A DNA stretch of 64,000 nt from a virus: positions 31,664 through 95,663 of the IMG/VR virus record IMGVR_UViG_3300028197_001738. The stretch is one strand, 5' to 3'. Positions 1 to 64,000 of this stretch are shown piece after piece. The position numbers were made by a program, and so were the translations under genes. Positions within the stretch are counted from its first letter, which is position 1, and each line of letters opens with the position of its first letter. Below the pieces are notes generated by a model that was given only the letters and a program-made list of their open reading frames with translations, did not search any database and was not told where the DNA came from.

Positions 1-1
1 A

Positions 2-1558
2 GAAAAGTATAACATAGCAGAATTTGCTTCTTACGGCTATGTCAATGATCATAGGGATAAAGACATCCCTTGGAAATATTATGCTAATGCAGTAAGAGAG
101 AATGACAGCAGGCATAGAGAATATTCCTCTCGGCAGGACAACCAATTTGGAAGATGGAGATTTGAAAAAGTATTGCTGGATTTTAAGCCAGATGTTGTAG
201 TTGATATAAGGGATTACTGGATGAGTGCTTATCAAGGTATTTCTCCTTTAAGAAAATATTTTCACTGGATTCTAATGCCCACAGTCGACTCTGCTCCACA
301 GCAAGAAGATTGGATTGATACTTATCTTTCTGCCGATGCCATATTTAGCTATTCTGACTGGGGAGGACAAGTTATTCAGCAGCAAAGCAGTGGTGCTGTA
401 AACTATATAGATACTGCATCTCCCGGAGTGGATTTAAATATCTTTAAACCACAAAACAAAGCCGCTTGCAAAGCATATCTGGGTATTCCAGAAGATTCCA
501 TAATTATAGGATCTGTGATGAGAAATCAAAAACGAAAACTTATTCCAGAATTACTCCACGCTTTCAGATCGGTATTAGACAACTTAAAAGAAAACAAAGA
601 AGATGAAAAGGCTAAAAAACTATTTCTTTATCTTCATACTAGCTATCCCGATATGGGTTGGGACATCCCCGAACTATTGAAAGATTTAAGATTATGTAAT
701 AAGGTGTTTTTTACATATAGCTGTAGAGGATGTAAAAATATTAAATCGACTACATTTTCAGGCCCACAAAAAACTTGCAGTAAATGCATGAACAATGCTT
801 GCTTCTTACCCTCTGTCACAGACGGTATCGAACAAGAAGATTTAAGCAAAATATATAATACTTTTGATATGTATGTTCAGTATTCCATATGCGAAGGTTT
901 TGGTATGCCTCAAGTGGAGGCCGGAGCCTGTGGAGTACCCATTGCCACCGTAGACTACAGCGCTATGTGTGACATTGTTAAAAAGTTAAATGCTTTTGCT
1001 GTGCCTCCTAAAACTATTTTTAAAGAAATGGAAACTAAAGCATATCGTGTCTATCCAGATAACGACATCCTAGAACAGCATATACTAAATTTTATAGACA
1101 AGCCATCTCCGATACGAAGTCGAATGGGTTCTGAGGTAAGATCCTTAACAGAACAAAACTACTGCTGGAATAGAATAGCCAAGGTGTGGGAAAAATATTT
1201 AGACGAACTCGACGATAGAGGATACAGGTCAGACTGGAACGCAGAAGCTACTTATATACAAGAGCATGAAATGAATAAAGATGTGTCTAGCGTTCAAAAT
1301 TTATTTAAATATTGTGCTACGTATGTTTCTGATTTATCTAAAATTGGTAGCTATAAATTTTTAAATATACTTAAAGACTCAGACTATGGTTTTACCGTTA
1401 AAGGCCCTACTTCCATAGTCCCTGCTGGTAAACAGGATATGGAGAATTTCTTTCAAATGTATGCCAAAGCCCATAACACTGCTGAAAAAGCCAGAGTGTC
1501 AGGAGCAACATCTCAAGAAGACTTTATAGTATATGCCAAAATGAAAGCATCTTCATAA
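2..1558 (+). CDS. GT-B fold glycosyltransferase with zinc-ribbon insert, 5' end missing
   Basis: The reading frame is open from base 2, so the gene starts left of the window; a TTG at 173 is internal and is not a convincing start. About 518 residues are visible. The GT4-type donor-site motif EGFGMPQVE, with the two glutamates of E-x7-E, lies at 893-919, followed by AGACGVPIA, typical of retaining GT-B enzymes that move a sugar from a nucleotide-sugar donor. Just upstream, at 722-787, two CxxC pairs (CRGC and CSKC, about 14 residues apart) look like a zinc ribbon inserted in the C-terminal Rossmann domain. About 150 residues of unassigned sequence follow the GT core. The stop abuts the next ATG, so translation is probably coupled. 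Seen: the motifs and the open edge. Inferred: activity and substrate, which are unknown. Confidence 0.85.
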   Translation, partial: EKYNIAEFASYGYVNDHRDKDIPWKYYANAVRENDSRHREYSSRQDNQFGRWRFEKVLLDFKPDVVVDIRDYWMSAYQGISPLRKYFHWILMPTVDSAPQQEDWIDTYLSADAIFSYSDWGGQVIQQQSSGAVNYIDTASPGVDLNIFKPQNKAACKAYLGIPEDSIIIGSVMRNQKRKLIPELLHAFRSVLDNLKENKEDEKAKKLFLYLHTSYPDMGWDIPELLKDLRLCNKVFFTYSCRGCKNIKSTTFSGPQKTCSKCMNNACFLPSVTDGIEQEDLSKIYNTFDMYVQYSICEGFGMPQVEAGACGVPIATVDYSAMCDIVKKLNAFAVPPKTIFKEMETKAYRVYPDNDILEQHILNFIDKPSPIRSRMGSEVRSLTEQNYCWNRIAKVWEKYLDELDDRGYRSDWNAEATYIQEHEMNKDVSSVQNLFKYCATYVSDLSKIGSYKFLNILKDSDYGFTVKGPTSIVPAGKQDMENFFQMYAKAHNTAEKARVSGATSQEDFIVYAKMKASS

Positions 1559-2527
1559 ATGAATATTTTATATGTAGGACCATATAGACAAGATAATTTT
1601 TATGGCTTGTATTCTCAAGCAGTTATACAAGATTTGGGATCAAAACATAATTTAAAACTTAGACCTATATTTTATAATAGCTCACAAATTCAACGAGAAA
1701 CTCTACCTAATATATTCCCACAACTAGAAAATCAAACACTAGAGAGCTATGATTGTCTAATACAGCATGTGGCACTACAAGATATACTATATACTAACGC
1801 TTTCAAAAGAAATATAGTAATTCCTATTATAGATCATGAATATGATGACGGTCTTATATCTAACAAAGGTGTTGATGAATTTTTCTTAGACTCTGACTGC
1901 GAAAACATACCTTTACCAGAACAAAAGGTAAAGAAATTTGAATTAAACCTAGACTTTTCAGTTGACAAAAATCAAATTTTTGATATTGGTCCATTAATAG
2001 CAACACGCAAGCTGTATTTTGTTGGGGACTATCAAGACAATATAGATATTATATTAAGTACTATTAGGTCTTTTGTATATCTCAACAATTTCTTGGATAC
2101 AGATATCAGCCTAGCTCTGTTTGTTTTTAATATTAGTGCTCAAGAAATACAACAAATCAAAGAATACATTAAAAAAGTATATGGTGTTTTTGGCTATAAA
2201 TTCATAGTTGATAAAATTTCTATCACCCCATTATCTATGAATATACAAAATATATTATCTGCACATAATTCTGGTAATATTTTCTTAAATTTAAACACAC
2301 ACGCATGTAATGCAATAAATTCTGTGATTGCTACTAGTCTATCTAAAGAAGTAGTTGATTTTGAATTAAATAATGATATTAGTAATTTATACATCAATGA
2401 AAAACCAACTAAACAATGGATAAAAACTTACACGGATAAGTCTATAGTCAACAGTATAAAAACCCATTTCACTGCCAAAAATACGAAACAACCAATTAAG
2501 CACAAAAAAATAAATAACTTATTATGA
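1559..2527 (+). CDS. GT-B-like protein, probably degenerate glycosyltransferase
   Basis: The protein has 322 residues. The start MNILYVGPYRQDNFYG resembles the first beta strand and glycine loop of GT-B enzymes. Towards the C terminus, a segment near residues 235-275 (NSGNIFLNLNTHACNAIN) mimics the donor-binding region, with a conserved-looking KEVVDFE, but the classic E-x7-E pair is not obvious. The ATG immediately follows the stop of the preceding glycosyltransferase and the last four bases overlap the next gene (ATGA), placing it firmly in a coupled operon. A weak or altered transferase, or a partner subunit of a neighbour, is possible. The assignment rests on fold-like pattern and context only. 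Confidence 0.5.
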   Translation: MNILYVGPYRQDNFYGLYSQAVIQDLGSKHNLKLRPIFYNSSQIQRETLPNIFPQLENQTLESYDCLIQHVALQDILYTNAFKRNIVIPIIDHEYDDGLISNKGVDEFFLDSDCENIPLPEQKVKKFELNLDFSVDKNQIFDIGPLIATRKLYFVGDYQDNIDIILSTIRSFVYLNNFLDTDISLALFVFNISAQEIQQIKEYIKKVYGVFGYKFIVDKISITPLSMNIQNILSAHNSGNIFLNLNTHACNAINSVIATSLSKEVVDFELNNDISNLYINEKPTKQWIKTYTDKSIVNSIKTHFTAKNTKQPIKHKKINNLL

Positions 2528-3381
2528 AATCATTACCTGTAGCTAATATAGTCAATAGTCTAATATATCAAGATAATTTTAATATCGTTTATGATAGTCA
2601 TGGAAGCTTATTTGATCTGATTATAAAATCTATGGACTTTGCCATACACGACGCAGATATTGCTCATTCGGATATGTGGTATCATTCATTTTTAACTAAT
2701 AATCCTATAAATTTCACAAATAAATATATGAACACAGCTATATCTTCTCATTTAAATACATTGGCGATTTTTCATGATGGAGTACCTCCTCAACTCAAAA
2801 AAGAGGATGTAATGATATTGCAAAATCAAATTAAAAATTCAATTAAGATATTAACAGATGGATCTTTAGCGAGTCAGTGGCTTCCGTCAGATGACAAATG
2901 GTATACTGTTAATTATGGCATTCCCTATATAGATCATGAGGAAGAAGACAGGACAATAGATTGTATCTTATTTAATTTTAGACAAAATAATAATATCACA
3001 TCATTATTTGACAATATTAAGAAGTCTATCCCTAATAGTATGATGATGAATGAGTTACCCAAGAGTTTGGAGGAATTATATTCCATACTAGATAAAACTA
3101 AAATTTGTATTGATTTCGACAATCGTATAAATTCCTTAGTTGCAGCATCAAGGGGATGTTTTAATATAACTTCCTATGAGAACACTTTAATAGGATATTA
3201 CGAAAGAATTAATTCTACAGAAAGTATTGATCAACTTATCCTAAATTGTTTGCAACAGATAGATAAAGACAAGACTATTGAACAAATTAATTTTATAAAA
3301 CAGCACTATTCGTTTGATATATTTGCAGAAAATTTAACAAAGATAATTTCGCATATTTCTAAAGAGGTATTTTTATTATGA
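2524..3381 (+). CDS. GT-B-like glycosyltransferase-related protein
   Basis: The protein has 285 residues. It shows the layout of a reduced GT-B glycosyltransferase: a central segment ending WYTVNYGIPYIDHEEED (about residues 126-142), which resembles the linker where GT4 enzymes read 'xxNGVD', and then SLVAASRGCFNITSYEN near residues 204-220, which resembles the donor-site segment 'EAMACGxPVI..' but lacks the first glutamate of E-x7-E. The gene overlaps both neighbours by 4 nt (ATGA). Catalytic competence is doubtful from the missing acidic residue. It may act with the upstream or downstream transferases. No signal peptide or membrane segment is seen. Confidence 0.5.
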   Translation: MKSLPVANIVNSLIYQDNFNIVYDSHGSLFDLIIKSMDFAIHDADIAHSDMWYHSFLTNNPINFTNKYMNTAISSHLNTLAIFHDGVPPQLKKEDVMILQNQIKNSIKILTDGSLASQWLPSDDKWYTVNYGIPYIDHEEEDRTIDCILFNFRQNNNITSLFDNIKKSIPNSMMMNELPKSLEELYSILDKTKICIDFDNRINSLVAASRGCFNITSYENTLIGYYERINSTESIDQLILNCLQQIDKDKTIEQINFIKQHYSFDIFAENLTKIISHISKEVFLL

Positions 3382-3794
3382 GAAGAAGCATAAATATTAT
3401 ATGTGATGACTACCGCAATATAGCAGAGGGGTTTGAGTCAGTCCATATATCTTCTATTAGTAATTTGGTAGATTTTTCTATAGACACTATATTGTATTAT
3501 AACATAGGTTATTCTCAAAAAGTTGAATCTAAAAAGAATTTGCAAGTACTGTCTAATAAACTACGACCTGGAGGATCTATGGTTGTGAAATTTACTAATC
3601 TCGATCTGATATGTAAAAACTATTTAGATAAAAAAATAAAAAACAATGAATTAATTGACGCTATTAAACATATTAATACCGGGATGTCTGTAGACGAAAT
3701 GTTTACATTTATAAATAATGATTCTCTAAGAATAACAAAAATAGCTAAAGAAAATAATGATATTTCTATGGTAGTTACTAAGGTTAGAGTATGA
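3378..3794 (+). CDS. Methyltransferase-like fragment
   Basis: The protein has 138 residues. The segment DTILYYNIGYSQ followed by LSNKLRPGGSMVVKF (about residues 36-72) matches the late half of a class I SAM-dependent methyltransferase, where 'L(K/R)PGG' follows motif III. The glycine-rich SAM-binding motif I is absent and the length is about half that of a full enzyme, so this is either a reduced fold without catalysis or a subunit. It overlaps both neighbours by 4 nt. In glycan operons such methyltransferases cap sugar chains; that role is inferred from context. The start is fixed by the ATGA overlap at 3378. Confidence 0.45.
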   Translation: MRRSINIICDDYRNIAEGFESVHISSISNLVDFSIDTILYYNIGYSQKVESKKNLQVLSNKLRPGGSMVVKFTNLDLICKNYLDKKIKNNELIDAIKHINTGMSVDEMFTFINNDSLRITKIAKENNDISMVVTKVRV

Positions 3795-4576
3795 CAAATA
3801 AAACAATAGGAACAGACTGTTCTAGATGCCACTTTTCATCACCCATTACTGAAAACAATAACTGTGAATTTAATATTATTGACAATATTAAAGACATTAA
3901 AGAGGTAACAGAAAAAAACGGATATTATTACGTCAACAACTATAGTTGTGCGTACGCTTTCCCTAAAGACAAAATTAAAGAATTACTAGAACCATTTCCA
4001 GATTTAGATGTAGTGGAATATTCTAAATACAGAAGGTATGTAAAATATTATTTGATTATAAACAATATGGACAGTAAAGAAGGAATTGATTATATATGTG
4101 AACAGATTAATAAATTAACGATAAAACCACAAGCGATATCTATATTAGTTAAATCCACAGATATGGTTAGCCTTATCGAAGAATGCAACGAAAAAATAAA
4201 TCATGTTGATGACATGGTATGGAGACTACATAATTTTAAAAATAAAGACATATCAGAATCAATGGCTATGCACACTGTGTTAAGCACAAGTTCTCATTTA
4301 AAGAAATGTCATTTTATTTGGTCTTTAAACGACACAGATTTATTATATTCTGCCGATAACAAGCTGATAGAGAATATTAATTTTATTGCAAATGTTATTC
4401 AGCCTCCAGTGGGTATACTTAAATCTAAAAAATCAAATAATTATCATAGCAATATTTTCATTACTAAAAGCAATTACCAAAATCTAATTAGTCAATTATC
4501 TCAAGATCTTGACAAAGCCATTCAAATGTTTCTAGAAGAAGAACCGGAAGCAGAAATAACTATTTATGATGATTAA
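3791..4576 (+). CDS. Cys-containing protein with possible GT-A-like domain
   Basis: The protein has 261 residues. It opens with GTDCSRCHFSS and a further Cys eleven residues after the second (C-x2-C-x11-C), which could bind metal. From about residue 77, RYVKYYLIINNMDSKEG then KPQAISILVKS resemble the first strands of GT-A (family 2-like) glycosyltransferases, but no convincing DxD metal motif follows. The C terminus is strongly acidic (EEEPEAE). The gene overlaps the previous one by 4 nt and the next by 11 nt. Function is unassigned beyond membership in the glycan operon; the GT-A reading is tentative. Confidence 0.4.
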   Translation: MTNKTIGTDCSRCHFSSPITENNNCEFNIIDNIKDIKEVTEKNGYYYVNNYSCAYAFPKDKIKELLEPFPDLDVVEYSKYRRYVKYYLIINNMDSKEGIDYICEQINKLTIKPQAISILVKSTDMVSLIEECNEKINHVDDMVWRLHNFKNKDISESMAMHTVLSTSSHLKKCHFIWSLNDTDLLYSADNKLIENINFIANVIQPPVGILKSKKSNNYHSNIFITKSNYQNLISQLSQDLDKAIQMFLEEEPEAEITIYDD

Positions 4577-5252
4577 TGCTCTTATAATAGCATCTGAAAT
4601 CACCAAAGGCATGAAATCTCTAGGTTCGAGATCGATGCTTAATATCAATTCAAAGAATAAAATTATTGATCAACAAATATCTTCTATCAAAACTATTCAC
4701 AGAAATGCAGAAATTACCATTTCTTGTGGTTTTGAATATGAAAAAATAAATAATTATATTAACAAAAGATATAAAAACATTCAATTAATACATAATAAAG
4801 ACTATGAAACAACCAATGAAGCCAGAGATATAGAATTATTTTTAATCGATAAAAAACCTGATGATATAGATTATTTGTTTATAATCAGCGGTGGCGTTTT
4901 ATTAAAAAAGAAGGCTATCTCTTTTACTAAAATCAAAAAGTCCTCAAGAATTTTTTTAATGAGAAGTGTAAAAAATAATTTTAAATTGGGGTGTTCAAAA
5001 AAAGATAATATAGAGTATGTGTTTTATGACTTAGACATACCTTGGTGTGAGTGCTTATTATTGAATAAAGAAAGTGTTATTAAATTAAAATCTTTTATAC
5101 AAGGAAACAACGTATTAAATATGTATTTGTTTGAAATGTTGAACAGCATACTCACAATAGACGATATCCAACCGTGCTATATTAATAAAAATGACATAAT
5201 GAAAATTACAAGTTTTGCAGATATAACTAGGGCTAAAAGTTTTATAACATGA
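4566..5252 (+). CDS. Nucleotidyltransferase-like (NTP_transferase fold) protein, altered active site
   Basis: The protein has 228 residues. The start ALIIASEITKGMKSLGSRSM aligns by eye with the sugar-nucleotidyltransferase start 'ALILAAGxGxRM', then IIDQQISSIKTIH and ITISCGFEYEKINNYI match 'PIIExQIxxLxxxG..IVVGYxxExI', and YETTNEARDIELF matches the 'YxxTNxxxSL' segment. The strand that normally ends in GDV reads ISGGV here, so the metal-binding Asp seems to be lost, and the glycine-rich loop is altered. Such enzymes normally make NDP-sugars for glycosyltransferases. Whether this one is active is open. Two ATGs (4566, 4569) are possible starts; either overlaps the previous gene. Confidence 0.5.
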   Translation: MMINALIIASEITKGMKSLGSRSMLNINSKNKIIDQQISSIKTIHRNAEITISCGFEYEKINNYINKRYKNIQLIHNKDYETTNEARDIELFLIDKKPDDIDYLFIISGGVLLKKKAISFTKIKKSSRIFLMRSVKNNFKLGCSKKDNIEYVFYDLDIPWCECLLLNKESVIKLKSFIQGNNVLNMYLFEMLNSILTIDDIQPCYINKNDIMKITSFADITRAKSFIT

Positions 5253-5956
5253 AAAAAATATTTATAGAATCGATAAACAATAAACTGTTTACAAACCTGA
5301 GAATAATTAAAGACAATATACAAATATTTAATGGCAACTTAGGTAACAATATATATCAAATATTTTATAAAACTAAATTTGATTCGATAATTATAGCATC
5401 AGTTATTAACGAAAGTATAGTCCAGTTTGCAGAAGAGTTTAAAGATAAAAAAGTATACATATACGATCAAAATAGATCGCTAGATCAAAATATAATAGAC
5501 AACAACAAGTCTATAGATTTTATCTTGCCATCAAACAACAAAACCAATAAACAAGGCAATAGACTAAACATAAACACAAATATGATAAACGATCAGTTGC
5601 TACAAAATACTGATGGCTCTAAGCAAAACTATATATCATGCTTTTTAGACAGCGTACAAATATTACCACAAGAACTAAATTCAGAACTTTATCCAAACTC
5701 GCACAAAAAAATTAAAATGTTTAACAATGTAAAAATACAACATCCTCAAAATCTTGGGATAATAACAGAAAGAGAACGGCTTAAAATTCTATCTGAGTCA
5801 GAATATTATTTAAATTTAGACGATCAATATGTTATAGAGGCTGCTATCAATGGATGTAAAATTCTTAGCCTAGAATCTTTGTCAAAATTAAAGCCTATGG
5901 ATTACGACATCCCTGAATATGAAACATATCAAAACTTTATTAAGGAATACATATGA
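5249..5956 (+). CDS. GT-B C-terminal-half-like protein
   Basis: The protein has 235 residues. The segment LSESEYYLNLDDQYVIEAAINGCKILSLESL (about residues 180-210, quoted here in pieces: LSESEYYLNL, then YVIEAAINGCKIL) strongly resembles the donor-site half of GT-B glycosyltransferases, where a surface 'xSxExFG' element is followed by 'EAMAxGxPVI'. The region before it is AT-rich in coding and poorly recognisable. It overlaps both neighbours by 4 nt. It may be a stand-alone reduced transferase or may pair with another GT-like gene of the operon. The acceptor and donor are unknown. Confidence 0.45.
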   Translation: MKKIFIESINNKLFTNLRIIKDNIQIFNGNLGNNIYQIFYKTKFDSIIIASVINESIVQFAEEFKDKKVYIYDQNRSLDQNIIDNNKSIDFILPSNNKTNKQGNRLNINTNMINDQLLQNTDGSKQNYISCFLDSVQILPQELNSELYPNSHKKIKMFNNVKIQHPQNLGIITERERLKILSESEYYLNLDDQYVIEAAINGCKILSLESLSKLKPMDYDIPEYETYQNFIKEYI

Positions 5957-6429
5957 GAGAACTACCAGATATAGGAGTAGTATTATTAAATCTGGATAAT
6001 AGTCCTGTTTACTCTTTAATTTTAAAAAATTTATCAACAATGGCTAGTAAACTACCATACAACCAAGTTGTAGTCTTTTCTAGTTCTTGCACTATCGCAG
6101 ACACTCAACATGTCCCAGTTCTGCATATAAGTCACGCTAAATTCTTCCGTGGTATTTTAATACATATCGATGTAAGCGGTTTGATTATTAGTCAGAATTT
6201 CCCTAATCTTACTGATAGATATTTATTTGCTTTTGACACCCCTTGGGTTGGTCAAGAAGTAGGGTATAAACAGTGGAAAAGTCTTTTTATAGATAATAAT
6301 TTAAAAATAATTAGTGCTAATGTTAGTATAGATAATATATATAATTTGTGTTGGAAAGAACCATCAGGAATAGCGGAGGATTTTAATCATGAAAGAATAC
6401 TCGACATTATCGAAAAAACAAAAAGTTGA
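5953..6429 (+). CDS. Hypothetical protein of the glycan operon
   Basis: I do not recognise this protein of 158 residues. It starts with an alternating hydrophobic strand (DIGVVLLNLDN), has a second strand-like segment (NQVVVFSSS) and ends in an amphipathic helix (ERILDIIEKTKS), which suggests a small alpha/beta fold. Aromatic runs such as FDTPWVGQEVGYKQW stand out. It overlaps the preceding GT-like gene by 4 nt and the following nuclease gene by 41 nt, so it is the last member of the coupled operon. No membrane segment or signal peptide is visible. Confidence 0.6.
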   Translation: MRELPDIGVVLLNLDNSPVYSLILKNLSTMASKLPYNQVVVFSSSCTIADTQHVPVLHISHAKFFRGILIHIDVSGLIISQNFPNLTDRYLFAFDTPWVGQEVGYKQWKSLFIDNNLKIISANVSIDNIYNLCWKEPSGIAEDFNHERILDIIEKTKS

Positions 6430-7180
6430 TCTTATAGACAAGCTTTATGTTAAAGAAAATAAAAGTTTTGCTGATATAGCAAAAATTTATGGAACATATC
6501 CCAATAAAATACTGAGAGACGCGAAGTCTTTTAATGTGCCTATTCGGACCAAGTCTGAAGCTCAAAAGAACGCACTTAAAACAGGTAAGCACAGACATCC
6601 GACCAAGGGGAAGGAAAGATCAGAAGACATTAAAAACAAAATAGGTAAAAGCGTAATGAGTGCTTGGGAAAATTTAACAGAATCTGAGTTAAATGATAGA
6701 AAAACAAAAGCTCAAGAGAATTGGAGTAAATTAACAGAAGATAAAAAACTGTCTATTCAAAAATCTGCTACAGATGCTGTTAGATTAGCAAGCAAACTGG
6801 GTTCAAAGTTAGAACACTATTTATTAAGAAAACTTATAGATAGCGGCTATGCTGTAGACTTTCACAAAGAGCACACTTTGGTAAATACAAAATTGCAGAT
6901 TGACCTTTTTGTTAGAGACAATAATATAGCAATAGAAGTCGATGGCCCTTCTCACTTTGCTCCCGTGTGGGGTGAAGAAGTGCTAAAAAGGAATATTGCT
7001 TATGATCAAAAAAAAGAAGGACTAATTATAGGCAAGGGATGGCACTTGATAAGAGTGCAACAGCAAAAAGACTTTTCAAAAACAAGAGCCGACTTTCTTT
7101 TCGAAAAATTAAGAAATGCAATTGTTCAAATCATAGATTCAAATTCGGATACTGTACTATCGCTAACTATAGAGGATTAA
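6389..7180 (+). CDS. Homing-type nuclease: HTH, NUMOD-like and Vsr/DUF559-like PD-(D/E)XK domain
   Basis: The protein has 263 residues. An N-terminal helix-turn-helix (about residues 5-55, SFADIAKIYGTYPNKILRDA) is followed by a NUMOD3-like basic stretch (about 67-92, KGKERSEDIKNKIGKS), both DNA-binding modules of homing endonucleases. The C-terminal domain (about 135-235) has E142, D172 in QIDLF, then EVDGPSHF with E183, D185 and H189, and GWHLIRV, the pattern of DUF559/Vsr-like single-strand or site-specific nucleases. The start is supported by a perfect GGAGGA ribosome site at 6375-6380. The gene overlaps the previous one by 41 nt, which is unlike the 4-nt overlaps of the operon and suggests later insertion. 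It is likely a selfish free-standing endonuclease, though a repair role is possible. Confidence 0.8.
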   Translation: MKEYSTLSKKQKVDLIDKLYVKENKSFADIAKIYGTYPNKILRDAKSFNVPIRTKSEAQKNALKTGKHRHPTKGKERSEDIKNKIGKSVMSAWENLTESELNDRKTKAQENWSKLTEDKKLSIQKSATDAVRLASKLGSKLEHYLLRKLIDSGYAVDFHKEHTLVNTKLQIDLFVRDNNIAIEVDGPSHFAPVWGEEVLKRNIAYDQKKEGLIIGKGWHLIRVQQQKDFSKTRADFLFEKLRNAIVQIIDSNSDTVLSLTIED

Positions 7181-7181
7181 A

Positions 7182-7907
7182 ATGGCAAAAAAAGCATCTA
7201 CTAAAAATAATTTGGAAACCAAAGAAATAACCAAAGAAATAAGCAGTCCCAATATTACGGATGTCGAATGGACTGAATATGTTTTAGGATTATTGTCTGA
7301 TGACGAAAAAATCAAAGGCAACCCTACAACAGATGGTCTTAGGAGAGTGTTTGAAATAGCTTTAGATTGTATCATAGTGGATTCTACATCAGAAGTTTCT
7401 CAGGCTCCAGATCCAGACAATGGAAATAGAGCTACTGTAGTCCATGGTCTCAGCTATATTTTAAATGACAGCACTCTCACCCCAGAAACTAAATGCAGGA
7501 CCGTAAACGGTGCGGCAGACGTATACTGGGGCAATTGTGACAAGATATTTAGAAACCATCCTGTTGCTGTAGCAGAAACTAGAGCAGAAGGAAGGGCTCT
7601 TAGAAGAGGTCTTAGATTAAGAAAGGTTGTTGCTGCTGAAGAAATTGCAGAAAATATAGAAGATGACATTGATGGAAATAATGCTGGGAAAATTACTAAT
7701 AATCAAATTAATTTTATAGATGTAATATCAGCAAGATTAAATGTGAATGTTTTAGAGTTATTGAAATCAAATAAATTAAATAAAGATAATATATATGATA
7801 TTGACCATTCTTCTGCTGTGTCTATTATTAGATTGTTATCTGGATATCAGCAAAACATGAGTGATATATCAGAAAAAATTACGGGCTACTCTAAAGACTG
7901 GAAATAA
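7182..7907 (+). CDS. Candidate single-strand annealing / recombination protein (Erf/Rad52-like)
   Basis: The protein has 241 residues. The core GNPTTDGLRRVFEIA, YWGNCDKIF and above all VAVAETRAEGRALRRGLRLR (residues about 127-146) resemble the region of phage Erf/Rad52-type annealing proteins where 'AETxAxGRAL' links two helices. The C-terminal third (about 170-240) looks like a separate small helical domain, possibly the RecA/Erf-type tail that binds a partner. It sits 2 nt after the nuclease gene and 2 nt before a zinc-ribbon gene, a common pairing in phage recombination modules. The assignment is from pattern recognition and is not certain; a role in DNA annealing during replication would be the expectation. 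Confidence 0.4.
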   Translation: MAKKASTKNNLETKEITKEISSPNITDVEWTEYVLGLLSDDEKIKGNPTTDGLRRVFEIALDCIIVDSTSEVSQAPDPDNGNRATVVHGLSYILNDSTLTPETKCRTVNGAADVYWGNCDKIFRNHPVAVAETRAEGRALRRGLRLRKVVAAEEIAENIEDDIDGNNAGKITNNQINFIDVISARLNVNVLELLKSNKLNKDNIYDIDHSSAVSIIRLLSGYQQNMSDISEKITGYSKDWK

Positions 7908-7909
7908 AC

Positions 7910-8230
7910 ATGAAGGCATCATATAAGGCTAACGACAAACTGCAATTTGAAGTTCAGGGAGAAGGTCAGAAAGAAATATTTAAAGAACTGGCCGCAATAC
8001 AAGAAATTTTTGGAGAAACAAAATGCGGTGTGTGTGGGTCTGAGAACATTAAATTTGTAGTAAGAGCTGTTGATGACAACGAATACTATGAATTGCGATG
8101 TATGGACTGTGGAGCTGTTCTTGCTTTTGGTCAGCACAAAAAGGGAGGAACTCTCTTTCCTAAACGTAAAGACGAAAAGGGAGAATACATGCCGAATAAA
8201 GGATGGTATAAATGGACTAACGCTAAGTAG
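7910..8230 (+). CDS. Small zinc-ribbon protein, likely DNA-recombination partner
   Basis: The protein has 106 residues. Residues about 39-68 hold CGVC and CMDC, two CxxC pairs about 22 residues apart that form a canonical zinc ribbon. A conserved-looking tail follows, GQHKKGGTLFPKRKD and NKGWYKW, rich in basic and aromatic residues suited to binding nucleic acid. It lies 2 nt after the Erf/Rad52-like candidate, and similar zinc-ribbon proteins often accompany phage single-strand annealing proteins. It ends in TAG inside a hairpin shared with the converging gene. Function beyond zinc and probable nucleic acid binding is inferred. Confidence 0.6.
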   Translation: MKASYKANDKLQFEVQGEGQKEIFKELAAIQEIFGETKCGVCGSENIKFVVRAVDDNEYYELRCMDCGAVLAFGQHKKGGTLFPKRKDEKGEYMPNKGWYKWTNAK

Positions 8231-8242
8231 CGTTACCATTTA
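8209..8242. terminator. Imperfect hairpin between converging genes, possible bidirectional terminator
   Basis: The arms taaatgg (8209-8215) plus taacgct (8218-8224) pair with agcgtta (8229-8235) plus ccattta (8236-8242), giving 14 base pairs with one 2-nt bulge and an AAGT loop. It spans the stop codons of both converging genes. No clean U-run follows on either strand, so it may stop transcription from both sides or simply protect mRNA 3' ends. Confidence 0.5.
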
Positions 8243-8604
8243 CCCTCTGGACATTTTTCAGATTCCCATGATAATTTGCTAATATATTTTCTGTGTTGAA
8301 AAACGGGACAACCGCATTTATCACAGCTGTAATTATTAAAAAATTCACAACTTTCACATATTGAATATCTTTTAGATATAGTTTCATCAGGTGCTAATTT
8401 CATACCTTGAGATATATGCTCTGAAGTAGCCTTAGCAAAATTTTTCACCTTATTAATAAAAGATGGCTTACTTTCATTGGGTCTTTTAAAAGTCGTATTA
8501 CGACAAGGAAAAACTGGAGGCTGTCCATCATTCGAGCGTAACTGGATATTGCAGTTACTACATCTGTACCATCCCTGTCCTTCTACAATAAAATCACAAA
8601 GCAT
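8233..8604 (-). CDS. Small double zinc-site protein
   Basis: The protein has 123 residues. Two metal sites are suggested: WYRCSNCNIQLRS with a later FPC near the N terminus, and a C-terminal module with ICESCEFF, CDKCGC and a final KCPEGKW. The C-terminal pattern resembles small phage Cys-rich proteins that end in 'KCPxGKW'. It is the last gene of the long minus-strand tail unit, 2 nt after the 2524-residue gene, yet nothing in it looks structural. It might act in host takeover or in assembly. Function is unknown. Confidence 0.65.
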   Translation of the reverse strand: MLCDFIVEGQGWYRCSNCNIQLRSNDGQPPVFPCRNTTFKRPNESKPSFINKVKNFAKATSEHISQGMKLAPDETISKRYSICESCEFFNNYSCDKCGCPVFQHRKYISKLSWESEKCPEGKW

Positions 8605-8606
8605 TA

Positions 8607-11600
8607 TTAATCTCCAGTATATTCATGAGGAATCATGAAAGCATCGAATTCTGACACTATCTGTCCTTGCTCCCTATTTTCTGCTCCATCAACACTTCCC
8701 ATATATGCTCTATACGATAACTCATTAAGAAGTTGCATTAATCTAGTATTGCTAGTTTTTTGCAGATTAGAATCTTCATCAAACTCATAACATTGCCACA
8801 TATAGGGAAAGTTATACAAATATCCTTGAGCTATTGTTGTTTGTATAGGTTGAAGAGGTGCAACTCTTGAGTCTTGTCTGTATTCTGTAACATCTCCATA
8901 TCTATAAAGAGTAGCAAGCAAGTCTACTCCTCTTAAGCTCCTGGGTATTTTTCTAAACTTTACTCTTAAATCTTTAGTATTATCTAGATTAAAAATGTTT
9001 GTCACCCTTGATGGAGCACCCACTCTCAAACCATCGTCTTCTGGATCTAAAGCTGATAGTAGCCCCAAGCCTCCTGGAGAACCATCAGTGCAAGCAGGAT
9101 CATCCCCAATTCCTAATACGGAATTGACATCTGCTGAATAATCATTTCCTATTAATCCTTCTTCAATTGCTTTTTTGGGAGGCAAAATGTTAGAAGCTGG
9201 TAAAGCTACTTCATAATATTCTCTAACCAAAACGATATAATTCTGTGAAGCATTTGAGCCGATATCTTGTGTTGTTGGCATATAAAAAGTTCTAAAAACA
9301 TCATATGTTGCCCAACCAGCAATAGATGGATATTTCTTTTCTAATTCTTCTTTTTGTTTTTGTACTGTTTCTTCTGGTATTGTATACGTAGGAGATAGTG
9401 TTTGACGAAAATCAACTGAACCGATTGGATTATCACCGAACTCTAATTGTTCTACTCCTTCGTCCCCCGCTGAGAAACCTCCACCATAAGCAAACTGAGG
9501 ACACACATTATTATCAATTTGACCTTCTTGACCTTGAAGATTGGGATCTAAAAATGCACAACTAGTTACTGTTTTAATTAGAACTTTAGGTCGGAGTTCT
9601 TCTGCAATAGAGCATGATTGCTTGGGATCAATATTTATCCAGTATAGATTATTATTTATTGAGTAATCTACATCATAAGTATTTATATTATTATCAGTAA
9701 CAGATAATGTCGCTACAACATGAGAAGTAACATCCTCCTCAGCTATTTGTAACAATAGTCTTTTCAAAGAATTTCCTTCTGCGCATAATTTTTCTATATT
9801 ATCAGACAACTTTATTAAAGCATTTACTTCATCTGAATCTTTGGAATTATCATAATACAACAAGGCTGTCGATATCGAAGGTTCTAATTTAAAAAACTTG
9901 CGTATTTCTTCCATAGATAATTTTTCTGGAATAATAGACTCGGTGACCTCTCCGTCTAAAGTTTCTAATCTTTTGTTGATATCACTCTTGGTATTTCCAT
10001 ATAGATTAACCTTATTAGATATAGTCATATCTCCTTGAAACATTAATTGATAATCAGACCAAAGATCTTCTTCATATATATCATTAAAATCTTTATTTTT
10101 TATATAAATAATTTCATGCTTTTTATTCTGGTATTTATAATCTTTATATTTATTTTCAAAAGTCTCTTTTATCTCTGCTAAAGTATCAGGAGTTACAATA
10201 TCGCTATCTATTACTCTTTTTTTCTTTTCTTCTTCTCTGTCATCAAAAACTTCTTGAAAATTTAATAATTCATTAATACTACAACTGAAACCCCTTGTTT
10301 TCGATTTTATAAAATCAGAAAAAGAGCTAGTATTCTTATCATATAATAATATTTTATTGTATTTAAATTTATTATTATCTCTATTATTGTATATTTCATA
10401 CAACTTTTTAATTTTATTGACTTTGTCAAACTCATTTACAAAAAACTTATTATGTAATAAAGATATGTCTCCATAGCTACCACGACTAAATAAATTATTT
10501 TTTGGTGGATATATAGGGTGTTTGGCAGAAGTCCATTGATCATCGTAGCTTGAATCATTAATCTCTCCGTCGAATTTAAACTGATTAGTAGGATCTGATC
10601 CTATATTTTCTTCATCTTCCAAAGTATCTGCAATACTCGTAACAGGATCGATAATTGCTATTACGCTATTATCAAGACTCATGACTTTATTTCTGCCTAC
10701 TAGAGTGTCTCCCTGTGCTGGGCAGAATACTCCTTCTTTTTCATCAGAAAGGGCAAATATAGAAACATGCTTATTGTCTAATATAATTTTTGCTTTACCT
10801 AATATTGTAGCTGTTGTTTCTTCAAAATCTCCTGTGCTATCTATAATGTTCATATCTTCATCAACATCATATAGATCATAAGGTATAGAATTTTCTATTT
10901 TTATAACAGTTATATTACATCTATTACCGATAGCACTATATGTATCATCATCGAATATGTGATATGCACTACCTATATTACTATTTAATAAATCTATTGT
11001 TTCACTACCTGGTTCATACAGTTCGGACTTACTGGAAACAATCGAATATTCAAAATTAGATAATAGTATTTCTAAATCCGTAGACCCATTAGAAATAGGA
11101 GTAATGTCTCTAAGCATAGTTTTAATTCTGGGAGTATTAGATAGTCTAAAGATAGATGCTTCAAGATTATACCAAAAAGCACCATCCTTACTAACATTAA
11201 GCAAAATTTTATCTCCAGACCCAAACTGGTATCCATCATGATTAAGAGCATATATTTCTCCTTGCTTTCTATCAGCACCTCTCCATTTTCGTGTTTGAGA
11301 AAAGTAATCAAATATTTGTCCATAAGCAGAATTACTAGCAGACCCCGCTATACTAGCCCCAGCAGCAGCAGCACCAGCACCAGCAAAACCCAAACCTGCC
11401 CCAGCAGCACCTGCAGCAAGTATAGAGACCGTTGCGGAGCTTGGAAATTCGGGAGGTCCAGCAATTGCAATATCTGTTTTAAAAGGATTGTCTGTGTTAT
11501 TCGGACAGGGTGTGAAGTCTTGAATATATTGAAAAGGAGCATTAACATTAGCCAAAGGCATTAGTTCTAGCATTCCTGTAAGGTCAGCAATAAAACTATT

Positions 11601-14600
11601 ACCATAATACCCACTATCTTTATTTATTGGTTGTGTTTGATAGTCTATGAATCCCAGGATATCACTACCACTTCCATAGTGTTCGCTATCATTACTTGTT
11701 GGAACTGGTTTGGTTTCGGAATCTACATGTAAAATAGTTTCCCATGTGCATAAAGTGCTGAATTTTTGTGTAGACGTAACTTTACTGCTGGGCTGTGTAA
11801 AATTATTGTATAAAACATTACTTTTAACATTATCGTAAGGTCCCATTAAGTCTGTTTCATTAACTACTGCTATTTTTAAACTAAATTTTGTTTGTGAATC
11901 AAAAGCATCTCCCTGCTGTTTAGGCATTTGGTCTTTACAGGGGCCAGTTTCAGGACCCGGATTGACAAAAAGAATCTTATTATGGAATTTACTGAATGTA
12001 TTGCATGGTATAGTTAGTCCATTGCGAGGTATTATTTTGTCCATGAGGTGATGATCTTCAGACGAAAATCCCATTGCTGCTGTTGTTGGTTTTAATGAGC
12101 TAAAATTATCAACAGCTGTATATCTGGTATCGAACCTACCATCAGCAGAATTATTAGTTTCAGCATTATCAGAAAATTTTAAAGATAAATTAAATTCGTT
12201 ATTTTTTACGTATTCCTGATTCAAAAGCATTAACTTAAAAGGTTTTTGAGGAGCAGTGGAATTTATAGTTGTTAGTTCAGTTAAATAACTTTTAAGTAAT
12301 TCTACATCTACATGTCCTTCAATAGTTTCTTTAATTCCTGTGTTTGAAAAATAGTCTTCTAATTGTTTTTTAATATTACTATCAGTATTAGACCATTTTA
12401 TATCCGTTGATTGATACTGAGTAGAGCTACTAAAAACCTGATCTAAAAATGGCTCGTCAACATTTATTAAGTCAGGATATTTAAGTTCTCTCTTACCCCG
12501 GCCCTTTTGAGCATCTATTTCTTTTTCTGACAATTCTGCTTCTAGCCATATTACTAAATCTTGAGTATTTACATAGTTAAAAAATCTTAAATTTACTTCT
12601 AAGTCTTTTATTTGGAAAGAATTAACTCTAGGGTCTCTTAATTCTAAATCAGAATCCATATCATCTTCGGGAAGTCCTCCCTTTCTTAGTAGTTCTTCCA
12701 ATTCTGGAGATAAATCTTTTAGATTGTTAGCTGGTCCAGTAACTCCAAATTCATATAATGTTTCATAATCGAGAGAACTATTTTCTTTTGTTGTTATAAA
12801 AAATTCATCATTCACATCATAATTTAGAGAAAGAGTTCTTTCCATTTGTTTAGGATAGCCACCAGCCAACATTCTATAACCATGAGTAGACTCATATTGA
12901 ATTTCAGATCCGCTTGTCATAACCTTTTTATTCGTATTATAGGCATCTGCATATTCTTTATGCAACTGATTGATAGTGTTTTGAAATCGCATTCTCTTAT
13001 TAAAACTGTTCCCTGCTGCCCCACCTCCTTGAGCAGGGGGACACTCGCACAGAGGATCCCACCGAACACCCTTAGCTATTCCTAAACTTACAGTACTAGT
13101 AAATATCTTAGGACTATTGTATGTGACGCCTCCTAAATTTATAATACTACTACTGTCAATATTTAATTTAGGTCCATTAAAAGTAAATGAATCTCTAGCT
13201 CCGGGGTTGAATTTTAAAACAGAAGATTTGTTGATATCTATTCCGTCAACCCATCCACTATTAGGAATAAACGAACCCTTTTTAAAATTTACGTAAAAAT
13301 CTCGACTGTCCACACTATCTATTATAGCATCGCTAGCTTTAGGATAACATAACTTATGCCTAGGAATATTTGCACTTTCTTCTTCATCTTCTTGAGCCTG
13401 AGGGCCAGATTGAGCATCTGCGATGTTATTATTTATTTCTTTGGATTTGGCTAGTTCACTAAGATCGTCCAAAGGATATCCAGTAATCGGAGGATATGTT
13501 ATATCGAGTCCTAAAGCAACATCAGGTAATTCTAATTCGTTGTGAAAATTTGTTTTTTGCTCACTATCTAGACTATTATAACCCCCATAAGATCTTAACG
13601 GGCTACCACGATCAGTAGAGAATGTAGTCAATCCAAAAGTTTTAGTTTGACGTTCGTCCGGCATTGCTGCTAAAGCAAAACCTAAATAATTATTGGTATA
13701 GCCAAGCGTATTTCCTGTAACACCTTGACCAGCAGCTCTTCTTTCATATGCAGATATTGTGTTTGAAAATAGAGATAAACAATCCGAACATTCTGTACTT
13801 CCATTCCTGACTTTTTCTACAATAATTCTATCTACATAGACTCTAATGTCGCTGTTGTTCATATTGTATTTAACATTATATAATGAACCGCTAGTTTCTC
13901 CTGTATTAATTAATACTTTACCACCATCTGTTTCGTCAATGGCATTAAATATAAATTTACTTCCTGATAATTGCATAACTGTAGATGAGAGAAAAGCACT
14001 TTCGACAACCTTAAAATTTGTAGAGACAGGCCAAACAGCACCTTCTGCTTTAAATGCTACCTTAGTCATTGATCCAGCTACAACTTTTATCCCCCTAGGA
14101 TTTAGAGCAATCGGATTTCTTTGAGCTCTAAAAAATTTATTATACTTATTGATGAGAACATTAGTATTAACTATTTCTCTTGTTCTATTCATATAGTTAT
14201 CATAGCTATAAGTGGCTGTCTCGTTTTTTTCTGTTTCTACGATAAAAGTTTTATATTTAACATGAACACCAAAAGGACCAGATATAGTACACTTAACCGT
14301 GATGGCCCCATAATCAGAAGGCAATATATCAACTATATCGGCTGTAGAAGTATTATATAAAGTTCTCTTTCCTGTTCCAGAAATATTTGTGTCTGTAAAT
14401 TTAATCTCTGGTCCACTAACATGCTCCCATAAAACACCAAAGTCACTTAGCGCTTCATTGCTAGCGAGGAAGAAGGTCCAATCTTCCCTCCCAACCATAA
14501 CTGCTTGAGAAAGAATAGGGAAAAATGCAGATAAGCTAATAATTGGTGCGTTAATTTCTTCAGCAGGTCTAGGATCATCCGATGACAAAACCTGAGGAAA

Positions 14601-16181
14601 TGCTGGATTATTATCAATAGACGATTCTCCTGGTAGTACTCGATCTGGGAATGAAGGATTCTGGGAAGCCGCAGGGAGAGGTATGAAAGTAAACACATTT
14701 GATAAAACCGACCAAGGAGCATCTCTTGGAATCCCGTCTGTAACTACTCCAGAGTCTGTCGTATTATCATAAGCCATAGCTATATTTATATTGAGTCGAG
14801 GTCCCCAATATGGCTCTATTCCATCATATAGAGGTATCCTGTTTTCTGCAATTTTGTCTCCTTTAACTTTTGATACAATATTCAGTTCGGCATAAGGATT
14901 GAATTCAGGGTTGTCGTTATTTATCTTGGATAATATTGTAATATTCTTGGTTTCAAATTGTTGAGTTGCTGTTACTGTTTGACCCAAAGAGCTAGCGTTA
15001 TTAGTAACAAGATCAGAAACTTGGGTAATGGCAATATTGTCTCCATTTTTTATATCAAAACTACCCAAGTTAACTGTACCTCCATCTCTTAACGCCAATT
15101 TTGCTCCATACTTATGAAATAATTTATTGAATACCTGATCTGGAGTTCTTAGTATACCTCTAGTAGGTAAAGGGTTTTCATTCTGTGTGCCTGTGTCTTG
15201 ATTTAAATTTAGGTCTGTATTTAAAGATGCTGAATTTAACTCAGCACTAATGTAAGATAACGCTGTCTTTAAATTCGTATCTCCGTTAAGAAAATTATTT
15301 TTGATATTTTTTATTGAATCTAGACGCAAAGCTTCGATATGAAAATTAGAAACTAAAGGACTACTAGCCAAATATTTTGATAAGTTTTTTAGTCTTCTAC
15401 GATATTGCGCGTCTCCAAGTACCAATTTCCGCAGATCATATGTTATAGCATTATATATAGCATTATAAGATTTATACAGTGCTGGTGATATAAAACTTTT
15501 GTCTGGCAGACCCACAGCCTGATTCTCTGTATAAGAAAAAACATCTCCATCAGGTATCCATAATTCTGTGGTTGTCTCATTTAAATAAAGCTTATAGCTT
15601 TCTTCATTATATTTAGGCCCCAGTATTTCTGAAGCCTCTTTTACAGCGGAATTTTCTATTATTGGAGTATCAGATGTTGATGATAAAACCCTATCTTCTG
15701 GAAGTTTTATAAAAGGACCATTTCCATCGCTTGTATAAAATGGAATATGGGTTGCTAAATTTTCCCAACTAAAAAATCTTTCTTCACTGTTATCAACTAA
15801 TTTTCTTGACCAATACATCAAGCCTTCTGTAACAGTAAATGGGAATTCATAACTATTTAGTCTCCAGCATATGGACATATAACCATCAGAATATCCAAAA
15901 TTACGAAAGTCTGGATTAAAAGTTACATAATCATTAATTCCTATAGAGTTTTTATTGTATACTCCTCTATTGCTTATTTTTTGAATATCACTATTAGCAG
16001 AAAGAAGTGTCGGAGTCCAATGTTCTTTTGGCTGCAAAGAAGGTAATAACGTGTTATCAATTGAGATATTAGAGACACTACCATCAAACCAATCCTCTAT
16101 GGTTTCTTTAGCACTGCTAACTTCCGGTTTAATTAAATCATCAGACAGATAACTGTCGACGATAGTACAATCTGCTACCAT
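8607..16181 (-). CDS. Giant virion protein, probable tail-tip/baseplate component
   Basis: The protein has 2524 residues and no recognised enzyme motif. It is rich in Asn, Ser, Asp and beta-type segments, as virion proteins are. Around residue 587 (WEHVSGPEIKF) a PKD/Ig-like domain is suggested. At about residues 1581-1613 there is an Ala/Gly-rich hydrophobic stretch (ILAAGAAGAGLGFAGAG and on) of a kind that could insert in a membrane; a lysine- and charge-rich section follows around 1900-2150. Cysteines are scattered, including CECPP near 1055. It is the last large gene after the hub-like protein, matching a distal tip position. Start at ATG 16181; the gene is 17 nt after its upstream neighbour. 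Role in host contact is inferred. Confidence 0.7.
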   Translation of the reverse strand: MVADCTIVDSYLSDDLIKPEVSSAKETIEDWFDGSVSNISIDNTLLPSLQPKEHWTPTLLSANSDIQKISNRGVYNKNSIGINDYVTFNPDFRNFGYSDGYMSICWRLNSYEFPFTVTEGLMYWSRKLVDNSEERFFSWENLATHIPFYTSDGNGPFIKLPEDRVLSSTSDTPIIENSAVKEASEILGPKYNEESYKLYLNETTTELWIPDGDVFSYTENQAVGLPDKSFISPALYKSYNAIYNAITYDLRKLVLGDAQYRRRLKNLSKYLASSPLVSNFHIEALRLDSIKNIKNNFLNGDTNLKTALSYISAELNSASLNTDLNLNQDTGTQNENPLPTRGILRTPDQVFNKLFHKYGAKLALRDGGTVNLGSFDIKNGDNIAITQVSDLVTNNASSLGQTVTATQQFETKNITILSKINNDNPEFNPYAELNIVSKVKGDKIAENRIPLYDGIEPYWGPRLNINIAMAYDNTTDSGVVTDGIPRDAPWSVLSNVFTFIPLPAASQNPSFPDRVLPGESSIDNNPAFPQVLSSDDPRPAEEINAPIISLSAFFPILSQAVMVGREDWTFFLASNEALSDFGVLWEHVSGPEIKFTDTNISGTGKRTLYNTSTADIVDILPSDYGAITVKCTISGPFGVHVKYKTFIVETEKNETATYSYDNYMNRTREIVNTNVLINKYNKFFRAQRNPIALNPRGIKVVAGSMTKVAFKAEGAVWPVSTNFKVVESAFLSSTVMQLSGSKFIFNAIDETDGGKVLINTGETSGSLYNVKYNMNNSDIRVYVDRIIVEKVRNGSTECSDCLSLFSNTISAYERRAAGQGVTGNTLGYTNNYLGFALAAMPDERQTKTFGLTTFSTDRGSPLRSYGGYNSLDSEQKTNFHNELELPDVALGLDITYPPITGYPLDDLSELAKSKEINNNIADAQSGPQAQEDEEESANIPRHKLCYPKASDAIIDSVDSRDFYVNFKKGSFIPNSGWVDGIDINKSSVLKFNPGARDSFTFNGPKLNIDSSSIINLGGVTYNSPKIFTSTVSLGIAKGVRWDPLCECPPAQGGGAAGNSFNKRMRFQNTINQLHKEYADAYNTNKKVMTSGSEIQYESTHGYRMLAGGYPKQMERTLSLNYDVNDEFFITTKENSSLDYETLYEFGVTGPANNLKDLSPELEELLRKGGLPEDDMDSDLELRDPRVNSFQIKDLEVNLRFFNYVNTQDLVIWLEAELSEKEIDAQKGRGKRELKYPDLINVDEPFLDQVFSSSTQYQSTDIKWSNTDSNIKKQLEDYFSNTGIKETIEGHVDVELLKSYLTELTTINSTAPQKPFKLMLLNQEYVKNNEFNLSLKFSDNAETNNSADGRFDTRYTAVDNFSSLKPTTAAMGFSSEDHHLMDKIIPRNGLTIPCNTFSKFHNKILFVNPGPETGPCKDQMPKQQGDAFDSQTKFSLKIAVVNETDLMGPYDNVKSNVLYNNFTQPSSKVTSTQKFSTLCTWETILHVDSETKPVPTSNDSEHYGSGSDILGFIDYQTQPINKDSGYYGNSFIADLTGMLELMPLANVNAPFQYIQDFTPCPNNTDNPFKTDIAIAGPPEFPSSATVSILAAGAAGAGLGFAGAGAAAAGASIAGSASNSAYGQIFDYFSQTRKWRGADRKQGEIYALNHDGYQFGSGDKILLNVSKDGAFWYNLEASIFRLSNTPRIKTMLRDITPISNGSTDLEILLSNFEYSIVSSKSELYEPGSETIDLLNSNIGSAYHIFDDDTYSAIGNRCNITVIKIENSIPYDLYDVDEDMNIIDSTGDFEETTATILGKAKIILDNKHVSIFALSDEKEGVFCPAQGDTLVGRNKVMSLDNSVIAIIDPVTSIADTLEDEENIGSDPTNQFKFDGEINDSSYDDQWTSAKHPIYPPKNNLFSRGSYGDISLLHNKFFVNEFDKVNKIKKLYEIYNNRDNNKFKYNKILLYDKNTSSFSDFIKSKTRGFSCSINELLNFQEVFDDREEEKKKRVIDSDIVTPDTLAEIKETFENKYKDYKYQNKKHEIIYIKNKDFNDIYEEDLWSDYQLMFQGDMTISNKVNLYGNTKSDINKRLETLDGEVTESIIPEKLSMEEIRKFFKLEPSISTALLYYDNSKDSDEVNALIKLSDNIEKLCAEGNSLKRLLLQIAEEDVTSHVVATLSVTDNNINTYDVDYSINNNLYWINIDPKQSCSIAEELRPKVLIKTVTSCAFLDPNLQGQEGQIDNNVCPQFAYGGGFSAGDEGVEQLEFGDNPIGSVDFRQTLSPTYTIPEETVQKQKEELEKKYPSIAGWATYDVFRTFYMPTTQDIGSNASQNYIVLVREYYEVALPASNILPPKKAIEEGLIGNDYSADVNSVLGIGDDPACTDGSPGGLGLLSALDPEDDGLRVGAPSRVTNIFNLDNTKDLRVKFRKIPRSLRGVDLLATLYRYGDVTEYRQDSRVAPLQPIQTTIAQGYLYNFPYMWQCYEFDEDSNLQKTSNTRLMQLLNELSYRAYMGSVDGAENREQGQIVSEFDAFMIPHEYTGD

Positions 16182-16198
16182 TTTTATTCTATCCTACT

Positions 16199-19100
16199 TT
16201 AATTCATAGATGTTAATGTCCATGATCCGTCTATAAAAGAAAAAACTCCAGGGGCTCCTGAATAAACTTTAAAATCTAATGGGTTATTAAAATTAACTAC
16301 CAAATCACTGCTTACTGCTCCTGTTTTAGATTTAGCATATGCTGTATCAATATTAGCCTCTCCATTATTTATAACTCCTAGGGCCACTATATTAGGCTTG
16401 CTAATAGGTTCATAATAACCAAGATCAGGATTATACCTACACAATAACCTAACACCAGCAGGAGCACTGTATCCTGCTCTATCTATAACATATACTAGTC
16501 TTCTAAACCCCTTAGGTAAAGGTTCAGTTATATATTCTAAATCATCAATATATCCCCTAACAACATTAGTATAGAAAAATATATCAGGATCTCTAATTAG
16601 ATCTTGTTCTAACGTAATATATACCATTTTATATGGGCATCCGCTATCAGTTTTTTCACTAATATAATCAGCTAATGTAGAGTTGTCAATTTTATTAGTA
16701 ACAATATATGGTGGCAATAATTCTTCTCCACAGCCACCATCTCCTCCAACCCAGACTCTGCGTTCATGATCCCATCGCAAGTCTACAGGACCAACAGGCC
16801 AAGTATCAGGTTTAGATGCCCAATTTTCACTAAAATACTTACTAGGTTTTTTACTCATAACCCATTGACTACCGTCCCATGAATATCTTTTTGTAATAAT
16901 ATCCCCTAAATGAAGCAAGAAAAAAGGATTATCTTTTGTTTTCCTTATTGGTTCAAATGCTCCTGGATGTGTCATATCATTGAATCCTTTTCCGTCCAAC
17001 TTAAATCTTTTCGGTCTTCCTTTTTCATCTATTTCTAGCGGCTCATCACTATAATTAGGTATGGGGTAACCATCTTTATCATACCCCCATCCGTGAACCA
17101 TTAAGGGACCTCTTAGCGAAAAGAATCTTTGATTATTTAAGAAAAGTGTTCCTTCTGCCTCTTTTGATTCAAAATCAAATTCTTCAAAAGCAGGAGGTAT
17201 CGTTGAACTCTGAGTGTTTCTGCCGTGGAAATTATCAAGATTTGCTTCTATACCAGGAAGTTGTTGACCTCTACCAACAACTCTAATACTATGTGTATCA
17301 GGAATATTCCCGGATGGATACGCATTAGGATTAGCAAATTCTCCACGAGGAACAACCACAGGATTTAAAGAATAAAAATTTATACCTATATCTTTAGATT
17401 TAGGATCAGAGTTTAATACTACACGAGGAGCCTTGTCTTTAGTTGGTTTCTCGTCTAAGAATTTATCATAAGACACTCTAGAAGCATTACAGTTTGGACA
17501 AGCATACTTAACAGTTTGTCTATCTTCGGAATTAGGATAATTCACAAACGTATCTTCAATATATCCGACATTTTTACATATGTGACAATAAGCTTTGGTT
17601 GCATAGCCGTCAAGTACTGCAGGTATGTTTCCACTTTCTAATGTAGCAAGCCTTGTTTGTGCTGTTGTGAAATTTGATAAATTGTGTGTAGAATGATAGG
17701 ATGTAGCATAAAAAGAAACAGGAGATAATAAACCGTCTAGGCTCATAGCAGATTTAACATTATAGCCTTGCAATAATTCTGGACCTACTTCTTCAGCCAT
17801 AAATAATCCAGCCCAAGATTCCATTTGTTTATTTTTAATCATTTTTTGAGCATCACTACCATTATTACTGGCCGCTATGAAATGCCTAGATGATCCTATC
17901 AATAACTCTCCTGGACTATTTCCAAACATACTATCTGAATATAAGTCAGCAGCCTCTTTTAAGACATCAGTAGTGTTTGTTTGGTTTTCTATAATAGATA
18001 AAACTTCTTCCGCTAATTGATTTGTGCTACTGTTTTGATTAGTTAGCACCTCATTACCCAGTTTCAGAAATCTTTGGTTTATTTTTTTCTGAGTATCAGA
18101 CAGTTCTTTGTTATAACTACCCATTTTTGGATTGTAGGAGCCAATATTATATGAGGTAGTCACTCCTTCTGTAGCGACCGAAATATTAATACCTTGAACA
18201 AAAGGATATCCTTGATTATATGTAGAGCTTTGATCTAAAAATGTACATTTAAAATCCTGACTTACAAAACCTCCTTGCGTATTATAATCTTGCATTTTTA
18301 TGGATTCAGTATCAACAGAATAAGGAGATACCAAAGTATTAGCGCTAGTAGAAAATTGAGACCCTATAGTAAAAATAGGAGGTCCTAAAATTTTAACAGA
18401 ACCATTTTCTTCTGTAGTCAAATAATTTTCTTTGGCATTTATATCCCAAATAACGGCTTTGTCAAGTAAAGAGGTTCCTCCATAATTCCAAGGAACGTAG
18501 TCACTGTTGCTCTCTACAGTAATATTGTCTACTAAGTTTTCTACGATAGTGTCAGGATTGTTTACATAGCTCCATATATTGTTTTTATTTAAATCTGGAT
18601 AGTTTGCCCACGGACCATAAACATATCTATTGCTTTCTACTGGAATAGCAGCAAAAAACGGCTGTGCTGCTTTTGCTCCCATTTTCCTGTGATTGGCTGA
18701 TACGTTAGTTTTGGAACCTTTTTCTAGTAAATTACCTTCTTTGATTACCGGTGTAAGAAAATTACTTTCTAGATATTCCATATGATCATATTCGTCTTGT
18801 GTTAAGTCAAAACCGGTCCCAACTAATTCAGGTTCTCCATTCTCATCTATTCTATATTTTCTTGCTGCTCCTGTTGCGTATCTATAAAAAGATATATCTT
18901 CACTGGCAACATTAGGCATCACGTAACCGTTTGGATCATGCTCATAGGCATAAGTAGTTGTGTTTAATTCAATTCTATTACCAATAGAAATAATAGCTCT
19001 AGGATCACTCAAAAACTCTGGTCTGCCATATGCTATTTTAGCATTGTTGTCTATAGAAGCTTTTTTATAAAGTTTTTTGCCTCCTGCACAAGGATCTGCG

Positions 19101-22100
19101 TCTGCGCCATAAGCAGAAACAAAACCTACATTATAAGGAACAACAACATGCTCTTTGCTATCTCCAGCTGTTGACCATTTAATAGAAGGAATTAAGAAAC
19201 TGTCTTCATTAACAAATACTTTAGCTGTCGCATTTAAATTACCGTTGTTTTGCTCTAATGCTTCTTCGGCTGTGCATTCTATGGCAGCAGGCATATCTGC
19301 TGTTACTGCCGCTGCCTGTCTTTTTAAAGCTTGAAATTTTTTAAAACCTTTGAATGTCTCCTCGTCCATCCCTACGAAACTCTGCTTTAAGTACTCATCA
19401 GTTTCACTACCTGTTAATTCTAGGTATCCATCAAGTGCGCAAGTCAGAACGATATTGGGTGCTCCATTATCCATCGTTTGAGGACAAACTATTCTAAATG
19501 TCCAATTGCTTAAAGGTCCAACAAAAGGTTGTCTTATAAATTGAACTTGTTCAAGCACGACCAACTCTACAAATAATTCATTAATTGCTTGGGCTCTTAT
19601 CCCTGATAGTTTTTTAGCTTTTTCTAAAGCACTAAGAGCACACCATGCTTTTTTAGTATAATCAACTTTATCGCTAACATTAAATCCTAACAGAGGAGGT
19701 ATCATACCCTGTTCATCTGTTAGAGCTGACCAGTAAGCTCCTCCTACCATAACTCCATCATCAATGAAATTACCTGGCTCTTCCCATGCTGATCTAGCTA
19801 AAGAATATTCACTAAATGTTTTGGCGCTACCTGAATAAACAAAAAGATCTCCTCCTCTAAAACCAGGTATATTAAAATTAGAGTACGCCTGATCTCTATA
19901 GCTTTGCATATATGGAATTTTAACCATATATTTTTTACCATAATACTTACTAGCCAAAGTAGAAAGAAAATTAGTTAATATTTTAAGGTCATTAATAAAA
20001 CCAGGATGCATAAGCATAGAAAAATTAATATCTGATATTTTGCTTTTTTGAGCACCTTTTCTTTTACCTGGTCCTCCACCAGCATTTGCAACATTATTAT
20101 CATTACCATGAGCTGCTAATTCTGAGGGAGATCTTGTCAGACCTTTCTTATTAGACACAACACCACTTGATATTTGAACACCTTTATCTTGCCAGCATTC
20201 TAATAACATTAAAAATAAATCTGGTTTTGTGCTTGGCATTTTAGCCAAACAATATTTTAAATAACTTTCCCAACCAGACATAGCAGCTCGAAGCTCTGAT
20301 TCTGTTACCAAAAATCCAGTACCTTTAAAATTTATTTCTCTTTTTAATTCAGGAGTTATATTTGGTTGAGTAGGGGGTACTCCTGTAGGAGGTATAGTTT
20401 CAGGATTTCCAGGACTATCACCACCAGATGCTAAGTCATCAGGGTCTTGATCAAGCCCTTTGTCGGTTCCAGGTAAAGCTCCACTATCTTTACCGAAAAA
20501 AGCTTTGTCATAAACAGAAACTAAAGGACCACAACTAACCGGAGGCAATTCATTTATATCAAAAGCTACACATAATTGACCTGTCCAACTATCTAGCCAA
20601 ACAGGTCTAATATAATTATGCATGTTCGAGTCTTGCGAGACCGGGAAAGTTCTATCATATTTAAAACCGAAAAAAGGACAAATAGAGTCTTTAAATATAG
20701 GTATATATCTATTAGATTGGTCGATATTTGTTATAGTTGTCTCTGAACCTGAACTACCAAGGGTTCCTAGACTTCCAAAGAGAGCGGTTCCAAGAAGACC
20801 GCCACTAAAAAGACTACCTATAGACGGTGTTGTTTGTGTATCGGCTTGCTTAAATACTCCCAATAAAGTTAATGGACTCCCAACTGCTGTAAAACCAACA
20901 ACATTGTTGCCTATGTTGCCAGCTAAACCAATTCCAGGAAGTTTAGCGGCATCAGTAATATTATCTATAATAGGTAGCCCGGTGTTTTCATCTATAGCAA
21001 AGTCTTTATTACTATAAACATCTAAACAACTTGCGTCTCTAGAAAATACGGTGTCGTCCACCCAAAGATTGTTTGGATCAGTAAACGAATTTCCAGTAAT
21101 AAACTTTCTTACTTTTTCGTCGGTATCTATAATAGCATTATAATTACCGTGAATTTGATCTCCTAATTGTGGATTTCTGGTCGATGTCGCCATAGGAACT
21201 TTGTATTTGTCCGTAACAATATCGTCGAATCTTCTAAAATTAATAAACTCTGCAGTAACTGGATTCCATATATAATTATCTTGATTGAAAGCTAATCTAT
21301 AATTTTTAACTTGATATATTCTTTTTTGCTTACCTCCTATCATTACTGATCTAACATTAGCTTCTTTATTTTTTCTTTGACCAGAAGAACTAGATGTAGC
21401 AGCATACCCACTATTTACTAATTCGTTAACAACATAATTGATTGTATATGGCTTTATATAATTTTCTTTAGGTACAGCTTTTACTTTTAATATATTATAA
21501 GGATTACTCTGTTGCACTAAAGATTCAGCAAAGACCCAATAATTTTGTTGACCATTCAGTTCTAGCATTTGGTTTAAAAAATCACTAATTCTTAAAATCC
21601 CACCCTTAGCCTCTACTCTAAAATCATCAGGAGGTATTTCTATTTCAGATAGATCTAAAGCAAATTCTGTTCTAGGGATACCATTATGATCGAGTGTTGG
21701 AGGTATAACCCCAAAAGCATTATTTCGAAAAGAAGTTTGAATATTTAGATATCCCGTACTTTCAACTTTCTGCATCACTTTTGATAGTATTCTGCCAAAA
21801 GGAGAAAACATATTTTTAGATTGCCATTTTAATTGACTCTTATCTGTAGAAGAAGTCAAAACCTTTAAAGCCTGCAATGCTAATCTGTAGGATATTCCTT
21901 TTTCATTCTTATTTGCTCCTCCAAAACCAGCAGGACCTAACGAATCAAGGAAACCATAGGCATTAAAAGTGTTATGTAAATTTCCAGATTTTATATTCGC
22001 CGTAGCGTCCAATGAACCTGCATAATTTCTTGGTGCTCCATAAATATCGCCAGGAGCCATAGAGAATACTGTTCCTGCGTATTGATCTAAAATAATATGA

Positions 22101-22708
22101 GAATTTTCTAATAGAGAACCAGCTGATTCTATTTCTACTTTGAAAAAATTTCTTCCATTTCTAAAATTTCGTTCCCATCCTTTGACAATTCCAGTAAAAG
22201 TCATATTATCAAATTTAAAAAATACCGCAACTCCTATTATATCATAAACATTAGTGTTTGTATTATCTATACTTCCATTCTCATTAATTTTAGTTCCTGT
22301 CGCAAAAAACCCAGGATCTTCAGCTAACCAGTATTTTGAAACAACGCCGCTGTCTGTCCACGTATAATATATTTTACCAGGAACATTTTTTTCTTTAGGA
22401 GGATTAGGATCTCCATCCTTATCCACTCTTGCAGGATCGTAGGGTTTTCCTAATTCATCGATATAGCAATCCTCATCTGTACTGCAAGTATGGTAATGGT
22501 CATCTCCATAAGACGGAACATCATTAAATGGGTTTATCGGATTTGTTCCGTTATAACAAGTTAACGGTTGAAAATCTTCTACTAATTCTACTGTGCATGT
22601 AGAACTTGTTCCTCCCCAACCAAGATTCATGTTGACAGACACAACGCTTGCGCCTAAAAATAAAGTTTGTCCTATAACTTTGGTGCCGTCACATTTAGTA
22701 GTAGCCAT
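16199..22708 (-). CDS. Giant tail hub-like structural protein
   Basis: The protein has 2169 residues. Near residues 157-200 the pattern FFKFDNMTFTGIVKGWERNF, then KVEIESAGSLLENS, resembles the N-terminal domain of phage baseplate hub or tail-associated proteins (gp27/late-control type), which form the ring below the tube. A zinc ribbon is seen at C1708/C1711 (CHIC) and C1737/C1740 (CPNC). Proline-rich linker sequence (about 760-800, PTGVPPTQPNITPE) separates domains. No lysozyme or other wall-degrading motif was recognised. It begins 2 nt after the 648-residue gene and precedes the 2524-residue gene, forming a contiguous tip module. The hub call is by pattern and position and should be treated as probable. 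Confidence 0.6.
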   Translation of the reverse strand: MATTKCDGTKVIGQTLFLGASVVSVNMNLGWGGTSSTCTVELVEDFQPLTCYNGTNPINPFNDVPSYGDDHYHTCSTDEDCYIDELGKPYDPARVDKDGDPNPPKEKNVPGKIYYTWTDSGVVSKYWLAEDPGFFATGTKINENGSIDNTNTNVYDIIGVAVFFKFDNMTFTGIVKGWERNFRNGRNFFKVEIESAGSLLENSHIILDQYAGTVFSMAPGDIYGAPRNYAGSLDATANIKSGNLHNTFNAYGFLDSLGPAGFGGANKNEKGISYRLALQALKVLTSSTDKSQLKWQSKNMFSPFGRILSKVMQKVESTGYLNIQTSFRNNAFGVIPPTLDHNGIPRTEFALDLSEIEIPPDDFRVEAKGGILRISDFLNQMLELNGQQNYWVFAESLVQQSNPYNILKVKAVPKENYIKPYTINYVVNELVNSGYAATSSSSGQRKNKEANVRSVMIGGKQKRIYQVKNYRLAFNQDNYIWNPVTAEFINFRRFDDIVTDKYKVPMATSTRNPQLGDQIHGNYNAIIDTDEKVRKFITGNSFTDPNNLWVDDTVFSRDASCLDVYSNKDFAIDENTGLPIIDNITDAAKLPGIGLAGNIGNNVVGFTAVGSPLTLLGVFKQADTQTTPSIGSLFSGGLLGTALFGSLGTLGSSGSETTITNIDQSNRYIPIFKDSICPFFGFKYDRTFPVSQDSNMHNYIRPVWLDSWTGQLCVAFDINELPPVSCGPLVSVYDKAFFGKDSGALPGTDKGLDQDPDDLASGGDSPGNPETIPPTGVPPTQPNITPELKREINFKGTGFLVTESELRAAMSGWESYLKYCLAKMPSTKPDLFLMLLECWQDKGVQISSGVVSNKKGLTRSPSELAAHGNDNNVANAGGGPGKRKGAQKSKISDINFSMLMHPGFINDLKILTNFLSTLASKYYGKKYMVKIPYMQSYRDQAYSNFNIPGFRGGDLFVYSGSAKTFSEYSLARSAWEEPGNFIDDGVMVGGAYWSALTDEQGMIPPLLGFNVSDKVDYTKKAWCALSALEKAKKLSGIRAQAINELFVELVVLEQVQFIRQPFVGPLSNWTFRIVCPQTMDNGAPNIVLTCALDGYLELTGSETDEYLKQSFVGMDEETFKGFKKFQALKRQAAAVTADMPAAIECTAEEALEQNNGNLNATAKVFVNEDSFLIPSIKWSTAGDSKEHVVVPYNVGFVSAYGADADPCAGGKKLYKKASIDNNAKIAYGRPEFLSDPRAIISIGNRIELNTTTYAYEHDPNGYVMPNVASEDISFYRYATGAARKYRIDENGEPELVGTGFDLTQDEYDHMEYLESNFLTPVIKEGNLLEKGSKTNVSANHRKMGAKAAQPFFAAIPVESNRYVYGPWANYPDLNKNNIWSYVNNPDTIVENLVDNITVESNSDYVPWNYGGTSLLDKAVIWDINAKENYLTTEENGSVKILGPPIFTIGSQFSTSANTLVSPYSVDTESIKMQDYNTQGGFVSQDFKCTFLDQSSTYNQGYPFVQGINISVATEGVTTSYNIGSYNPKMGSYNKELSDTQKKINQRFLKLGNEVLTNQNSSTNQLAEEVLSIIENQTNTTDVLKEAADLYSDSMFGNSPGELLIGSSRHFIAASNNGSDAQKMIKNKQMESWAGLFMAEEVGPELLQGYNVKSAMSLDGLLSPVSFYATSYHSTHNLSNFTTAQTRLATLESGNIPAVLDGYATKAYCHICKNVGYIEDTFVNYPNSEDRQTVKYACPNCNASRVSYDKFLDEKPTKDKAPRVVLNSDPKSKDIGINFYSLNPVVVPRGEFANPNAYPSGNIPDTHSIRVVGRGQQLPGIEANLDNFHGRNTQSSTIPPAFEEFDFESKEAEGTLFLNNQRFFSLRGPLMVHGWGYDKDGYPIPNYSDEPLEIDEKGRPKRFKLDGKGFNDMTHPGAFEPIRKTKDNPFFLLHLGDIITKRYSWDGSQWVMSKKPSKYFSENWASKPDTWPVGPVDLRWDHERRVWVGGDGGCGEELLPPYIVTNKIDNSTLADYISEKTDSGCPYKMVYITLEQDLIRDPDIFFYTNVVRGYIDDLEYITEPLPKGFRRLVYVIDRAGYSAPAGVRLLCRYNPDLGYYEPISKPNIVALGVINNGEANIDTAYAKSKTGAVSSDLVVNFNNPLDFKVYSGAPGVFSFIDGSWTLTSMN

Positions 22709-22710
22709 GA

Positions 22711-24657
22711 TTAATGATCCATATATCCTTTACCTATTTCACAATTTTGATATATCCATGTCACAGATCTACTATATCTACCTTGATTAGCAGACCAAGA
22801 CTCGTTATCCGACTGAGTGTAAACTAATCCATTTGTAGTCTTAGCCGTAATAAGTTTACTAGTTACAAAAGGCTGGTTTCCGATTATTAAATCCTGTATA
22901 GTACCATACACCCTTCCTCCAGTATATAATGGACATTCCTTATCTGTTAATAATGTTCCTTTAACACTAGAAGGTGGGACAACAACAATACTGATATTAA
23001 TAGTTTTAGTACTAGCACTTCTGCCTGTTCTAGATAAAATAGGACCTAATGCTCTACCGGGAACTGCTATAGTAGCTACCTCATCACGAGGAACAGCAAA
23101 ACTTACATCAATATTTTCACTTAAAACACCACTAATAATTCTCAATCTATTATTATATTCTGCAGTATATCCTATGGTTCCTTTTCTTGGATTGTGACTT
23201 TCTGTTAAACTATTACAGGTTGGAGAAAGAGGTCTTTCTTTACTATAAATGGGGTTGTTAGGAGGATCTGTAGTCTTTGCTGGGTCTGTATATTGTAAAG
23301 TTCTGTCCGAAGAATTCATGCCTATGCATGCTCTACGATACAAATGTGGTTTAATGTCGTCTGTCCATCCTGTGATAGCATTGCCATATCTTGCAGACCC
23401 GTTCATACTAGAAACAAGACCAGGCTTTGTTTGGTCGTCAAGTTTTTGATAAGCTATAGTTCTATCGGCTGGTGATTCAGCATTGAGATTTATCCCACTT
23501 GCTGGGGCTATATCTAAAGCTGGATCTTGACTATATAATTGCAAACCGGCAATATTACCAACAACTCTTACAGTTTTTGTCATATCTTCAGAGGTAGAAG
23601 TTTCAATAGTATATTCTTCTGTATAAGGGATTCCTGTTGGTAGAGCTAACCAGCTTTCAGTAATTTCATAATTACTATAATCTATATTAATAGAACGAAC
23701 ATGATTATATAAATTAGTGTTCGATGCAGAAGATCCCCCACCATTTCCATTTGGTGGCCATACAACAAACGGCATAACTCCACTGCCTGCATCTGCACTA
23801 TCAACAACTCCTCTGTCAATTTGAGCTAAAACCCAATCTCTAGCCTGGCTTAAATTATTACCCCTAGCGACTTCAGATGTTAAACATTGTCCACTTGGCT
23901 TTGTCATACCTCTTGCAGAAACTGTATGTGTTATACGGAATTGAGGAATATCTATTATATCAATACTTGTGCTGCTAGTATTACCTCCACCTACATTGCC
24001 TGGAGGAATAGTGGAGTTTGGAGTTGCACTAAGTATAGGATTACTAAATTCTGGTCTTTGGTGGGAAATATCATTTTGGAAAAATGTTGCATAAGTATTA
24101 TCTATACTTTCTACTGACCACCTGTCTGTTTTATCTGTTACCCAATCTTCTGAGGACAAACCACTTAAAGGCGTTACTTGTTCTAAACTTACAGTATAGT
24201 CAATAGTGCTTGTCCAATTATCTGGAGTTTGATTAAAAGAAATATCTGTTAATGTTGACCCCGAAGCAGAAAAAATTGACGCTCCATCACACTTTATTTG
24301 AAAATCCCCGTAAGGACAAGATCTGAACAAAGTATTTAATCCACTGGCTGCTCCGAGCAAACCTGTAATACCGCTACCTGGGGGTTTTAGCTCTACATTA
24401 TCAGCAGGATTATTATACCTAACTATTTTACCTTCTATATTAATAGATGTAGTTTGAATACTGGGAATATCACTAGAGTTTTTTTGAACACTAGTAGAAA
24501 TATTAACAAAAGGCACCGGTCCTGTTATTTCGGCTAGCTCTTGTTCATTATAGAAAATCTGTGTACCTTTATTCTGAGTAGCATCTTGGACTACTACAGT
24601 CTTGTTATTTTCACTGTTTGACGAATCACCGTCAAGTAATAGGTTTGAGTACACCAT
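22711..24657 (-). CDS. Tail-tip structural protein
   Basis: The protein has 648 residues and is not assigned to a family. It has beta-rich composition and a Gly-rich loop (NVGGGNTSSTS, about residue 225) and a segment QARDWVLAQIDRGV that looks helical. It lies between the glycine-rich adhesin gene and the giant hub-like gene, with 2-nt spacing to the latter, so a distal tail or hub-attachment role is likely. In many siphoviruses a distal tail protein precedes the hub, but no Dit-specific motif is visible. No signal peptide. Confidence 0.6.
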   Translation of the reverse strand: MVYSNLLLDGDSSNSENNKTVVVQDATQNKGTQIFYNEQELAEITGPVPFVNISTSVQKNSSDIPSIQTTSINIEGKIVRYNNPADNVELKPPGSGITGLLGAASGLNTLFRSCPYGDFQIKCDGASIFSASGSTLTDISFNQTPDNWTSTIDYTVSLEQVTPLSGLSSEDWVTDKTDRWSVESIDNTYATFFQNDISHQRPEFSNPILSATPNSTIPPGNVGGGNTSSTSIDIIDIPQFRITHTVSARGMTKPSGQCLTSEVARGNNLSQARDWVLAQIDRGVVDSADAGSGVMPFVVWPPNGNGGGSSASNTNLYNHVRSINIDYSNYEITESWLALPTGIPYTEEYTIETSTSEDMTKTVRVVGNIAGLQLYSQDPALDIAPASGINLNAESPADRTIAYQKLDDQTKPGLVSSMNGSARYGNAITGWTDDIKPHLYRRACIGMNSSDRTLQYTDPAKTTDPPNNPIYSKERPLSPTCNSLTESHNPRKGTIGYTAEYNNRLRIISGVLSENIDVSFAVPRDEVATIAVPGRALGPILSRTGRSASTKTINISIVVVPPSSVKGTLLTDKECPLYTGGRVYGTIQDLIIGNQPFVTSKLITAKTTNGLVYTQSDNESWSANQGRYSRSVTWIYQNCEIGKGYMDH

Positions 24658-24671
24658 ATCATTTTTAATTC

Positions 24672-27600
24672 CTATGTAATTGGAGCAGTATTTCTAGCCC
24701 TGTACTTAATAATTACTATGCCGCTTCCTCCGGTGGCTGAAGCTCCTCCTGCTCCTCCAGTATTTGCTGCTCCAGGCGCTCTTCTAGAACCACCTCCGCT
24801 GGATGCTCCTCCTCCACAAGAACCTCCTTCTCCGTCTCCTCCTCCGCCTCCTCCGAATTGATTACTATTTATACATCCATCTGCTATGTCTACGGTTAAA
24901 CCAGCACCACCATTACCTCCTCTTGTCTGACATCCTGAGTTGCAACTGCCCCAACCTGCTCCAGCTCCTCCTCCTCCTCCTATGCCTGCTCCTCCTCCAC
25001 CAGCAATGCAACTGCCGGAACCAAAAGCAGCACCGGTGTAACCCTGAAGACAGCCATCATTATTACTTAGTGGTCCGCCGTATTTTGCACCGTTCAATTC
25101 TATGCAATCACTAGTTCCGTTAGGGTATGTAGTTGGGTCAGCTGCTATTTGAGCTGCTGTTAGAATAATGAGATCATCAGGATTCTTGCCGCAATCATAT
25201 TCTTCTGTTGCTCCCCATGGAGCTTGAATCAAGCCAGCGCCAGGATATCTGCATCCCTGACCACCACCACTTGCTCCTCTACTACCAGGGAAAGCTGTGT
25301 TGCCCCTTAATTCTCCACTTCCACCAAAACCACCACCACGAGCAACCAGCACCCTTTTTTTTACAGCGTCTCCATCAGGCTGATCTCCTGTTTGACTTGT
25401 TGTTTTGTATCTAATTATAACTATTCCGCTTGCTCCGCTAGCCCAAGGACCACCTCCACCCCCACCAGTATTAGGTGTTCCGTTTGTTTGAGCCGTCGCA
25501 CCATACCCTGTTCGACCAGGTTTATAGCTTTGTCCACCACCTCCGCCATTTCCTTCGGCTGGGGTGTTGTTATATTGTCCAGTATAGAACAAACCAGCCC
25601 AGAAGCCTGTTAGACGACCTCCTTGTGCCTCATTGCCTCTACCTCCGCCTCCTACTCCTCTTAGGTAATAAGCGTTGTCTCCTACACCTTGAGGGCTTCC
25701 GCCTCCTCCACCGCCATACCATTGTGTTGTTCCAGATATATCGGTTCCGTATGAAGATCCCCCATCTCCTCCTTTATTATGCCAGGCTGGGCCGCTTCCT
25801 TGAGTTGGGTCCCAAGATAGACTACCTCTTCCGGAGATACCGGCTCCAGTAGCCCCTCCTCCTCCACCGCCCGACACGGTAGAAGAACCAGATTCAGAAT
25901 ATCCTTGAGGACCTCCAGCAAAACCTTCGCCAGAATCTCCTCCTTCATTAGCAGATCCAGGACTACCTCCATTAGCTTCTATAATCAATGAGTTTCCTGA
26001 GATAGATGAATTAGATCCACTTTGCTTATATATGCCTCCATCACCAATAACAATATTATATTGCCCTGTAGATGGGAAAATTATATCTCGTTGATGCTTA
26101 ACACCACCGCTGCCTCCTCCTCCACCAATTAATGATTCATTTGGTGATCTTCCAGCTCCTCCGCCACCCCCAACAACTAGAATATCAAATTTTGCATCAG
26201 CGGGCAAGCTGCCAATGCCGAATGTTCCATTTTGTTTAAAGGTATGTATGGTATATTCTCCAACAGTAGTTTTTTCTCCACCATTAGCAAATATTTCTGT
26301 GTCTGGAGCATCTGGGTCTTGTGGCTCAGGAGCAGCGCCATTATAGAATATACTACTGTTCTTACCCCTAGCTCCAGGGGCTCCGCCATCTCCAACATGT
26401 ATGTCGTAAACTCCAGCTCCATCTGCACCATTTTGATTTAAAGAATAAGATGTTCTTAATGCAGCTCCTCCTGATCCTCCTCCACCAGCAGCTCTATTTA
26501 CTGGGCCGCTTCCGCCGCCTCCACCACCTCCCATTAAGAAGACATCGAAAACAGCGTCATTATCTATAGTATTAATCGTAAAGGTATCATCATTTGTAAA
26601 GATATGAACATTATAATCTCCTTGAGTACACAATGTGCCACCAGTGGCATCGACGTTAGGAACTCTAGCTCTACATACCTGTAGTTCTCCTATCCAATTC
26701 CCTGATGTTGCAGCAACGGACTCCCAAGCATTTGTCACATCGTTCCATGCCCAATGAAATTGAGCTCCAGGATTAGGATAATTTGTTTGATTAACAAACA
26801 ACCCACACTTTGCCATACTATCAATAAGGCAAATTTCTACATTGTTTTCAGCTTCTATTTGTCTGATTTTGTTAATAGTTATTTGATCAAGTCTTACGGT
26901 AGCTGTTCCATTTTGTGTATCTAAACCATATCTAGCAGCAATCTTTTCTGGAGCACAAAAGTACAGAGAAAAACCTGGAGTATGACTTGGTGTCGGTGTT
27001 GGGGTGTGAGTATTAGTTGCCGTAGGAGTTGCTGTAGCCGTAGCAGTAGGAGTTGCTGTTGCTGTAGCTGTGGGAGTAGCTGTTCCTGTTGCTGTTGCTG
27101 TGGCTGTTGCAGTAGGGGTTGCTGTTGCTGTTTCTGTAGCAGTATTAGTCACAGCAGGAGTGTGTGTATTAGTTGGCGTTATACTAGGAGTAGGAGTATT
27201 TGTAGGTGTTTCTGTTTGCGTAGGAGTTGGTGTTTTTGTTGGCGTTCTACTAGCAGTAGCAGTAGGAGTACTAAAAGCTGTTGCTGTGTTCGTTGGAGTA
27301 GGGGTATTACTTGCAGTATTAGACGGAGTAACAGTATTAGTAGGAGTTATAGTAGGAGTGACGCTATTAGTAGGAGTAGGACTAGCTGTAGCCGTTGTAG
27401 TAGGTGTAGCCGTTGTAGTAGTAGTAGGTGTATTAGTTGGGGTTTTAGTTGGTGTGACTGTAGGAGTAGGAGTTGGACATAAGTAAACAGTGTTTTGTGA
27501 ATAAACATCTCCATTAAAGTTATTGGTAGTTATAACTTCAAGCAAAACCAAATTTACATGTTGACTTTTTCTCAATAAAAAAGGAACAGTTTTCTTATTA

Positions 27601-27740
27601 GAATTAGCGGTAAAAGTAACTGTATCTCTATCTATTTCAGCGAATTCATCATAAGTGTTTCTTAGCTTAACCTTAACAGTATATTCATTTCCTACAATAA
27701 GATCTTCTAGATCAATATTTATAATGTCTGTTGTTATCAT
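24672..27740 (-). CDS. Mucin-like stalk plus polyglycine adhesin (receptor-binding candidate)
   Basis: The protein has 1022 residues in three parts. Residues 1-88 form a beta domain related to the Ig-like repeats of the next genes upstream (it ends [12 protein letters not shown]). Residues about 88-255 are almost only Thr, Pro and Ala (units such as TPTNTPTPT), a long disordered or O-glycosylation-prone stalk. The rest contains modules that open with [12 protein letters not shown] or [12 protein letters not shown] and run into GGGGGGG tracts, ending in GIVIIRY and GIVIIKY. This is the pattern of glycine-rich phage adhesins (Gly_rich_2 type), in which polyglycine-II helices pack into a sandwich that binds receptors, as in T4-like gp38. 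It is preceded by AGGAT at a good ribosome-site distance. Receptor is unknown. Confidence 0.75.
24720..26570 (-). repeat. Polyglycine-coding region of the adhesin
   Basis: The minus strand encodes repeated Gly-rich tracts (up to seven consecutive Gly) separated by short loops; the plus strand shows many CCTCC and CCACC runs. Three module-like units are visible, two ending GIVIIRY/GIVIIKY. Loops between tracts are the expected variable receptor-contact parts. Confidence 0.75.
26976..27479 (-). repeat. Thr/Pro-rich low-complexity repeat
   Basis: About 167 residues with TP, TPT, ATAT and TNTPT units and no hydrophobic core. At DNA level the plus strand shows irregular GTAGGAGTTGCTGTAGC-like units that produce several meaningless antisense open frames. 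It likely varies in length by slippage and forms an extended stalk. Confidence 0.9.
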
Positions 27741-27779
27741 TTTTTATCCTAGTAATATAAAGTTGACTAAAAAGCTACA

Positions 27780-29705
27780 CTATTCTAAATAAGTAGCGTT
27801 GGAATTGCATTCCTCGCCACATAAAAGACCTAAAAATCCAAGAGATTCTGCACCTGTGCCGATATCTGTTAATGTAGCTTGTGCCAAACCTTGTTCTCTA
27901 TTAGTAAGTGCTGTAGTCATAAGAACAGGAACAACAGCTTTTCCATTTCTTCCTATATAAACAACACCTGTGTGAGGAACAAAATTAACCTGACCAGATA
28001 GGCTAGCTAACTGATATTTGTAAGCTGTATCTGGATTTGCACCTGTAATAGAAACAAACATCATATCTGTGCCAGAGCAACATGATAGCGGTAATTCTAA
28101 AATAGGAGCACCGGAGAAACTAATAGTTGAGCAATTTAAACAAGGCAAGCAATCATTGCACTGCATATCAATATTGGCTCCTTCATAATATAATCCAGAA
28201 CACTCTTTATTATATAATACTGTATGAAATTTATTAAATTTATTTTCATACTCTTGATTGTAAGAGGTGATATTGTAAGCTAAAGCCCCAGGGTTATTGA
28301 GAGCATCTCCTGTTGGTAAAGCAAAAATAGCTTTATGTCCAAACGTTTGAGTCGTTTCTCTAGCTCTAAATTCTCCAGAAGGAGGATCCGCTATAACAGG
28401 CCAATTCCCATCTATACTTTCAAATTTATAACCATAAGTTGTTTTAGGTGTCAAATTATCAAATGTTACAGTAAAATCGCTAACTTGAGAAGCAGCAGAA
28501 ATTTCCACATCAGTATCTTTAATAATAATATCTTTATCAGTAGACATAGTAACTTCTGGATCAATAAAGCAATCGTCACAGGATAGAGTAAATTGATTAC
28601 TTACCCCTGCTTGTAATTGACAATTTGCTGGCTCTACATAAAGATATAATGTATTCATCTTATGATCTTTTTGAAGACACACGTTCGTTGCTGTTAGTAT
28701 GCCGTTGTTGCCAACATTACACACATCTTCAGAATCACAAAAAGAATACATAGAATCTAAAGCGTAGAAAGTATTGTTGTTTGCAATAAAAGTTCCAGAA
28801 ACATTAGTTAGATTTATTGGCCAGTTGCCACCAGCTGAATGAAATTGATAATTATAGCTTTTATTCTTTTGTACATTATTAATTTTTGCATGTAAATGCC
28901 CTGTACTCCCAGTATTCTTAGTAAGCTCTACATCTTGTATATCTTCAACAGAAATATTACCTAGACAGTCTTGACAAGAAAATGTCATAGGATCACTGGT
29001 GTAAATTTGTTGACTATTACAATCTTGGTCAGCAATAAGCTCCATACCGATTGTGGCCGTTAGATCAAAATCATCAAAACATGTAGGAGTAGTATTATTA
29101 AAAATATTGTCAGAAATAATACCCGTTGCTTCGTTAAAAGTAATTCTGCTATATACTTGAGAAGATGCGCTATTGGGGACAAATGTTCCAGAAATATTGG
29201 AAATAGTTACGGGCCAATTGCCTCCCAAAGAATAAAATTTATATGTATATTTTTTGTTTGGAATTAGATTAGTTAAATCTATTTTAATATCTGAGCTATT
29301 ACCCATAGCGGTAGATAATGTGTTTATGTAAGTAGGTTCAACCGAAGGTTTGCTGGTGCAGTCTTCACAGTTAACTCTAATATTTTTTGTTAATTGTACC
29401 GCGTCGTTGGCATCTTTTTTTATAATTAATTCTAAAACAGAATAAACGTCAGTAGATTTAATATCACAAGATTCAATACTGTACGGAAGTAAGTTTAATT
29501 CACCTTGGCAAGACCCTGTTGTAGAGCAGAACTGCAGTCCTGTATTAACATCATAGGTAGTGCTATAAGCGTCAGAAGCAATCACTCCAGATTTTGCTCC
29601 TAACAAAGCTGGCCAATTACCACCAAGACCATTCCACATATAACTATATGTAGCATTTGGTTCTAAACCACTTATTTTAACGGAAACATTTTTGTAATTA
29701 GACAT
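27780..29705 (-). CDS. Virion protein of five Ig-like 'NWP' repeats
   Basis: The protein has 641 residues made of about five repeats of 110-130 residues. Each of the first four has YxYxFxSxGGNWP, then a glycine turn 'SGxF', a cysteine or a TG pair, and ends in CxDC (CEDC, CQDC, CDDC, CNDC). The fifth is diverged (LSGQVNFVPHTG). The same unit builds the two upstream genes, so the three are paralogues made by duplication. The CxxC pairs may form disulfides or bind metal. Such Ig-like domains decorate tails or bind carbohydrate. Start at ATG 29705 with AAGG upstream. No known catalytic motif. Confidence 0.75.
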   Translation of the reverse strand: MSNYKNVSVKISGLEPNATYSYMWNGLGGNWPALLGAKSGVIASDAYSTTYDVNTGLQFCSTTGSCQGELNLLPYSIESCDIKSTDVYSVLELIIKKDANDAVQLTKNIRVNCEDCTSKPSVEPTYINTLSTAMGNSSDIKIDLTNLIPNKKYTYKFYSLGGNWPVTISNISGTFVPNSASSQVYSRITFNEATGIISDNIFNNTTPTCFDDFDLTATIGMELIADQDCNSQQIYTSDPMTFSCQDCLGNISVEDIQDVELTKNTGSTGHLHAKINNVQKNKSYNYQFHSAGGNWPINLTNVSGTFIANNNTFYALDSMYSFCDSEDVCNVGNNGILTATNVCLQKDHKMNTLYLYVEPANCQLQAGVSNQFTLSCDDCFIDPEVTMSTDKDIIIKDTDVEISAASQVSDFTVTFDNLTPKTTYGYKFESIDGNWPVIADPPSGEFRARETTQTFGHKAIFALPTGDALNNPGALAYNITSYNQEYENKFNKFHTVLYNKECSGLYYEGANIDMQCNDCLPCLNCSTISFSGAPILELPLSCCSGTDMMFVSITGANPDTAYKYQLASLSGQVNFVPHTGVVYIGRNGKAVVPVLMTTALTNREQGLAQATLTDIGTGAESLGFLGLLCGEECNSNATYLE

Positions 29706-29719
29706 AATTTGGTACCTTG

Positions 29720-31369
29720 TTATTCTATATCTGCTGAAACAAAACTTACTGAATCGGATAGTTTACAATCTGTACATGTGACTCTGAAAATATTACTCTC
29801 AAATATATTGGCTTGGCAATCAGATTCTTGAACATATAATCTAACATCAACATATTCTGGTAAATCATTTTGATAAGCCTTCACGGTCTTGCTTGTGTCT
29901 ACATAGGGGTTGTAATCCATAACATACGTAAACCCTGAAGGACAAGATCCAGTGGACTCACAAAGAGTAAAAGGGAAATCTATGGTTTGATAAGAAAGTT
30001 CAGGACGTATAATACCAGTAGATAAAGGAATGTATAGAGGCCAGTTACTACCCTCCTCCGATTCTATATAATAATTATATATTTTCTTAACATCTAGATC
30101 TGTTAGTTTGGCCTGAACAGAGACTCCATCTCCTCTACTTAAGCTAACCTCTTTAACTCCTTTAGCAGAAAGCTCCGGAGTAGGATCAGGAGGAAAACAA
30201 TCATCACAACCTAAATGCATAATATTAGACTTTATAGACTGATCTGGACAATCTAGTGCTGATACGCTCATTGTAATTTTAGCTTCATAATCATCTTTGT
30301 TAAACAAGCATCCGTCTTCTAGCTGATAGTCCAATACTTTGTCATGAGATTGTATAGCTAATCCAGTAGCTTCGGAAAATTCTACATACGAATCTATACA
30401 ATATGTATTTGTAGGGGAATGGAACATTCCTGTAATGTTATCCATAATCACAGGCCAGTTAGACCTAATGGCTGAGTATTCATACTTATATTGTCTGTAT
30501 GGAACAATACCACTAACTATGGCAACAAATTCGGCATAATTGTTATTGTTTTCTGTTAGTACTAATCGACTAGGTATTCCTAATATGGGTTTGGGTAGAC
30601 AGTCATTACAGTCTAGATTCATAGTATTGCTATAGACTTCATCATAATCACAAGAATCAGGCTCTATGTATAATCTCAAATTGCAAAAATTTTGATTATT
30701 ATTCATGCATGTAGGATCTAAATCATAAGCCATAACACTGTCAGAGCCATTTGGACAAACACCCGTGCCTTCACAGAACACAACCTTGGTTGGTATCATA
30801 CAGTTATCTTCTGCTGCTAATATTTGTCCTGTGGGAGGATATACTTTAGCTGGCCAGTTAGCATCAACAGATTCATATCTATAGTTGTATCTTTCTTTGG
30901 GAACTAAACCTCTTACATTAGCAGTAAACTCTATGTTATTTGTAGCTGTTTGTTGATTATCTAACACAATATTATTTGTAAGGGTGTATTGTTCAGGTAG
31001 CTCAACAGAGACATTGGGTATGCATGTGTCACATGTTACATAAACGGGATCGCTAAAAACCTGAATACTTGGGTCCTCTACTAAGGATGCTTTTAGTCTA
31101 ACAAAAGCAAATACGTCAGATCTATCTTTTGTGCATGTCTTAGTCATAGAATATGGCATAGTCTGTGTATCCTCTGAACATCCACTAGATGAACAAAAAG
31201 AAACAGCAGCTGAAACAGAACCACTTTTAGCAACAGCAGTGAATTCTCCAGATGTTGGTAAAACAGTAGCTGGCCAATTACCGCCTAAACCCTCTACTGT
31301 AAATGAGTAATTTAATCGTTTTAATAGGCCGTTTAATTCAAAATTGATAGGAACAGTATTATTTGGCAT
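29720..31369 (-). CDS. Virion protein of four Ig-like 'NWP' repeats
   Basis: The protein has 549 residues and four repeats of about 120-140 residues. Markers of each repeat are YxYxxExxxxNWP (GGNWP, DANWP, IRSNWP, GSNWP), a TG or SG turn, and a final CxxC or CxDC (CDTC, CNDC, CDDC, CTDC). It lies 14 nt from its paralogue downstream and 5 nt from the one upstream. It probably extends the same fibre or forms a tail-surface array. No enzyme motif is seen. Confidence 0.75.
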   Translation of the reverse strand: MPNNTVPINFELNGLLKRLNYSFTVEGLGGNWPATVLPTSGEFTAVAKSGSVSAAVSFCSSSGCSEDTQTMPYSMTKTCTKDRSDVFAFVRLKASLVEDPSIQVFSDPVYVTCDTCIPNVSVELPEQYTLTNNIVLDNQQTATNNIEFTANVRGLVPKERYNYRYESVDANWPAKVYPPTGQILAAEDNCMIPTKVVFCEGTGVCPNGSDSVMAYDLDPTCMNNNQNFCNLRLYIEPDSCDYDEVYSNTMNLDCNDCLPKPILGIPSRLVLTENNNNYAEFVAIVSGIVPYRQYKYEYSAIRSNWPVIMDNITGMFHSPTNTYCIDSYVEFSEATGLAIQSHDKVLDYQLEDGCLFNKDDYEAKITMSVSALDCPDQSIKSNIMHLGCDDCFPPDPTPELSAKGVKEVSLSRGDGVSVQAKLTDLDVKKIYNYYIESEEGSNWPLYIPLSTGIIRPELSYQTIDFPFTLCESTGSCPSGFTYVMDYNPYVDTSKTVKAYQNDLPEYVDVRLYVQESDCQANIFESNIFRVTCTDCKLSDSVSFVSADIE

Positions 31370-31374
31370 ATTGA

Positions 31375-32784
31375 TTACCTGATAAATGATATGGTACTAG
31401 TATTACTATACACTTTATTTCCTGGACAGTCATAAGATTCGACAGCTGCACGAACTTTAACATTATATACACTAGTTAATATGTCTTCCCCTGCTAAAAA
31501 AGTAGGATATTTGGGAACATCATAATTAGGTATATTATCTCCTCCCTGTGGACATAATCCACTAGTAGGACATAAGAAAAATCTGGTGTTTTTTTGAACA
31601 GCTAAATCAGATCCTTTTTTGGCCGTTATAACTCCTCCAGTAGGAGAAACAAAAATTATGGGCCATTCTGCATCTAGTATTTCTATACTATAATTAAAAT
31701 TTGTATCTTTTTCAAAAACCCCACCAGGACTTTTGTCCGTTGGCGTAAGAGCAAAATTAAATTCATGATAAGCAAAGCCGTCGAAATCTTCTTCTATTAT
31801 TGTTTTTTCATTAAGAGTAGCACCCTCTGTGTCTGTAATTTCTATTTGATAATTATCTGGTAAACAATCTTCACAAATTACAGTTTGTTGATCGCCATAA
31901 ACTTGTAAATCTGGACGTATTACAGGACTTAAACCTAAGCGGATATTAGCATATTTGATACTATTGTCTCTCATCAAACATCCATCATTTATAGAATAAT
32001 CTATTACATTATCTCCGCAAACAACTCCTGTTGCTGGACAAAATAGTAAATTTACATCAATTTTACCAGTATCTTTAGAAGGTTTAATTAAGCCAGAAAC
32101 AGGGGAGATATTAACTGGCCAGTTTGCAGCAACGCTTTCCACATTATAAGAATATACCTCAAAAGGTCTTAAGTTAGATAAATTAAATACTATATCAGCA
32201 GAATTATTCTCTGTCAATTTTATCTGAGATATTCCATTTGTTGATTGAACATTAAATAATAATGGTGGTTCATCTTCAGAAACGTCACCATCGCCATCTC
32301 CTCCCCCATCTCCGCCCCCATCTCCCCCATCTTCAGGAGTTGTAGAACTGCCGCCATTATCGCAAGTAGTAACAGTGGCGTTACAAGAACTAATCCCATC
32401 AATAGTAGGAAGACTAGATATGTCAGTAAAGCCAAATACCTCTCCTCCTTTTACAGGAACTTCAAGAGGAACTAAACTACTGTCTCTTAAGATAATATAG
32501 TAAGCAGTTAAAGAACTTAAAGAGGTTAAAGTGCATTCTGGATGAGGTTCATAAGTATAAACTATATTACCTAGATTGTCAGATCCTTGAGTTAATCTGG
32601 TCCAAAATTTAGGCATTTCTCCGGCAAGATTTTGAGGAGCATATATAGTATCTACACTTTGTATAAATCTATTATATTTTTCTCTTGCTGTGGTGTCACT
32701 GTTGATCTCTTCGGGTATTTGAATAATATCCAAAGATTCTACACCAGTATATGTAAATATAAAAAATTGGCCATTAATAATCAT
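31375..32784 (-). CDS. Fibre-type protein: N-terminal domain, Gly/Asp linker and two 'NWP' repeats
   Basis: The protein has 469 residues. Residues about 1-145 form a separate domain (strand-rich, starting MIINGQFFIFTYTG). A linker rich in Gly, Asp and Glu follows (about 150-172, GGDGGGDGGGDGDGD), then two repeats of the NWP type (AANWP and DAEWP), the first ending CEDC. The linear layout suggests a tail-attached base, a flexible neck and exposed Ig-like domains. It heads the three-gene paralogous set. Start at ATG 32784. Confidence 0.7.
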   Translation of the reverse strand: MIINGQFFIFTYTGVESLDIIQIPEEINSDTTAREKYNRFIQSVDTIYAPQNLAGEMPKFWTRLTQGSDNLGNIVYTYEPHPECTLTSLSSLTAYYIILRDSSLVPLEVPVKGGEVFGFTDISSLPTIDGISSCNATVTTCDNGGSSTTPEDGGDGGGDGGGDGDGDVSEDEPPLLFNVQSTNGISQIKLTENNSADIVFNLSNLRPFEVYSYNVESVAANWPVNISPVSGLIKPSKDTGKIDVNLLFCPATGVVCGDNVIDYSINDGCLMRDNSIKYANIRLGLSPVIRPDLQVYGDQQTVICEDCLPDNYQIEITDTEGATLNEKTIIEEDFDGFAYHEFNFALTPTDKSPGGVFEKDTNFNYSIEILDAEWPIIFVSPTGGVITAKKGSDLAVQKNTRFFLCPTSGLCPQGGDNIPNYDVPKYPTFLAGEDILTSVYNVKVRAAVESYDCPGNKVYSNTSTISFIR

Positions 32785-32830
32785 AGTAAGTCTCTTGTAA
32801 AAGTGTCATTAGTAATTACACCACAAATTA

Positions 32831-33820
32831 TTAGGTAACATCTACAATACATTTTGTATCTCCCATCACTCTGCCAGCTATATTAATTATGGGAGCTAAT
32901 GCAATATCTGAGGACTCTTCAGAGTTTGGTAAAAAGGCATTACTTTTTACTGGCAAAAATATAACAATATCTTCATCTGTAGAATCTTCTCTGTAAAAAT
33001 TAGCTATAACTCTATTCTGAAATACATATTTCCAATTATTGTCTTTATTCAAAATTACATAATTACCAATAGTCTCTCTTTCTTCTATAGTTTGTGGAGA
33101 AACACAGGATTGATCTTTAGTGAGTGTGTATAGACCTTCAAATATAGTTGAGTTATTTGTATTATCTGCAGACCCATCAACTAATTTTGTTAATTCAAAT
33201 CTATTATTTGATCCAAAAATTATATCTTTTATATACACGGACTCTTCTTCGGGAATACCCGGCCCCTCTATCAGCATTCCAGGTCTAACTAAGCCTACTA
33301 GGTCGTTCTCTCCGTCGTTTTCATCTTCGTCTGTATTATTTGATGAGTTGTTTGTTAGCTCTATTATAGAAAACCCATTTGGACCAATATTAGAGTTGGT
33401 ATTACTTCTTAGTATACGACCATTTAATGCAAATTTTTCTTCTCCGCTAGTTGTTATTAACTTATAATCAGTATATAAGACTGCACCATATCTATTTTTA
33501 ATACTTAATCTAAATAATACTTGAATTTGAGATAAATGAGAATATTTAACAGAAACAAATATCTTCGGTTGAAAATCTTTATTACCAAGCATTGTATAAG
33601 CAGCAGTTTCTGGTAAAAATCTAATAACTGGCTCTGGTTTTTCAGGTAGTATTCTAACATAATCGAAATAATAAAAATATTCTTCTGCAGCAGATATGTT
33701 GGAAGAAAATACTACTCCTTCAGATGAGCTTGTATTGCATGGATTGGTTCCAGGTATCGGAAAGGATAAAATAATTCCATCCGATAGTTGTTCGCTAGTA
33801 TATGTGTCTGTACAAATCAT
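32831..33820 (-). CDS. Tail structural protein of unknown family
   Basis: The protein has 329 residues. I do not recognise it. It is beta-rich (YFYYFDYVRIL, IFVSVKYSHL, KNRYGAVLYTDYK) with an acidic insert near residue 160 (NNTDEDENDGEND) and a loop LVRPGMLIEGPGIPEEESVYI. That loop, 'PGMLIEGPGIPxGTxV', is a motif seen in many phage fibre and baseplate proteins. It sits between a small fibre-start-like protein and the NWP repeat proteins, so a fibre-attachment role is plausible. Start at ATG 33820 with AGGAAA upstream. Confidence 0.6.
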   Translation of the reverse strand: MICTDTYTSEQLSDGIILSFPIPGTNPCNTSSSEGVVFSSNISAAEEYFYYFDYVRILPEKPEPVIRFLPETAAYTMLGNKDFQPKIFVSVKYSHLSQIQVLFRLSIKNRYGAVLYTDYKLITTSGEEKFALNGRILRSNTNSNIGPNGFSIIELTNNSSNNTDEDENDGENDLVGLVRPGMLIEGPGIPEEESVYIKDIIFGSNNRFELTKLVDGSADNTNNSTIFEGLYTLTKDQSCVSPQTIEERETIGNYVILNKDNNWKYVFQNRVIANFYREDSTDEDIVIFLPVKSNAFLPNSEESSDIALAPIINIAGRVMGDTKCIVDVT

Positions 33821-33833
33821 TATTAATCATTTC

Positions 33834-34391
33834 CTATATAGATTCTAAACAAGTAAGAGTTAATAATTTTTCAACTAATTTAATATTATCAAGATATACT
33901 ACAAATTTAAAGATACTAATATTTTCATAAGAAGCTGGATTAACTTTTATGGTTACAGGAACAGTAGCTTGTCTAAGTTCTGTCTCTGTAGCGGGAGTAT
34001 CTCCATCAGCGGGAACTGTATCTGTGTATGATCTATATCTTGGTGTGTCCAAAGATATATTGTCTGCTATGGTGTTATTAGTTAATTCCACAATATCAAA
34101 CGAGTACTGAGATGGGTCAGGTTTTAATTTATTAATCTCTGCTATAATTAAACCACCAGAACAACAAAAAGATCCGACATTATCTCCAACGTCGGCTTCT
34201 TCATAATAAAACTTAATTTCTGGGACAGTATTAAAACACAGTTTTTGACCTATAAATTCTACAATTTCTCCTGCTATTGTTTTTGTATAAAGTCTACCAG
34301 TAACGCTATTGATAACGATTTCTCCGATATCAACTTGATCTTTACCTGGTGGAACTATACTTGTTTCGTCTCTTTTGAATTTGAGTTTCAT
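33834..34391 (-). CDS. Small fibre protein with Mtd-like N-terminal domain
   Basis: The protein has 185 residues. Its start, VDIGEIVINSVTGRLYTKTIAGEIVEF (seen here as GEIVINSVTGRLYTK), matches the first domain of phage fibres and of major tropism determinant-like proteins ('LxxGELAVNxxDGKLYTK'), a short beta domain that anchors trimeric fibres. The rest is beta-rich with two cysteine pairs. The ATG directly follows the TAG stop of the FN3 protein gene (TAGATG), and an excellent GGAGGAG ribosome site lies upstream, within the preceding gene. Probably a fibre base or adaptor. Confidence 0.65.
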   Translation of the reverse strand: MKLKFKRDETSIVPPGKDQVDIGEIVINSVTGRLYTKTIAGEIVEFIGQKLCFNTVPEIKFYYEEADVGDNVGSFCCSGGLIIAEINKLKPDPSQYSFDIVELTNNTIADNISLDTPRYRSYTDTVPADGDTPATETELRQATVPVTIKVNPASYENISIFKFVVYLDNIKLVEKLLTLTCLESI

Positions 34392-36851
34392 CTAACATAC
34401 TCCTCCTGTAAATAATACTAAACCGAAATCCCAATTACCTAATGGATCATCTTCAGGATCATCTTCTTCTATTGGGTTCTCAACTTCTGCCTTAGAAGAC
34501 ATCGCCAAAAATGAATAAGAACTTTGTCCTATACTGTTATAGGCTGAAAGTCGATACAAATATGTAATATCTTCATTAGTTCCTGTAATTGTTTCAAATT
34601 GATTTGTAATTAAATTCTCAGGAGAATTATAGTTAACCCAATTTATACCACCATCTTCCGATTCTTCTATTAGATATCCTAATATAGCACTACCCCCATT
34701 ATGCCCAGGCTCCCAAGACAAATTAATTTCTGATGGACCTCCTGGAGTATCAGAAAAGAATCTGAATCCTGTAAAATTATTTGGATTTTCTGGTAAATCT
34801 GCTGATACAAAAACGGTATCGGTCGCAGCCGTATATTCGCTTATGCCAACACTGTTTTGCGCAGCAATCCTAAATATGTAAGGGGTTAGGACAGACAAGC
34901 CTGTGATAGTAGCAGAAGTTTGATCATTACTTTGTCTTTCGACCAAAACCGGAGTTTGAGGTAGTGTAGTCCATTCATTACCATTATTCGCTGAAAATTG
35001 CACAATATAATTAGTAATGGTTTTGCCACCATTGTTTACGGGAGCATTCCATCCTAAAGAAATTTCTGATCTACCTGCGCTAAAACTTAAATTGGTAGGA
35101 GGACCAGGTTCCGTTGGATTTTCTGTTGCTCTTCTAGATATAATTCGACCCTTATCATTTACTGTCAATAGAGCATTGGTTACATACTCAGATTCTCCAT
35201 CTTCAGTAGGTTCTGGCAATAAATATATTTCTCTAGACATCAAGTAATCTGTGTAACTCACACCAGACACAGTTAAATTAGCATAACTTTCTAATGTTCC
35301 AACGCCGCTAGCAATAGCCGAATAACTATAGGCTCCTGATGTATTAACAAGCACTTTAGCAGACTCATCAAAACCCCAGCCTGTAGGCATTGTTTTTTCT
35401 CTGTCTATATATTTTTCGTAAATTACTCCAGTGGACGGCAATCCACTAACAGCATTTGGTATATGTGCATCTATTTTAAAACTTGGAACAAGTCCACTAG
35501 GAACACCGTTGTCGTTTAAATCAAACAACTCTTTAACATAATTATCATACTCTATAACTCTTCTTCCATAAATATTAAAGTCAATATCTTCAGCAACACT
35601 ATTAAATGATGTATAAAGCTCTGGTCGATTGCTTAAAGTATTTATAGTAGAGGGTTTAAAGGTAAATCTAGAATCTGTCTCATCTGCATCCTCGTTAAAG
35701 AGTACTTCACAGTTAAACCTCGCCTGGGATTTTACTCCTGAGGCCAAAGCCATCTCAAAATAGGAACCTTTCTTTACCGAAAAAGCATAAGATATTCCAG
35801 ATACAGGTAGTGCGGCTCCTGGTGGACAAACATTAATTTTAGTACCACTATAAGGTTCGCCATCAATTGGATCAACCCAGTTTGCAACCTCTGTAATATC
35901 ATCGAATTGGGGTTCTTCTACAAAAATATCATCATCATAAGTAAGGTATCTAACATTATCAGAGAATTTTACAAATGAAACATCTCCATTCTCGTTAACT
36001 AATGCTACTGTATCAGCTATGTCAAATTCTATACCCAGCACTGTATCGTCGGTAAAAGGAGCGACATCTTCAAGAGGTTCGTACCAAGTGGGGTTTTTGT
36101 TATAAAATGCAATAGCTCCATCCATTACAAAAACAGGTCTCATAGGATATCTATTAAATGTTAATCCTTCTGGTAGAAAATCTGGTGGTTGCCAAAGAGC
36201 AGTGATGTCATCTCCTGAACCCATGTGTGTTAGAACCCTGCCTTTATAAAGTTCTATTTCTGGTCCTACTTTAATACCACCTGTTATATGAACTAACTCT
36301 ACATTAAAGTTTACTTGAGGTCCCACCTGTTGAGCATCTTCTCCTTCTCCAACCACTACAGGATTAGAAAATTCAATATGACTATAGGTAGCTAATTCGT
36401 TACTAGGACTTGCTTCGTTACCTCCATCACTAATATATAACAATTGTTGCGTACCATATCCAGAAAAAATTAAACTATCAAGCTCTTCGTTATATATAAT
36501 GCCTGTCGTTGCAGCAAGCTCGTCGTTTCCAGCTTTATAAATTAAACCACTGGCAGCACCTGGGTACAAATCTAAAACTTCTCCAGAGCTATCTATTTTA
36601 TAAATATTTTGAGCATACAAAGAATCTGCTATAAGACCACTGGTTTCTACAAAACCGGGCGTATTTAAGATAATTCCCGATGAGCTAGATATGCCTATAT
36701 AACCTGAGGCAGCAAAAGAAGTAAAACGAGTGCCCCATTGATTTGGAAAATTTACTGTAACAAGTTTGCCCTCACTGTCTCTTTGATTTGGTTTATCATG
36801 AGGAGGAGCTAAAGTAATTGGTACTGGATTATATCTTGAAAAAATACTCAT
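34392..36851 (-). CDS. Tail fibre-like protein with two FN3 domains
   Basis: The protein has 819 residues. The N-terminal 580 residues are fibre-type sequence with many SG turns (ASGYIGISSSSGIIL) and a bulky middle. Two fibronectin type III domains follow: about 582-675 (PPTNLSF, SLGWNAPVNNGG, YIFRIAAQNSVG) and about 680-785 (INLSWEPGHNGGSAI, LYRLSAYNSIG). FN3 modules in phage tails bind cell-surface carbohydrate or stiffen fibres. A short acidic tail ends in Cys. It is 15 nt after the 1184-residue fibre gene; AGGAG lies before the ATG. Confidence 0.8.
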   Translation of the reverse strand: MSIFSRYNPVPITLAPPHDKPNQRDSEGKLVTVNFPNQWGTRFTSFAASGYIGISSSSGIILNTPGFVETSGLIADSLYAQNIYKIDSSGEVLDLYPGAASGLIYKAGNDELAATTGIIYNEELDSLIFSGYGTQQLLYISDGGNEASPSNELATYSHIEFSNPVVVGEGEDAQQVGPQVNFNVELVHITGGIKVGPEIELYKGRVLTHMGSGDDITALWQPPDFLPEGLTFNRYPMRPVFVMDGAIAFYNKNPTWYEPLEDVAPFTDDTVLGIEFDIADTVALVNENGDVSFVKFSDNVRYLTYDDDIFVEEPQFDDITEVANWVDPIDGEPYSGTKINVCPPGAALPVSGISYAFSVKKGSYFEMALASGVKSQARFNCEVLFNEDADETDSRFTFKPSTINTLSNRPELYTSFNSVAEDIDFNIYGRRVIEYDNYVKELFDLNDNGVPSGLVPSFKIDAHIPNAVSGLPSTGVIYEKYIDREKTMPTGWGFDESAKVLVNTSGAYSYSAIASGVGTLESYANLTVSGVSYTDYLMSREIYLLPEPTEDGESEYVTNALLTVNDKGRIISRRATENPTEPGPPTNLSFSAGRSEISLGWNAPVNNGGKTITNYIVQFSANNGNEWTTLPQTPVLVERQSNDQTSATITGLSVLTPYIFRIAAQNSVGISEYTAATDTVFVSADLPENPNNFTGFRFFSDTPGGPSEINLSWEPGHNGGSAILGYLIEESEDGGINWVNYNSPENLITNQFETITGTNEDITYLYRLSAYNSIGQSSYSFLAMSSKAEVENPIEEDDPEDDPLGNWDFGLVLFTGGVC

Positions 36852-36866
36852 TTATTAAAACTCCTG

Positions 36867-39800
36867 TTAACAGAATGGTGGGCAGGGCACGTCGACTGCT
36901 CCACCTCCACCGGTATCATCTTCGTCACAATTTAAACAATTATCACAAACACCAGCAACTTGATCATAATCAAAACAACAATTACTTTGACAGCAAAAGT
37001 CTGAAGAGGCTACGCAAAAACCATCACTACCACAAACTTCACAGAAGAAACAATCGGTATTAGCAGTACATGCTTCTGTTCCGGGTATCAATTCTCTTCT
37101 TGGTAGAGGAGAAGAAGCTTGGGGATTATCTCCAACTATTAAGCGATCCGTATAAAGCCAGCCACTCACGCTAACCGTGGCATATAATGAACCATCGGTA
37201 TATTCAACAACTTCGTACGGATCAGGTCTCCTGAACATAGAAGAGGAAATACCTGTCCCCACACTACTAGCACTAGGCTCAAAATACGCAGCTTTATGCC
37301 ATTGATTTATACTAGGAATCCAATATTTTCTGTATCTCTTTTTAGCTATAACATAACTATTCTCAGAATTGTCATTAGGCATAACGTCATAAGCGCCAGT
37401 ATCTATGGTTACATCTACATCTGCATCAGCGACTCCCGTAGGAGCTCCATTGTGCAACCAATTGGTGAATCTTACAGCGCTAATAAAGCTTACAAAATTT
37501 ACTGGTTTTTCAGCCATATGTTCTTTAACAGTATAATCAAAATCTACATCGGAAGCCATAAGCGATATCTGCTGAATACCTCCGATTACTTCACTATACA
37601 TTCTTGAATCATATAAATCCCTATCATTTTCTCTAGCTACTGCCTGTAAGAATTCTACATATTGAGAATTAGTAATCTCATATTTACCCATTCGATAAAA
37701 ATTATCAACCACACCTAGTCCATCAAGAGATACTAAAGAATAACTATCGCCGTCTTTAAGATATAAGTTAGTGTTATCTTCAACATTATTAGAATCAATG
37801 ACTGTAACAAAATCTAAATTCAAAGTATTCGCAATAAAAGACTCGTCTTCCATGTTATATGCAGAAGCTATTCTAAAGCCTACTCTGTCGTAAGCTCCAG
37901 ACCTGTCAATAAATTCTATACTTCGTAATCCTGTTGGACTAATAGTACCACTGTTTGGCGTAAACGCAGAACCACCAGCTACTGTCTCTTGATGATCTCT
38001 CATTTCTAATATGTCTTTTTCAACCCATTCAGCTACATTACCATTTTGATCATAGGTTCCATAATAAGAAGACACTCCGTTAGTTCCGACATTTGAAAGT
38101 ATTCCACTAAATGTATGAAGTTTTGTGTCAGGACTACTGGCATTATAACCATAATTAGCAGATGAATATAGATTACTTAATCCTTCTCCGCTAGCATTAA
38201 TAATCATTGGGAAAATACTTGAGTTACAATCTCTTGTGGCAAAAATATTATAATTACCAGATTCGTAAACAACCTGATCGCTGAAAGCTTTAATTTTAAA
38301 TGCTGGGTTTTCTTCTGTCCCATAAACAATAAAATCTATATTCTTTTTTTCTGTATTAAATTCGGTAGTGACATTAGGTCTAATACTTAAAATAATATTA
38401 GAGTTATCTGGAATTGCCCCTTCCGCAATTTTTCGACTTATAGATAAATAACCTCCTTGGCTTGTTGAAAATACATTATACGTTGATTGTACAGTATTTA
38501 CATTTTGGTCTAATAGCATAGAGGTAATAAGACTATTTTCAGAATATATCTCTAAAATAAATCTGTAATCAAGAGACCCATCAGCATTTTCAATAGATAT
38601 TTGATCATTAACACTAAATTCATTAATTGGAATAGGGTCTGCTTCTATAGCAGTTATCTGTCTTTTACAAATAGAAACTTGTCTCTTCTTATGTTTATTC
38701 CATAGTATATCTGCATCTGTTCTAAAATAATCATCTATGCCATAAGAGCCACTTAAAATACCATTTTCTGTGGTTGTAATAAATTGACCAGAAGGAATAT
38801 TAGAAAAACTAAGTGTTTGATTTTGATTCAAAATAACTCCTGTAGACGCGACGACATCATTATTATCGTCGACCACAAGTAAACTACTAGGAGATATATT
38901 GGGAATATTTATATTAGATGATTGAATATTAGTTATATTCGCTGTTCCCTGTATTGTTACAGTAGAAGTTCCACTACCCAATGTTACATTATTAGAAGCT
39001 ATATTGGATGTTGTACTATTAACTATAAAAGAAGATCCTGTATTAAATGTACTAGATGTTGTGTCTACAGAAAGTCCAGTAGAGTCTAAAGTTATATCAT
39101 TACCACTAGATCCTATAGTAGTAGAATTGTCTCTATCAAAAACTAAGCTATTTAAACCACTATAACCTACCGTAATATTGTTTATATCAGCACTTAGTGC
39201 GCTGACATCAGAAAAGCCAGAAGCAAAAACAAGATCTAGATGTCCTAGTTCTGAGCCATAACTATTATTAATTGCAAAAGCTTGTATTTTTACAAAATCT
39301 GTTTTATTACCTACAGAATTTTTAGCAGATAGATTGAGTTGGGATATTTGAGTATTGTTTGATAAAGCGGTAGTTGGTTTATGGTATAGGGTTACATTTG
39401 CTGGATGACATACGCTTCTATTTTCTAATCTAAAACCTTCTTGACATAGAGTATTAACAACATGGAATATGGTCGTTGGTCTGGAGCCTGAAGGTATATT
39501 TAAACCTAATTTACCATCATATGTAAAAAATAAATTTTTAGGATTAGCACCAGTACCAGATCCGTAAACAATAAAGTCTGAAGATTGTCTATCATTATTG
39601 AAAACAACCGAATCTGCTCCGCTAGTAGGTATGATAGTATGAGCCTGCTCACTATTATCTGCTCCAAGTAGTAGATCTCCATTTCCAGAACCTATATAAA
39701 ATTCTCCACCCTGAAAACCGTTTGCTCCATCATTGTATTGGAAGGAATAAGGATTTCCATTAGAGTCACTCATAGAACTAAACTGATTGTCTTCATTAAG

Positions 39801-40421
39801 ATTAAGTTTAGCAATAGAGTCTTCTAGATTAGCTGTATTGACGACATACCATTTGTCTTTATAGATTAATCTAACATAATCTTTATAGTTAGATAATACT
39901 AATATTACATGCCCATTACCTTCTCTTACTGTAACATTATTAGAGCCTTCAATAATTTTTACATCAATTTCTAATCCACTAAGAGGCTCTGGGGGTAATA
40001 CAAGATCTATGTTTTGATGAGTTGTATCTGCTAAATAAGTAGATTTTTGATTGTATGCTGCGATAGATTTATCGAGAAGTATTGTGTTGGAAAATGCAGT
40101 GTCAAAATTACGCTGATTGGCAAATAGATAAAATTCTGTTTTAGGATTATCGGGAAATGTAACAGGATTATTATTACTAGAAGAAGAAACAACATCTTTC
40201 CTACTAACTACAACATTACCATTAGAATCAAATTCTACAACACCGACGCCAGCCTCCCACAAACCACTATCAACTAATCTTGCAATATAAGGAATACTGT
40301 ATCCTATATGAGATTTATCTAAAAAATGGAAAGTAGATATTTTTTTGTCCTGATGAAACTGATTATTTTTTAACTTAAACCTAAAACCTATATTATCAAA
40401 AATTTTCAGTATTGTATTCAT
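36867..40421 (-). CDS. Large tail fibre with circularly permuted FGE-sulfatase-like domain and Cys-rich end
   Basis: The protein has 1184 residues. The N-terminal 700 residues are repetitive beta fibre sequence (many NSTTSN, SGxxI, DNSTTIGS units). Around residue 794 GNVAEW, then GFRIA at 848-852, match the second half of the formylglycine-generating-enzyme (SUMF1/EgtB) fold. Only then come YEITNSQY (914-921), VSFISAVRFTNWL (about 977-989) and QWHKAAYF (about 1040-1047), the first half. The order is therefore inverted compared with the canonical family. The closest remembered relatives are SUMF1-like PEP-CTERM proteins. The last 67 residues hold 14 cysteines. In phages this C-type-lectin-like fold usually binds receptors and is not enzymatic; the lack of catalytic Cys is not proven by eye. 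Confidence 0.75.
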   Translation of the reverse strand: MNTILKIFDNIGFRFKLKNNQFHQDKKISTFHFLDKSHIGYSIPYIARLVDSGLWEAGVGVVEFDSNGNVVVSRKDVVSSSSNNNPVTFPDNPKTEFYLFANQRNFDTAFSNTILLDKSIAAYNQKSTYLADTTHQNIDLVLPPEPLSGLEIDVKIIEGSNNVTVREGNGHVILVLSNYKDYVRLIYKDKWYVVNTANLEDSIAKLNLNEDNQFSSMSDSNGNPYSFQYNDGANGFQGGEFYIGSGNGDLLLGADNSEQAHTIIPTSGADSVVFNNDRQSSDFIVYGSGTGANPKNLFFTYDGKLGLNIPSGSRPTTIFHVVNTLCQEGFRLENRSVCHPANVTLYHKPTTALSNNTQISQLNLSAKNSVGNKTDFVKIQAFAINNSYGSELGHLDLVFASGFSDVSALSADINNITVGYSGLNSLVFDRDNSTTIGSSGNDITLDSTGLSVDTTSSTFNTGSSFIVNSTTSNIASNNVTLGSGTSTVTIQGTANITNIQSSNINIPNISPSSLLVVDDNNDVVASTGVILNQNQTLSFSNIPSGQFITTTENGILSGSYGIDDYFRTDADILWNKHKKRQVSICKRQITAIEADPIPINEFSVNDQISIENADGSLDYRFILEIYSENSLITSMLLDQNVNTVQSTYNVFSTSQGGYLSISRKIAEGAIPDNSNIILSIRPNVTTEFNTEKKNIDFIVYGTEENPAFKIKAFSDQVVYESGNYNIFATRDCNSSIFPMIINASGEGLSNLYSSANYGYNASSPDTKLHTFSGILSNVGTNGVSSYYGTYDQNGNVAEWVEKDILEMRDHQETVAGGSAFTPNSGTISPTGLRSIEFIDRSGAYDRVGFRIASAYNMEDESFIANTLNLDFVTVIDSNNVEDNTNLYLKDGDSYSLVSLDGLGVVDNFYRMGKYEITNSQYVEFLQAVARENDRDLYDSRMYSEVIGGIQQISLMASDVDFDYTVKEHMAEKPVNFVSFISAVRFTNWLHNGAPTGVADADVDVTIDTGAYDVMPNDNSENSYVIAKKRYRKYWIPSINQWHKAAYFEPSASSVGTGISSSMFRRPDPYEVVEYTDGSLYATVSVSGWLYTDRLIVGDNPQASSPLPRRELIPGTEACTANTDCFFCEVCGSDGFCVASSDFCCQSNCCFDYDQVAGVCDNCLNCDEDDTGGGGAVDVPCPPFC

Positions 40422-40436
40422 TATAGTCTCTTAGCC

Positions 40437-43400
40437 TTACGGGTTAACGTCAAAGTTCATGGTGTCCTGTAGTGATGGGTTATTATCACGGAATGTATTA
40501 AAAGCTCCTTTTATGCCGTCTGTAACTAGTGTCGCTAAATCTGGCTTCAAGCTATTTAATGCTGCATCTCCATTAATAATCACATTCACCTCATGTTTTC
40601 CGGTAATTTTAATCTCTTGTGGAATGTCCAAACTGCTTAATGTAGACGCTATTCGGTCTAATCTCGACACAAATTGATCTATACTGCTAACGGCACTTTC
40701 AATACTACTAGATACACCGCCAGCATCTCCTGTTTGTCTATCTAATCCATTTAATGCGGATTCTATAGCTGAAGTGATCTTACTTGTAAATCGGCCAATA
40801 ACATTATTGATAAATCTGGATGCGTCAAAGGTAGGCTGTGAATTACTTGGTCCTACCTGAGCCCCATTTCTGTAATAATTTGGCAAAGCTAGGCCACCAC
40901 CCTGTAGATATGATGCGATTCCTCCAACAGAATATTCTCCACTATTAATAGCCCTTAAAACACCAAGATGTTTTTGTGTAGATTCTCTATTAACAACAAA
41001 TTCTCCAGGAGTCAACATTGCTGGTACAGTATCTGTTCCCTTTGGCTGGAAATTAATATGAGAACCAGAGCTAGCATATATGGGCCCACCAGAACGTCTA
41101 TATTGTGATTGGTTACTATTTGCTAGTATCTCCGAAAGATCTGCTTGTGCCCCAGCAGTGATCGCTTCAGCAGAAGCTCTTGTCAGTTCTACTAAACTCT
41201 TGGCTAATTGAGCAGAAGCGTGCAAGCCTTCAGCTCTGTTTGATTCTGCTACAATGTTTGGAGATCTTTGTTGCGACTGTAGATTTTTAAGAACAGTTTG
41301 TCCGAGTGAACTTTTATTGAAATTGTTATATTCTATACCTTTAATTGAGTTATAATCATTATTAGCCGTAACTAAAGCATCTCTTTGTATTTTTTGGACT
41401 CTATTAAGATCGATATCGCTTTTAAATCCTTTGGTCCTTTTTCCTAGGTTTGATGAAGCACCTAAGTAAGTGTCGCCAGCTAGATTTTTAAATAAATCAG
41501 AATAAGCATCGTCTCTATCAAACAAACTCTTCAATAAACCATTTTTATCCTCTTGTGTTTTAGGAATAGATGTCATACTAGAATCAACAATAGCACCACC
41601 ATAAGAATCCATTATTTGTCTCAGTGTTTTATCTTTTAATGTGTCTGATAAAAATAGATTATTTGCTAACCACTGAGACAATCCTCCTCCACTAGCTTCT
41701 GCTTTTATCGTTCCTATTTCGTTAAGTGGTGTGTTCATTGGAACACTAGATCCACTTTCAGATAATCTTTTTATATCAAAAGATCTTAATGATACGTTTC
41801 CTTGTTGCACTTCGGCCATTTCATTTTGTAAAGCGTTGCTTTGAGCATACAAAGCCTGTGTATTTCTTTTTAGTACAAGTGATGAAGCAATTAATGCTGA
41901 TATAGGACCTGGTACACCAGCGCTAGTAAGATTATATGTAGTATTAGCCATTTCACCCAAGTCACCAGCCATAGCTCCCAAAATTGAGCTATCAAATACT
42001 TCATTACCCCTTAAGCCACTTGCCTCAGCATTTCCAAGCAATGCTTGCTCTAGAAAATCACCACCAGACACTTTGCCTTCCGCAACTTTTTTCGCCGCTA
42101 AAGCGCCATCAATAAGCAGACGCCCTCTTGCAAGATATTTTTCGTATGCTTTAAATTGAGTTGCGGAGTCGCCTAATCCTTGCATTGATTTTAGACTATA
42201 GAAAAGGCCAGCTATCTCTTTGAGCGAAGAAACTCCATAAGCTGCCGATTTTCCAAAATAATCACTTGAATTATATAAACCTTCCGATGATGAACTAGAA
42301 TTTGCAAATTCGTCTATACCATGTTGTAATTTGTCGACCATGGCAAAAATATTACCAAAGAAAACCAAAGCATTACCAGCACCTTTTATTGGGTATGGTA
42401 TATTTCCTGATCTTTCTCCAACTGATTGTGCTATTTTTTCTGCTCCTCTTAATTGAACAAAATCCAAAGCAGATCTCGTACCTGACTCATAAAAAGAAGA
42501 TGGTATTAAACTGGCAAAATCACCAGTAGCTTTACCAGAATAACCAAGTCCTTTTTCCACATCACCTTCACTAAAAGCTTCAATAGCTTTTACTATGCCT
42601 GTCGCTCCTTTTGTAAATGGCGTAACCATATCTCCACCAGCCAGATAAACCACTCCACCATCTTGATAGCCTTTACTACCACCGCTATTAATTTGTTTAA
42701 GCAAAGGTAGATTGTTTTGTGTTGCTTGTCTGTTTACGACAAACTCCCCAGGAGTTAACATAGCAGGAACAGTATCTGTGCCTCTTGGTTGGAAATTAAT
42801 TAATCTTCCTTCATTAGCATATATCATACCTCCAGTTGCTTTATTAACAGGATTTTCTGCTTCATCTTTAAGGAATTTTTCCAGGCTCTTATCATTAGAT
42901 GATGTATAAAGAGAACCATATCTTCCAGCAGTTAATTTCCTATGAGCGCCTGCAGCAAATTCAGAAGCTATATTTGTTGTCTTAGCTATTTCTTCAGGAC
43001 TGTTTGAGTTATCTAATATATCGTCGGAACTCAGAGATGAATTAATAAGCTTGTCGAAGTTTTCAAAATATTTTTGTATAGAATTTGGATTACCTACAAG
43101 AGCCTCTTTAGTAGAAGCAATAAAATCTGGAGTGTATACTTGCTGGCCATTGTTTATTCTGTTTTCAAAGAAATATGATAACTCATCAAGATATTTACTT
43201 CTTGTTGAAGGACCAGGAAAAATATTAGTAGGAGTTAAAACTCTTTTGAATAAAGTTTGATAATCATTAGGAGCGCTCTTATCTGGAGTTATTTCTGTTC
43301 TACTGCCATCTGCACCAATTTCATAATACCGACCACCTTTAAAATCGTTTGTAACCTCTTTTGTTAAATCGTCAGACAAATCAGCTGATCCACCTAGACG

Positions 43401-46400
43401 TTTAGCTCTTATAATATTAACTTCTTTAGACAATGCGCTATCTATAAAATTATTAAAACCCTGTTCTCCTTCCGCTGTCAATTTATCATAGTATAAAGTT
43501 TTTTCTCTGCCTCTAAGGTTAGGATCAGCAACCTTTACAGCAGAACTCAGATCGGTAGCTTTTTTCATATCTCCTGGAAGGAGACCCAAGGTTTGTGTTG
43601 TGCTAACACCTCGCACACCCCCGACGGTAGTATATAAACGACGTAGAGCTTCTAGTTCGATACCTTTATTATTTTTAGGATCGTCTATTGCTCCTATTTC
43701 TGAATTCAATTTACTTCGCATGCTGTTAATATCTGAAAGACTTTCTGGCATAATCCCAGTTGTTTGATCTTGTTTTTCTATGAATCTAGCCATAGTAACT
43801 CTCAAAGCGTCTGTAAGATCACTATCTAGGTCTTCAGCTACTCCTAATGCAGACCCTCCTGTGCTACCTGTCTTGTCTTTTAGGTATTTTTGTACTGCTT
43901 TTACATAGTCGGTAGATGGTTCATAAGCACCACTTGTTAAACTGTCTTTAATATAAGCAAAATTCTTAGCTTTCTCATTCAGTCCCAACTGAGACAGACT
44001 AGACGGATCAGCTTTATTAATATATCCAGCATCATCAAATGCAATGTCTGTATCGGACCAGGTGTCTGGATCTCCGCTATTTTTAAAAGCACCAAATCCC
44101 ATACTCATTACGCTGCGATAAGCTTTTAAATCGTCTAAATTAGAAAATTCTGCCAAATGTGTATTTGCATACACAGGACTTTTATTATAAAAAGGACCTA
44201 AAGGTGGTTGTTTGTAGGGATCTACCGTATACATTTTATCAGATATGTCTTCAATAAAATCTGATTCTCTTCTGTCATAATATTTACCAGAAACTTCATT
44301 GTATTTTATCGGAACGGTTGTTGCATCTGCACTATCTCCCAATGTTTTTGTTTTTACTTTAATAGCAGATTCCGATGGCGGCGGTAGGGAACTAGCTTCT
44401 GGACCAAAATGCTTAAAGAAAAATGGTAACTCTAGATCAATATCTTCTTCGCTATTGGTAGCCTTATAGAAATCTAGAGAGCTTCCAAAACCCTGTTTTG
44501 ACCAGTCACTATAACGCTCATATGGTTTAGCAATATCTTTATAATATGTGTCAAATATATTTTTAACTTCAGGAGCAGCTTTTTGCCTAGGCGAACTTCC
44601 CTCGGCATACAAACTAATAGGAAAAAATGTATCATTAAGATCATCTACTCCGAATGGTGCAAATTGAAGATTCTTGAAATCTTCTGAACTTATCGTAGCA
44701 TAGTTTCTTGTTCCTTCATATAGTCCTTTAATTTTTTGTTGAATAAGTGTTAATTGTTTACCTTTTTCAGTTAATCCTAAAAAATTGTCATTAGATAAGT
44801 CAGTACTATATCTAGACAACTGATCTTCTGTATTCTCAATATATTTTATAATCAGATCTGTAGGACTTTCAATCCGACCACTATAAGAACCAATAAGACT
44901 CTGATCTTTATAGGCCACCTTTGCAGCATTGCCAAGAAGTTGAGGATTTTCGGCGTTTTTACCAATTCCTAAACCACCATCAGAAGCCCCTAATGTCTTT
45001 ATAGCTCCTTGTTTATCAAAAAGACCCAAATTTTGTGGACCACCGTCTAGACTTTGACCCAAGCCCCCTATGCTTAAAGATAAATTAGAGCTTCCAGTCT
45101 TCGGTGCAGATATGCTATAATCGAATGAAGATCCAAAACTTTTTTGTGCATTTTGTTTAAAGTCTTCTGAACTAGAAATTATACCCTCTGTAATTGATGC
45201 TTTAAGATTAGATAATCTTTCAACATTATCGCCCAATACTTGTTGAGCATGGTCTTTATCTTCTTTATTAATATAGTCTGATGACTCTATAATTTTATTT
45301 GTAGTGGCGTCACTTAAATAATAACTTTTTGCAAACTCTTTCGCCTCAATACCTTCTGTAATATTTGTTGGTTGCGTGTTTTTTGCTCGACCGGTTCGAA
45401 TTCCACCAGATCTATTAATAACTATCTTTAAATTTTCAAATCCTTTACCAGGAGAAAAATTATAATTACTCAAATCTCCATCAAGATTTGGCATTCGAAC
45501 ATTAGCAAAATCACCACTTATTTGTGACGACATTGGTTCATCATTGTTTTCATCCCCCATGGCGTTCTTCATCTGTTTGAAAATTCCTTTTACACCAACA
45601 CTAAGTTCTTTTGCGGGGCCGTAAAAAACGCGATTAACTCGTGCCGTATATAATTGTTTCTCATTAAAATCAGGCAATAAATCTGAGTCGTTGACACTAC
45701 CTCCCGGTAATTGCTTATAAGGATATTGATTATCACTCATGCCTTTATTTTCATCAATACTTTTTCTTACTCCTAAACTTCTTTCTCTTAAGTCAGCAAC
45801 TGGAGGATCGTTCGCATAAAAGCCAGATCCAACGAAACCACCAGATTCATAATAAGAAGTATTGCCATCATTAATAGATTTCAACATACCTAAATTTTTA
45901 GATGTTGCCTGTCTGTTTACTACAAACTCACCAGGAGTAAGCATAGCTGGTACGGTGTCCGTGCCTTTAGGTTTGAAAATCTGTGAGCCACCAGCTGCAT
46001 ATATAATGCCTCCATCTGATTTACCTTGAATACGAATATCTAAAGCACCAGGAAGATCCCGAATTCCTGCACTTATCTCTGTTAATTGTTTAGTAATATA
46101 ATTTTCAACAATGTTTTGGAAGCCATTTAGGAGATCTGTGGTTCCCTTTTGTTCTGAAGCAGACAACTCTTGTTTTATTCCTGCTAGAATCACATTAGCA
46201 TCAGCTTGCTTCTGCACTGCTTCTTTGTAAATACTTATTGTCTCCGCCATTTCGCTGTCTGATTCTGGATCTCTTAATGCGTCTAATATATTTTGCAAAT
46301 TAGAGTCCAGAGGAACATTAGCTTCTTTAAGCATAGATCCCAATACATTAGCCCTAAATTCATTTTGAGTTCTTCCTGTGCCTAAAAGAGGAGCTATACT

Positions 46401-49400
46401 ATTAAATAATTGTAGTCTTTCCGATCTGCTTTGTGCATTAGATCTACCAACCGTATTTCCTGCTAAATTCTCTGACAGCTCACCTAATCTTCTGAATGTT
46501 TTATTAATATCTCCAGCAGAAGAAGTTGATAATTTTTCTAAGAAAGATGTTCCAGCACTAATTCTGCCTTGTATCTCATTAATTCTAGATAAAGCAGACG
46601 AAGCCACTTCTGAATTGCTTGCCAACTCTTGTAATGCTGCATAATTTTGTCTAAGCTGGATAGCTGTTTCTGCTGCTGCTTCCCTAACCTCTCTTAAAGC
46701 TTCAGAAGAGGTTGCTCCATTTTCAGCAAGAGACCTTGCGAAATCTTCTTCTGCTTTTCTTCTTTTTTCTAAATTTAAAATGTTCTGACCTATATTAGCA
46801 GGAGCTGTGCTTCCTGCTCCTCCTCCTACCGATGTAAGATCTGTAATAGTCTGGGTAAATGCATTAATCTTAGATCGAAGAATACCTTCGTTTTTAAATG
46901 CTTCACTTAAACTAATAATTCCCTTGTTTTGTATATTTGCTGCTTTAGATATTAATTGAGTATACTCTACTTGCAATTGTATCTGTCTGTTCATTGATTC
47001 CGTATAAGAATTAACAGTATTTTGCCAAGCCTCTAAAGATTTTACTGCTGACTCTTGAGCTGCTCTTGCTGCATCTACTTGTTTACTCAAGGATGGCAGG
47101 GCTTCTATAAGTTCTTGTGCCGTAATTCTACCGTCTCCTCTAGTAGAAATTTGTTGAATTTGGCTTCTAACTTGTTTAAGAGTTAATTCTTCAACATTTT
47201 GTGGTAATTCAAGATCTCTAATAGATTGTATCGCAGCTTTTTCTATAGCAGCTGTTAGCGCTTTATCACTAGCTCCAGGATTTTCGCTTATGGCTGAGTT
47301 TATAGCCTGATTCATAGAATCTTCTAAATTTGTTATTAAATCTAACAAAGGTCTAATTGCTTGCTGATCCAAACCGAATGAACTAGAGGCCATATCTCTA
47401 GCACCACGAACTTGGTCGTCAGAATAAGCTCTAGGGTTTCTTAAAGTATCAATTGATTCTAAATTAATATTTCCTAATTTAGCCTGCCCAGACAAAGCAG
47501 CAGTAGTTAAATCTAAATTAGTTGCTGATAGTTTAGAAGCAAAATCAAACCTACTAACTATTTGATTTAAACTAGTGTTTAATCGACTTAAACTACTAAC
47601 CATTTGATTAACTTGTTTATTAAGTCTATCAAATTCTATTTGTCTCATAGCCACATTAAATTCTCTTTGAGCTATGGTTGAAGCAGTAATAAATTGTAAA
47701 TTATTTACTCTTGCATTCTTCTCATCGTCAGTTAAATCTATGTTACTCTTTATTTGTTCTATTTCTCGTTGAACAGCAACGTCTGTAGCAGCTAAACTAG
47801 TAGCCAAACTACTAGCAGCGTCTGATGTTCCTAGTAAAGCCTGAAAATCATCAGCAGATTCAAATTCTCCAGACTTAATTAAGGAAGGCAGAGACTGTAA
47901 TAAAGGATTAATAACTTTCGACGCAGCATTAGAGGTTTCTATAGCAATCTGAGGTATTATGTCATTAAACATGAATTCCTGTCTATTCTCATCAGATGCA
48001 CCACGGAAAAGAACTGCATTAGCTGATTGAGCGAAAGCTAATTCTCCTAATCTATTCTTAATAAGATTTAATTCTTCACCTCTTCTATCAGCACCGAATG
48101 CCTGATTTACAAACCTATTCCCAACATTAAGAAATCCTTCTGGTGATTGTCTGTCTAATGATACCTGTCTGTTACTTAATTCTGATGCTTCTTGAACTTC
48201 TCTCACAAAAGCTTCACTGTTATTAATGTTCTTAAGATTTTTTTCAAGTTGACTTAATCTGTTACTGAGGCTGTCTAATGCTGTAGTTAGTCTTCTGTTA
48301 TTGAGAGTCTTAATCCACTCATAGTAAGCATTAGATGTAGCTTTTAAAACCTGAACACCTGCTACTAAAAATTTACCGTATCCAAATAAAGCATCTGTTG
48401 CCTTCAAAACACCTTTAGTAAAACCTTCGGGCAATTTAAATTTATCTGCTATCTTAGGTAGTAACGATTCTAGCTGTGGTCTTGCTGTTCTAGTGTACTG
48501 ATCTGTTGTTTTAGATATAATAGCAACAGAAGTACTTAAAGATCTAACAAATGCACCAACAACTTTACTAGCGCCACCAATATCTCCTAGTAATTGTGAC
48601 ACAACACCACCAGCAATGCCAATACTTAAAGCAAACCTATTGGCTTGTCTTTGAGATTCTGCATCAGCCTTGGTTTTCTTTTGAGTAGCAATAGCAGAGT
48701 CTTTATCTGCTTTTTCTTTAATTTTTTGCCCAGGATTAGCTTGAAATAACACATTGGGTGTTGCCTGTGGTCTACCTTGAGTAATATCAACACTAGCAAG
48801 ATCAGATCTAGTAATAGCTTGTTTAATACCCTGTATTACATCCTTAATATCTGCATCAAATCTACCTCTTACAGACCCTGCTCCAGTTTCTTGGATCAGA
48901 CTACCTCCTTTTGCTATTCCTGATTGTGTAGCTAAATTGCGTGCTACTGCCAAGCTTTCAGATGGAGATTTACCACTTTGTCTCAAACCTTCAAACGCCT
49001 CAGATTTTGTTGACTTTGCTGCTTCAAGCATTTCTGCTTTAACAAATTCTATAGCAGCAGCTAGATCTCCTGCAGATTTACGTGTAGCTTCTGTTATGTC
49101 TTCAACACTTGATGGAGCAGGAGCTACTGGGGAGGACTGTTGAATAGAATCCATATTTACAAAATCGCTCATGTCTCCAGAAAGTCTTCTTGATCTAGAT
49201 TCTGTAACAGCAGGATTAGCAGCTAACTCTGCTGCATTAAACCCTGGGTCTGATTTAATTTGACTTCTCTCTATATCTTCAGCAACTCTTTTACCAGCAT
49301 TAAGCATATTTCTTATTGTATCAACTAATTCTGGAGCACCAGATATGGTCTGAGTCATAGTCTTATTCAAAGTACCCATAATGTTTTGAACAGACCCTGA

Positions 49401-52400
49401 AACTTCTCCTGCTGCAAACTCTGTCTGCTTTAAGAATAACGCAGAAGCTTTTCGTAAGTCGTCTGGCATCTCAAACAGAGCTTTAAGCATAGCATTGGTT
49501 ATTTGTTGAATTTGCTCGGCGGTTACTTCTCCACCAACCTCAAACTTTGCTACGCCTCCTACCATTCCTCCCTTATTGTATCCTTGAATTTTATCAGCTT
49601 TATTTAATTTGTTTAATTTTGCTGCTCCTAGTTTTGAAGCAGCTTTTTTATTTATAACGAACTCACCAGGAGTTAACAGTGCTGGTACTGTGTCTTCGAC
49701 TGACCCACCATTAGCAAACTGCGACATATATTGTGTGGTAGGAGCTTTTGTATATGCATACTGTAATGGTAAAGCTGCTCCTGTCCACGTAGAAGGATCT
49801 TCACTAGGATAGTCTTGTTCTTTAAAATAAGAACCAGTATACATATTCTCTGAAGGCACCAAGGACTTACCAACAGAAGCGCCATCTTGACCTGCTCCTT
49901 TATTAAAATAGTTAGTCCAAATTCTAGTTAAAGAGGCACTACTAACTCTACTTCTGTCAGAAGTTAAACTGCCTCCATTAGCTGTTGCCGTTTCCATAAC
50001 AGCATCATATAAAGATCTCCCTCCTCCACCAGAAACTTGTGCTGATGTGGCTGCATATAATCCATTTCCAATATTATTTGCAACTACATCGCCTGTGCTT
50101 TTTCCTTGAGTGAAATATGCACTAATAGCAGATCCCGCATCTGTAACCCCAATATCTTTTCTAATAGCACTTTCTGCTATAGCAGCTTCACCACCGTCTT
50201 TAAATTTTGTAAAAAAGTCAGATTGTAAACCAGACTCAGCAAAAATCTCCTTTAGTAAAGCTTCAGCTTGTTTGTTCTTACTGCTCTTATAACTTTGAAG
50301 CATCATAGGAACAGCTTCTCCTCTCATTTGAGAAGATAATAATTGTTTTTTGTTTTTGTCATCTTCAAGTGGGTACTCGGACGCAAAAACATCTTCAGCG
50401 GAATAGCCGAGATCTTTGGTATTGTTGATAAAGTCAGAAATTTCAGCTTCTCTATTTATTACAGCGCTATCTAGTTTAGAACTAATATCTGGATAGTTTT
50501 GTAATAAATAAGATTGAACATCATGAAAACCTTCATGAGCAATAATATCGTCTCGATGTTTATCAAAAACCGCCAACCATCTTTTCTGATTAGAACCCGC
50601 ATCGCCAAGAGAGCTTGAAGCTTTTTGTTCTGTGTCTGGATTTAAACCCTGTTGACTTATAAATGCATCTAAATCTTTTGTAAAATCTGGAAAATAAGCA
50701 CCACGACTACCTCCCAGTAGTCTATAAAGTATTCCTCTCCAATTAAAATTAGCATTTTTAGGAGCTTCCCATTCTTGACCATCTTTGGTCATTAGCTTGT
50801 CACCCTGAAACATTTCTGAAGGCAGAACAGCTTTTAATAAGTCATTATAAACTTTGCCTGTATTACCAGAAATGGCTCCTCCAAAAAATTTCTTTTGAGC
50901 TTTCTCTTCAAAATATCTAGTAAACTCACCTCTTGCTCTTTTTAAAGAATCTTTATTAATAATCCTTTTAACTTCTGTTGGCATTCCACTATCAATTCCT
51001 GGAAAATATTGTGAAGCAGCACCTAGTCCATTAGGATAATCTATGGCTCTGTTCTGCTCTGCTCCAGGAGGTAAAGGAGCTCCTAAAAGAGCCATGGTTC
51101 TTTCTATTATGGCTCCTTCTATATTTCCTTGACCTGTTAGCTCTTCTAGCTTTGTGGTGGGTGTTGAGGGCTCTTGATATCTATAAGCAGCTTTTCCAGA
51201 ACCTAAAACAGCTGTAACATTTGACAAGCTGTCATCAATCAGTTTTTCTGCCGCTGACATATTTTGAGCTTTAAGCTCAGGAACATTTGTTGTATTAGGA
51301 GTTTGGGAAACACCTGTTACAGAAGATGTCTCGTAAGGCAGACCGAATCTTTGAAGTGTATCTGCTACTAAATCTGCAGTTAATTGAGGACGAGCAGTTA
51401 AAACCCTTGTATTATTACGAATATAACCAGGAGATTGTTTTTCAAGCTCTAAAAGCTTACTAACTATAGGAGTTGGTCTAGCTCCACGAAGAGCTTCTGC
51501 AACGCGATCTCTATTATAGTATTGAGGAATATCTTCTTTACCTTCAGAATCTAGAATAGCTGTGTTAGAAGCTAAAGTTTCATCAAAATCAAAAGCTATA
51601 GGTCTTACTGGTCCTATTTGATTAGGATCTGAACCCTGAAAAATATTTGCATTCTCTAAATCATTAGCAAAACTAACAGCAGAATCTTTTGTTGCTGCCT
51701 GCATTTTATTAACTGATTCTTTATATCTTTCTCCCAATCCACGAGATTTAATATTTACTTTAGTATTAGCTAAATCATAAACTTTATCTTTATTATATCC
51801 GATAGGTAGTAAGCCAACAATACCAACCTGCTCTTCAAAATCTGTTGCTTGTGATCTCAAAACATTGTCAAGAGTAGTAGTTCTTGCTTGTAAAGCTTGA
51901 TTCATAATCTCTGTAGCTTGATCTAGATTAGAACCAATATTATTAGATCTCAGAACGCTATCTAATGTTCTATCTCCCTTTGATAATCCTAAAATTTGTT
52001 TAACTGACTGTATACCTCCCAAAGAACCTATTTGGTCCTTGATAACATCTTCAACGGACATAGATTTTTGATCAGCTATATCTTGAACCATACCGCCTTC
52101 TAAGAATTTTTGAACCATTCCTCCAGAGTTATAATAACAATCAGCTTTAGGTCTACCTCTTCTTTCAAAAGGTATATCACTAGGAGAAAAATTGCCCCTG
52201 TCTACTGCAACAGCTTTTTCGATGATGCTTCTGCGATTAGGATAAGTATCACTAAGTTTAACATCAGTTAAATCACTAATAGGCTGGTCTGTTAAACCTT
52301 TAATCGTCTGGTTGGCAACAGGTATATCAAATCTGTCTGTTCCAGGATCTTGTAAATCAGCAGCGGCGAAAACGAAACCTTCAAAAAGTTTTCCTGCAGC

Positions 52401-54698
52401 AGTAGCGGTTAAAGCTTTAGCTGTATTAATTGAAGATTCTTGTATTTCTACTCCTCCGATACTATCAGATAAACTAGTAGCCATCTTGTCTATTAATTTT
52501 GGTAATTTCTTTTTTTCTTTATCAAAAGCTTTAGTTTCACTAAAACCAGAAACTTCTATTGGTGCGACATACTGATCACAACCTATCGTTGTTCTAACCA
52601 TGTCGTAATCTGGAGGATTGCCCATGGAAGGTATAAGCATACCATAGGATCTTGAGCTTTCATAAACATCTCCACCATCAGCAAATTTTTGAACAGTTCC
52701 TATTCTAGCAGACTTTCTCGCTCTTCCTCCGCTACCATATTTATTCATATTCTGCAGCTGTTCTGTTCCTATAGTATCAACAGCTTTCTTTCTTATTACG
52801 AACTCGCCAGGCTGCAACATCGCGGGAACCGTATCTCTATTACCTGTTCCTGGTACAGAGCCACCTCTTGCGAATTGTAGTGGTTTTCCATCAGGGCCTA
52901 ATGATCCTGTTGATCCACCAGACCTACCTGTACTAGAAGATCTAACAATATTAGCTAGGGCATCTACAGAAGATGTTAATTTTGTTAAAGCAGAAGTGTT
53001 CGTGGATAAAGCAGATATGTTTTTAATAAGCTCGCTTGAAATATTTTTATTATTGTCTTTTTGACTAGTAGCAGTTGCTAGCTTGGTTGCTGCTTCAGCA
53101 ATTACTTTAGCTGCGGTATTCGTCTGTTGTTCTGGAGTACCAGCACCTCCTTGAACTTTCTTTAAACCTCCGACAAAACCTGTTCCGAATTGTTTGAGTG
53201 CAGACGCCCCTTTTTCTAAACCTATCAAAGCTAATACAGGCAAAGCTCCCTTGACAGCACCAGCTAAACTTAAAATGGTTTTTGTAACACCAAGAGCACC
53301 TTTCGCCAGAGTTTGAAAAGTATCGCTACCAACTATATCACGAGTAAGAGTGGTAAATTGTTCTCTTACTTTAGCAATCTGATTGGCTAATGACTGCTGA
53401 GCTTTTACAGCATCAGTAGCAAGAGATCCCTGACCAGTTTGAGCAACCTTCAATGCTTCTTGAGCTGTGCTAAATCTTTGGATTAAAGGAATAACCTTAC
53501 CAATCTGTCTAAATCCACCGAGCTGCTCTACAATACCTCCGAATTCTATAGACCTAGGATCTAAACCAGACAAACCGCGAGACAAAGCTTCTACTGCATT
53601 AAAAGCACCAACAAATTTGCCTTCAACATCAGTTAATTGAACACCAAAGGCTTCCAAAGCTTCTATGGTGTCTCCTCTTTGTATTCTAGTAAAGATGGTT
53701 CTTAAGCCCGTTGCAATAGTTTCTGCACTTTCACGAGTTGTAGACCTAACACTTGTAAACACAGCTAAGAATTCATTTAATGCGTCTGTACCGGAGCTTA
53801 CGCCTGAACTAGCTGTAGCGAACACACCACCAGCACGTTGTATTGCGGTAATTAAGTCTGTTGATTCAACAGCAAAACTAGCAGCTACAGAATTTATAGA
53901 AGACAGGGCTTTTTCTAAATCTTGCGTACCTATACTAAACTGTCTCATTAAAGCAACACTACCCTCAACGGTCTGATTAAGATTGGTAAACGAAGGCGCT
54001 AGTTCTGTTAATGCCAATGCCTTTAAAGCTGTTTGGGTCTCTTGTGCAGATAACCCAGCCTGAGCTAACGTGTCAGATATGCCAATTAAGCTTGCGGATG
54101 AAACACCTAGACCAGTAGATAGATTGGCTATAGTACCAGATAAAGACTGTAAGCTTTGTTGAGACTTACCAGTAATTTGTTCTATTCTTACCATCTGACG
54201 TTCGAAATCAATAGCAGCACTTACGCCTTGATTAATGGCTCCACTCAATTTAAATATAATACCTGAAACAACACTAAAAGCAGCAAATCTACGAATAGCT
54301 AATGCTCCTTGTCTACCAAACTCTTCCATCTCTGTTTTTGCTTCAGACAAAGCTCCGGAAGAGTCGGAAGCAGATTCAGACACTTGTTGAATTGATGCCG
54401 CTGCTTTTTTAGTATCAGAAGCCAATTTATTGGCTTTGATAGAAGCAACAGAAGATTTTAAGTTAGATAAAGCTTTAGCTGCTGAATTAGCGCTGGTCGT
54501 TGTTTGACTAAGAGTAGTATTAAAAGTTTTTAAAGAAGCGTTCAAAGATGCTACATTTTTTGCTGACCCAGGATCTAGTTTGAATTTTAGATCGCCCGTA
54601 ATGGTTCCTACTTGCTTCTTAATATCAGATACTATAGATCCTATATTTTTAGGACCTCTTAGATTTAATTGTGCTGTTAAATTAAAAGCTTGTGCCAT
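40437..54698 (-). CDS. Giant multidomain tape measure protein
   Basis: The protein has 4753 residues. Residues about 150-470 match the phage minor tail/tape measure domain (helix-rich: TGLGVSSASLIGISDTLAQAG, FATASSGV), preceded by a long coiled-coil-like region rich in Ala, Ser, Lys and Thr. Long helical stretches fill about 1700-2900. It contains five copies of the motif GG...DTVPAMLTPGEFV (near residues 627, 1674, 2919, 3980, 4561), which mark tape measure domains in many phages. Three further domains are embedded: a possible PD-(D/E)XK-like fold (773-814), a HAD-like fold (1037-1156) and a zincin motif (1388-1461). It follows an intrinsic terminator. If fully helical it would span up to about 710 nm. 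Start supported by AAGG upstream of ATG 54698. Confidence 0.9.
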   Translation of the reverse strand: MAQAFNLTAQLNLRGPKNIGSIVSDIKKQVGTITGDLKFKLDPGSAKNVASLNASLKTFNTTLSQTTTSANSAAKALSNLKSSVASIKANKLASDTKKAAASIQQVSESASDSSGALSEAKTEMEEFGRQGALAIRRFAAFSVVSGIIFKLSGAINQGVSAAIDFERQMVRIEQITGKSQQSLQSLSGTIANLSTGLGVSSASLIGISDTLAQAGLSAQETQTALKALALTELAPSFTNLNQTVEGSVALMRQFSIGTQDLEKALSSINSVAASFAVESTDLITAIQRAGGVFATASSGVSSGTDALNEFLAVFTSVRSTTRESAETIATGLRTIFTRIQRGDTIEALEAFGVQLTDVEGKFVGAFNAVEALSRGLSGLDPRSIEFGGIVEQLGGFRQIGKVIPLIQRFSTAQEALKVAQTGQGSLATDAVKAQQSLANQIAKVREQFTTLTRDIVGSDTFQTLAKGALGVTKTILSLAGAVKGALPVLALIGLEKGASALKQFGTGFVGGLKKVQGGAGTPEQQTNTAAKVIAEAATKLATATSQKDNNKNISSELIKNISALSTNTSALTKLTSSVDALANIVRSSSTGRSGGSTGSLGPDGKPLQFARGGSVPGTGNRDTVPAMLQPGEFVIRKKAVDTIGTEQLQNMNKYGSGGRARKSARIGTVQKFADGGDVYESSRSYGMLIPSMGNPPDYDMVRTTIGCDQYVAPIEVSGFSETKAFDKEKKKLPKLIDKMATSLSDSIGGVEIQESSINTAKALTATAAGKLFEGFVFAAADLQDPGTDRFDIPVANQTIKGLTDQPISDLTDVKLSDTYPNRRSIIEKAVAVDRGNFSPSDIPFERRGRPKADCYYNSGGMVQKFLEGGMVQDIADQKSMSVEDVIKDQIGSLGGIQSVKQILGLSKGDRTLDSVLRSNNIGSNLDQATEIMNQALQARTTTLDNVLRSQATDFEEQVGIVGLLPIGYNKDKVYDLANTKVNIKSRGLGERYKESVNKMQAATKDSAVSFANDLENANIFQGSDPNQIGPVRPIAFDFDETLASNTAILDSEGKEDIPQYYNRDRVAEALRGARPTPIVSKLLELEKQSPGYIRNNTRVLTARPQLTADLVADTLQRFGLPYETSSVTGVSQTPNTTNVPELKAQNMSAAEKLIDDSLSNVTAVLGSGKAAYRYQEPSTPTTKLEELTGQGNIEGAIIERTMALLGAPLPPGAEQNRAIDYPNGLGAASQYFPGIDSGMPTEVKRIINKDSLKRARGEFTRYFEEKAQKKFFGGAISGNTGKVYNDLLKAVLPSEMFQGDKLMTKDGQEWEAPKNANFNWRGILYRLLGGSRGAYFPDFTKDLDAFISQQGLNPDTEQKASSSLGDAGSNQKRWLAVFDKHRDDIIAHEGFHDVQSYLLQNYPDISSKLDSAVINREAEISDFINNTKDLGYSAEDVFASEYPLEDDKNKKQLLSSQMRGEAVPMMLQSYKSSKNKQAEALLKEIFAESGLQSDFFTKFKDGGEAAIAESAIRKDIGVTDAGSAISAYFTQGKSTGDVVANNIGNGLYAATSAQVSGGGGRSLYDAVMETATANGGSLTSDRSRVSSASLTRIWTNYFNKGAGQDGASVGKSLVPSENMYTGSYFKEQDYPSEDPSTWTGAALPLQYAYTKAPTTQYMSQFANGGSVEDTVPALLTPGEFVINKKAASKLGAAKLNKLNKADKIQGYNKGGMVGGVAKFEVGGEVTAEQIQQITNAMLKALFEMPDDLRKASALFLKQTEFAAGEVSGSVQNIMGTLNKTMTQTISGAPELVDTIRNMLNAGKRVAEDIERSQIKSDPGFNAAELAANPAVTESRSRRLSGDMSDFVNMDSIQQSSPVAPAPSSVEDITEATRKSAGDLAAAIEFVKAEMLEAAKSTKSEAFEGLRQSGKSPSESLAVARNLATQSGIAKGGSLIQETGAGSVRGRFDADIKDVIQGIKQAITRSDLASVDITQGRPQATPNVLFQANPGQKIKEKADKDSAIATQKKTKADAESQRQANRFALSIGIAGGVVSQLLGDIGGASKVVGAFVRSLSTSVAIISKTTDQYTRTARPQLESLLPKIADKFKLPEGFTKGVLKATDALFGYGKFLVAGVQVLKATSNAYYEWIKTLNNRRLTTALDSLSNRLSQLEKNLKNINNSEAFVREVQEASELSNRQVSLDRQSPEGFLNVGNRFVNQAFGADRRGEELNLIKNRLGELAFAQSANAVLFRGASDENRQEFMFNDIIPQIAIETSNAASKVINPLLQSLPSLIKSGEFESADDFQALLGTSDAASSLATSLAATDVAVQREIEQIKSNIDLTDDEKNARVNNLQFITASTIAQREFNVAMRQIEFDRLNKQVNQMVSSLSRLNTSLNQIVSRFDFASKLSATNLDLTTAALSGQAKLGNINLESIDTLRNPRAYSDDQVRGARDMASSSFGLDQQAIRPLLDLITNLEDSMNQAINSAISENPGASDKALTAAIEKAAIQSIRDLELPQNVEELTLKQVRSQIQQISTRGDGRITAQELIEALPSLSKQVDAARAAQESAVKSLEAWQNTVNSYTESMNRQIQLQVEYTQLISKAANIQNKGIISLSEAFKNEGILRSKINAFTQTITDLTSVGGGAGSTAPANIGQNILNLEKRRKAEEDFARSLAENGATSSEALREVREAAAETAIQLRQNYAALQELASNSEVASSALSRINEIQGRISAGTSFLEKLSTSSAGDINKTFRRLGELSENLAGNTVGRSNAQSRSERLQLFNSIAPLLGTGRTQNEFRANVLGSMLKEANVPLDSNLQNILDALRDPESDSEMAETISIYKEAVQKQADANVILAGIKQELSASEQKGTTDLLNGFQNIVENYITKQLTEISAGIRDLPGALDIRIQGKSDGGIIYAAGGSQIFKPKGTDTVPAMLTPGEFVVNRQATSKNLGMLKSINDGNTSYYESGGFVGSGFYANDPPVADLRERSLGVRKSIDENKGMSDNQYPYKQLPGGSVNDSDLLPDFNEKQLYTARVNRVFYGPAKELSVGVKGIFKQMKNAMGDENNDEPMSSQISGDFANVRMPNLDGDLSNYNFSPGKGFENLKIVINRSGGIRTGRAKNTQPTNITEGIEAKEFAKSYYLSDATTNKIIESSDYINKEDKDHAQQVLGDNVERLSNLKASITEGIISSSEDFKQNAQKSFGSSFDYSISAPKTGSSNLSLSIGGLGQSLDGGPQNLGLFDKQGAIKTLGASDGGLGIGKNAENPQLLGNAAKVAYKDQSLIGSYSGRIESPTDLIIKYIENTEDQLSRYSTDLSNDNFLGLTEKGKQLTLIQQKIKGLYEGTRNYATISSEDFKNLQFAPFGVDDLNDTFFPISLYAEGSSPRQKAAPEVKNIFDTYYKDIAKPYERYSDWSKQGFGSSLDFYKATNSEEDIDLELPFFFKHFGPEASSLPPPSESAIKVKTKTLGDSADATTVPIKYNEVSGKYYDRRESDFIEDISDKMYTVDPYKQPPLGPFYNKSPVYANTHLAEFSNLDDLKAYRSVMSMGFGAFKNSGDPDTWSDTDIAFDDAGYINKADPSSLSQLGLNEKAKNFAYIKDSLTSGAYEPSTDYVKAVQKYLKDKTGSTGGSALGVAEDLDSDLTDALRVTMARFIEKQDQTTGIMPESLSDINSMRSKLNSEIGAIDDPKNNKGIELEALRRLYTTVGGVRGVSTTQTLGLLPGDMKKATDLSSAVKVADPNLRGREKTLYYDKLTAEGEQGFNNFIDSALSKEVNIIRAKRLGGSADLSDDLTKEVTNDFKGGRYYEIGADGSRTEITPDKSAPNDYQTLFKRVLTPTNIFPGPSTRSKYLDELSYFFENRINNGQQVYTPDFIASTKEALVGNPNSIQKYFENFDKLINSSLSSDDILDNSNSPEEIAKTTNIASEFAAGAHRKLTAGRYGSLYTSSNDKSLEKFLKDEAENPVNKATGGMIYANEGRLINFQPRGTDTVPAMLTPGEFVVNRQATQNNLPLLKQINSGGSKGYQDGGVVYLAGGDMVTPFTKGATGIVKAIEAFSEGDVEKGLGYSGKATGDFASLIPSSFYESGTRSALDFVQLRGAEKIAQSVGERSGNIPYPIKGAGNALVFFGNIFAMVDKLQHGIDEFANSSSSSEGLYNSSDYFGKSAAYGVSSLKEIAGLFYSLKSMQGLGDSATQFKAYEKYLARGRLLIDGALAAKKVAEGKVSGGDFLEQALLGNAEASGLRGNEVFDSSILGAMAGDLGEMANTTYNLTSAGVPGPISALIASSLVLKRNTQALYAQSNALQNEMAEVQQGNVSLRSFDIKRLSESGSSVPMNTPLNEIGTIKAEASGGGLSQWLANNLFLSDTLKDKTLRQIMDSYGGAIVDSSMTSIPKTQEDKNGLLKSLFDRDDAYSDLFKNLAGDTYLGASSNLGKRTKGFKSDIDLNRVQKIQRDALVTANNDYNSIKGIEYNNFNKSSLGQTVLKNLQSQQRSPNIVAESNRAEGLHASAQLAKSLVELTRASAEAITAGAQADLSEILANSNQSQYRRSGGPIYASSGSHINFQPKGTDTVPAMLTPGEFVVNRESTQKHLGVLRAINSGEYSVGGIASYLQGGGLALPNYYRNGAQVGPSNSQPTFDASRFINNVIGRFTSKITSAIESALNGLDRQTGDAGGVSSSIESAVSSIDQFVSRLDRIASTLSSLDIPQEIKITGKHEVNVIINGDAALNSLKPDLATLVTDGIKGAFNTFRDNNPSLQDTMNFDVNP
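50316..50537 (-). other. Zincin-like metallopeptidase motif inside the tape measure
   Basis: HEGFH (residues 1388-1392) fits HExxH, and a glutamate at 1461 in RGEAVPMM could be the third zinc ligand 68 residues later, as in gluzincins. It lies in a globular-looking segment between two tape measure motifs. Peptidase activity is inferred. Confidence 0.55.
51231..51590 (-). other. HAD-like phosphatase domain inside the tape measure
   Basis: All four HAD motifs are visible in order: DFDET with D1037, D1039 and T1041; T1101 in VLTARP; K1152 and DD at 1155-1156 (KLIDD). Spacing fits the superfamily. The catalytic nucleophile D1037 and acid D1039 are present, so activity is plausible, though the target is unknown. 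Confidence 0.7.
52257..52382 (-). other. Possible PD-(D/E)XK-like fold inside the tape measure
   Basis: Residues E773 (LFEGF), D791 (DRFDIP) and D812-V-K814 form E-x17-D-x20-DxK, the spacing expected of a minimal PD-(D/E)XK core. No sequence family was recognised. The conserved proline is not at the usual place, so this is tentative. Confidence 0.35.
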
Positions 54699-54711
54699 AA
54701 TAATAAAACCT

Positions 54712-54758
54712 TATAGTCAAAAAACAAAAGCCTCTACCGCAATAGGCAGGTAGAGGCT
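54712..54758 (-). terminator. Strong intrinsic terminator between chaperone-like gene and tape measure
   Basis: Arms agcctctacc (54729-54738) and ggtagaggct (54749-54758) form a perfect 10-bp stem with a 10-nt loop. Reading on the minus strand, the stem is followed by a U-rich run, TTTTGTTTTTTG, at about 54718-54728. This is a textbook rho-independent terminator for minus-strand transcription. Confidence 0.85.
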
Positions 54759-54789
54759 GATGTAAATAAATATCATTACAAAATTAAAA

Positions 54790-55710
54790 TCAAGCAGTTT
54801 TTTCAGTATCCTTTGACTTTTTAGATTTGGTCTTTGCAGACGAAGCCCTAGGGCTTTCAGGCTCTTCTGATTTGGCTGATGTTGTGTCTGCAATTTCTTC
54901 ATCTTTTACTTCTTCGTCTACTATTACTGGTTGTCCACTATCGTCTAAAAACGGCTCTTGTTCGACAATAAAATCACCTTGGCTATCAACTAAGTTTCCA
55001 AACTTATCAACAAACTCGCCACTGTCATTGATAAATCTTCCGTTTTCGTCAACCAGTCTTCCTTCTGCGTCGATAAATCTTCCTTTTTTATCAACTAACC
55101 TTAAATTATCATCTACAAATTTATATTTCTTTAAGAATTTATTTTCAGGTAAATTCTTCTCATAATCGTTATCCAAACCGTACATCATGTTAGCCAAAAT
55201 TTGAGCACCCTTAAGTGATACCTCTTCGGTAGCTCTGTTTAGGTAGTCTTCCATATCTTTAAAATATGGTTGTTTCGTATCGTTATACACCACACAGGCA
55301 CTTACTAAATAATTAAATCTATTGTTATCAGCTTGGCCTTCGGCACTATGATTATCTAGACTAGTTCTCACACTAATCAAATCTCTAATGTCGTCTCTAA
55401 TGACCTTCATTCTAACAGCTAGGTCTTTAGCTTCGTTTAGGCCAAAACCACCTTTAGCAAGACGTTTTTCGCCATCTGAAAGCTCTTTCTGTAATCCTGT
55501 AAATTTAGCCTGTTTCTCATTGTCCCACAGTCCCTGATCTGATAATAGGTCATCTAGCTTTGCTCTTACAACACTTTTGCTTTTAATAGCATCCGTAAAA
55601 GCTTGATTATAAACCTTTTGTGCTTCTCTGTTATCTTGCAGAGTAGGGCTCTTAACAAGAAACTCAACTTCTTTATCTTCTATAGTTACTGTAAAAGTTT
55701 TAGTCTTCAT
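54790..55710 (-). CDS. Tail assembly chaperone-like protein with heptapeptide repeats
   Basis: The protein has 306 residues. Residues about 1-195 are helical and charged, with the opening TFTVTIEDKEVEFLVK typical of tail assembly chaperone-like or gpG-like proteins placed before a tape measure gene. Residues about 196-265 are tandem 7-residue units with the pattern (R/E/N)(F/L)(V/I)DxxG. The C-terminal 45 residues are Ser/Lys/Glu-rich and disordered. It starts inside the end of the preceding gene (11-nt overlap) and ends before the terminator, so it closes the first part of the tail transcript. The chaperone call comes from position and type. Confidence 0.55.
   Translation of the reverse strand: MKTKTFTVTIEDKEVEFLVKSPTLQDNREAQKVYNQAFTDAIKSKSVVRAKLDDLLSDQGLWDNEKQAKFTGLQKELSDGEKRLAKGGFGLNEAKDLAVRMKVIRDDIRDLISVRTSLDNHSAEGQADNNRFNYLVSACVVYNDTKQPYFKDMEDYLNRATEEVSLKGAQILANMMYGLDNDYEKNLPENKFLKKYKFVDDNLRLVDKKGRFIDAEGRLVDENGRFINDSGEFVDKFGNLVDSQGDFIVEQEPFLDDSGQPVIVDEEVKDEEIADTTSAKSEEPESPRASSAKTKSKKSKDTEKTA
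54961..55122 (-). repeat. 21-bp tandem repeat coding for acidic heptapeptides
   Basis: Seven or more units of seven residues: RLVDKKG, RFIDAEG, RLVDENG, RFINDSG, EFVDKFG, NLVDSQG. Each unit carries a hydrophobic pair, an acidic residue and a Gly at the end. Copy number may vary between strains. Confidence 0.85.
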
Positions 55711-56014
55711 TGGTATTCTCCTGATTTTCCTGGTCTTGGTTGTCGAAGTAAAATTTGTAATGGTATTTGTTTTTAACTCTGCTATTATTAAGATATTTAG
55801 TTATATCGTCCAATGCTGATCTTGCTTGTTTATTACCGTTATTTAAAATACTATTCCTAGCATCTTCCCAAAGATCCTCAAATTTCTCTCTGTCTTTATG
55901 ATCATTTTCCCATAAAAAACCAAAAGATTCTTCAAACCTAGCCAAAGCTCCTATCATTGTAGTTTGAAAATTTTTATAAACTTTATTTGTCAACTCTTGT
56001 TTTTGATTATTCAT
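55700..56014 (-). CDS. Small tail-region protein of unknown function
   Basis: The protein has 104 residues. It is helical and charged, with FGFLWENDHKDREKFEDLWEDARNSIL and NGNKQARSALDDITKYL. Short proteins with the 'W.xxR..ILNxGNxQxR' pattern occur in large-phage tail clusters, but I cannot name the family. It begins 2 nt after the preceding gene and overlaps the next by 11 nt. It may act with the tail assembly chaperones. The AGGAAA ribosome site supports ATG 56014. Confidence 0.6.
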   Translation of the reverse strand: MNNQKQELTNKVYKNFQTTMIGALARFEESFGFLWENDHKDREKFEDLWEDARNSILNNGNKQARSALDDITKYLNNSRVKNKYHYKFYFDNQDQENQENTNED

Positions 56015-56016
56015 AA

Positions 56017-57066
56017 TTATTTCCTACGGTTTTGCCTTTGCATTTCTACAGATTTAGCTCTTAAGTCCATTTTAATATCAGGGAATTCAAAATCTGTAGA
56101 TTTCCCAGTCCTGTCTAAATGATCAGATCTTTGTTTCATTTTTCTTTTTGACTCTAAAGAATTCATAGAAAGAACTTCTGAAACCTCTGACTGATTTTCA
56201 GACATTAAAAAGACTTCTTGTGCTTTTTTTAGTTTTGGATTTAAATTATCAACTCGCTCTTGTTTTTTCTTGCTTTCTGTTTTTCTCTTTTCGAATAACA
56301 TCCAGCCCTCTAACATATCATCATCTTTAATTACTTCTTCCTCTGGGCATTCAGGATGCTCATGTACATTGTCATACATTCTGCTAACATTCACTAATGT
56401 TCTTTGATCAAAACTCCACTCCGATGCGCTTCCTGGAAAAACATTACCCTTATTAGCATTCCAATACATTCTCCACATATCAGTTCTAGCTAACAATTTA
56501 AATTGAGGAGAATCTAAAACATGCTCATTAATTTCTTTAACTAAATTATTGAATAATGTATAAGAGTGTTCGTTATTTTTTATTCCTTTATCAAAGACTA
56601 GCTTATTATCTCTGTATAATGTATTGCAGATTACGTGCTCATTTTTAATTGAAGAGGCATACCCTTCAAGAGTATGAGAGAATATATCAGATTTAGAATT
56701 AAGAAGCCTGTTTATCTGATTCCTGATGGTTTTTAGTTTCTTTTTGTTGTCTTGAACGGCTTTAGTTGAAGCTCTTTGTTCGTAGAGCCTAACCTTGGTG
56801 TCGTCAATACTTTTGTCTAAGCTTTTAAGTATAGTTTTCGTATCCATTGTCCATAAACCTAATGTTGTAAGTATCCTGTCTAAATTGTCTTCTCTAAGCC
56901 ATTCGTTATATTTTTCTTCATAAATAATTTTATTATACAAGATTTCGGACTCATACTTGATATCAATGCTAGGTTGACGAAGTTCGTATGTGTCATTCTT
57001 ATAAAAGAAATAGAATTTTCCACTTATTATCCTGTATAATAGAATTTCAAGAGCTGCATCATTCAT
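56017..57066 (-). CDS. Tail assembly chaperone-type protein
   Basis: The protein has 349 residues. It is basic and largely helical. The segment FKLLARTDMWRMYWNAN, and later NVHEHPECPEEEVIKDDDMLEGW (seen here as YDNVHEHPECP and DDMLEGW), recalls the 'YDxVxExPExPxxxVIxDDxxLDGW' pattern of proteins found before tape measures in large phages. The C-terminal third is strongly charged (KRKTESKKKQ). Translation is coupled to a 47-residue gene that overlaps its start by 8 nt. Probably binds the tape measure or tube during assembly; this is inferred. Confidence 0.5.
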   Translation of the reverse strand: MNDAALEILLYRIISGKFYFFYKNDTYELRQPSIDIKYESEILYNKIIYEEKYNEWLREDNLDRILTTLGLWTMDTKTILKSLDKSIDDTKVRLYEQRASTKAVQDNKKKLKTIRNQINRLLNSKSDIFSHTLEGYASSIKNEHVICNTLYRDNKLVFDKGIKNNEHSYTLFNNLVKEINEHVLDSPQFKLLARTDMWRMYWNANKGNVFPGSASEWSFDQRTLVNVSRMYDNVHEHPECPEEEVIKDDDMLEGWMLFEKRKTESKKKQERVDNLNPKLKKAQEVFLMSENQSEVSEVLSMNSLESKRKMKQRSDHLDRTGKSTDFEFPDIKMDLRAKSVEMQRQNRRK

Positions 57067-57202
57067 CCTCTGTCCCGGTTTGTCTTAATATTTTATTTTG
57101 ATCTTTTTCTTTATCTAAATCCTCTTGTAGGCTTTGTATAAGCTTTTGAGCATTATATAAGTCTACATACATTTTTCCTATAATTGCAAATACTTCTTCC
57201 AT
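57059..57202 (-). CDS. 47-residue coupled micro-gene, helical
   Basis: ATG at 57202 begins a 47-residue frame with an AAGGAA ribosome site 7-12 nt upstream and a TGA at 57061-57059. It overlaps the next gene's ATG (57066) by 8 nt. The product is a charged amphipathic helix (MYVDLYNAQKLIQSLQEDL, then DKEKDQN), a coiled-coil type. Being 47 residues, it would be missed by usual length cut-offs, but its ribosome site, start, stop and overlap all fit a real gene. Role unknown, probably in tail assembly. Confidence 0.6.
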   Translation of the reverse strand: MEEVFAIIGKMYVDLYNAQKLIQSLQEDLDKEKDQNKILRQTGTEDE

Positions 57203-57269
57203 AAAAATATTCCTTGTTCCATCTGTCTAAAATCCTACTTCTTCTCTCACCACCCACCAACACAAGCTC

Positions 57270-58373
57270 TTAAGTAGCTACATTCGTTAGGCTTGCAAAG
57301 CCAGTGTTTCCGGTAACAGCAACTTTAAAAGCGTTAAACGTTTGGAAACTATAAGTAATAGTAGCATTTCCACCGCCAGTGTCACCACCAGTGTAGTTGA
57401 TACTAGATAGCTTATTTTTGTCTCCAAGGTCAACAGCTAGTGTGTCTCCAGTACCAGTACCACAAACAACAACTTTAATGCTCTTGTTTACAAGGTTCTG
57501 ATAAGTAGAATCACAGCCAGTAGTACTGGCGAAGTCATCAGCATCAACTTGATCGCCTTCACTGCCGATAACTTCAAATTCACTAGTTACTTCAACAGGG
57601 AAAGTGACGTAACGATAATAAGGAGTCATAGCTCCAAGCTCGTTAATCTGTTCACGTCCTAGGTCGGTACTAAGCGTAATATTTTGTAAATATGGGAAAG
57701 TTCTTGTTCCACCACTAGGAATTGGAATACCTCCGTTACCCGTAGGTAGATCACAAGCAGTTGGATCAATCTTATATCTACGAGCAGTAGCAGGAGAAGT
57801 TTCTGAATTTACTCCATTTTCAAAATTGAAATCGGTATTTGCTGCATCCCATTCAGCCTCTCGGTTCCAAAGCTTATTATTACCAACAAGGGTAACATCT
57901 TCTGTGGAATTACCGTCTACAGGGAAAGTGTAAGAAACACTGTTTAAGTACATACCCGTGCAATCGACAGCATCTCTAGCAGCACCCGAAGCAGCAGAAT
58001 TGGTATCGGAGAAAATACCTAATCTAACGTTAACCCTATTGTTGGCAATTGCTGCTAAATCTTTATCATTAGCGAGTTCAAGAATGGTGCTGGAAGAATC
58101 ATCGGCACCACCAACGCACATAAGATAAAGAGGCAAAGTGCCATCAATAACTTTATTTAAAGTAACTTCAATATCAGGCACATCTTCTACTTGATCATAA
58201 ACATCAAGTTGGCCGAGTTGGAATATTTGTTCAAGACTAAAATTGGTGGTTATACCAACGCTCTGAACACCCCTTGGTCTAAACCAGGTAGACTGCTTAA
58301 AAGATCCATCGGAATTCATTGGTTTTAATAATACTGCTTGTGTAGCGTAGTAAATTCTATTGTTTGCGGGCAT
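57270..58373 (-). CDS. Major tail tube protein
   Basis: The protein has 367 residues. The opening YYATQAVLLKPMNSDG, then RGVQSVGITTNFSLEQIFQLGQLDVYDQ and a VPDIEVTLNKVIDGTLPLYLM segment (here VPDIEVTLNKVIDG), is the typical tail tube start in large phages, where a beta-barrel ring stacks to make the tube. Fold is mainly beta. Third positions look more GC-rich than the neighbours, consistent with a highly made structural protein. It has a 167-nt leader of its own and GGAG at a good distance from ATG 58373. With no sheath gene next to it, the tail should be non-contractile. Confidence 0.8.
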   Translation of the reverse strand: MPANNRIYYATQAVLLKPMNSDGSFKQSTWFRPRGVQSVGITTNFSLEQIFQLGQLDVYDQVEDVPDIEVTLNKVIDGTLPLYLMCVGGADDSSSTILELANDKDLAAIANNRVNVRLGIFSDTNSAASGAARDAVDCTGMYLNSVSYTFPVDGNSTEDVTLVGNNKLWNREAEWDAANTDFNFENGVNSETSPATARRYKIDPTACDLPTGNGGIPIPSGGTRTFPYLQNITLSTDLGREQINELGAMTPYYRYVTFPVEVTSEFEVIGSEGDQVDADDFASTTGCDSTYQNLVNKSIKVVVCGTGTGDTLAVDLGDKNKLSSINYTGGDTGGGNATITYSFQTFNAFKVAVTGNTGFASLTNVAT

Positions 58374-58540
58374 CTTATATTCTCCGATTTAATGATATTT
58401 ACGGGTTGTATTGGGTAACGGTAATTAATACACCAAGTGAATACAATTTACGCTTTTTGTTTTTATTTTAAAGCGGCCAAAACTCTAGTCGTCGTCTCTG
58501 ATAATACTATACACTATAAAAAATATTTTCTTATCTTATA
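58374..58540 (-). promoter_or_regulatory. Non-coding leader of the tail tube gene
   Basis: The 167 nt hold no open frame with a start codon. Near the tube gene there is GGAG for the ribosome. A minus-strand TATTAT (58501-58506) could be a -10 box but no good -35 is visible. A weak hairpin with arms cgcttt (58451-58456) and aaagcg (58470-58475) is present. Promoter status is a guess from its length and from the product's abundance. Confidence 0.3.
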
Positions 58541-59830
58541 TTAAGGAGGGCAGCTTTGAGATCCAGATTCAGGATTCCAAGAGGTTATAGTTCCAAGGCC
58601 CAGGCAATCGTTATCTAGGTATGTTTGTGCATCATTAGAGTCGGAAAAAGACTGACAGCTAAAGGGTTGCTGGTATTCGCAATCTGAACCACACAACCCA
58701 TTACATAAGGGTTCGGATGTGCATTCTGATGCTGTGTAACTACAACAAGCAGGTTCTCCATTGCCATAACAACAGACACAATGTTCCTGGGGAGGAGGTG
58801 GAGGAGGTGGAGGCGGTGGAGGAGGAGGCGGTGGAGGAGGTGGAGGCGCCCCAAGTAGCTGGGGAGGATCATCTAATTGAGCTTTTGCAACAGTGGCTCT
58901 CGAAGGGAAAATCTCCATAGACCATCTTACTATTCCATTATACATCTTAGAACCAAGAGTATTGAGCTCAGAAATAGTACTATCTTTAACATCACAGTAA
59001 GATTTTCTATAATCCTGAGATAATTTAGGATAATTAAATCCCGTGGGATTAATATTACCATAAGCATTAAGTGGATATACTTTATCTTTAACTACTTCAT
59101 CAATATTATATAGTAATAATACTTGATCTTTTTGGTTTACAAGTATGTCTGCAATAGTATTTCTGTGAGTTGGATTTTCAGCAAAAATATGCAAGAAAAT
59201 ATCTTGTATAATAATATTTTCAGTAGTACCCAATTCATATGGAACCATAACTGTTCTAGGAATAGTTTCTATAACAACAGCTGGTAATTGAACCCTATGA
59301 TTAGCGGTAATGCTATAATCTCCACTAGGTTTATAATTACTTGGATTATATGTTTCTCCTTGAACCTCTTTCCACCAAACAGACTCATTGGCTTTATATG
59401 TCTGTACATACCTGTGTGAATATTCTAATTTAACATCACTATTACTACTAACATTATTATCAAACACAACTCTTCCTAGTGGATAATTAATGTTGTATCC
59501 ATAACTACCACTGCCTGTCGGAGCCGGTAAAAATGTATCATTTAGATAAATACCAGAAATAGATATTGGCGCGTGAGACTCATAAGATACTCCGCTTTCA
59601 TAAACCCAATCTTTTCTAATGCCTTCCCACAATACAGCTTTCTGTGAAGGATCGCCCACTGGTTTTAGCGTATGAAAATTACCCCCAGAAACACCACTTG
59701 TAGATATATTGACATTAACAAATCCCCCGACTCCTAAAAAAGACCAGTCAAGGAAACTTTTAATATTATCTTCTAATAAAGATATACTATTTTTTTGATT
59801 AATTCCATCTACATTATGAAATCCTGTCAT
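58541..59830 (-). CDS. Neck/tail structural protein with polyproline tract and Cys-rich C terminus
   Basis: The protein has 429 residues. The first 330 are beta-rich phage structural sequence (FNVDGIN start, GYNINYPLGRVVFDNN) with a segment YRKSYCDVKDST. Then 19 consecutive prolines and, after QEH, a Cys-rich tail with 12 cysteines (VCCYG, PACCSY, CNGLCGSDC). The tail looks like a disulfide-bonded or metal-bound module displayed on a stiff proline rod. The run of prolines will need EF-P to be translated. It overlaps the next upstream gene by 4 nt (ATGA). Which part of the neck or tail it sits in is not certain. Confidence 0.65.
   Translation of the reverse strand: MTGFHNVDGINQKNSISLLEDNIKSFLDWSFLGVGGFVNVNISTSGVSGGNFHTLKPVGDPSQKAVLWEGIRKDWVYESGVSYESHAPISISGIYLNDTFLPAPTGSGSYGYNINYPLGRVVFDNNVSSNSDVKLEYSHRYVQTYKANESVWWKEVQGETYNPSNYKPSGDYSITANHRVQLPAVVIETIPRTVMVPYELGTTENIIIQDIFLHIFAENPTHRNTIADILVNQKDQVLLLYNIDEVVKDKVYPLNAYGNINPTGFNYPKLSQDYRKSYCDVKDSTISELNTLGSKMYNGIVRWSMEIFPSRATVAKAQLDDPPQLLGAPPPPPPPPPPPPPPPPPPPQEHCVCCYGNGEPACCSYTASECTSEPLCNGLCGSDCEYQQPFSCQSFSDSNDAQTYLDNDCLGLGTITSWNPESGSQSCPP
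58790..58846 (-). repeat. 19-proline codon tract
   Basis: Nineteen consecutive CCN codons (CCT, CCA, CCG, CCC) between Gln (CAG) and Ala (GCG). The plus strand is a purine-rich GGAGG-type run. Codons vary, so the repeat has been kept at protein level. Confidence 0.95.
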
Positions 59831-60468
59831 AACTTCGCCTCTATGTTAGATATAATGGTTTTATAGATTTCCTTTTCTGTCCTACTAATCGCTCTAGTTG
59901 TCCAATTGTTCGTAATAGAGCCAGCATACGTAGGAGGAACTCTCCAATTACTGGCTGATGGAACCATTATGGCCATGCCTGATCTAGAATACGGACTATC
60001 GGTATAACTGACATTATATCTTTTTACAATCGGATTATTTTTTTCATACAACAACCATTCTAGCCAAGGTAAAGAATAGCCTTTAGCATCATTAACACTG
60101 GCTAAATCAGTATATACTAAACCATTCATATCGTCAGACTTCATCATAGTCAGTGAAAAGCCTCCAGCAATTCCATTTCTAGATATTGTTATTGGATAAG
60201 CTTCTATATTTAAGGTGTCTACTAATGCATCGACTACACTATCGACAACAGAAGAATTAGGTATGCCAAGTTCAGCTTTAAGAGTACCGCTTAGTAATGA
60301 TCCATATTCTGGTTCTGCTACTAAAGCATTCTTTATAATAAGTTTAACAGATGTGTTTATTTGAGGCATCGCTTTACTGACAACTCTTGCTACGGTTTCT
60401 TTTATGCTTTTTAAAATTGAGTCTTTTATCTGTTTATCAGACTCTATAATATTTACATTTAATTTCAT
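59827..60468 (-). CDS. Tail terminator/completion-type protein
   Basis: The protein has 213 residues from ATG 60468; a GTG at 60483 would add five residues but makes a longer overlap, while ATG 60468 forms the usual ATGA overlap with the preceding gene. It has an N-terminal helix (IKDSILKSIKETVARVV), then GYSLPWLEWLLYEKNNPIVKR and SRSGMAIM, then a C-terminal segment NWRVPPTYAGSITNNW. The 'LPWLEWLL' and 'SRSGxAIM' patterns occur in proteins located between the head connectors and the tail tube in large phages, possibly HK97-gp10-like completion proteins. Function is therefore probable but not proven. Confidence 0.55.
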   Translation of the reverse strand: MKLNVNIIESDKQIKDSILKSIKETVARVVSKAMPQINTSVKLIIKNALVAEPEYGSLLSGTLKAELGIPNSSVVDSVVDALVDTLNIEAYPITISRNGIAGGFSLTMMKSDDMNGLVYTDLASVNDAKGYSLPWLEWLLYEKNNPIVKRYNVSYTDSPYSRSGMAIMVPSASNWRVPPTYAGSITNNWTTRAISRTEKEIYKTIISNIEAKL

Positions 60469-61010
60469 GGCTTTCTTTTCCACATAGTAATAATATATCT
60501 ATGACTTCCGAATCCTGCTGGTGTGGGATCAGAAGCTCTTTCGTAAGTATAGCTACCATAATTATCTACATCTGTTAGTAGGGTTAGTCCTATACAATTC
60601 CTTAATTGAGGAGCTAGTTTAACATGGCAAATTGTCTGTATTTCTCCGTCCGTCATATTTACAATCTGATTATTAATTGGAAAGAAATCTTTAGGCGTTA
60701 GAACAACCGCCAAGTATACTGTGGTGGTTTCTACAGCAGTATCAATATCGGCCACTCCATTACCCATGCAAACAGGGCATACTCCTCCTTCAGGAAAAGG
60801 ATTGGGACCGGTGCCGTTATATATGTTCGCAGATAATTTACTTATAGGATCATAAACACAGTTATTACAAAAATTTTGATTCTGTTGTCCAGCGTAGGAT
60901 AGTCCACAAGGCATAGCTAAACCACCCTCGTTGACAACAGCATCTATAGCATTATTGTATAGGCTTTTTAAGCTATTAGAAAGAATATTTGTGAAAGGAT
61001 TAGTGCTCAT
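60465..61010 (-). CDS. Head-tail connector-type protein with zinc site
   Basis: The protein has 181 residues. A putative zinc site is formed by CNNC (near residue 48) and CPVCMGNG (near 78), matching the 'CPxCxGxG' pattern of some phage head closure or tail-joining proteins. The rest is beta-rich (TTVYLAVVLTPKDF, HRYIITMW). It lies between a short gene and the tail completion-type gene, overlapping both by 4 nt. Exact role in the neck is inferred from position. Confidence 0.55.
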   Translation of the reverse strand: MSTNPFTNILSNSLKSLYNNAIDAVVNEGGLAMPCGLSYAGQQNQNFCNNCVYDPISKLSANIYNGTGPNPFPEGGVCPVCMGNGVADIDTAVETTTVYLAVVLTPKDFFPINNQIVNMTDGEIQTICHVKLAPQLRNCIGLTLLTDVDNYGSYTYERASDPTPAGFGSHRYIITMWKRKP

Positions 61011-61222
61011 GATCTCACACCTAATACAATTTTGGGTGATTCGTTAATAATAACTTCAAATTCATCTTCCAAATTACTTCCATTATTACCTGTTTGTAAA
61101 ATAAAATTATCAGATATTCGAACTACTTTAGATTCTGGATCATCATCTGATGGATTTAAACTAAAAAATCTATATCGAATAGACACATTGCTTTGCTTAT
61201 TATTAATTTCTTGAATAATCAT
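61007..61222 (-). CDS. Short conserved-looking protein of the neck region
   Basis: The protein has 71 residues. It is an all-beta looking sequence (NVSIRYRFFSLNPSD, DEFEVIINESPKIVLG) with no identified family. It is 3 nt after the P-domain protein gene and overlaps the next by 4 nt, so it is part of the coupled neck transcript. Probably a small structural or assembly component. Confidence 0.6.
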   Translation of the reverse strand: MIIQEINNKQSNVSIRYRFFSLNPSDDDPESKVVRISDNFILQTGNNGSNLEDEFEVIINESPKIVLGVRS

Positions 61223-61225
61223 ATC

Positions 61226-62275
61226 TTATTCTTCCGCTTCATAAGTAATGATTAATTTCCAAGAATCTATAGACCCTGTTGACACCGGGTCAGTATCTCT
61301 TACATAAAAATACCAATTACCTGTTACTGCATACCCGAACAAATGATTAAAAGAATATAACAAATTTTCGGAGTTATAGTTCACAACATCTGTTTTATTA
61401 TAAATATTAATATTATTACCATTACTAGCATTATGTAAATATTTTGATGCCTCAGCTTTATTGCTAAACATAAAAGAACAACCGTCAGTATAATTGTTAA
61501 TTTTGTGATTAGCAGATAGCAGTATCTTATCTCCGGAAGGAGGAGCTAGTAACATCTGTAAATCTGTAACACTCTCATGTCTTAATCCATTAATTGCAAA
61601 TTCTACATTCTCTATTGGTCTGGTATCATCTACATATACATAACCGCTAGCTGTAGAAAGATCTTCTATTACTAAACTGCCTCCTGTATTAACCATAGAG
61701 TAAACATCTAAATAACAATCAAAAGGCAATTGACATAGATCTTGTACGTCAGCCGTGGGTGTTGGAGTAGCTCCACCCCCTCCACTATCACCTCCATCAT
61801 CCCCACTGTCTGGCTGTTGGGTAACAACTGGAACATATATTTCGTTACAGATATCGAGATTAGTAGGACAGTTTACTAAATTATCAAAATTTCTTTGATT
61901 AAATGTTATTAATCCCCCTGACAATCTTTTGGATCTTAAAGTATTTGCTGCTGTATTTGTAATAATATCCAAATCATAATTAGCGCTAGATTTTCCAGAA
62001 AATGTTTTGGTGAGCTCTGCTGCTATTCTAATTTTTATAACCCCATTATTATCAGCAGAAATAGACCAATTCTCTGTTTCATAATTACTGTTAGCTGCGG
62101 TAGACAATATATATTTTGCACATTCTCCATCGCTTAAATCCCCAGTAAAACCGAATTGAAAAACAACACACTGATCAGTAAGATCTACAGGATTACCTGA
62201 CTCGTCACTATAAACGAAATCTAAAGAAAAGTCAGACCCTATTTCTAAAACAAAATTATATGTAACTGCTGGCAT
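61226..62275 (-). CDS. Structural protein with C-terminal P-domain
   Basis: The protein has 349 residues. The first 150 residues form a beta domain (YNFVLEIGSDFSLDF, a start seen in phage tail or head fibres). A linker rich in Gly, Asp, Ser and TPT follows (about 155-175). The C-terminal part (about 190-345) has VEFAINGLRHESVTDLQMLLAPPSGDK (here NGLRHESVTDLQML), then TGNWYFYVRD and GSIDSWKLIITYE, the pattern of proprotein convertase P/HomoB domains, a beta jelly roll that usually follows subtilisin proteases. No protease domain is present. In phages such domains may be surface or glycan-binding. Confidence 0.6.
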   Translation of the reverse strand: MPAVTYNFVLEIGSDFSLDFVYSDESGNPVDLTDQCVVFQFGFTGDLSDGECAKYILSTAANSNYETENWSISADNNGVIKIRIAAELTKTFSGKSSANYDLDIITNTAANTLRSKRLSGGLITFNQRNFDNLVNCPTNLDICNEIYVPVVTQQPDSGDDGGDSGGGGATPTPTADVQDLCQLPFDCYLDVYSMVNTGGSLVIEDLSTASGYVYVDDTRPIENVEFAINGLRHESVTDLQMLLAPPSGDKILLSANHKINNYTDGCSFMFSNKAEASKYLHNASNGNNINIYNKTDVVNYNSENLLYSFNHLFGYAVTGNWYFYVRDTDPVSTGSIDSWKLIITYEAEE

Positions 62276-62284
62276 GTTATTTCC

Positions 62285-62800
62285 TTATGAATAGAGATCT
62301 CTACGAAAGCCACCGGGTTGATTAAGATTAGTTGGGTCAAATTTGTTACCAACAAAAGGACTAAGGACAGCCCTGATATAAGATGCTTCTCTTATATTCC
62401 AGCTATTAGCTAAATGAGCATAACTAGCGCAGGGACCTTTATCAAGGATTATTTTAATTCCAGATAATCCACCATTAACACTTATACTAGCAGGGCCTAA
62501 TGCTGCTCTGACGCCCTCTGTAGCTGATTTAGTTCTTAATGTGCTCTGGTCAATAATACAAGCTGCTTTTAAACTAACAAGACTAATAAAAATATCATCA
62601 TTATCGACAGTAGGGTCTGGAGTAATATCTGGATTACTAACATCTATAATGTATTCATTATCTAACGAAACATCAAATTTAACATATTTTGCTGCTACCA
62701 CAATAGCTTGTTGTATTCTTTCGTCGCTGTATTCAGGATTGTCTGAAAGATCATTAACAAGAGTTCTTACCATAATTGGTATTTCTAAATTCCAACTCAT
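62285..62800 (-). CDS. Head-tail adaptor (connector) protein
   Basis: The protein has 171 residues. The opening ending YSDERIQQAIVVAAKYVKFD followed by DDIFISLVSLKAACIIDQS and LSGIKIILDKGPCASYAHL is the typical helix-rich layout of phage head-tail adaptors (gp6-like), where 'YSDExLxxxIxxAA' and 'LxxLKAAxLI' occur. It should form the first ring between portal and tail. It lies directly upstream in transcription of the P-domain protein (10 nt). Confidence 0.6.
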   Translation of the reverse strand: MSWNLEIPIMVRTLVNDLSDNPEYSDERIQQAIVVAAKYVKFDVSLDNEYIIDVSNPDITPDPTVDNDDIFISLVSLKAACIIDQSTLRTKSATEGVRAALGPASISVNGGLSGIKIILDKGPCASYAHLANSWNIREASYIRAVLSPFVGNKFDPTNLNQPGGFRRDLYS

Positions 62801-62842
62801 AATTTTGACCTATTTATTTGGTTAAAGATAGTATTTAGTTAT

Positions 62843-63802
62843 TTATACACCAGCACCTGTATGTAAAGAATTAACATAGATATTATCACGGATCTTAGAG
62901 TATTCTATAGTTGTGCCATTTTGCTTCCAATGAATACGTAATGTTTTGTCTGAACGTTCTATAACAGATCCATAAAGAGAGGACTGAAGAACACAATATA
63001 TATCGTTATTATACATAATATTAAAATCTAAATACGGATATGTTTGTTTTACAACAGGATCTGAAATTTTAATACAAATATATTCTTGATTTAAATAGCC
63101 TACCTCTTGAGAAGCTCCTATATATCCAAGAACTCGTTCCATAGCATGAGAATATGTACCAGTTGGTGTCTCCTCAATCTTCCCTTTTTCTTGACTCAAT
63201 AATTGAGTAAGTTTGTCAACTGTTTCAGAATTCAAATATTGTTTATATAGAGATGTGTTTCCAGCAAACATAGTTCCTGCAAAAAAAACACTAGTAAATT
63301 CATTAAGATTTAATAATTCAGTTAAGTAATTAATTTGATTATTGTGTAAATTAGATGGCAAATCATTTTGATTATACAGTAAAGAATTGCAACCATACAT
63401 GCCCTTTTTTGTTTTATTTATATAGTTTATATTATCTAATAAAGCTTTTTTGCTACCTATAAGATTATCTAATAACATAACTCTCCAGTCTCCAACATCA
63501 TTTTCTCCCCAAAAGCTTTTTTTACTATGAATTTTAAAAAAATATTCGTAATTATCAGCAGAAATACTTTGTAGCTGATTGATAAAAGGTAGAATGTCAG
63601 CACCACAATTAGGCATAAATGTTATTTGTTTTATATTGTTCATTCTATTAAATAAATTTATAGTATCTGAATTTTCATTATCTTCGCACAAAGCAAGATG
63701 AATATCCACATATTGTTGTACAGGATATAAAAGATCAAAGAATTCTTTGTCTAAGTCATTGTGATACAGCCATAGAAGAACTGCAATTTTTTTATTTAAC
63801 AT
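62843..63802 (-). CDS. RgpF-like glycosyltransferase
   Basis: The protein has 319 residues. It carries features of the rhamnan synthesis protein F family: NCGADILPFINQL (near residue 65-77), then YFFKIHSKKSF with GDWRVMLLDNLIG after it, and SVFFAGTMFAGN later. In the family the 'NxGxDxxP' and 'KxHTKxS' motifs form the active core of a transferase that extends rhamnan-type cell-wall glycans. It is placed among neck genes and has no good Shine-Dalgarno (upstream is an AT-rich stretch with TATAAATC). It may modify the virion or the host envelope; substrate unknown. Confidence 0.75.
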   Translation of the reverse strand: MLNKKIAVLLWLYHNDLDKEFFDLLYPVQQYVDIHLALCEDNENSDTINLFNRMNNIKQITFMPNCGADILPFINQLQSISADNYEYFFKIHSKKSFWGENDVGDWRVMLLDNLIGSKKALLDNINYINKTKKGMYGCNSLLYNQNDLPSNLHNNQINYLTELLNLNEFTSVFFAGTMFAGNTSLYKQYLNSETVDKLTQLLSQEKGKIEETPTGTYSHAMERVLGYIGASQEVGYLNQEYICIKISDPVVKQTYPYLDFNIMYNNDIYCVLQSSLYGSVIERSDKTLRIHWKQNGTTIEYSKIRDNIYVNSLHTGAGV

Positions 63803-63818
63803 ATGATTTATATAATAA

Positions 63819-64000
63819 TTAAGGAATTATATTATTAATACTACCTAAAACATTAGTCTCTGTATAACCGGAAACATTTCCTCCAACTTCTAACAATTCT
63901 AATTTTACAACCCAGTTGACAGTTTTGCTAGCTGCTCCTTTGACTTGTATATTTAATTTATCTGTTCCTCCAGCTCCAGCTCCAGTAACAGTTGCCTGTA
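63819..64000 (-). CDS. Partial structural gene at the right edge
   Basis: A frame open to the right edge ends at TAA (63821-63819) and codes for at least 60 residues of a C-terminal beta-rich segment (QATVTGAGAGGTDKLNIQV, then KTVNWVVKLELLEVGG). It lies 17 nt before the RgpF-like gene on the minus strand. Ala/Gly/Val-rich beta character suits a head or neck structural protein. The start is outside the window. Confidence 0.55.
   Translation of the reverse strand, partial: QATVTGAGAGGTDKLNIQVKGAASKTVNWVVKLELLEVGGNVSGYTETNVLGSINNIIP

Follow-up and report, generated by a model that had tools for sequence, protein, structure and literature searches.

Tape measure proteins (TMPs) are usually read as rulers that carry an occasional wall-degrading patch, and the TMP encoded in the 64,000-nucleotide stretch of viral DNA analysed here (the window, part of a 95.7-kb virus record) raises the question whether such a ruler can also house a phosphatase, and what the enzyme would do there. 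A first-pass annotation had proposed a HAD-like phosphatase domain within this protein, at residues 1037-1156. The TMP frame of 4753 aa is uninterrupted in the ORF list, and the TMP N-terminal domain (Pfam, PHROGs) and the HAD share this one frame (Table 1). The domain had been placed correctly, codon 1037 of the ORF lying at 51588-51590 and D1156 ending at 51231. Two other very long proteins of the window, at 8607-16181 (2524 aa) and 16199-22708 (2169 aa), have no PHROG match.

Table 1. Features of the tape measure protein and its cargo zone (window positions; residues are those of the TMP).
Feature	Position	Strand	Evidence
Tape measure protein ORF, 4753 aa	40437..54698	-	Pfam PhageMin_Tail (5.1e-20) and PHROG tape measure families
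PhageMin_Tail domain, residues 190-381	53556..54131	-	Pfam
Linker motif 1, DTVPAMLQPGEFV, at the upstream edge of the proposed cargo zone	52779..52841	-	
Upstream segment (residues 690-855) whose E..D..DxK pattern resembles that of the host module	52134..52631	-	Motif level only
Host module, N-terminal half (three strands and long helix), residues 955-1030	51609..51836	-	Alignment, model
HAD phosphatase domain (predicted), residues 1031-1178	51165..51608	-	AlphaFold, Foldseek, hhalign to PNKP, family profile
HAD motif I, D1037-x-D1039-x-T1041 (predicted nucleophile, general acid/base)	51576..51590	-	Invariant in 49/49
HAD motif II, T1101 (T or S), then invariant A-R	51390..51398	-	49 copies
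HAD motif III lysine, K1143	51270..51272	-	K in 48/49; in helix before strand S4
HAD motif IV, D1155-D1156 (predicted metal ligands)	51231..51236	-	Invariant in 49/49
Host module, C-terminal half (G1195, E1199, D1220, E1242-x-K1244), residues 1185-1272	50883..51146	-	
HEGFH (1388-1392), zincin-like metallopeptidase signature, after the host module	50523..50537	-	Motif level
Conserved GxGPxLYD...LTSDR...W.YYF segment, residues 1500-1662	49713..50201	-	12 relatives
Linker motif 2, DTVPALLTPGEFV, at the downstream edge of the proposed cargo zone	49638..49700	-	

A family-based AlphaFold model of residues 955-1290 (mean pLDDT 90) has the alpha/beta fold of HAD enzymes and is not a coiled coil. In the numbering of the model, D1037 lies at the end of strand 80-83, the T/S of motif II at that of strand 143-147, K1143 within helix 185-191 before S4, and D1155-D1156 at the end of strand 198-201 (S4). 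D1037 and D1155/D1156 are thereby located at the strand ends expected for motifs I and IV, and these strand positions suggest that the residues cluster as had been proposed. Foldseek matched the model to solved HAD phosphatases of the PDB, namely AphA, phosphoserine phosphatase (PSP), HisB-N and the T4 Pnkp phosphatase, the latter (5uj0) with the best TM-score among the PDB matches listed (TMt 0.63, rmsd 4.4). Drimenol synthase and soluble epoxide hydrolase, multidomain enzymes which we take to carry HAD domains, were also matched. In a comparison with the viral models of BFVD many phage PNKP phosphatases were found. The two best viral fold matches (A0A218MMX7 and A0A218ML07) and the sixth (A0A6J5MBE6) are uncultured-virus proteins of 915 to 1475 aa, a length which hints that further giant proteins of phages may contain HAD domains.

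The fold assignment is joined by a profile-profile match to PNKP phosphatases: hhalign aligned the HAD profile to one built from 15 PNKP phosphatase domains of phages with a probability of 79.7% and a score of 37.4, against at most 0.9% and 16.7 in 30 column shuffles. PNKP stands among the best fold matches beside AphA, PSP and HisB, and the profile comparison covered PNKP alone. Between motifs I and II there is space for a small cap only. Small caps in the HAD superfamily point to large substrates, and by analogy the substrate here may be large. Single-sequence searches of Pfam, PHROGs and PDB did not recognise the HAD, and no relative was found by tblastn with three HAD copies among cultured phages or by a profile search of PDB sequences with a 30-member alignment, while a Pfam scan of the family members returned a single weak HAD match (E 0.057). 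No relative turned up in a scan of bacterial and archaeal genomes, and so no host was identified. On the model and the profile match together, we conclude that residues 1031-1178 form a real HAD phosphatase domain within the TMP, as the first-pass annotation had held.

The motif strings of the window follow the order expected for HAD enzymes, with DFDET (1037-1041), LTAR (T1101) and IDD (1155-1156). Three of the four motifs originally assigned (D1037-x-D1039-x-T, T1101 and DD1155-1156) are conserved, whereas the lysine had been sought at K1152, where K is present in 22 of 49 distinct copies as compared to 48 of 49 for K1143. Similarly, the core at 1037-1156 had been recognised correctly, but the domain is larger and extends over about 1031-1178 (51165-51608). 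Position 1101 is T or S in all 49 copies, whose mean pairwise identity is 41%. Fifteen of 154 columns are conserved to at least 97%, and six of the seven predicted catalytic positions fall there (hypergeometric p = 2e-6), the seventh being T1101 with its T/S alternation. Since part of the 49-copy set was gathered with patterns containing DFDxTL and TARP, that is, selected by its own motifs, the conservation count leans on 30 independent copies (window included), all obtained with the TMP N-terminus as bait. These show the same catalytic invariance (D1037, D1039, T1041, K1143, D1155 and D1156 without exception), and the other copies in this alignment are 22-51% identical to that of the window. 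Within three groups of relatives dN/dS of this domain type (HAD-A) is about 0.05-0.18, and HAD-A is under purifying selection. We count these dN/dS values and the retention of the D, D, T, T/S, K, DD set at 41% mean identity in favour of catalysis, and the domain is very probably enzymatically active.

How widely the arrangement occurs was assessed with two baits, and all relatives recovered are metagenomic sequences. The N-terminal 433 residues of the TMP retrieved 80 loci from IMG/VR, with 62 distinct TMPs besides that of the window; a profile search located the HAD in 30 of these, in 22 the surrounding module is present but lacks the HAD, and ten, most of them short or truncated, showed neither. 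The 30-copy HAD alignment yielded 58 loci from the viral collection, a set chosen by patterns containing the HAD motifs themselves, and at 57 of them the HAD is in frame with the TMP N-terminal domain. The exception (L139, ORF 3560-12616 of another virus contig) has the HAD in a 3019-aa protein with no detectable TMP domain. In nearly all carriers the HAD is placed in one loop of a conserved TMP module (the host module), between its long helix and the next helix, and the same module is uninterrupted in HAD-less relatives, where its N-terminal half also occurs; in one relative (L027) the HAD is located after the module. The linker DTVPA(M/L)L(T/Q)PGEFV is found five times in the TMP of the window (residues 630, 1677, 2922, 3983 and 4564), and its copies 1 and 2 border the segment with the HAD module.

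Seven TMPs, none of them with HAD-A in that scan, carry a second type of the domain (HAD-B), which keeps DxDxT and SIISKS motifs, has no recognisable motif IV, and matches the HAD-A profile with 91% probability over its first part. Its positions in the TMP are 887 (L058), 841 (L004), 1140 (L015), 628 (L036), 824 (L022) and 621 (L025 and L026). Mapped as a label on the tree of the N-terminal domain, presence of the HAD needs 14 changes, and the branches with good support alone call for nine or more gains or losses. One pair of relatives illustrates such an exchange: L058 and L060 are 95% identical over TMP residues 1-643, have no detectable similarity over the next 540 residues (up to about 1181/1186), and are similar again, at 66%, beyond that point; in the divergent stretch L058 has HAD-B and L060 has HAD-A. 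Judged by these sequence comparisons, close relatives gain, lose and swap the segment with the enzyme, which we read as a zone of exchangeable cargo resembling that of polyvalent proteins.

Other segments of the TMPs resemble enzymes to varying degrees. Beside the HAD, the window TMP has the HEGFH signature, a segment that gave no match to the Pfam library; akin HExFH segments are present in three other TMPs (L009, L027 and L079), and a separate HE(L/M)TH family in others. The GxGPxLYD/LTSDR segment recurs in 12 other TMPs, its position varying among them; by eye it is possibly acetyltransferase-like, a reading that found no match in Pfam or PDB. Both segments stand at motif level. An ADP-ribosyltransferase exoenzyme match (Pfam, best 6.6e-10) lies within the TMP of two relatives, and a cytidyltransferase-associated match (Pfam, best 6.5e-4) occurs in five. 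The segment at residues 690-855 was aligned at 14% identity to the first row, a weak kinship with the host module.

On balance, and whatever its substrate, we favour the explanation that the HAD is an active phosphatase delivered as cargo of the TMP. A HAD phosphatase with little or no cap, structurally near the 3'-phosphatase half of phage polynucleotide kinases, would be synthesised within the TMP and stored with it in the tail, would exit the tail upon ejection of the TMP at infection, and would then dephosphorylate targets in the envelope or the cytoplasm of the host. That the domain is ejected into the cell seems probable. Its most likely targets would be nucleic acid ends, so that it could serve in the repair of ends broken by host defence, while a phosphoprotein or a small signalling molecule is a less likely target; phage HAD phosphatases in RNA repair have been discussed for jumbo phages (PMC7824862). 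The assignment to nucleic acid ends is tentative, since PNKP is one of several HAD families matched. For the role as cargo we count the presence of the HAD in 30 of 62 relatives against a HAD-less module in 22, its location in the TMP at 57 of 58 loci, the minimum of nine forced changes and the L058/L060 pair. Against it counts that several copies of a folded domain of this size (about 150 residues) may be too big for the tail lumen. In mycobacteriophage TM4, deleting a 114-aa TMP motif is reported to have shortened the tail by about 20 nm (PMC1796659), which by analogy suggests that such inserts can be stretched out in the tail; the cargo may therefore lie stretched and refold later, and refolding after ejection would be required. 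More broadly, the TMPs of this uncultured phage group could be polymorphic carriers, with an exchangeable zone of enzymes (HAD phosphatase, metallopeptidase-like and others) that follows the conserved N-terminal domain, precedes the remainder of the ruler and is delivered into the host at DNA entry, a generalisation to which we give slightly less than even chances.

Alternatively, the HAD could act during assembly, dephosphorylating a phage or host factor or the TMP in cis, and be inert in the virion. Its nearly constant union in one polypeptide with the TMP N-terminal domain fits such a role, since many copies would then be present in the producing cell; but a function in assembly would be expected in all members, yet 22 relatives have the module without HAD-A and close relatives differ, so that we consider this unlikely. 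It is also rather improbable that the HAD partners the host module as a PD-(D/E)XK nuclease, the nuclease cutting and the HAD cleaning the ends. The module shows an E..D..(E/D)xK pattern, its conserved G1195, E1199, D1220 and (E/D)-x-K1244 follow the PD-(D/E)XK order, and D1220 and K1244 are invariant among HAD-bearing copies; however, several HAD-less relatives have threonine in place of the lysine, and structure lends the nuclease no support. A model of the HAD-less module of a relative (L011, pLDDT 86.5) matched nothing in the PDB significantly (best E 0.37), and its strand order is unlike the classical nuclease core, an alpha-beta-beta-beta-alpha-beta arrangement whose strands 2 and 3 carry the motif.

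The fold might, on the other hand, be kept for structure or spacing, for instance by adding to the length or stiffness of the tail, with its catalysis vestigial. HAD-B, which keeps DxDxT and has no recognisable motif IV in its seven carriers, would suit a spacer because some copies therefore look inactive, and the length of a tail is known to follow from that of its TMP (PMC1796659). HAD-A, however, keeps every catalytic position at its mean identity of 41%, which a spacer would not need, and we regard this reading as improbable. An assembly chimera or a chance resemblance, which the lack of a match in single-sequence searches might suggest, has a negligible probability: the 4753-aa frame is unbroken, dozens of independent contigs have the same arrangement, the structure and profile matches concur, and the relatives refute it. 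The delivery of an active phosphatase with the TMP is the reading that we favour. A conserved phosphatase repeatedly gained, lost and swapped suggests that the ruler may also deliver phosphate-acting enzymes at the first instant of infection, and sister TMPs whose main difference lies in the cargo zone offer a clean test case.

We found no published case of a HAD or PNKP domain in a tape measure in the open-licence literature, and the domain can be compared to several known systems. The PNKP-type HAD 3'-phosphatase (C-terminal domain of T4 PseT) has the same HAD core and motif order, but its identity to the TMP HAD is about 15%, and the TMP HAD is part of a tape measure, lacks the glycine of DxDGT (E, K, R or D is found there) and has no adjoining kinase domain, as no kinase family matched the TMP in Pfam or PHROGs and the HAD is flanked by the host module. 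Enzymes in tape measures or in proteins related to them have been described before (PMC1796659, PMC11126660). Motif 3 of TM4 (PMC1796659) is likewise an enzyme domain embedded in a TMP with a patchy distribution among relatives; TM4-type motifs act on peptidoglycan, whereas the HAD would act on phosphate esters. Tme (PMC11126660) and Sle1 (PMC13277306) are TMP-related carriers of variable functional domains including an endonuclease, but they are effectors of bacterial contractile injection systems with the functional domain at the C-terminus, whereas the TMP of the window is the tail ruler of a phage and would carry its cargo, a predicted phosphatase, internally. The nearest concept, by analogy, is that of the polyvalent proteins which Iyer et al. 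(2017, PMC5512222) described from phages and conjugative elements, in a paper whose main text contains none of the words phosphatase, haloacid and tape measure. The TMPs may resemble them in uniting many enzyme-like domains within a single long protein of the virion, with domain exchange and a metallopeptidase signature in the chain. The difference is that the carrier here is the tape measure, and TMPs acting as polymorphic carriers would be the tail-borne counterpart of polyvalent proteins.
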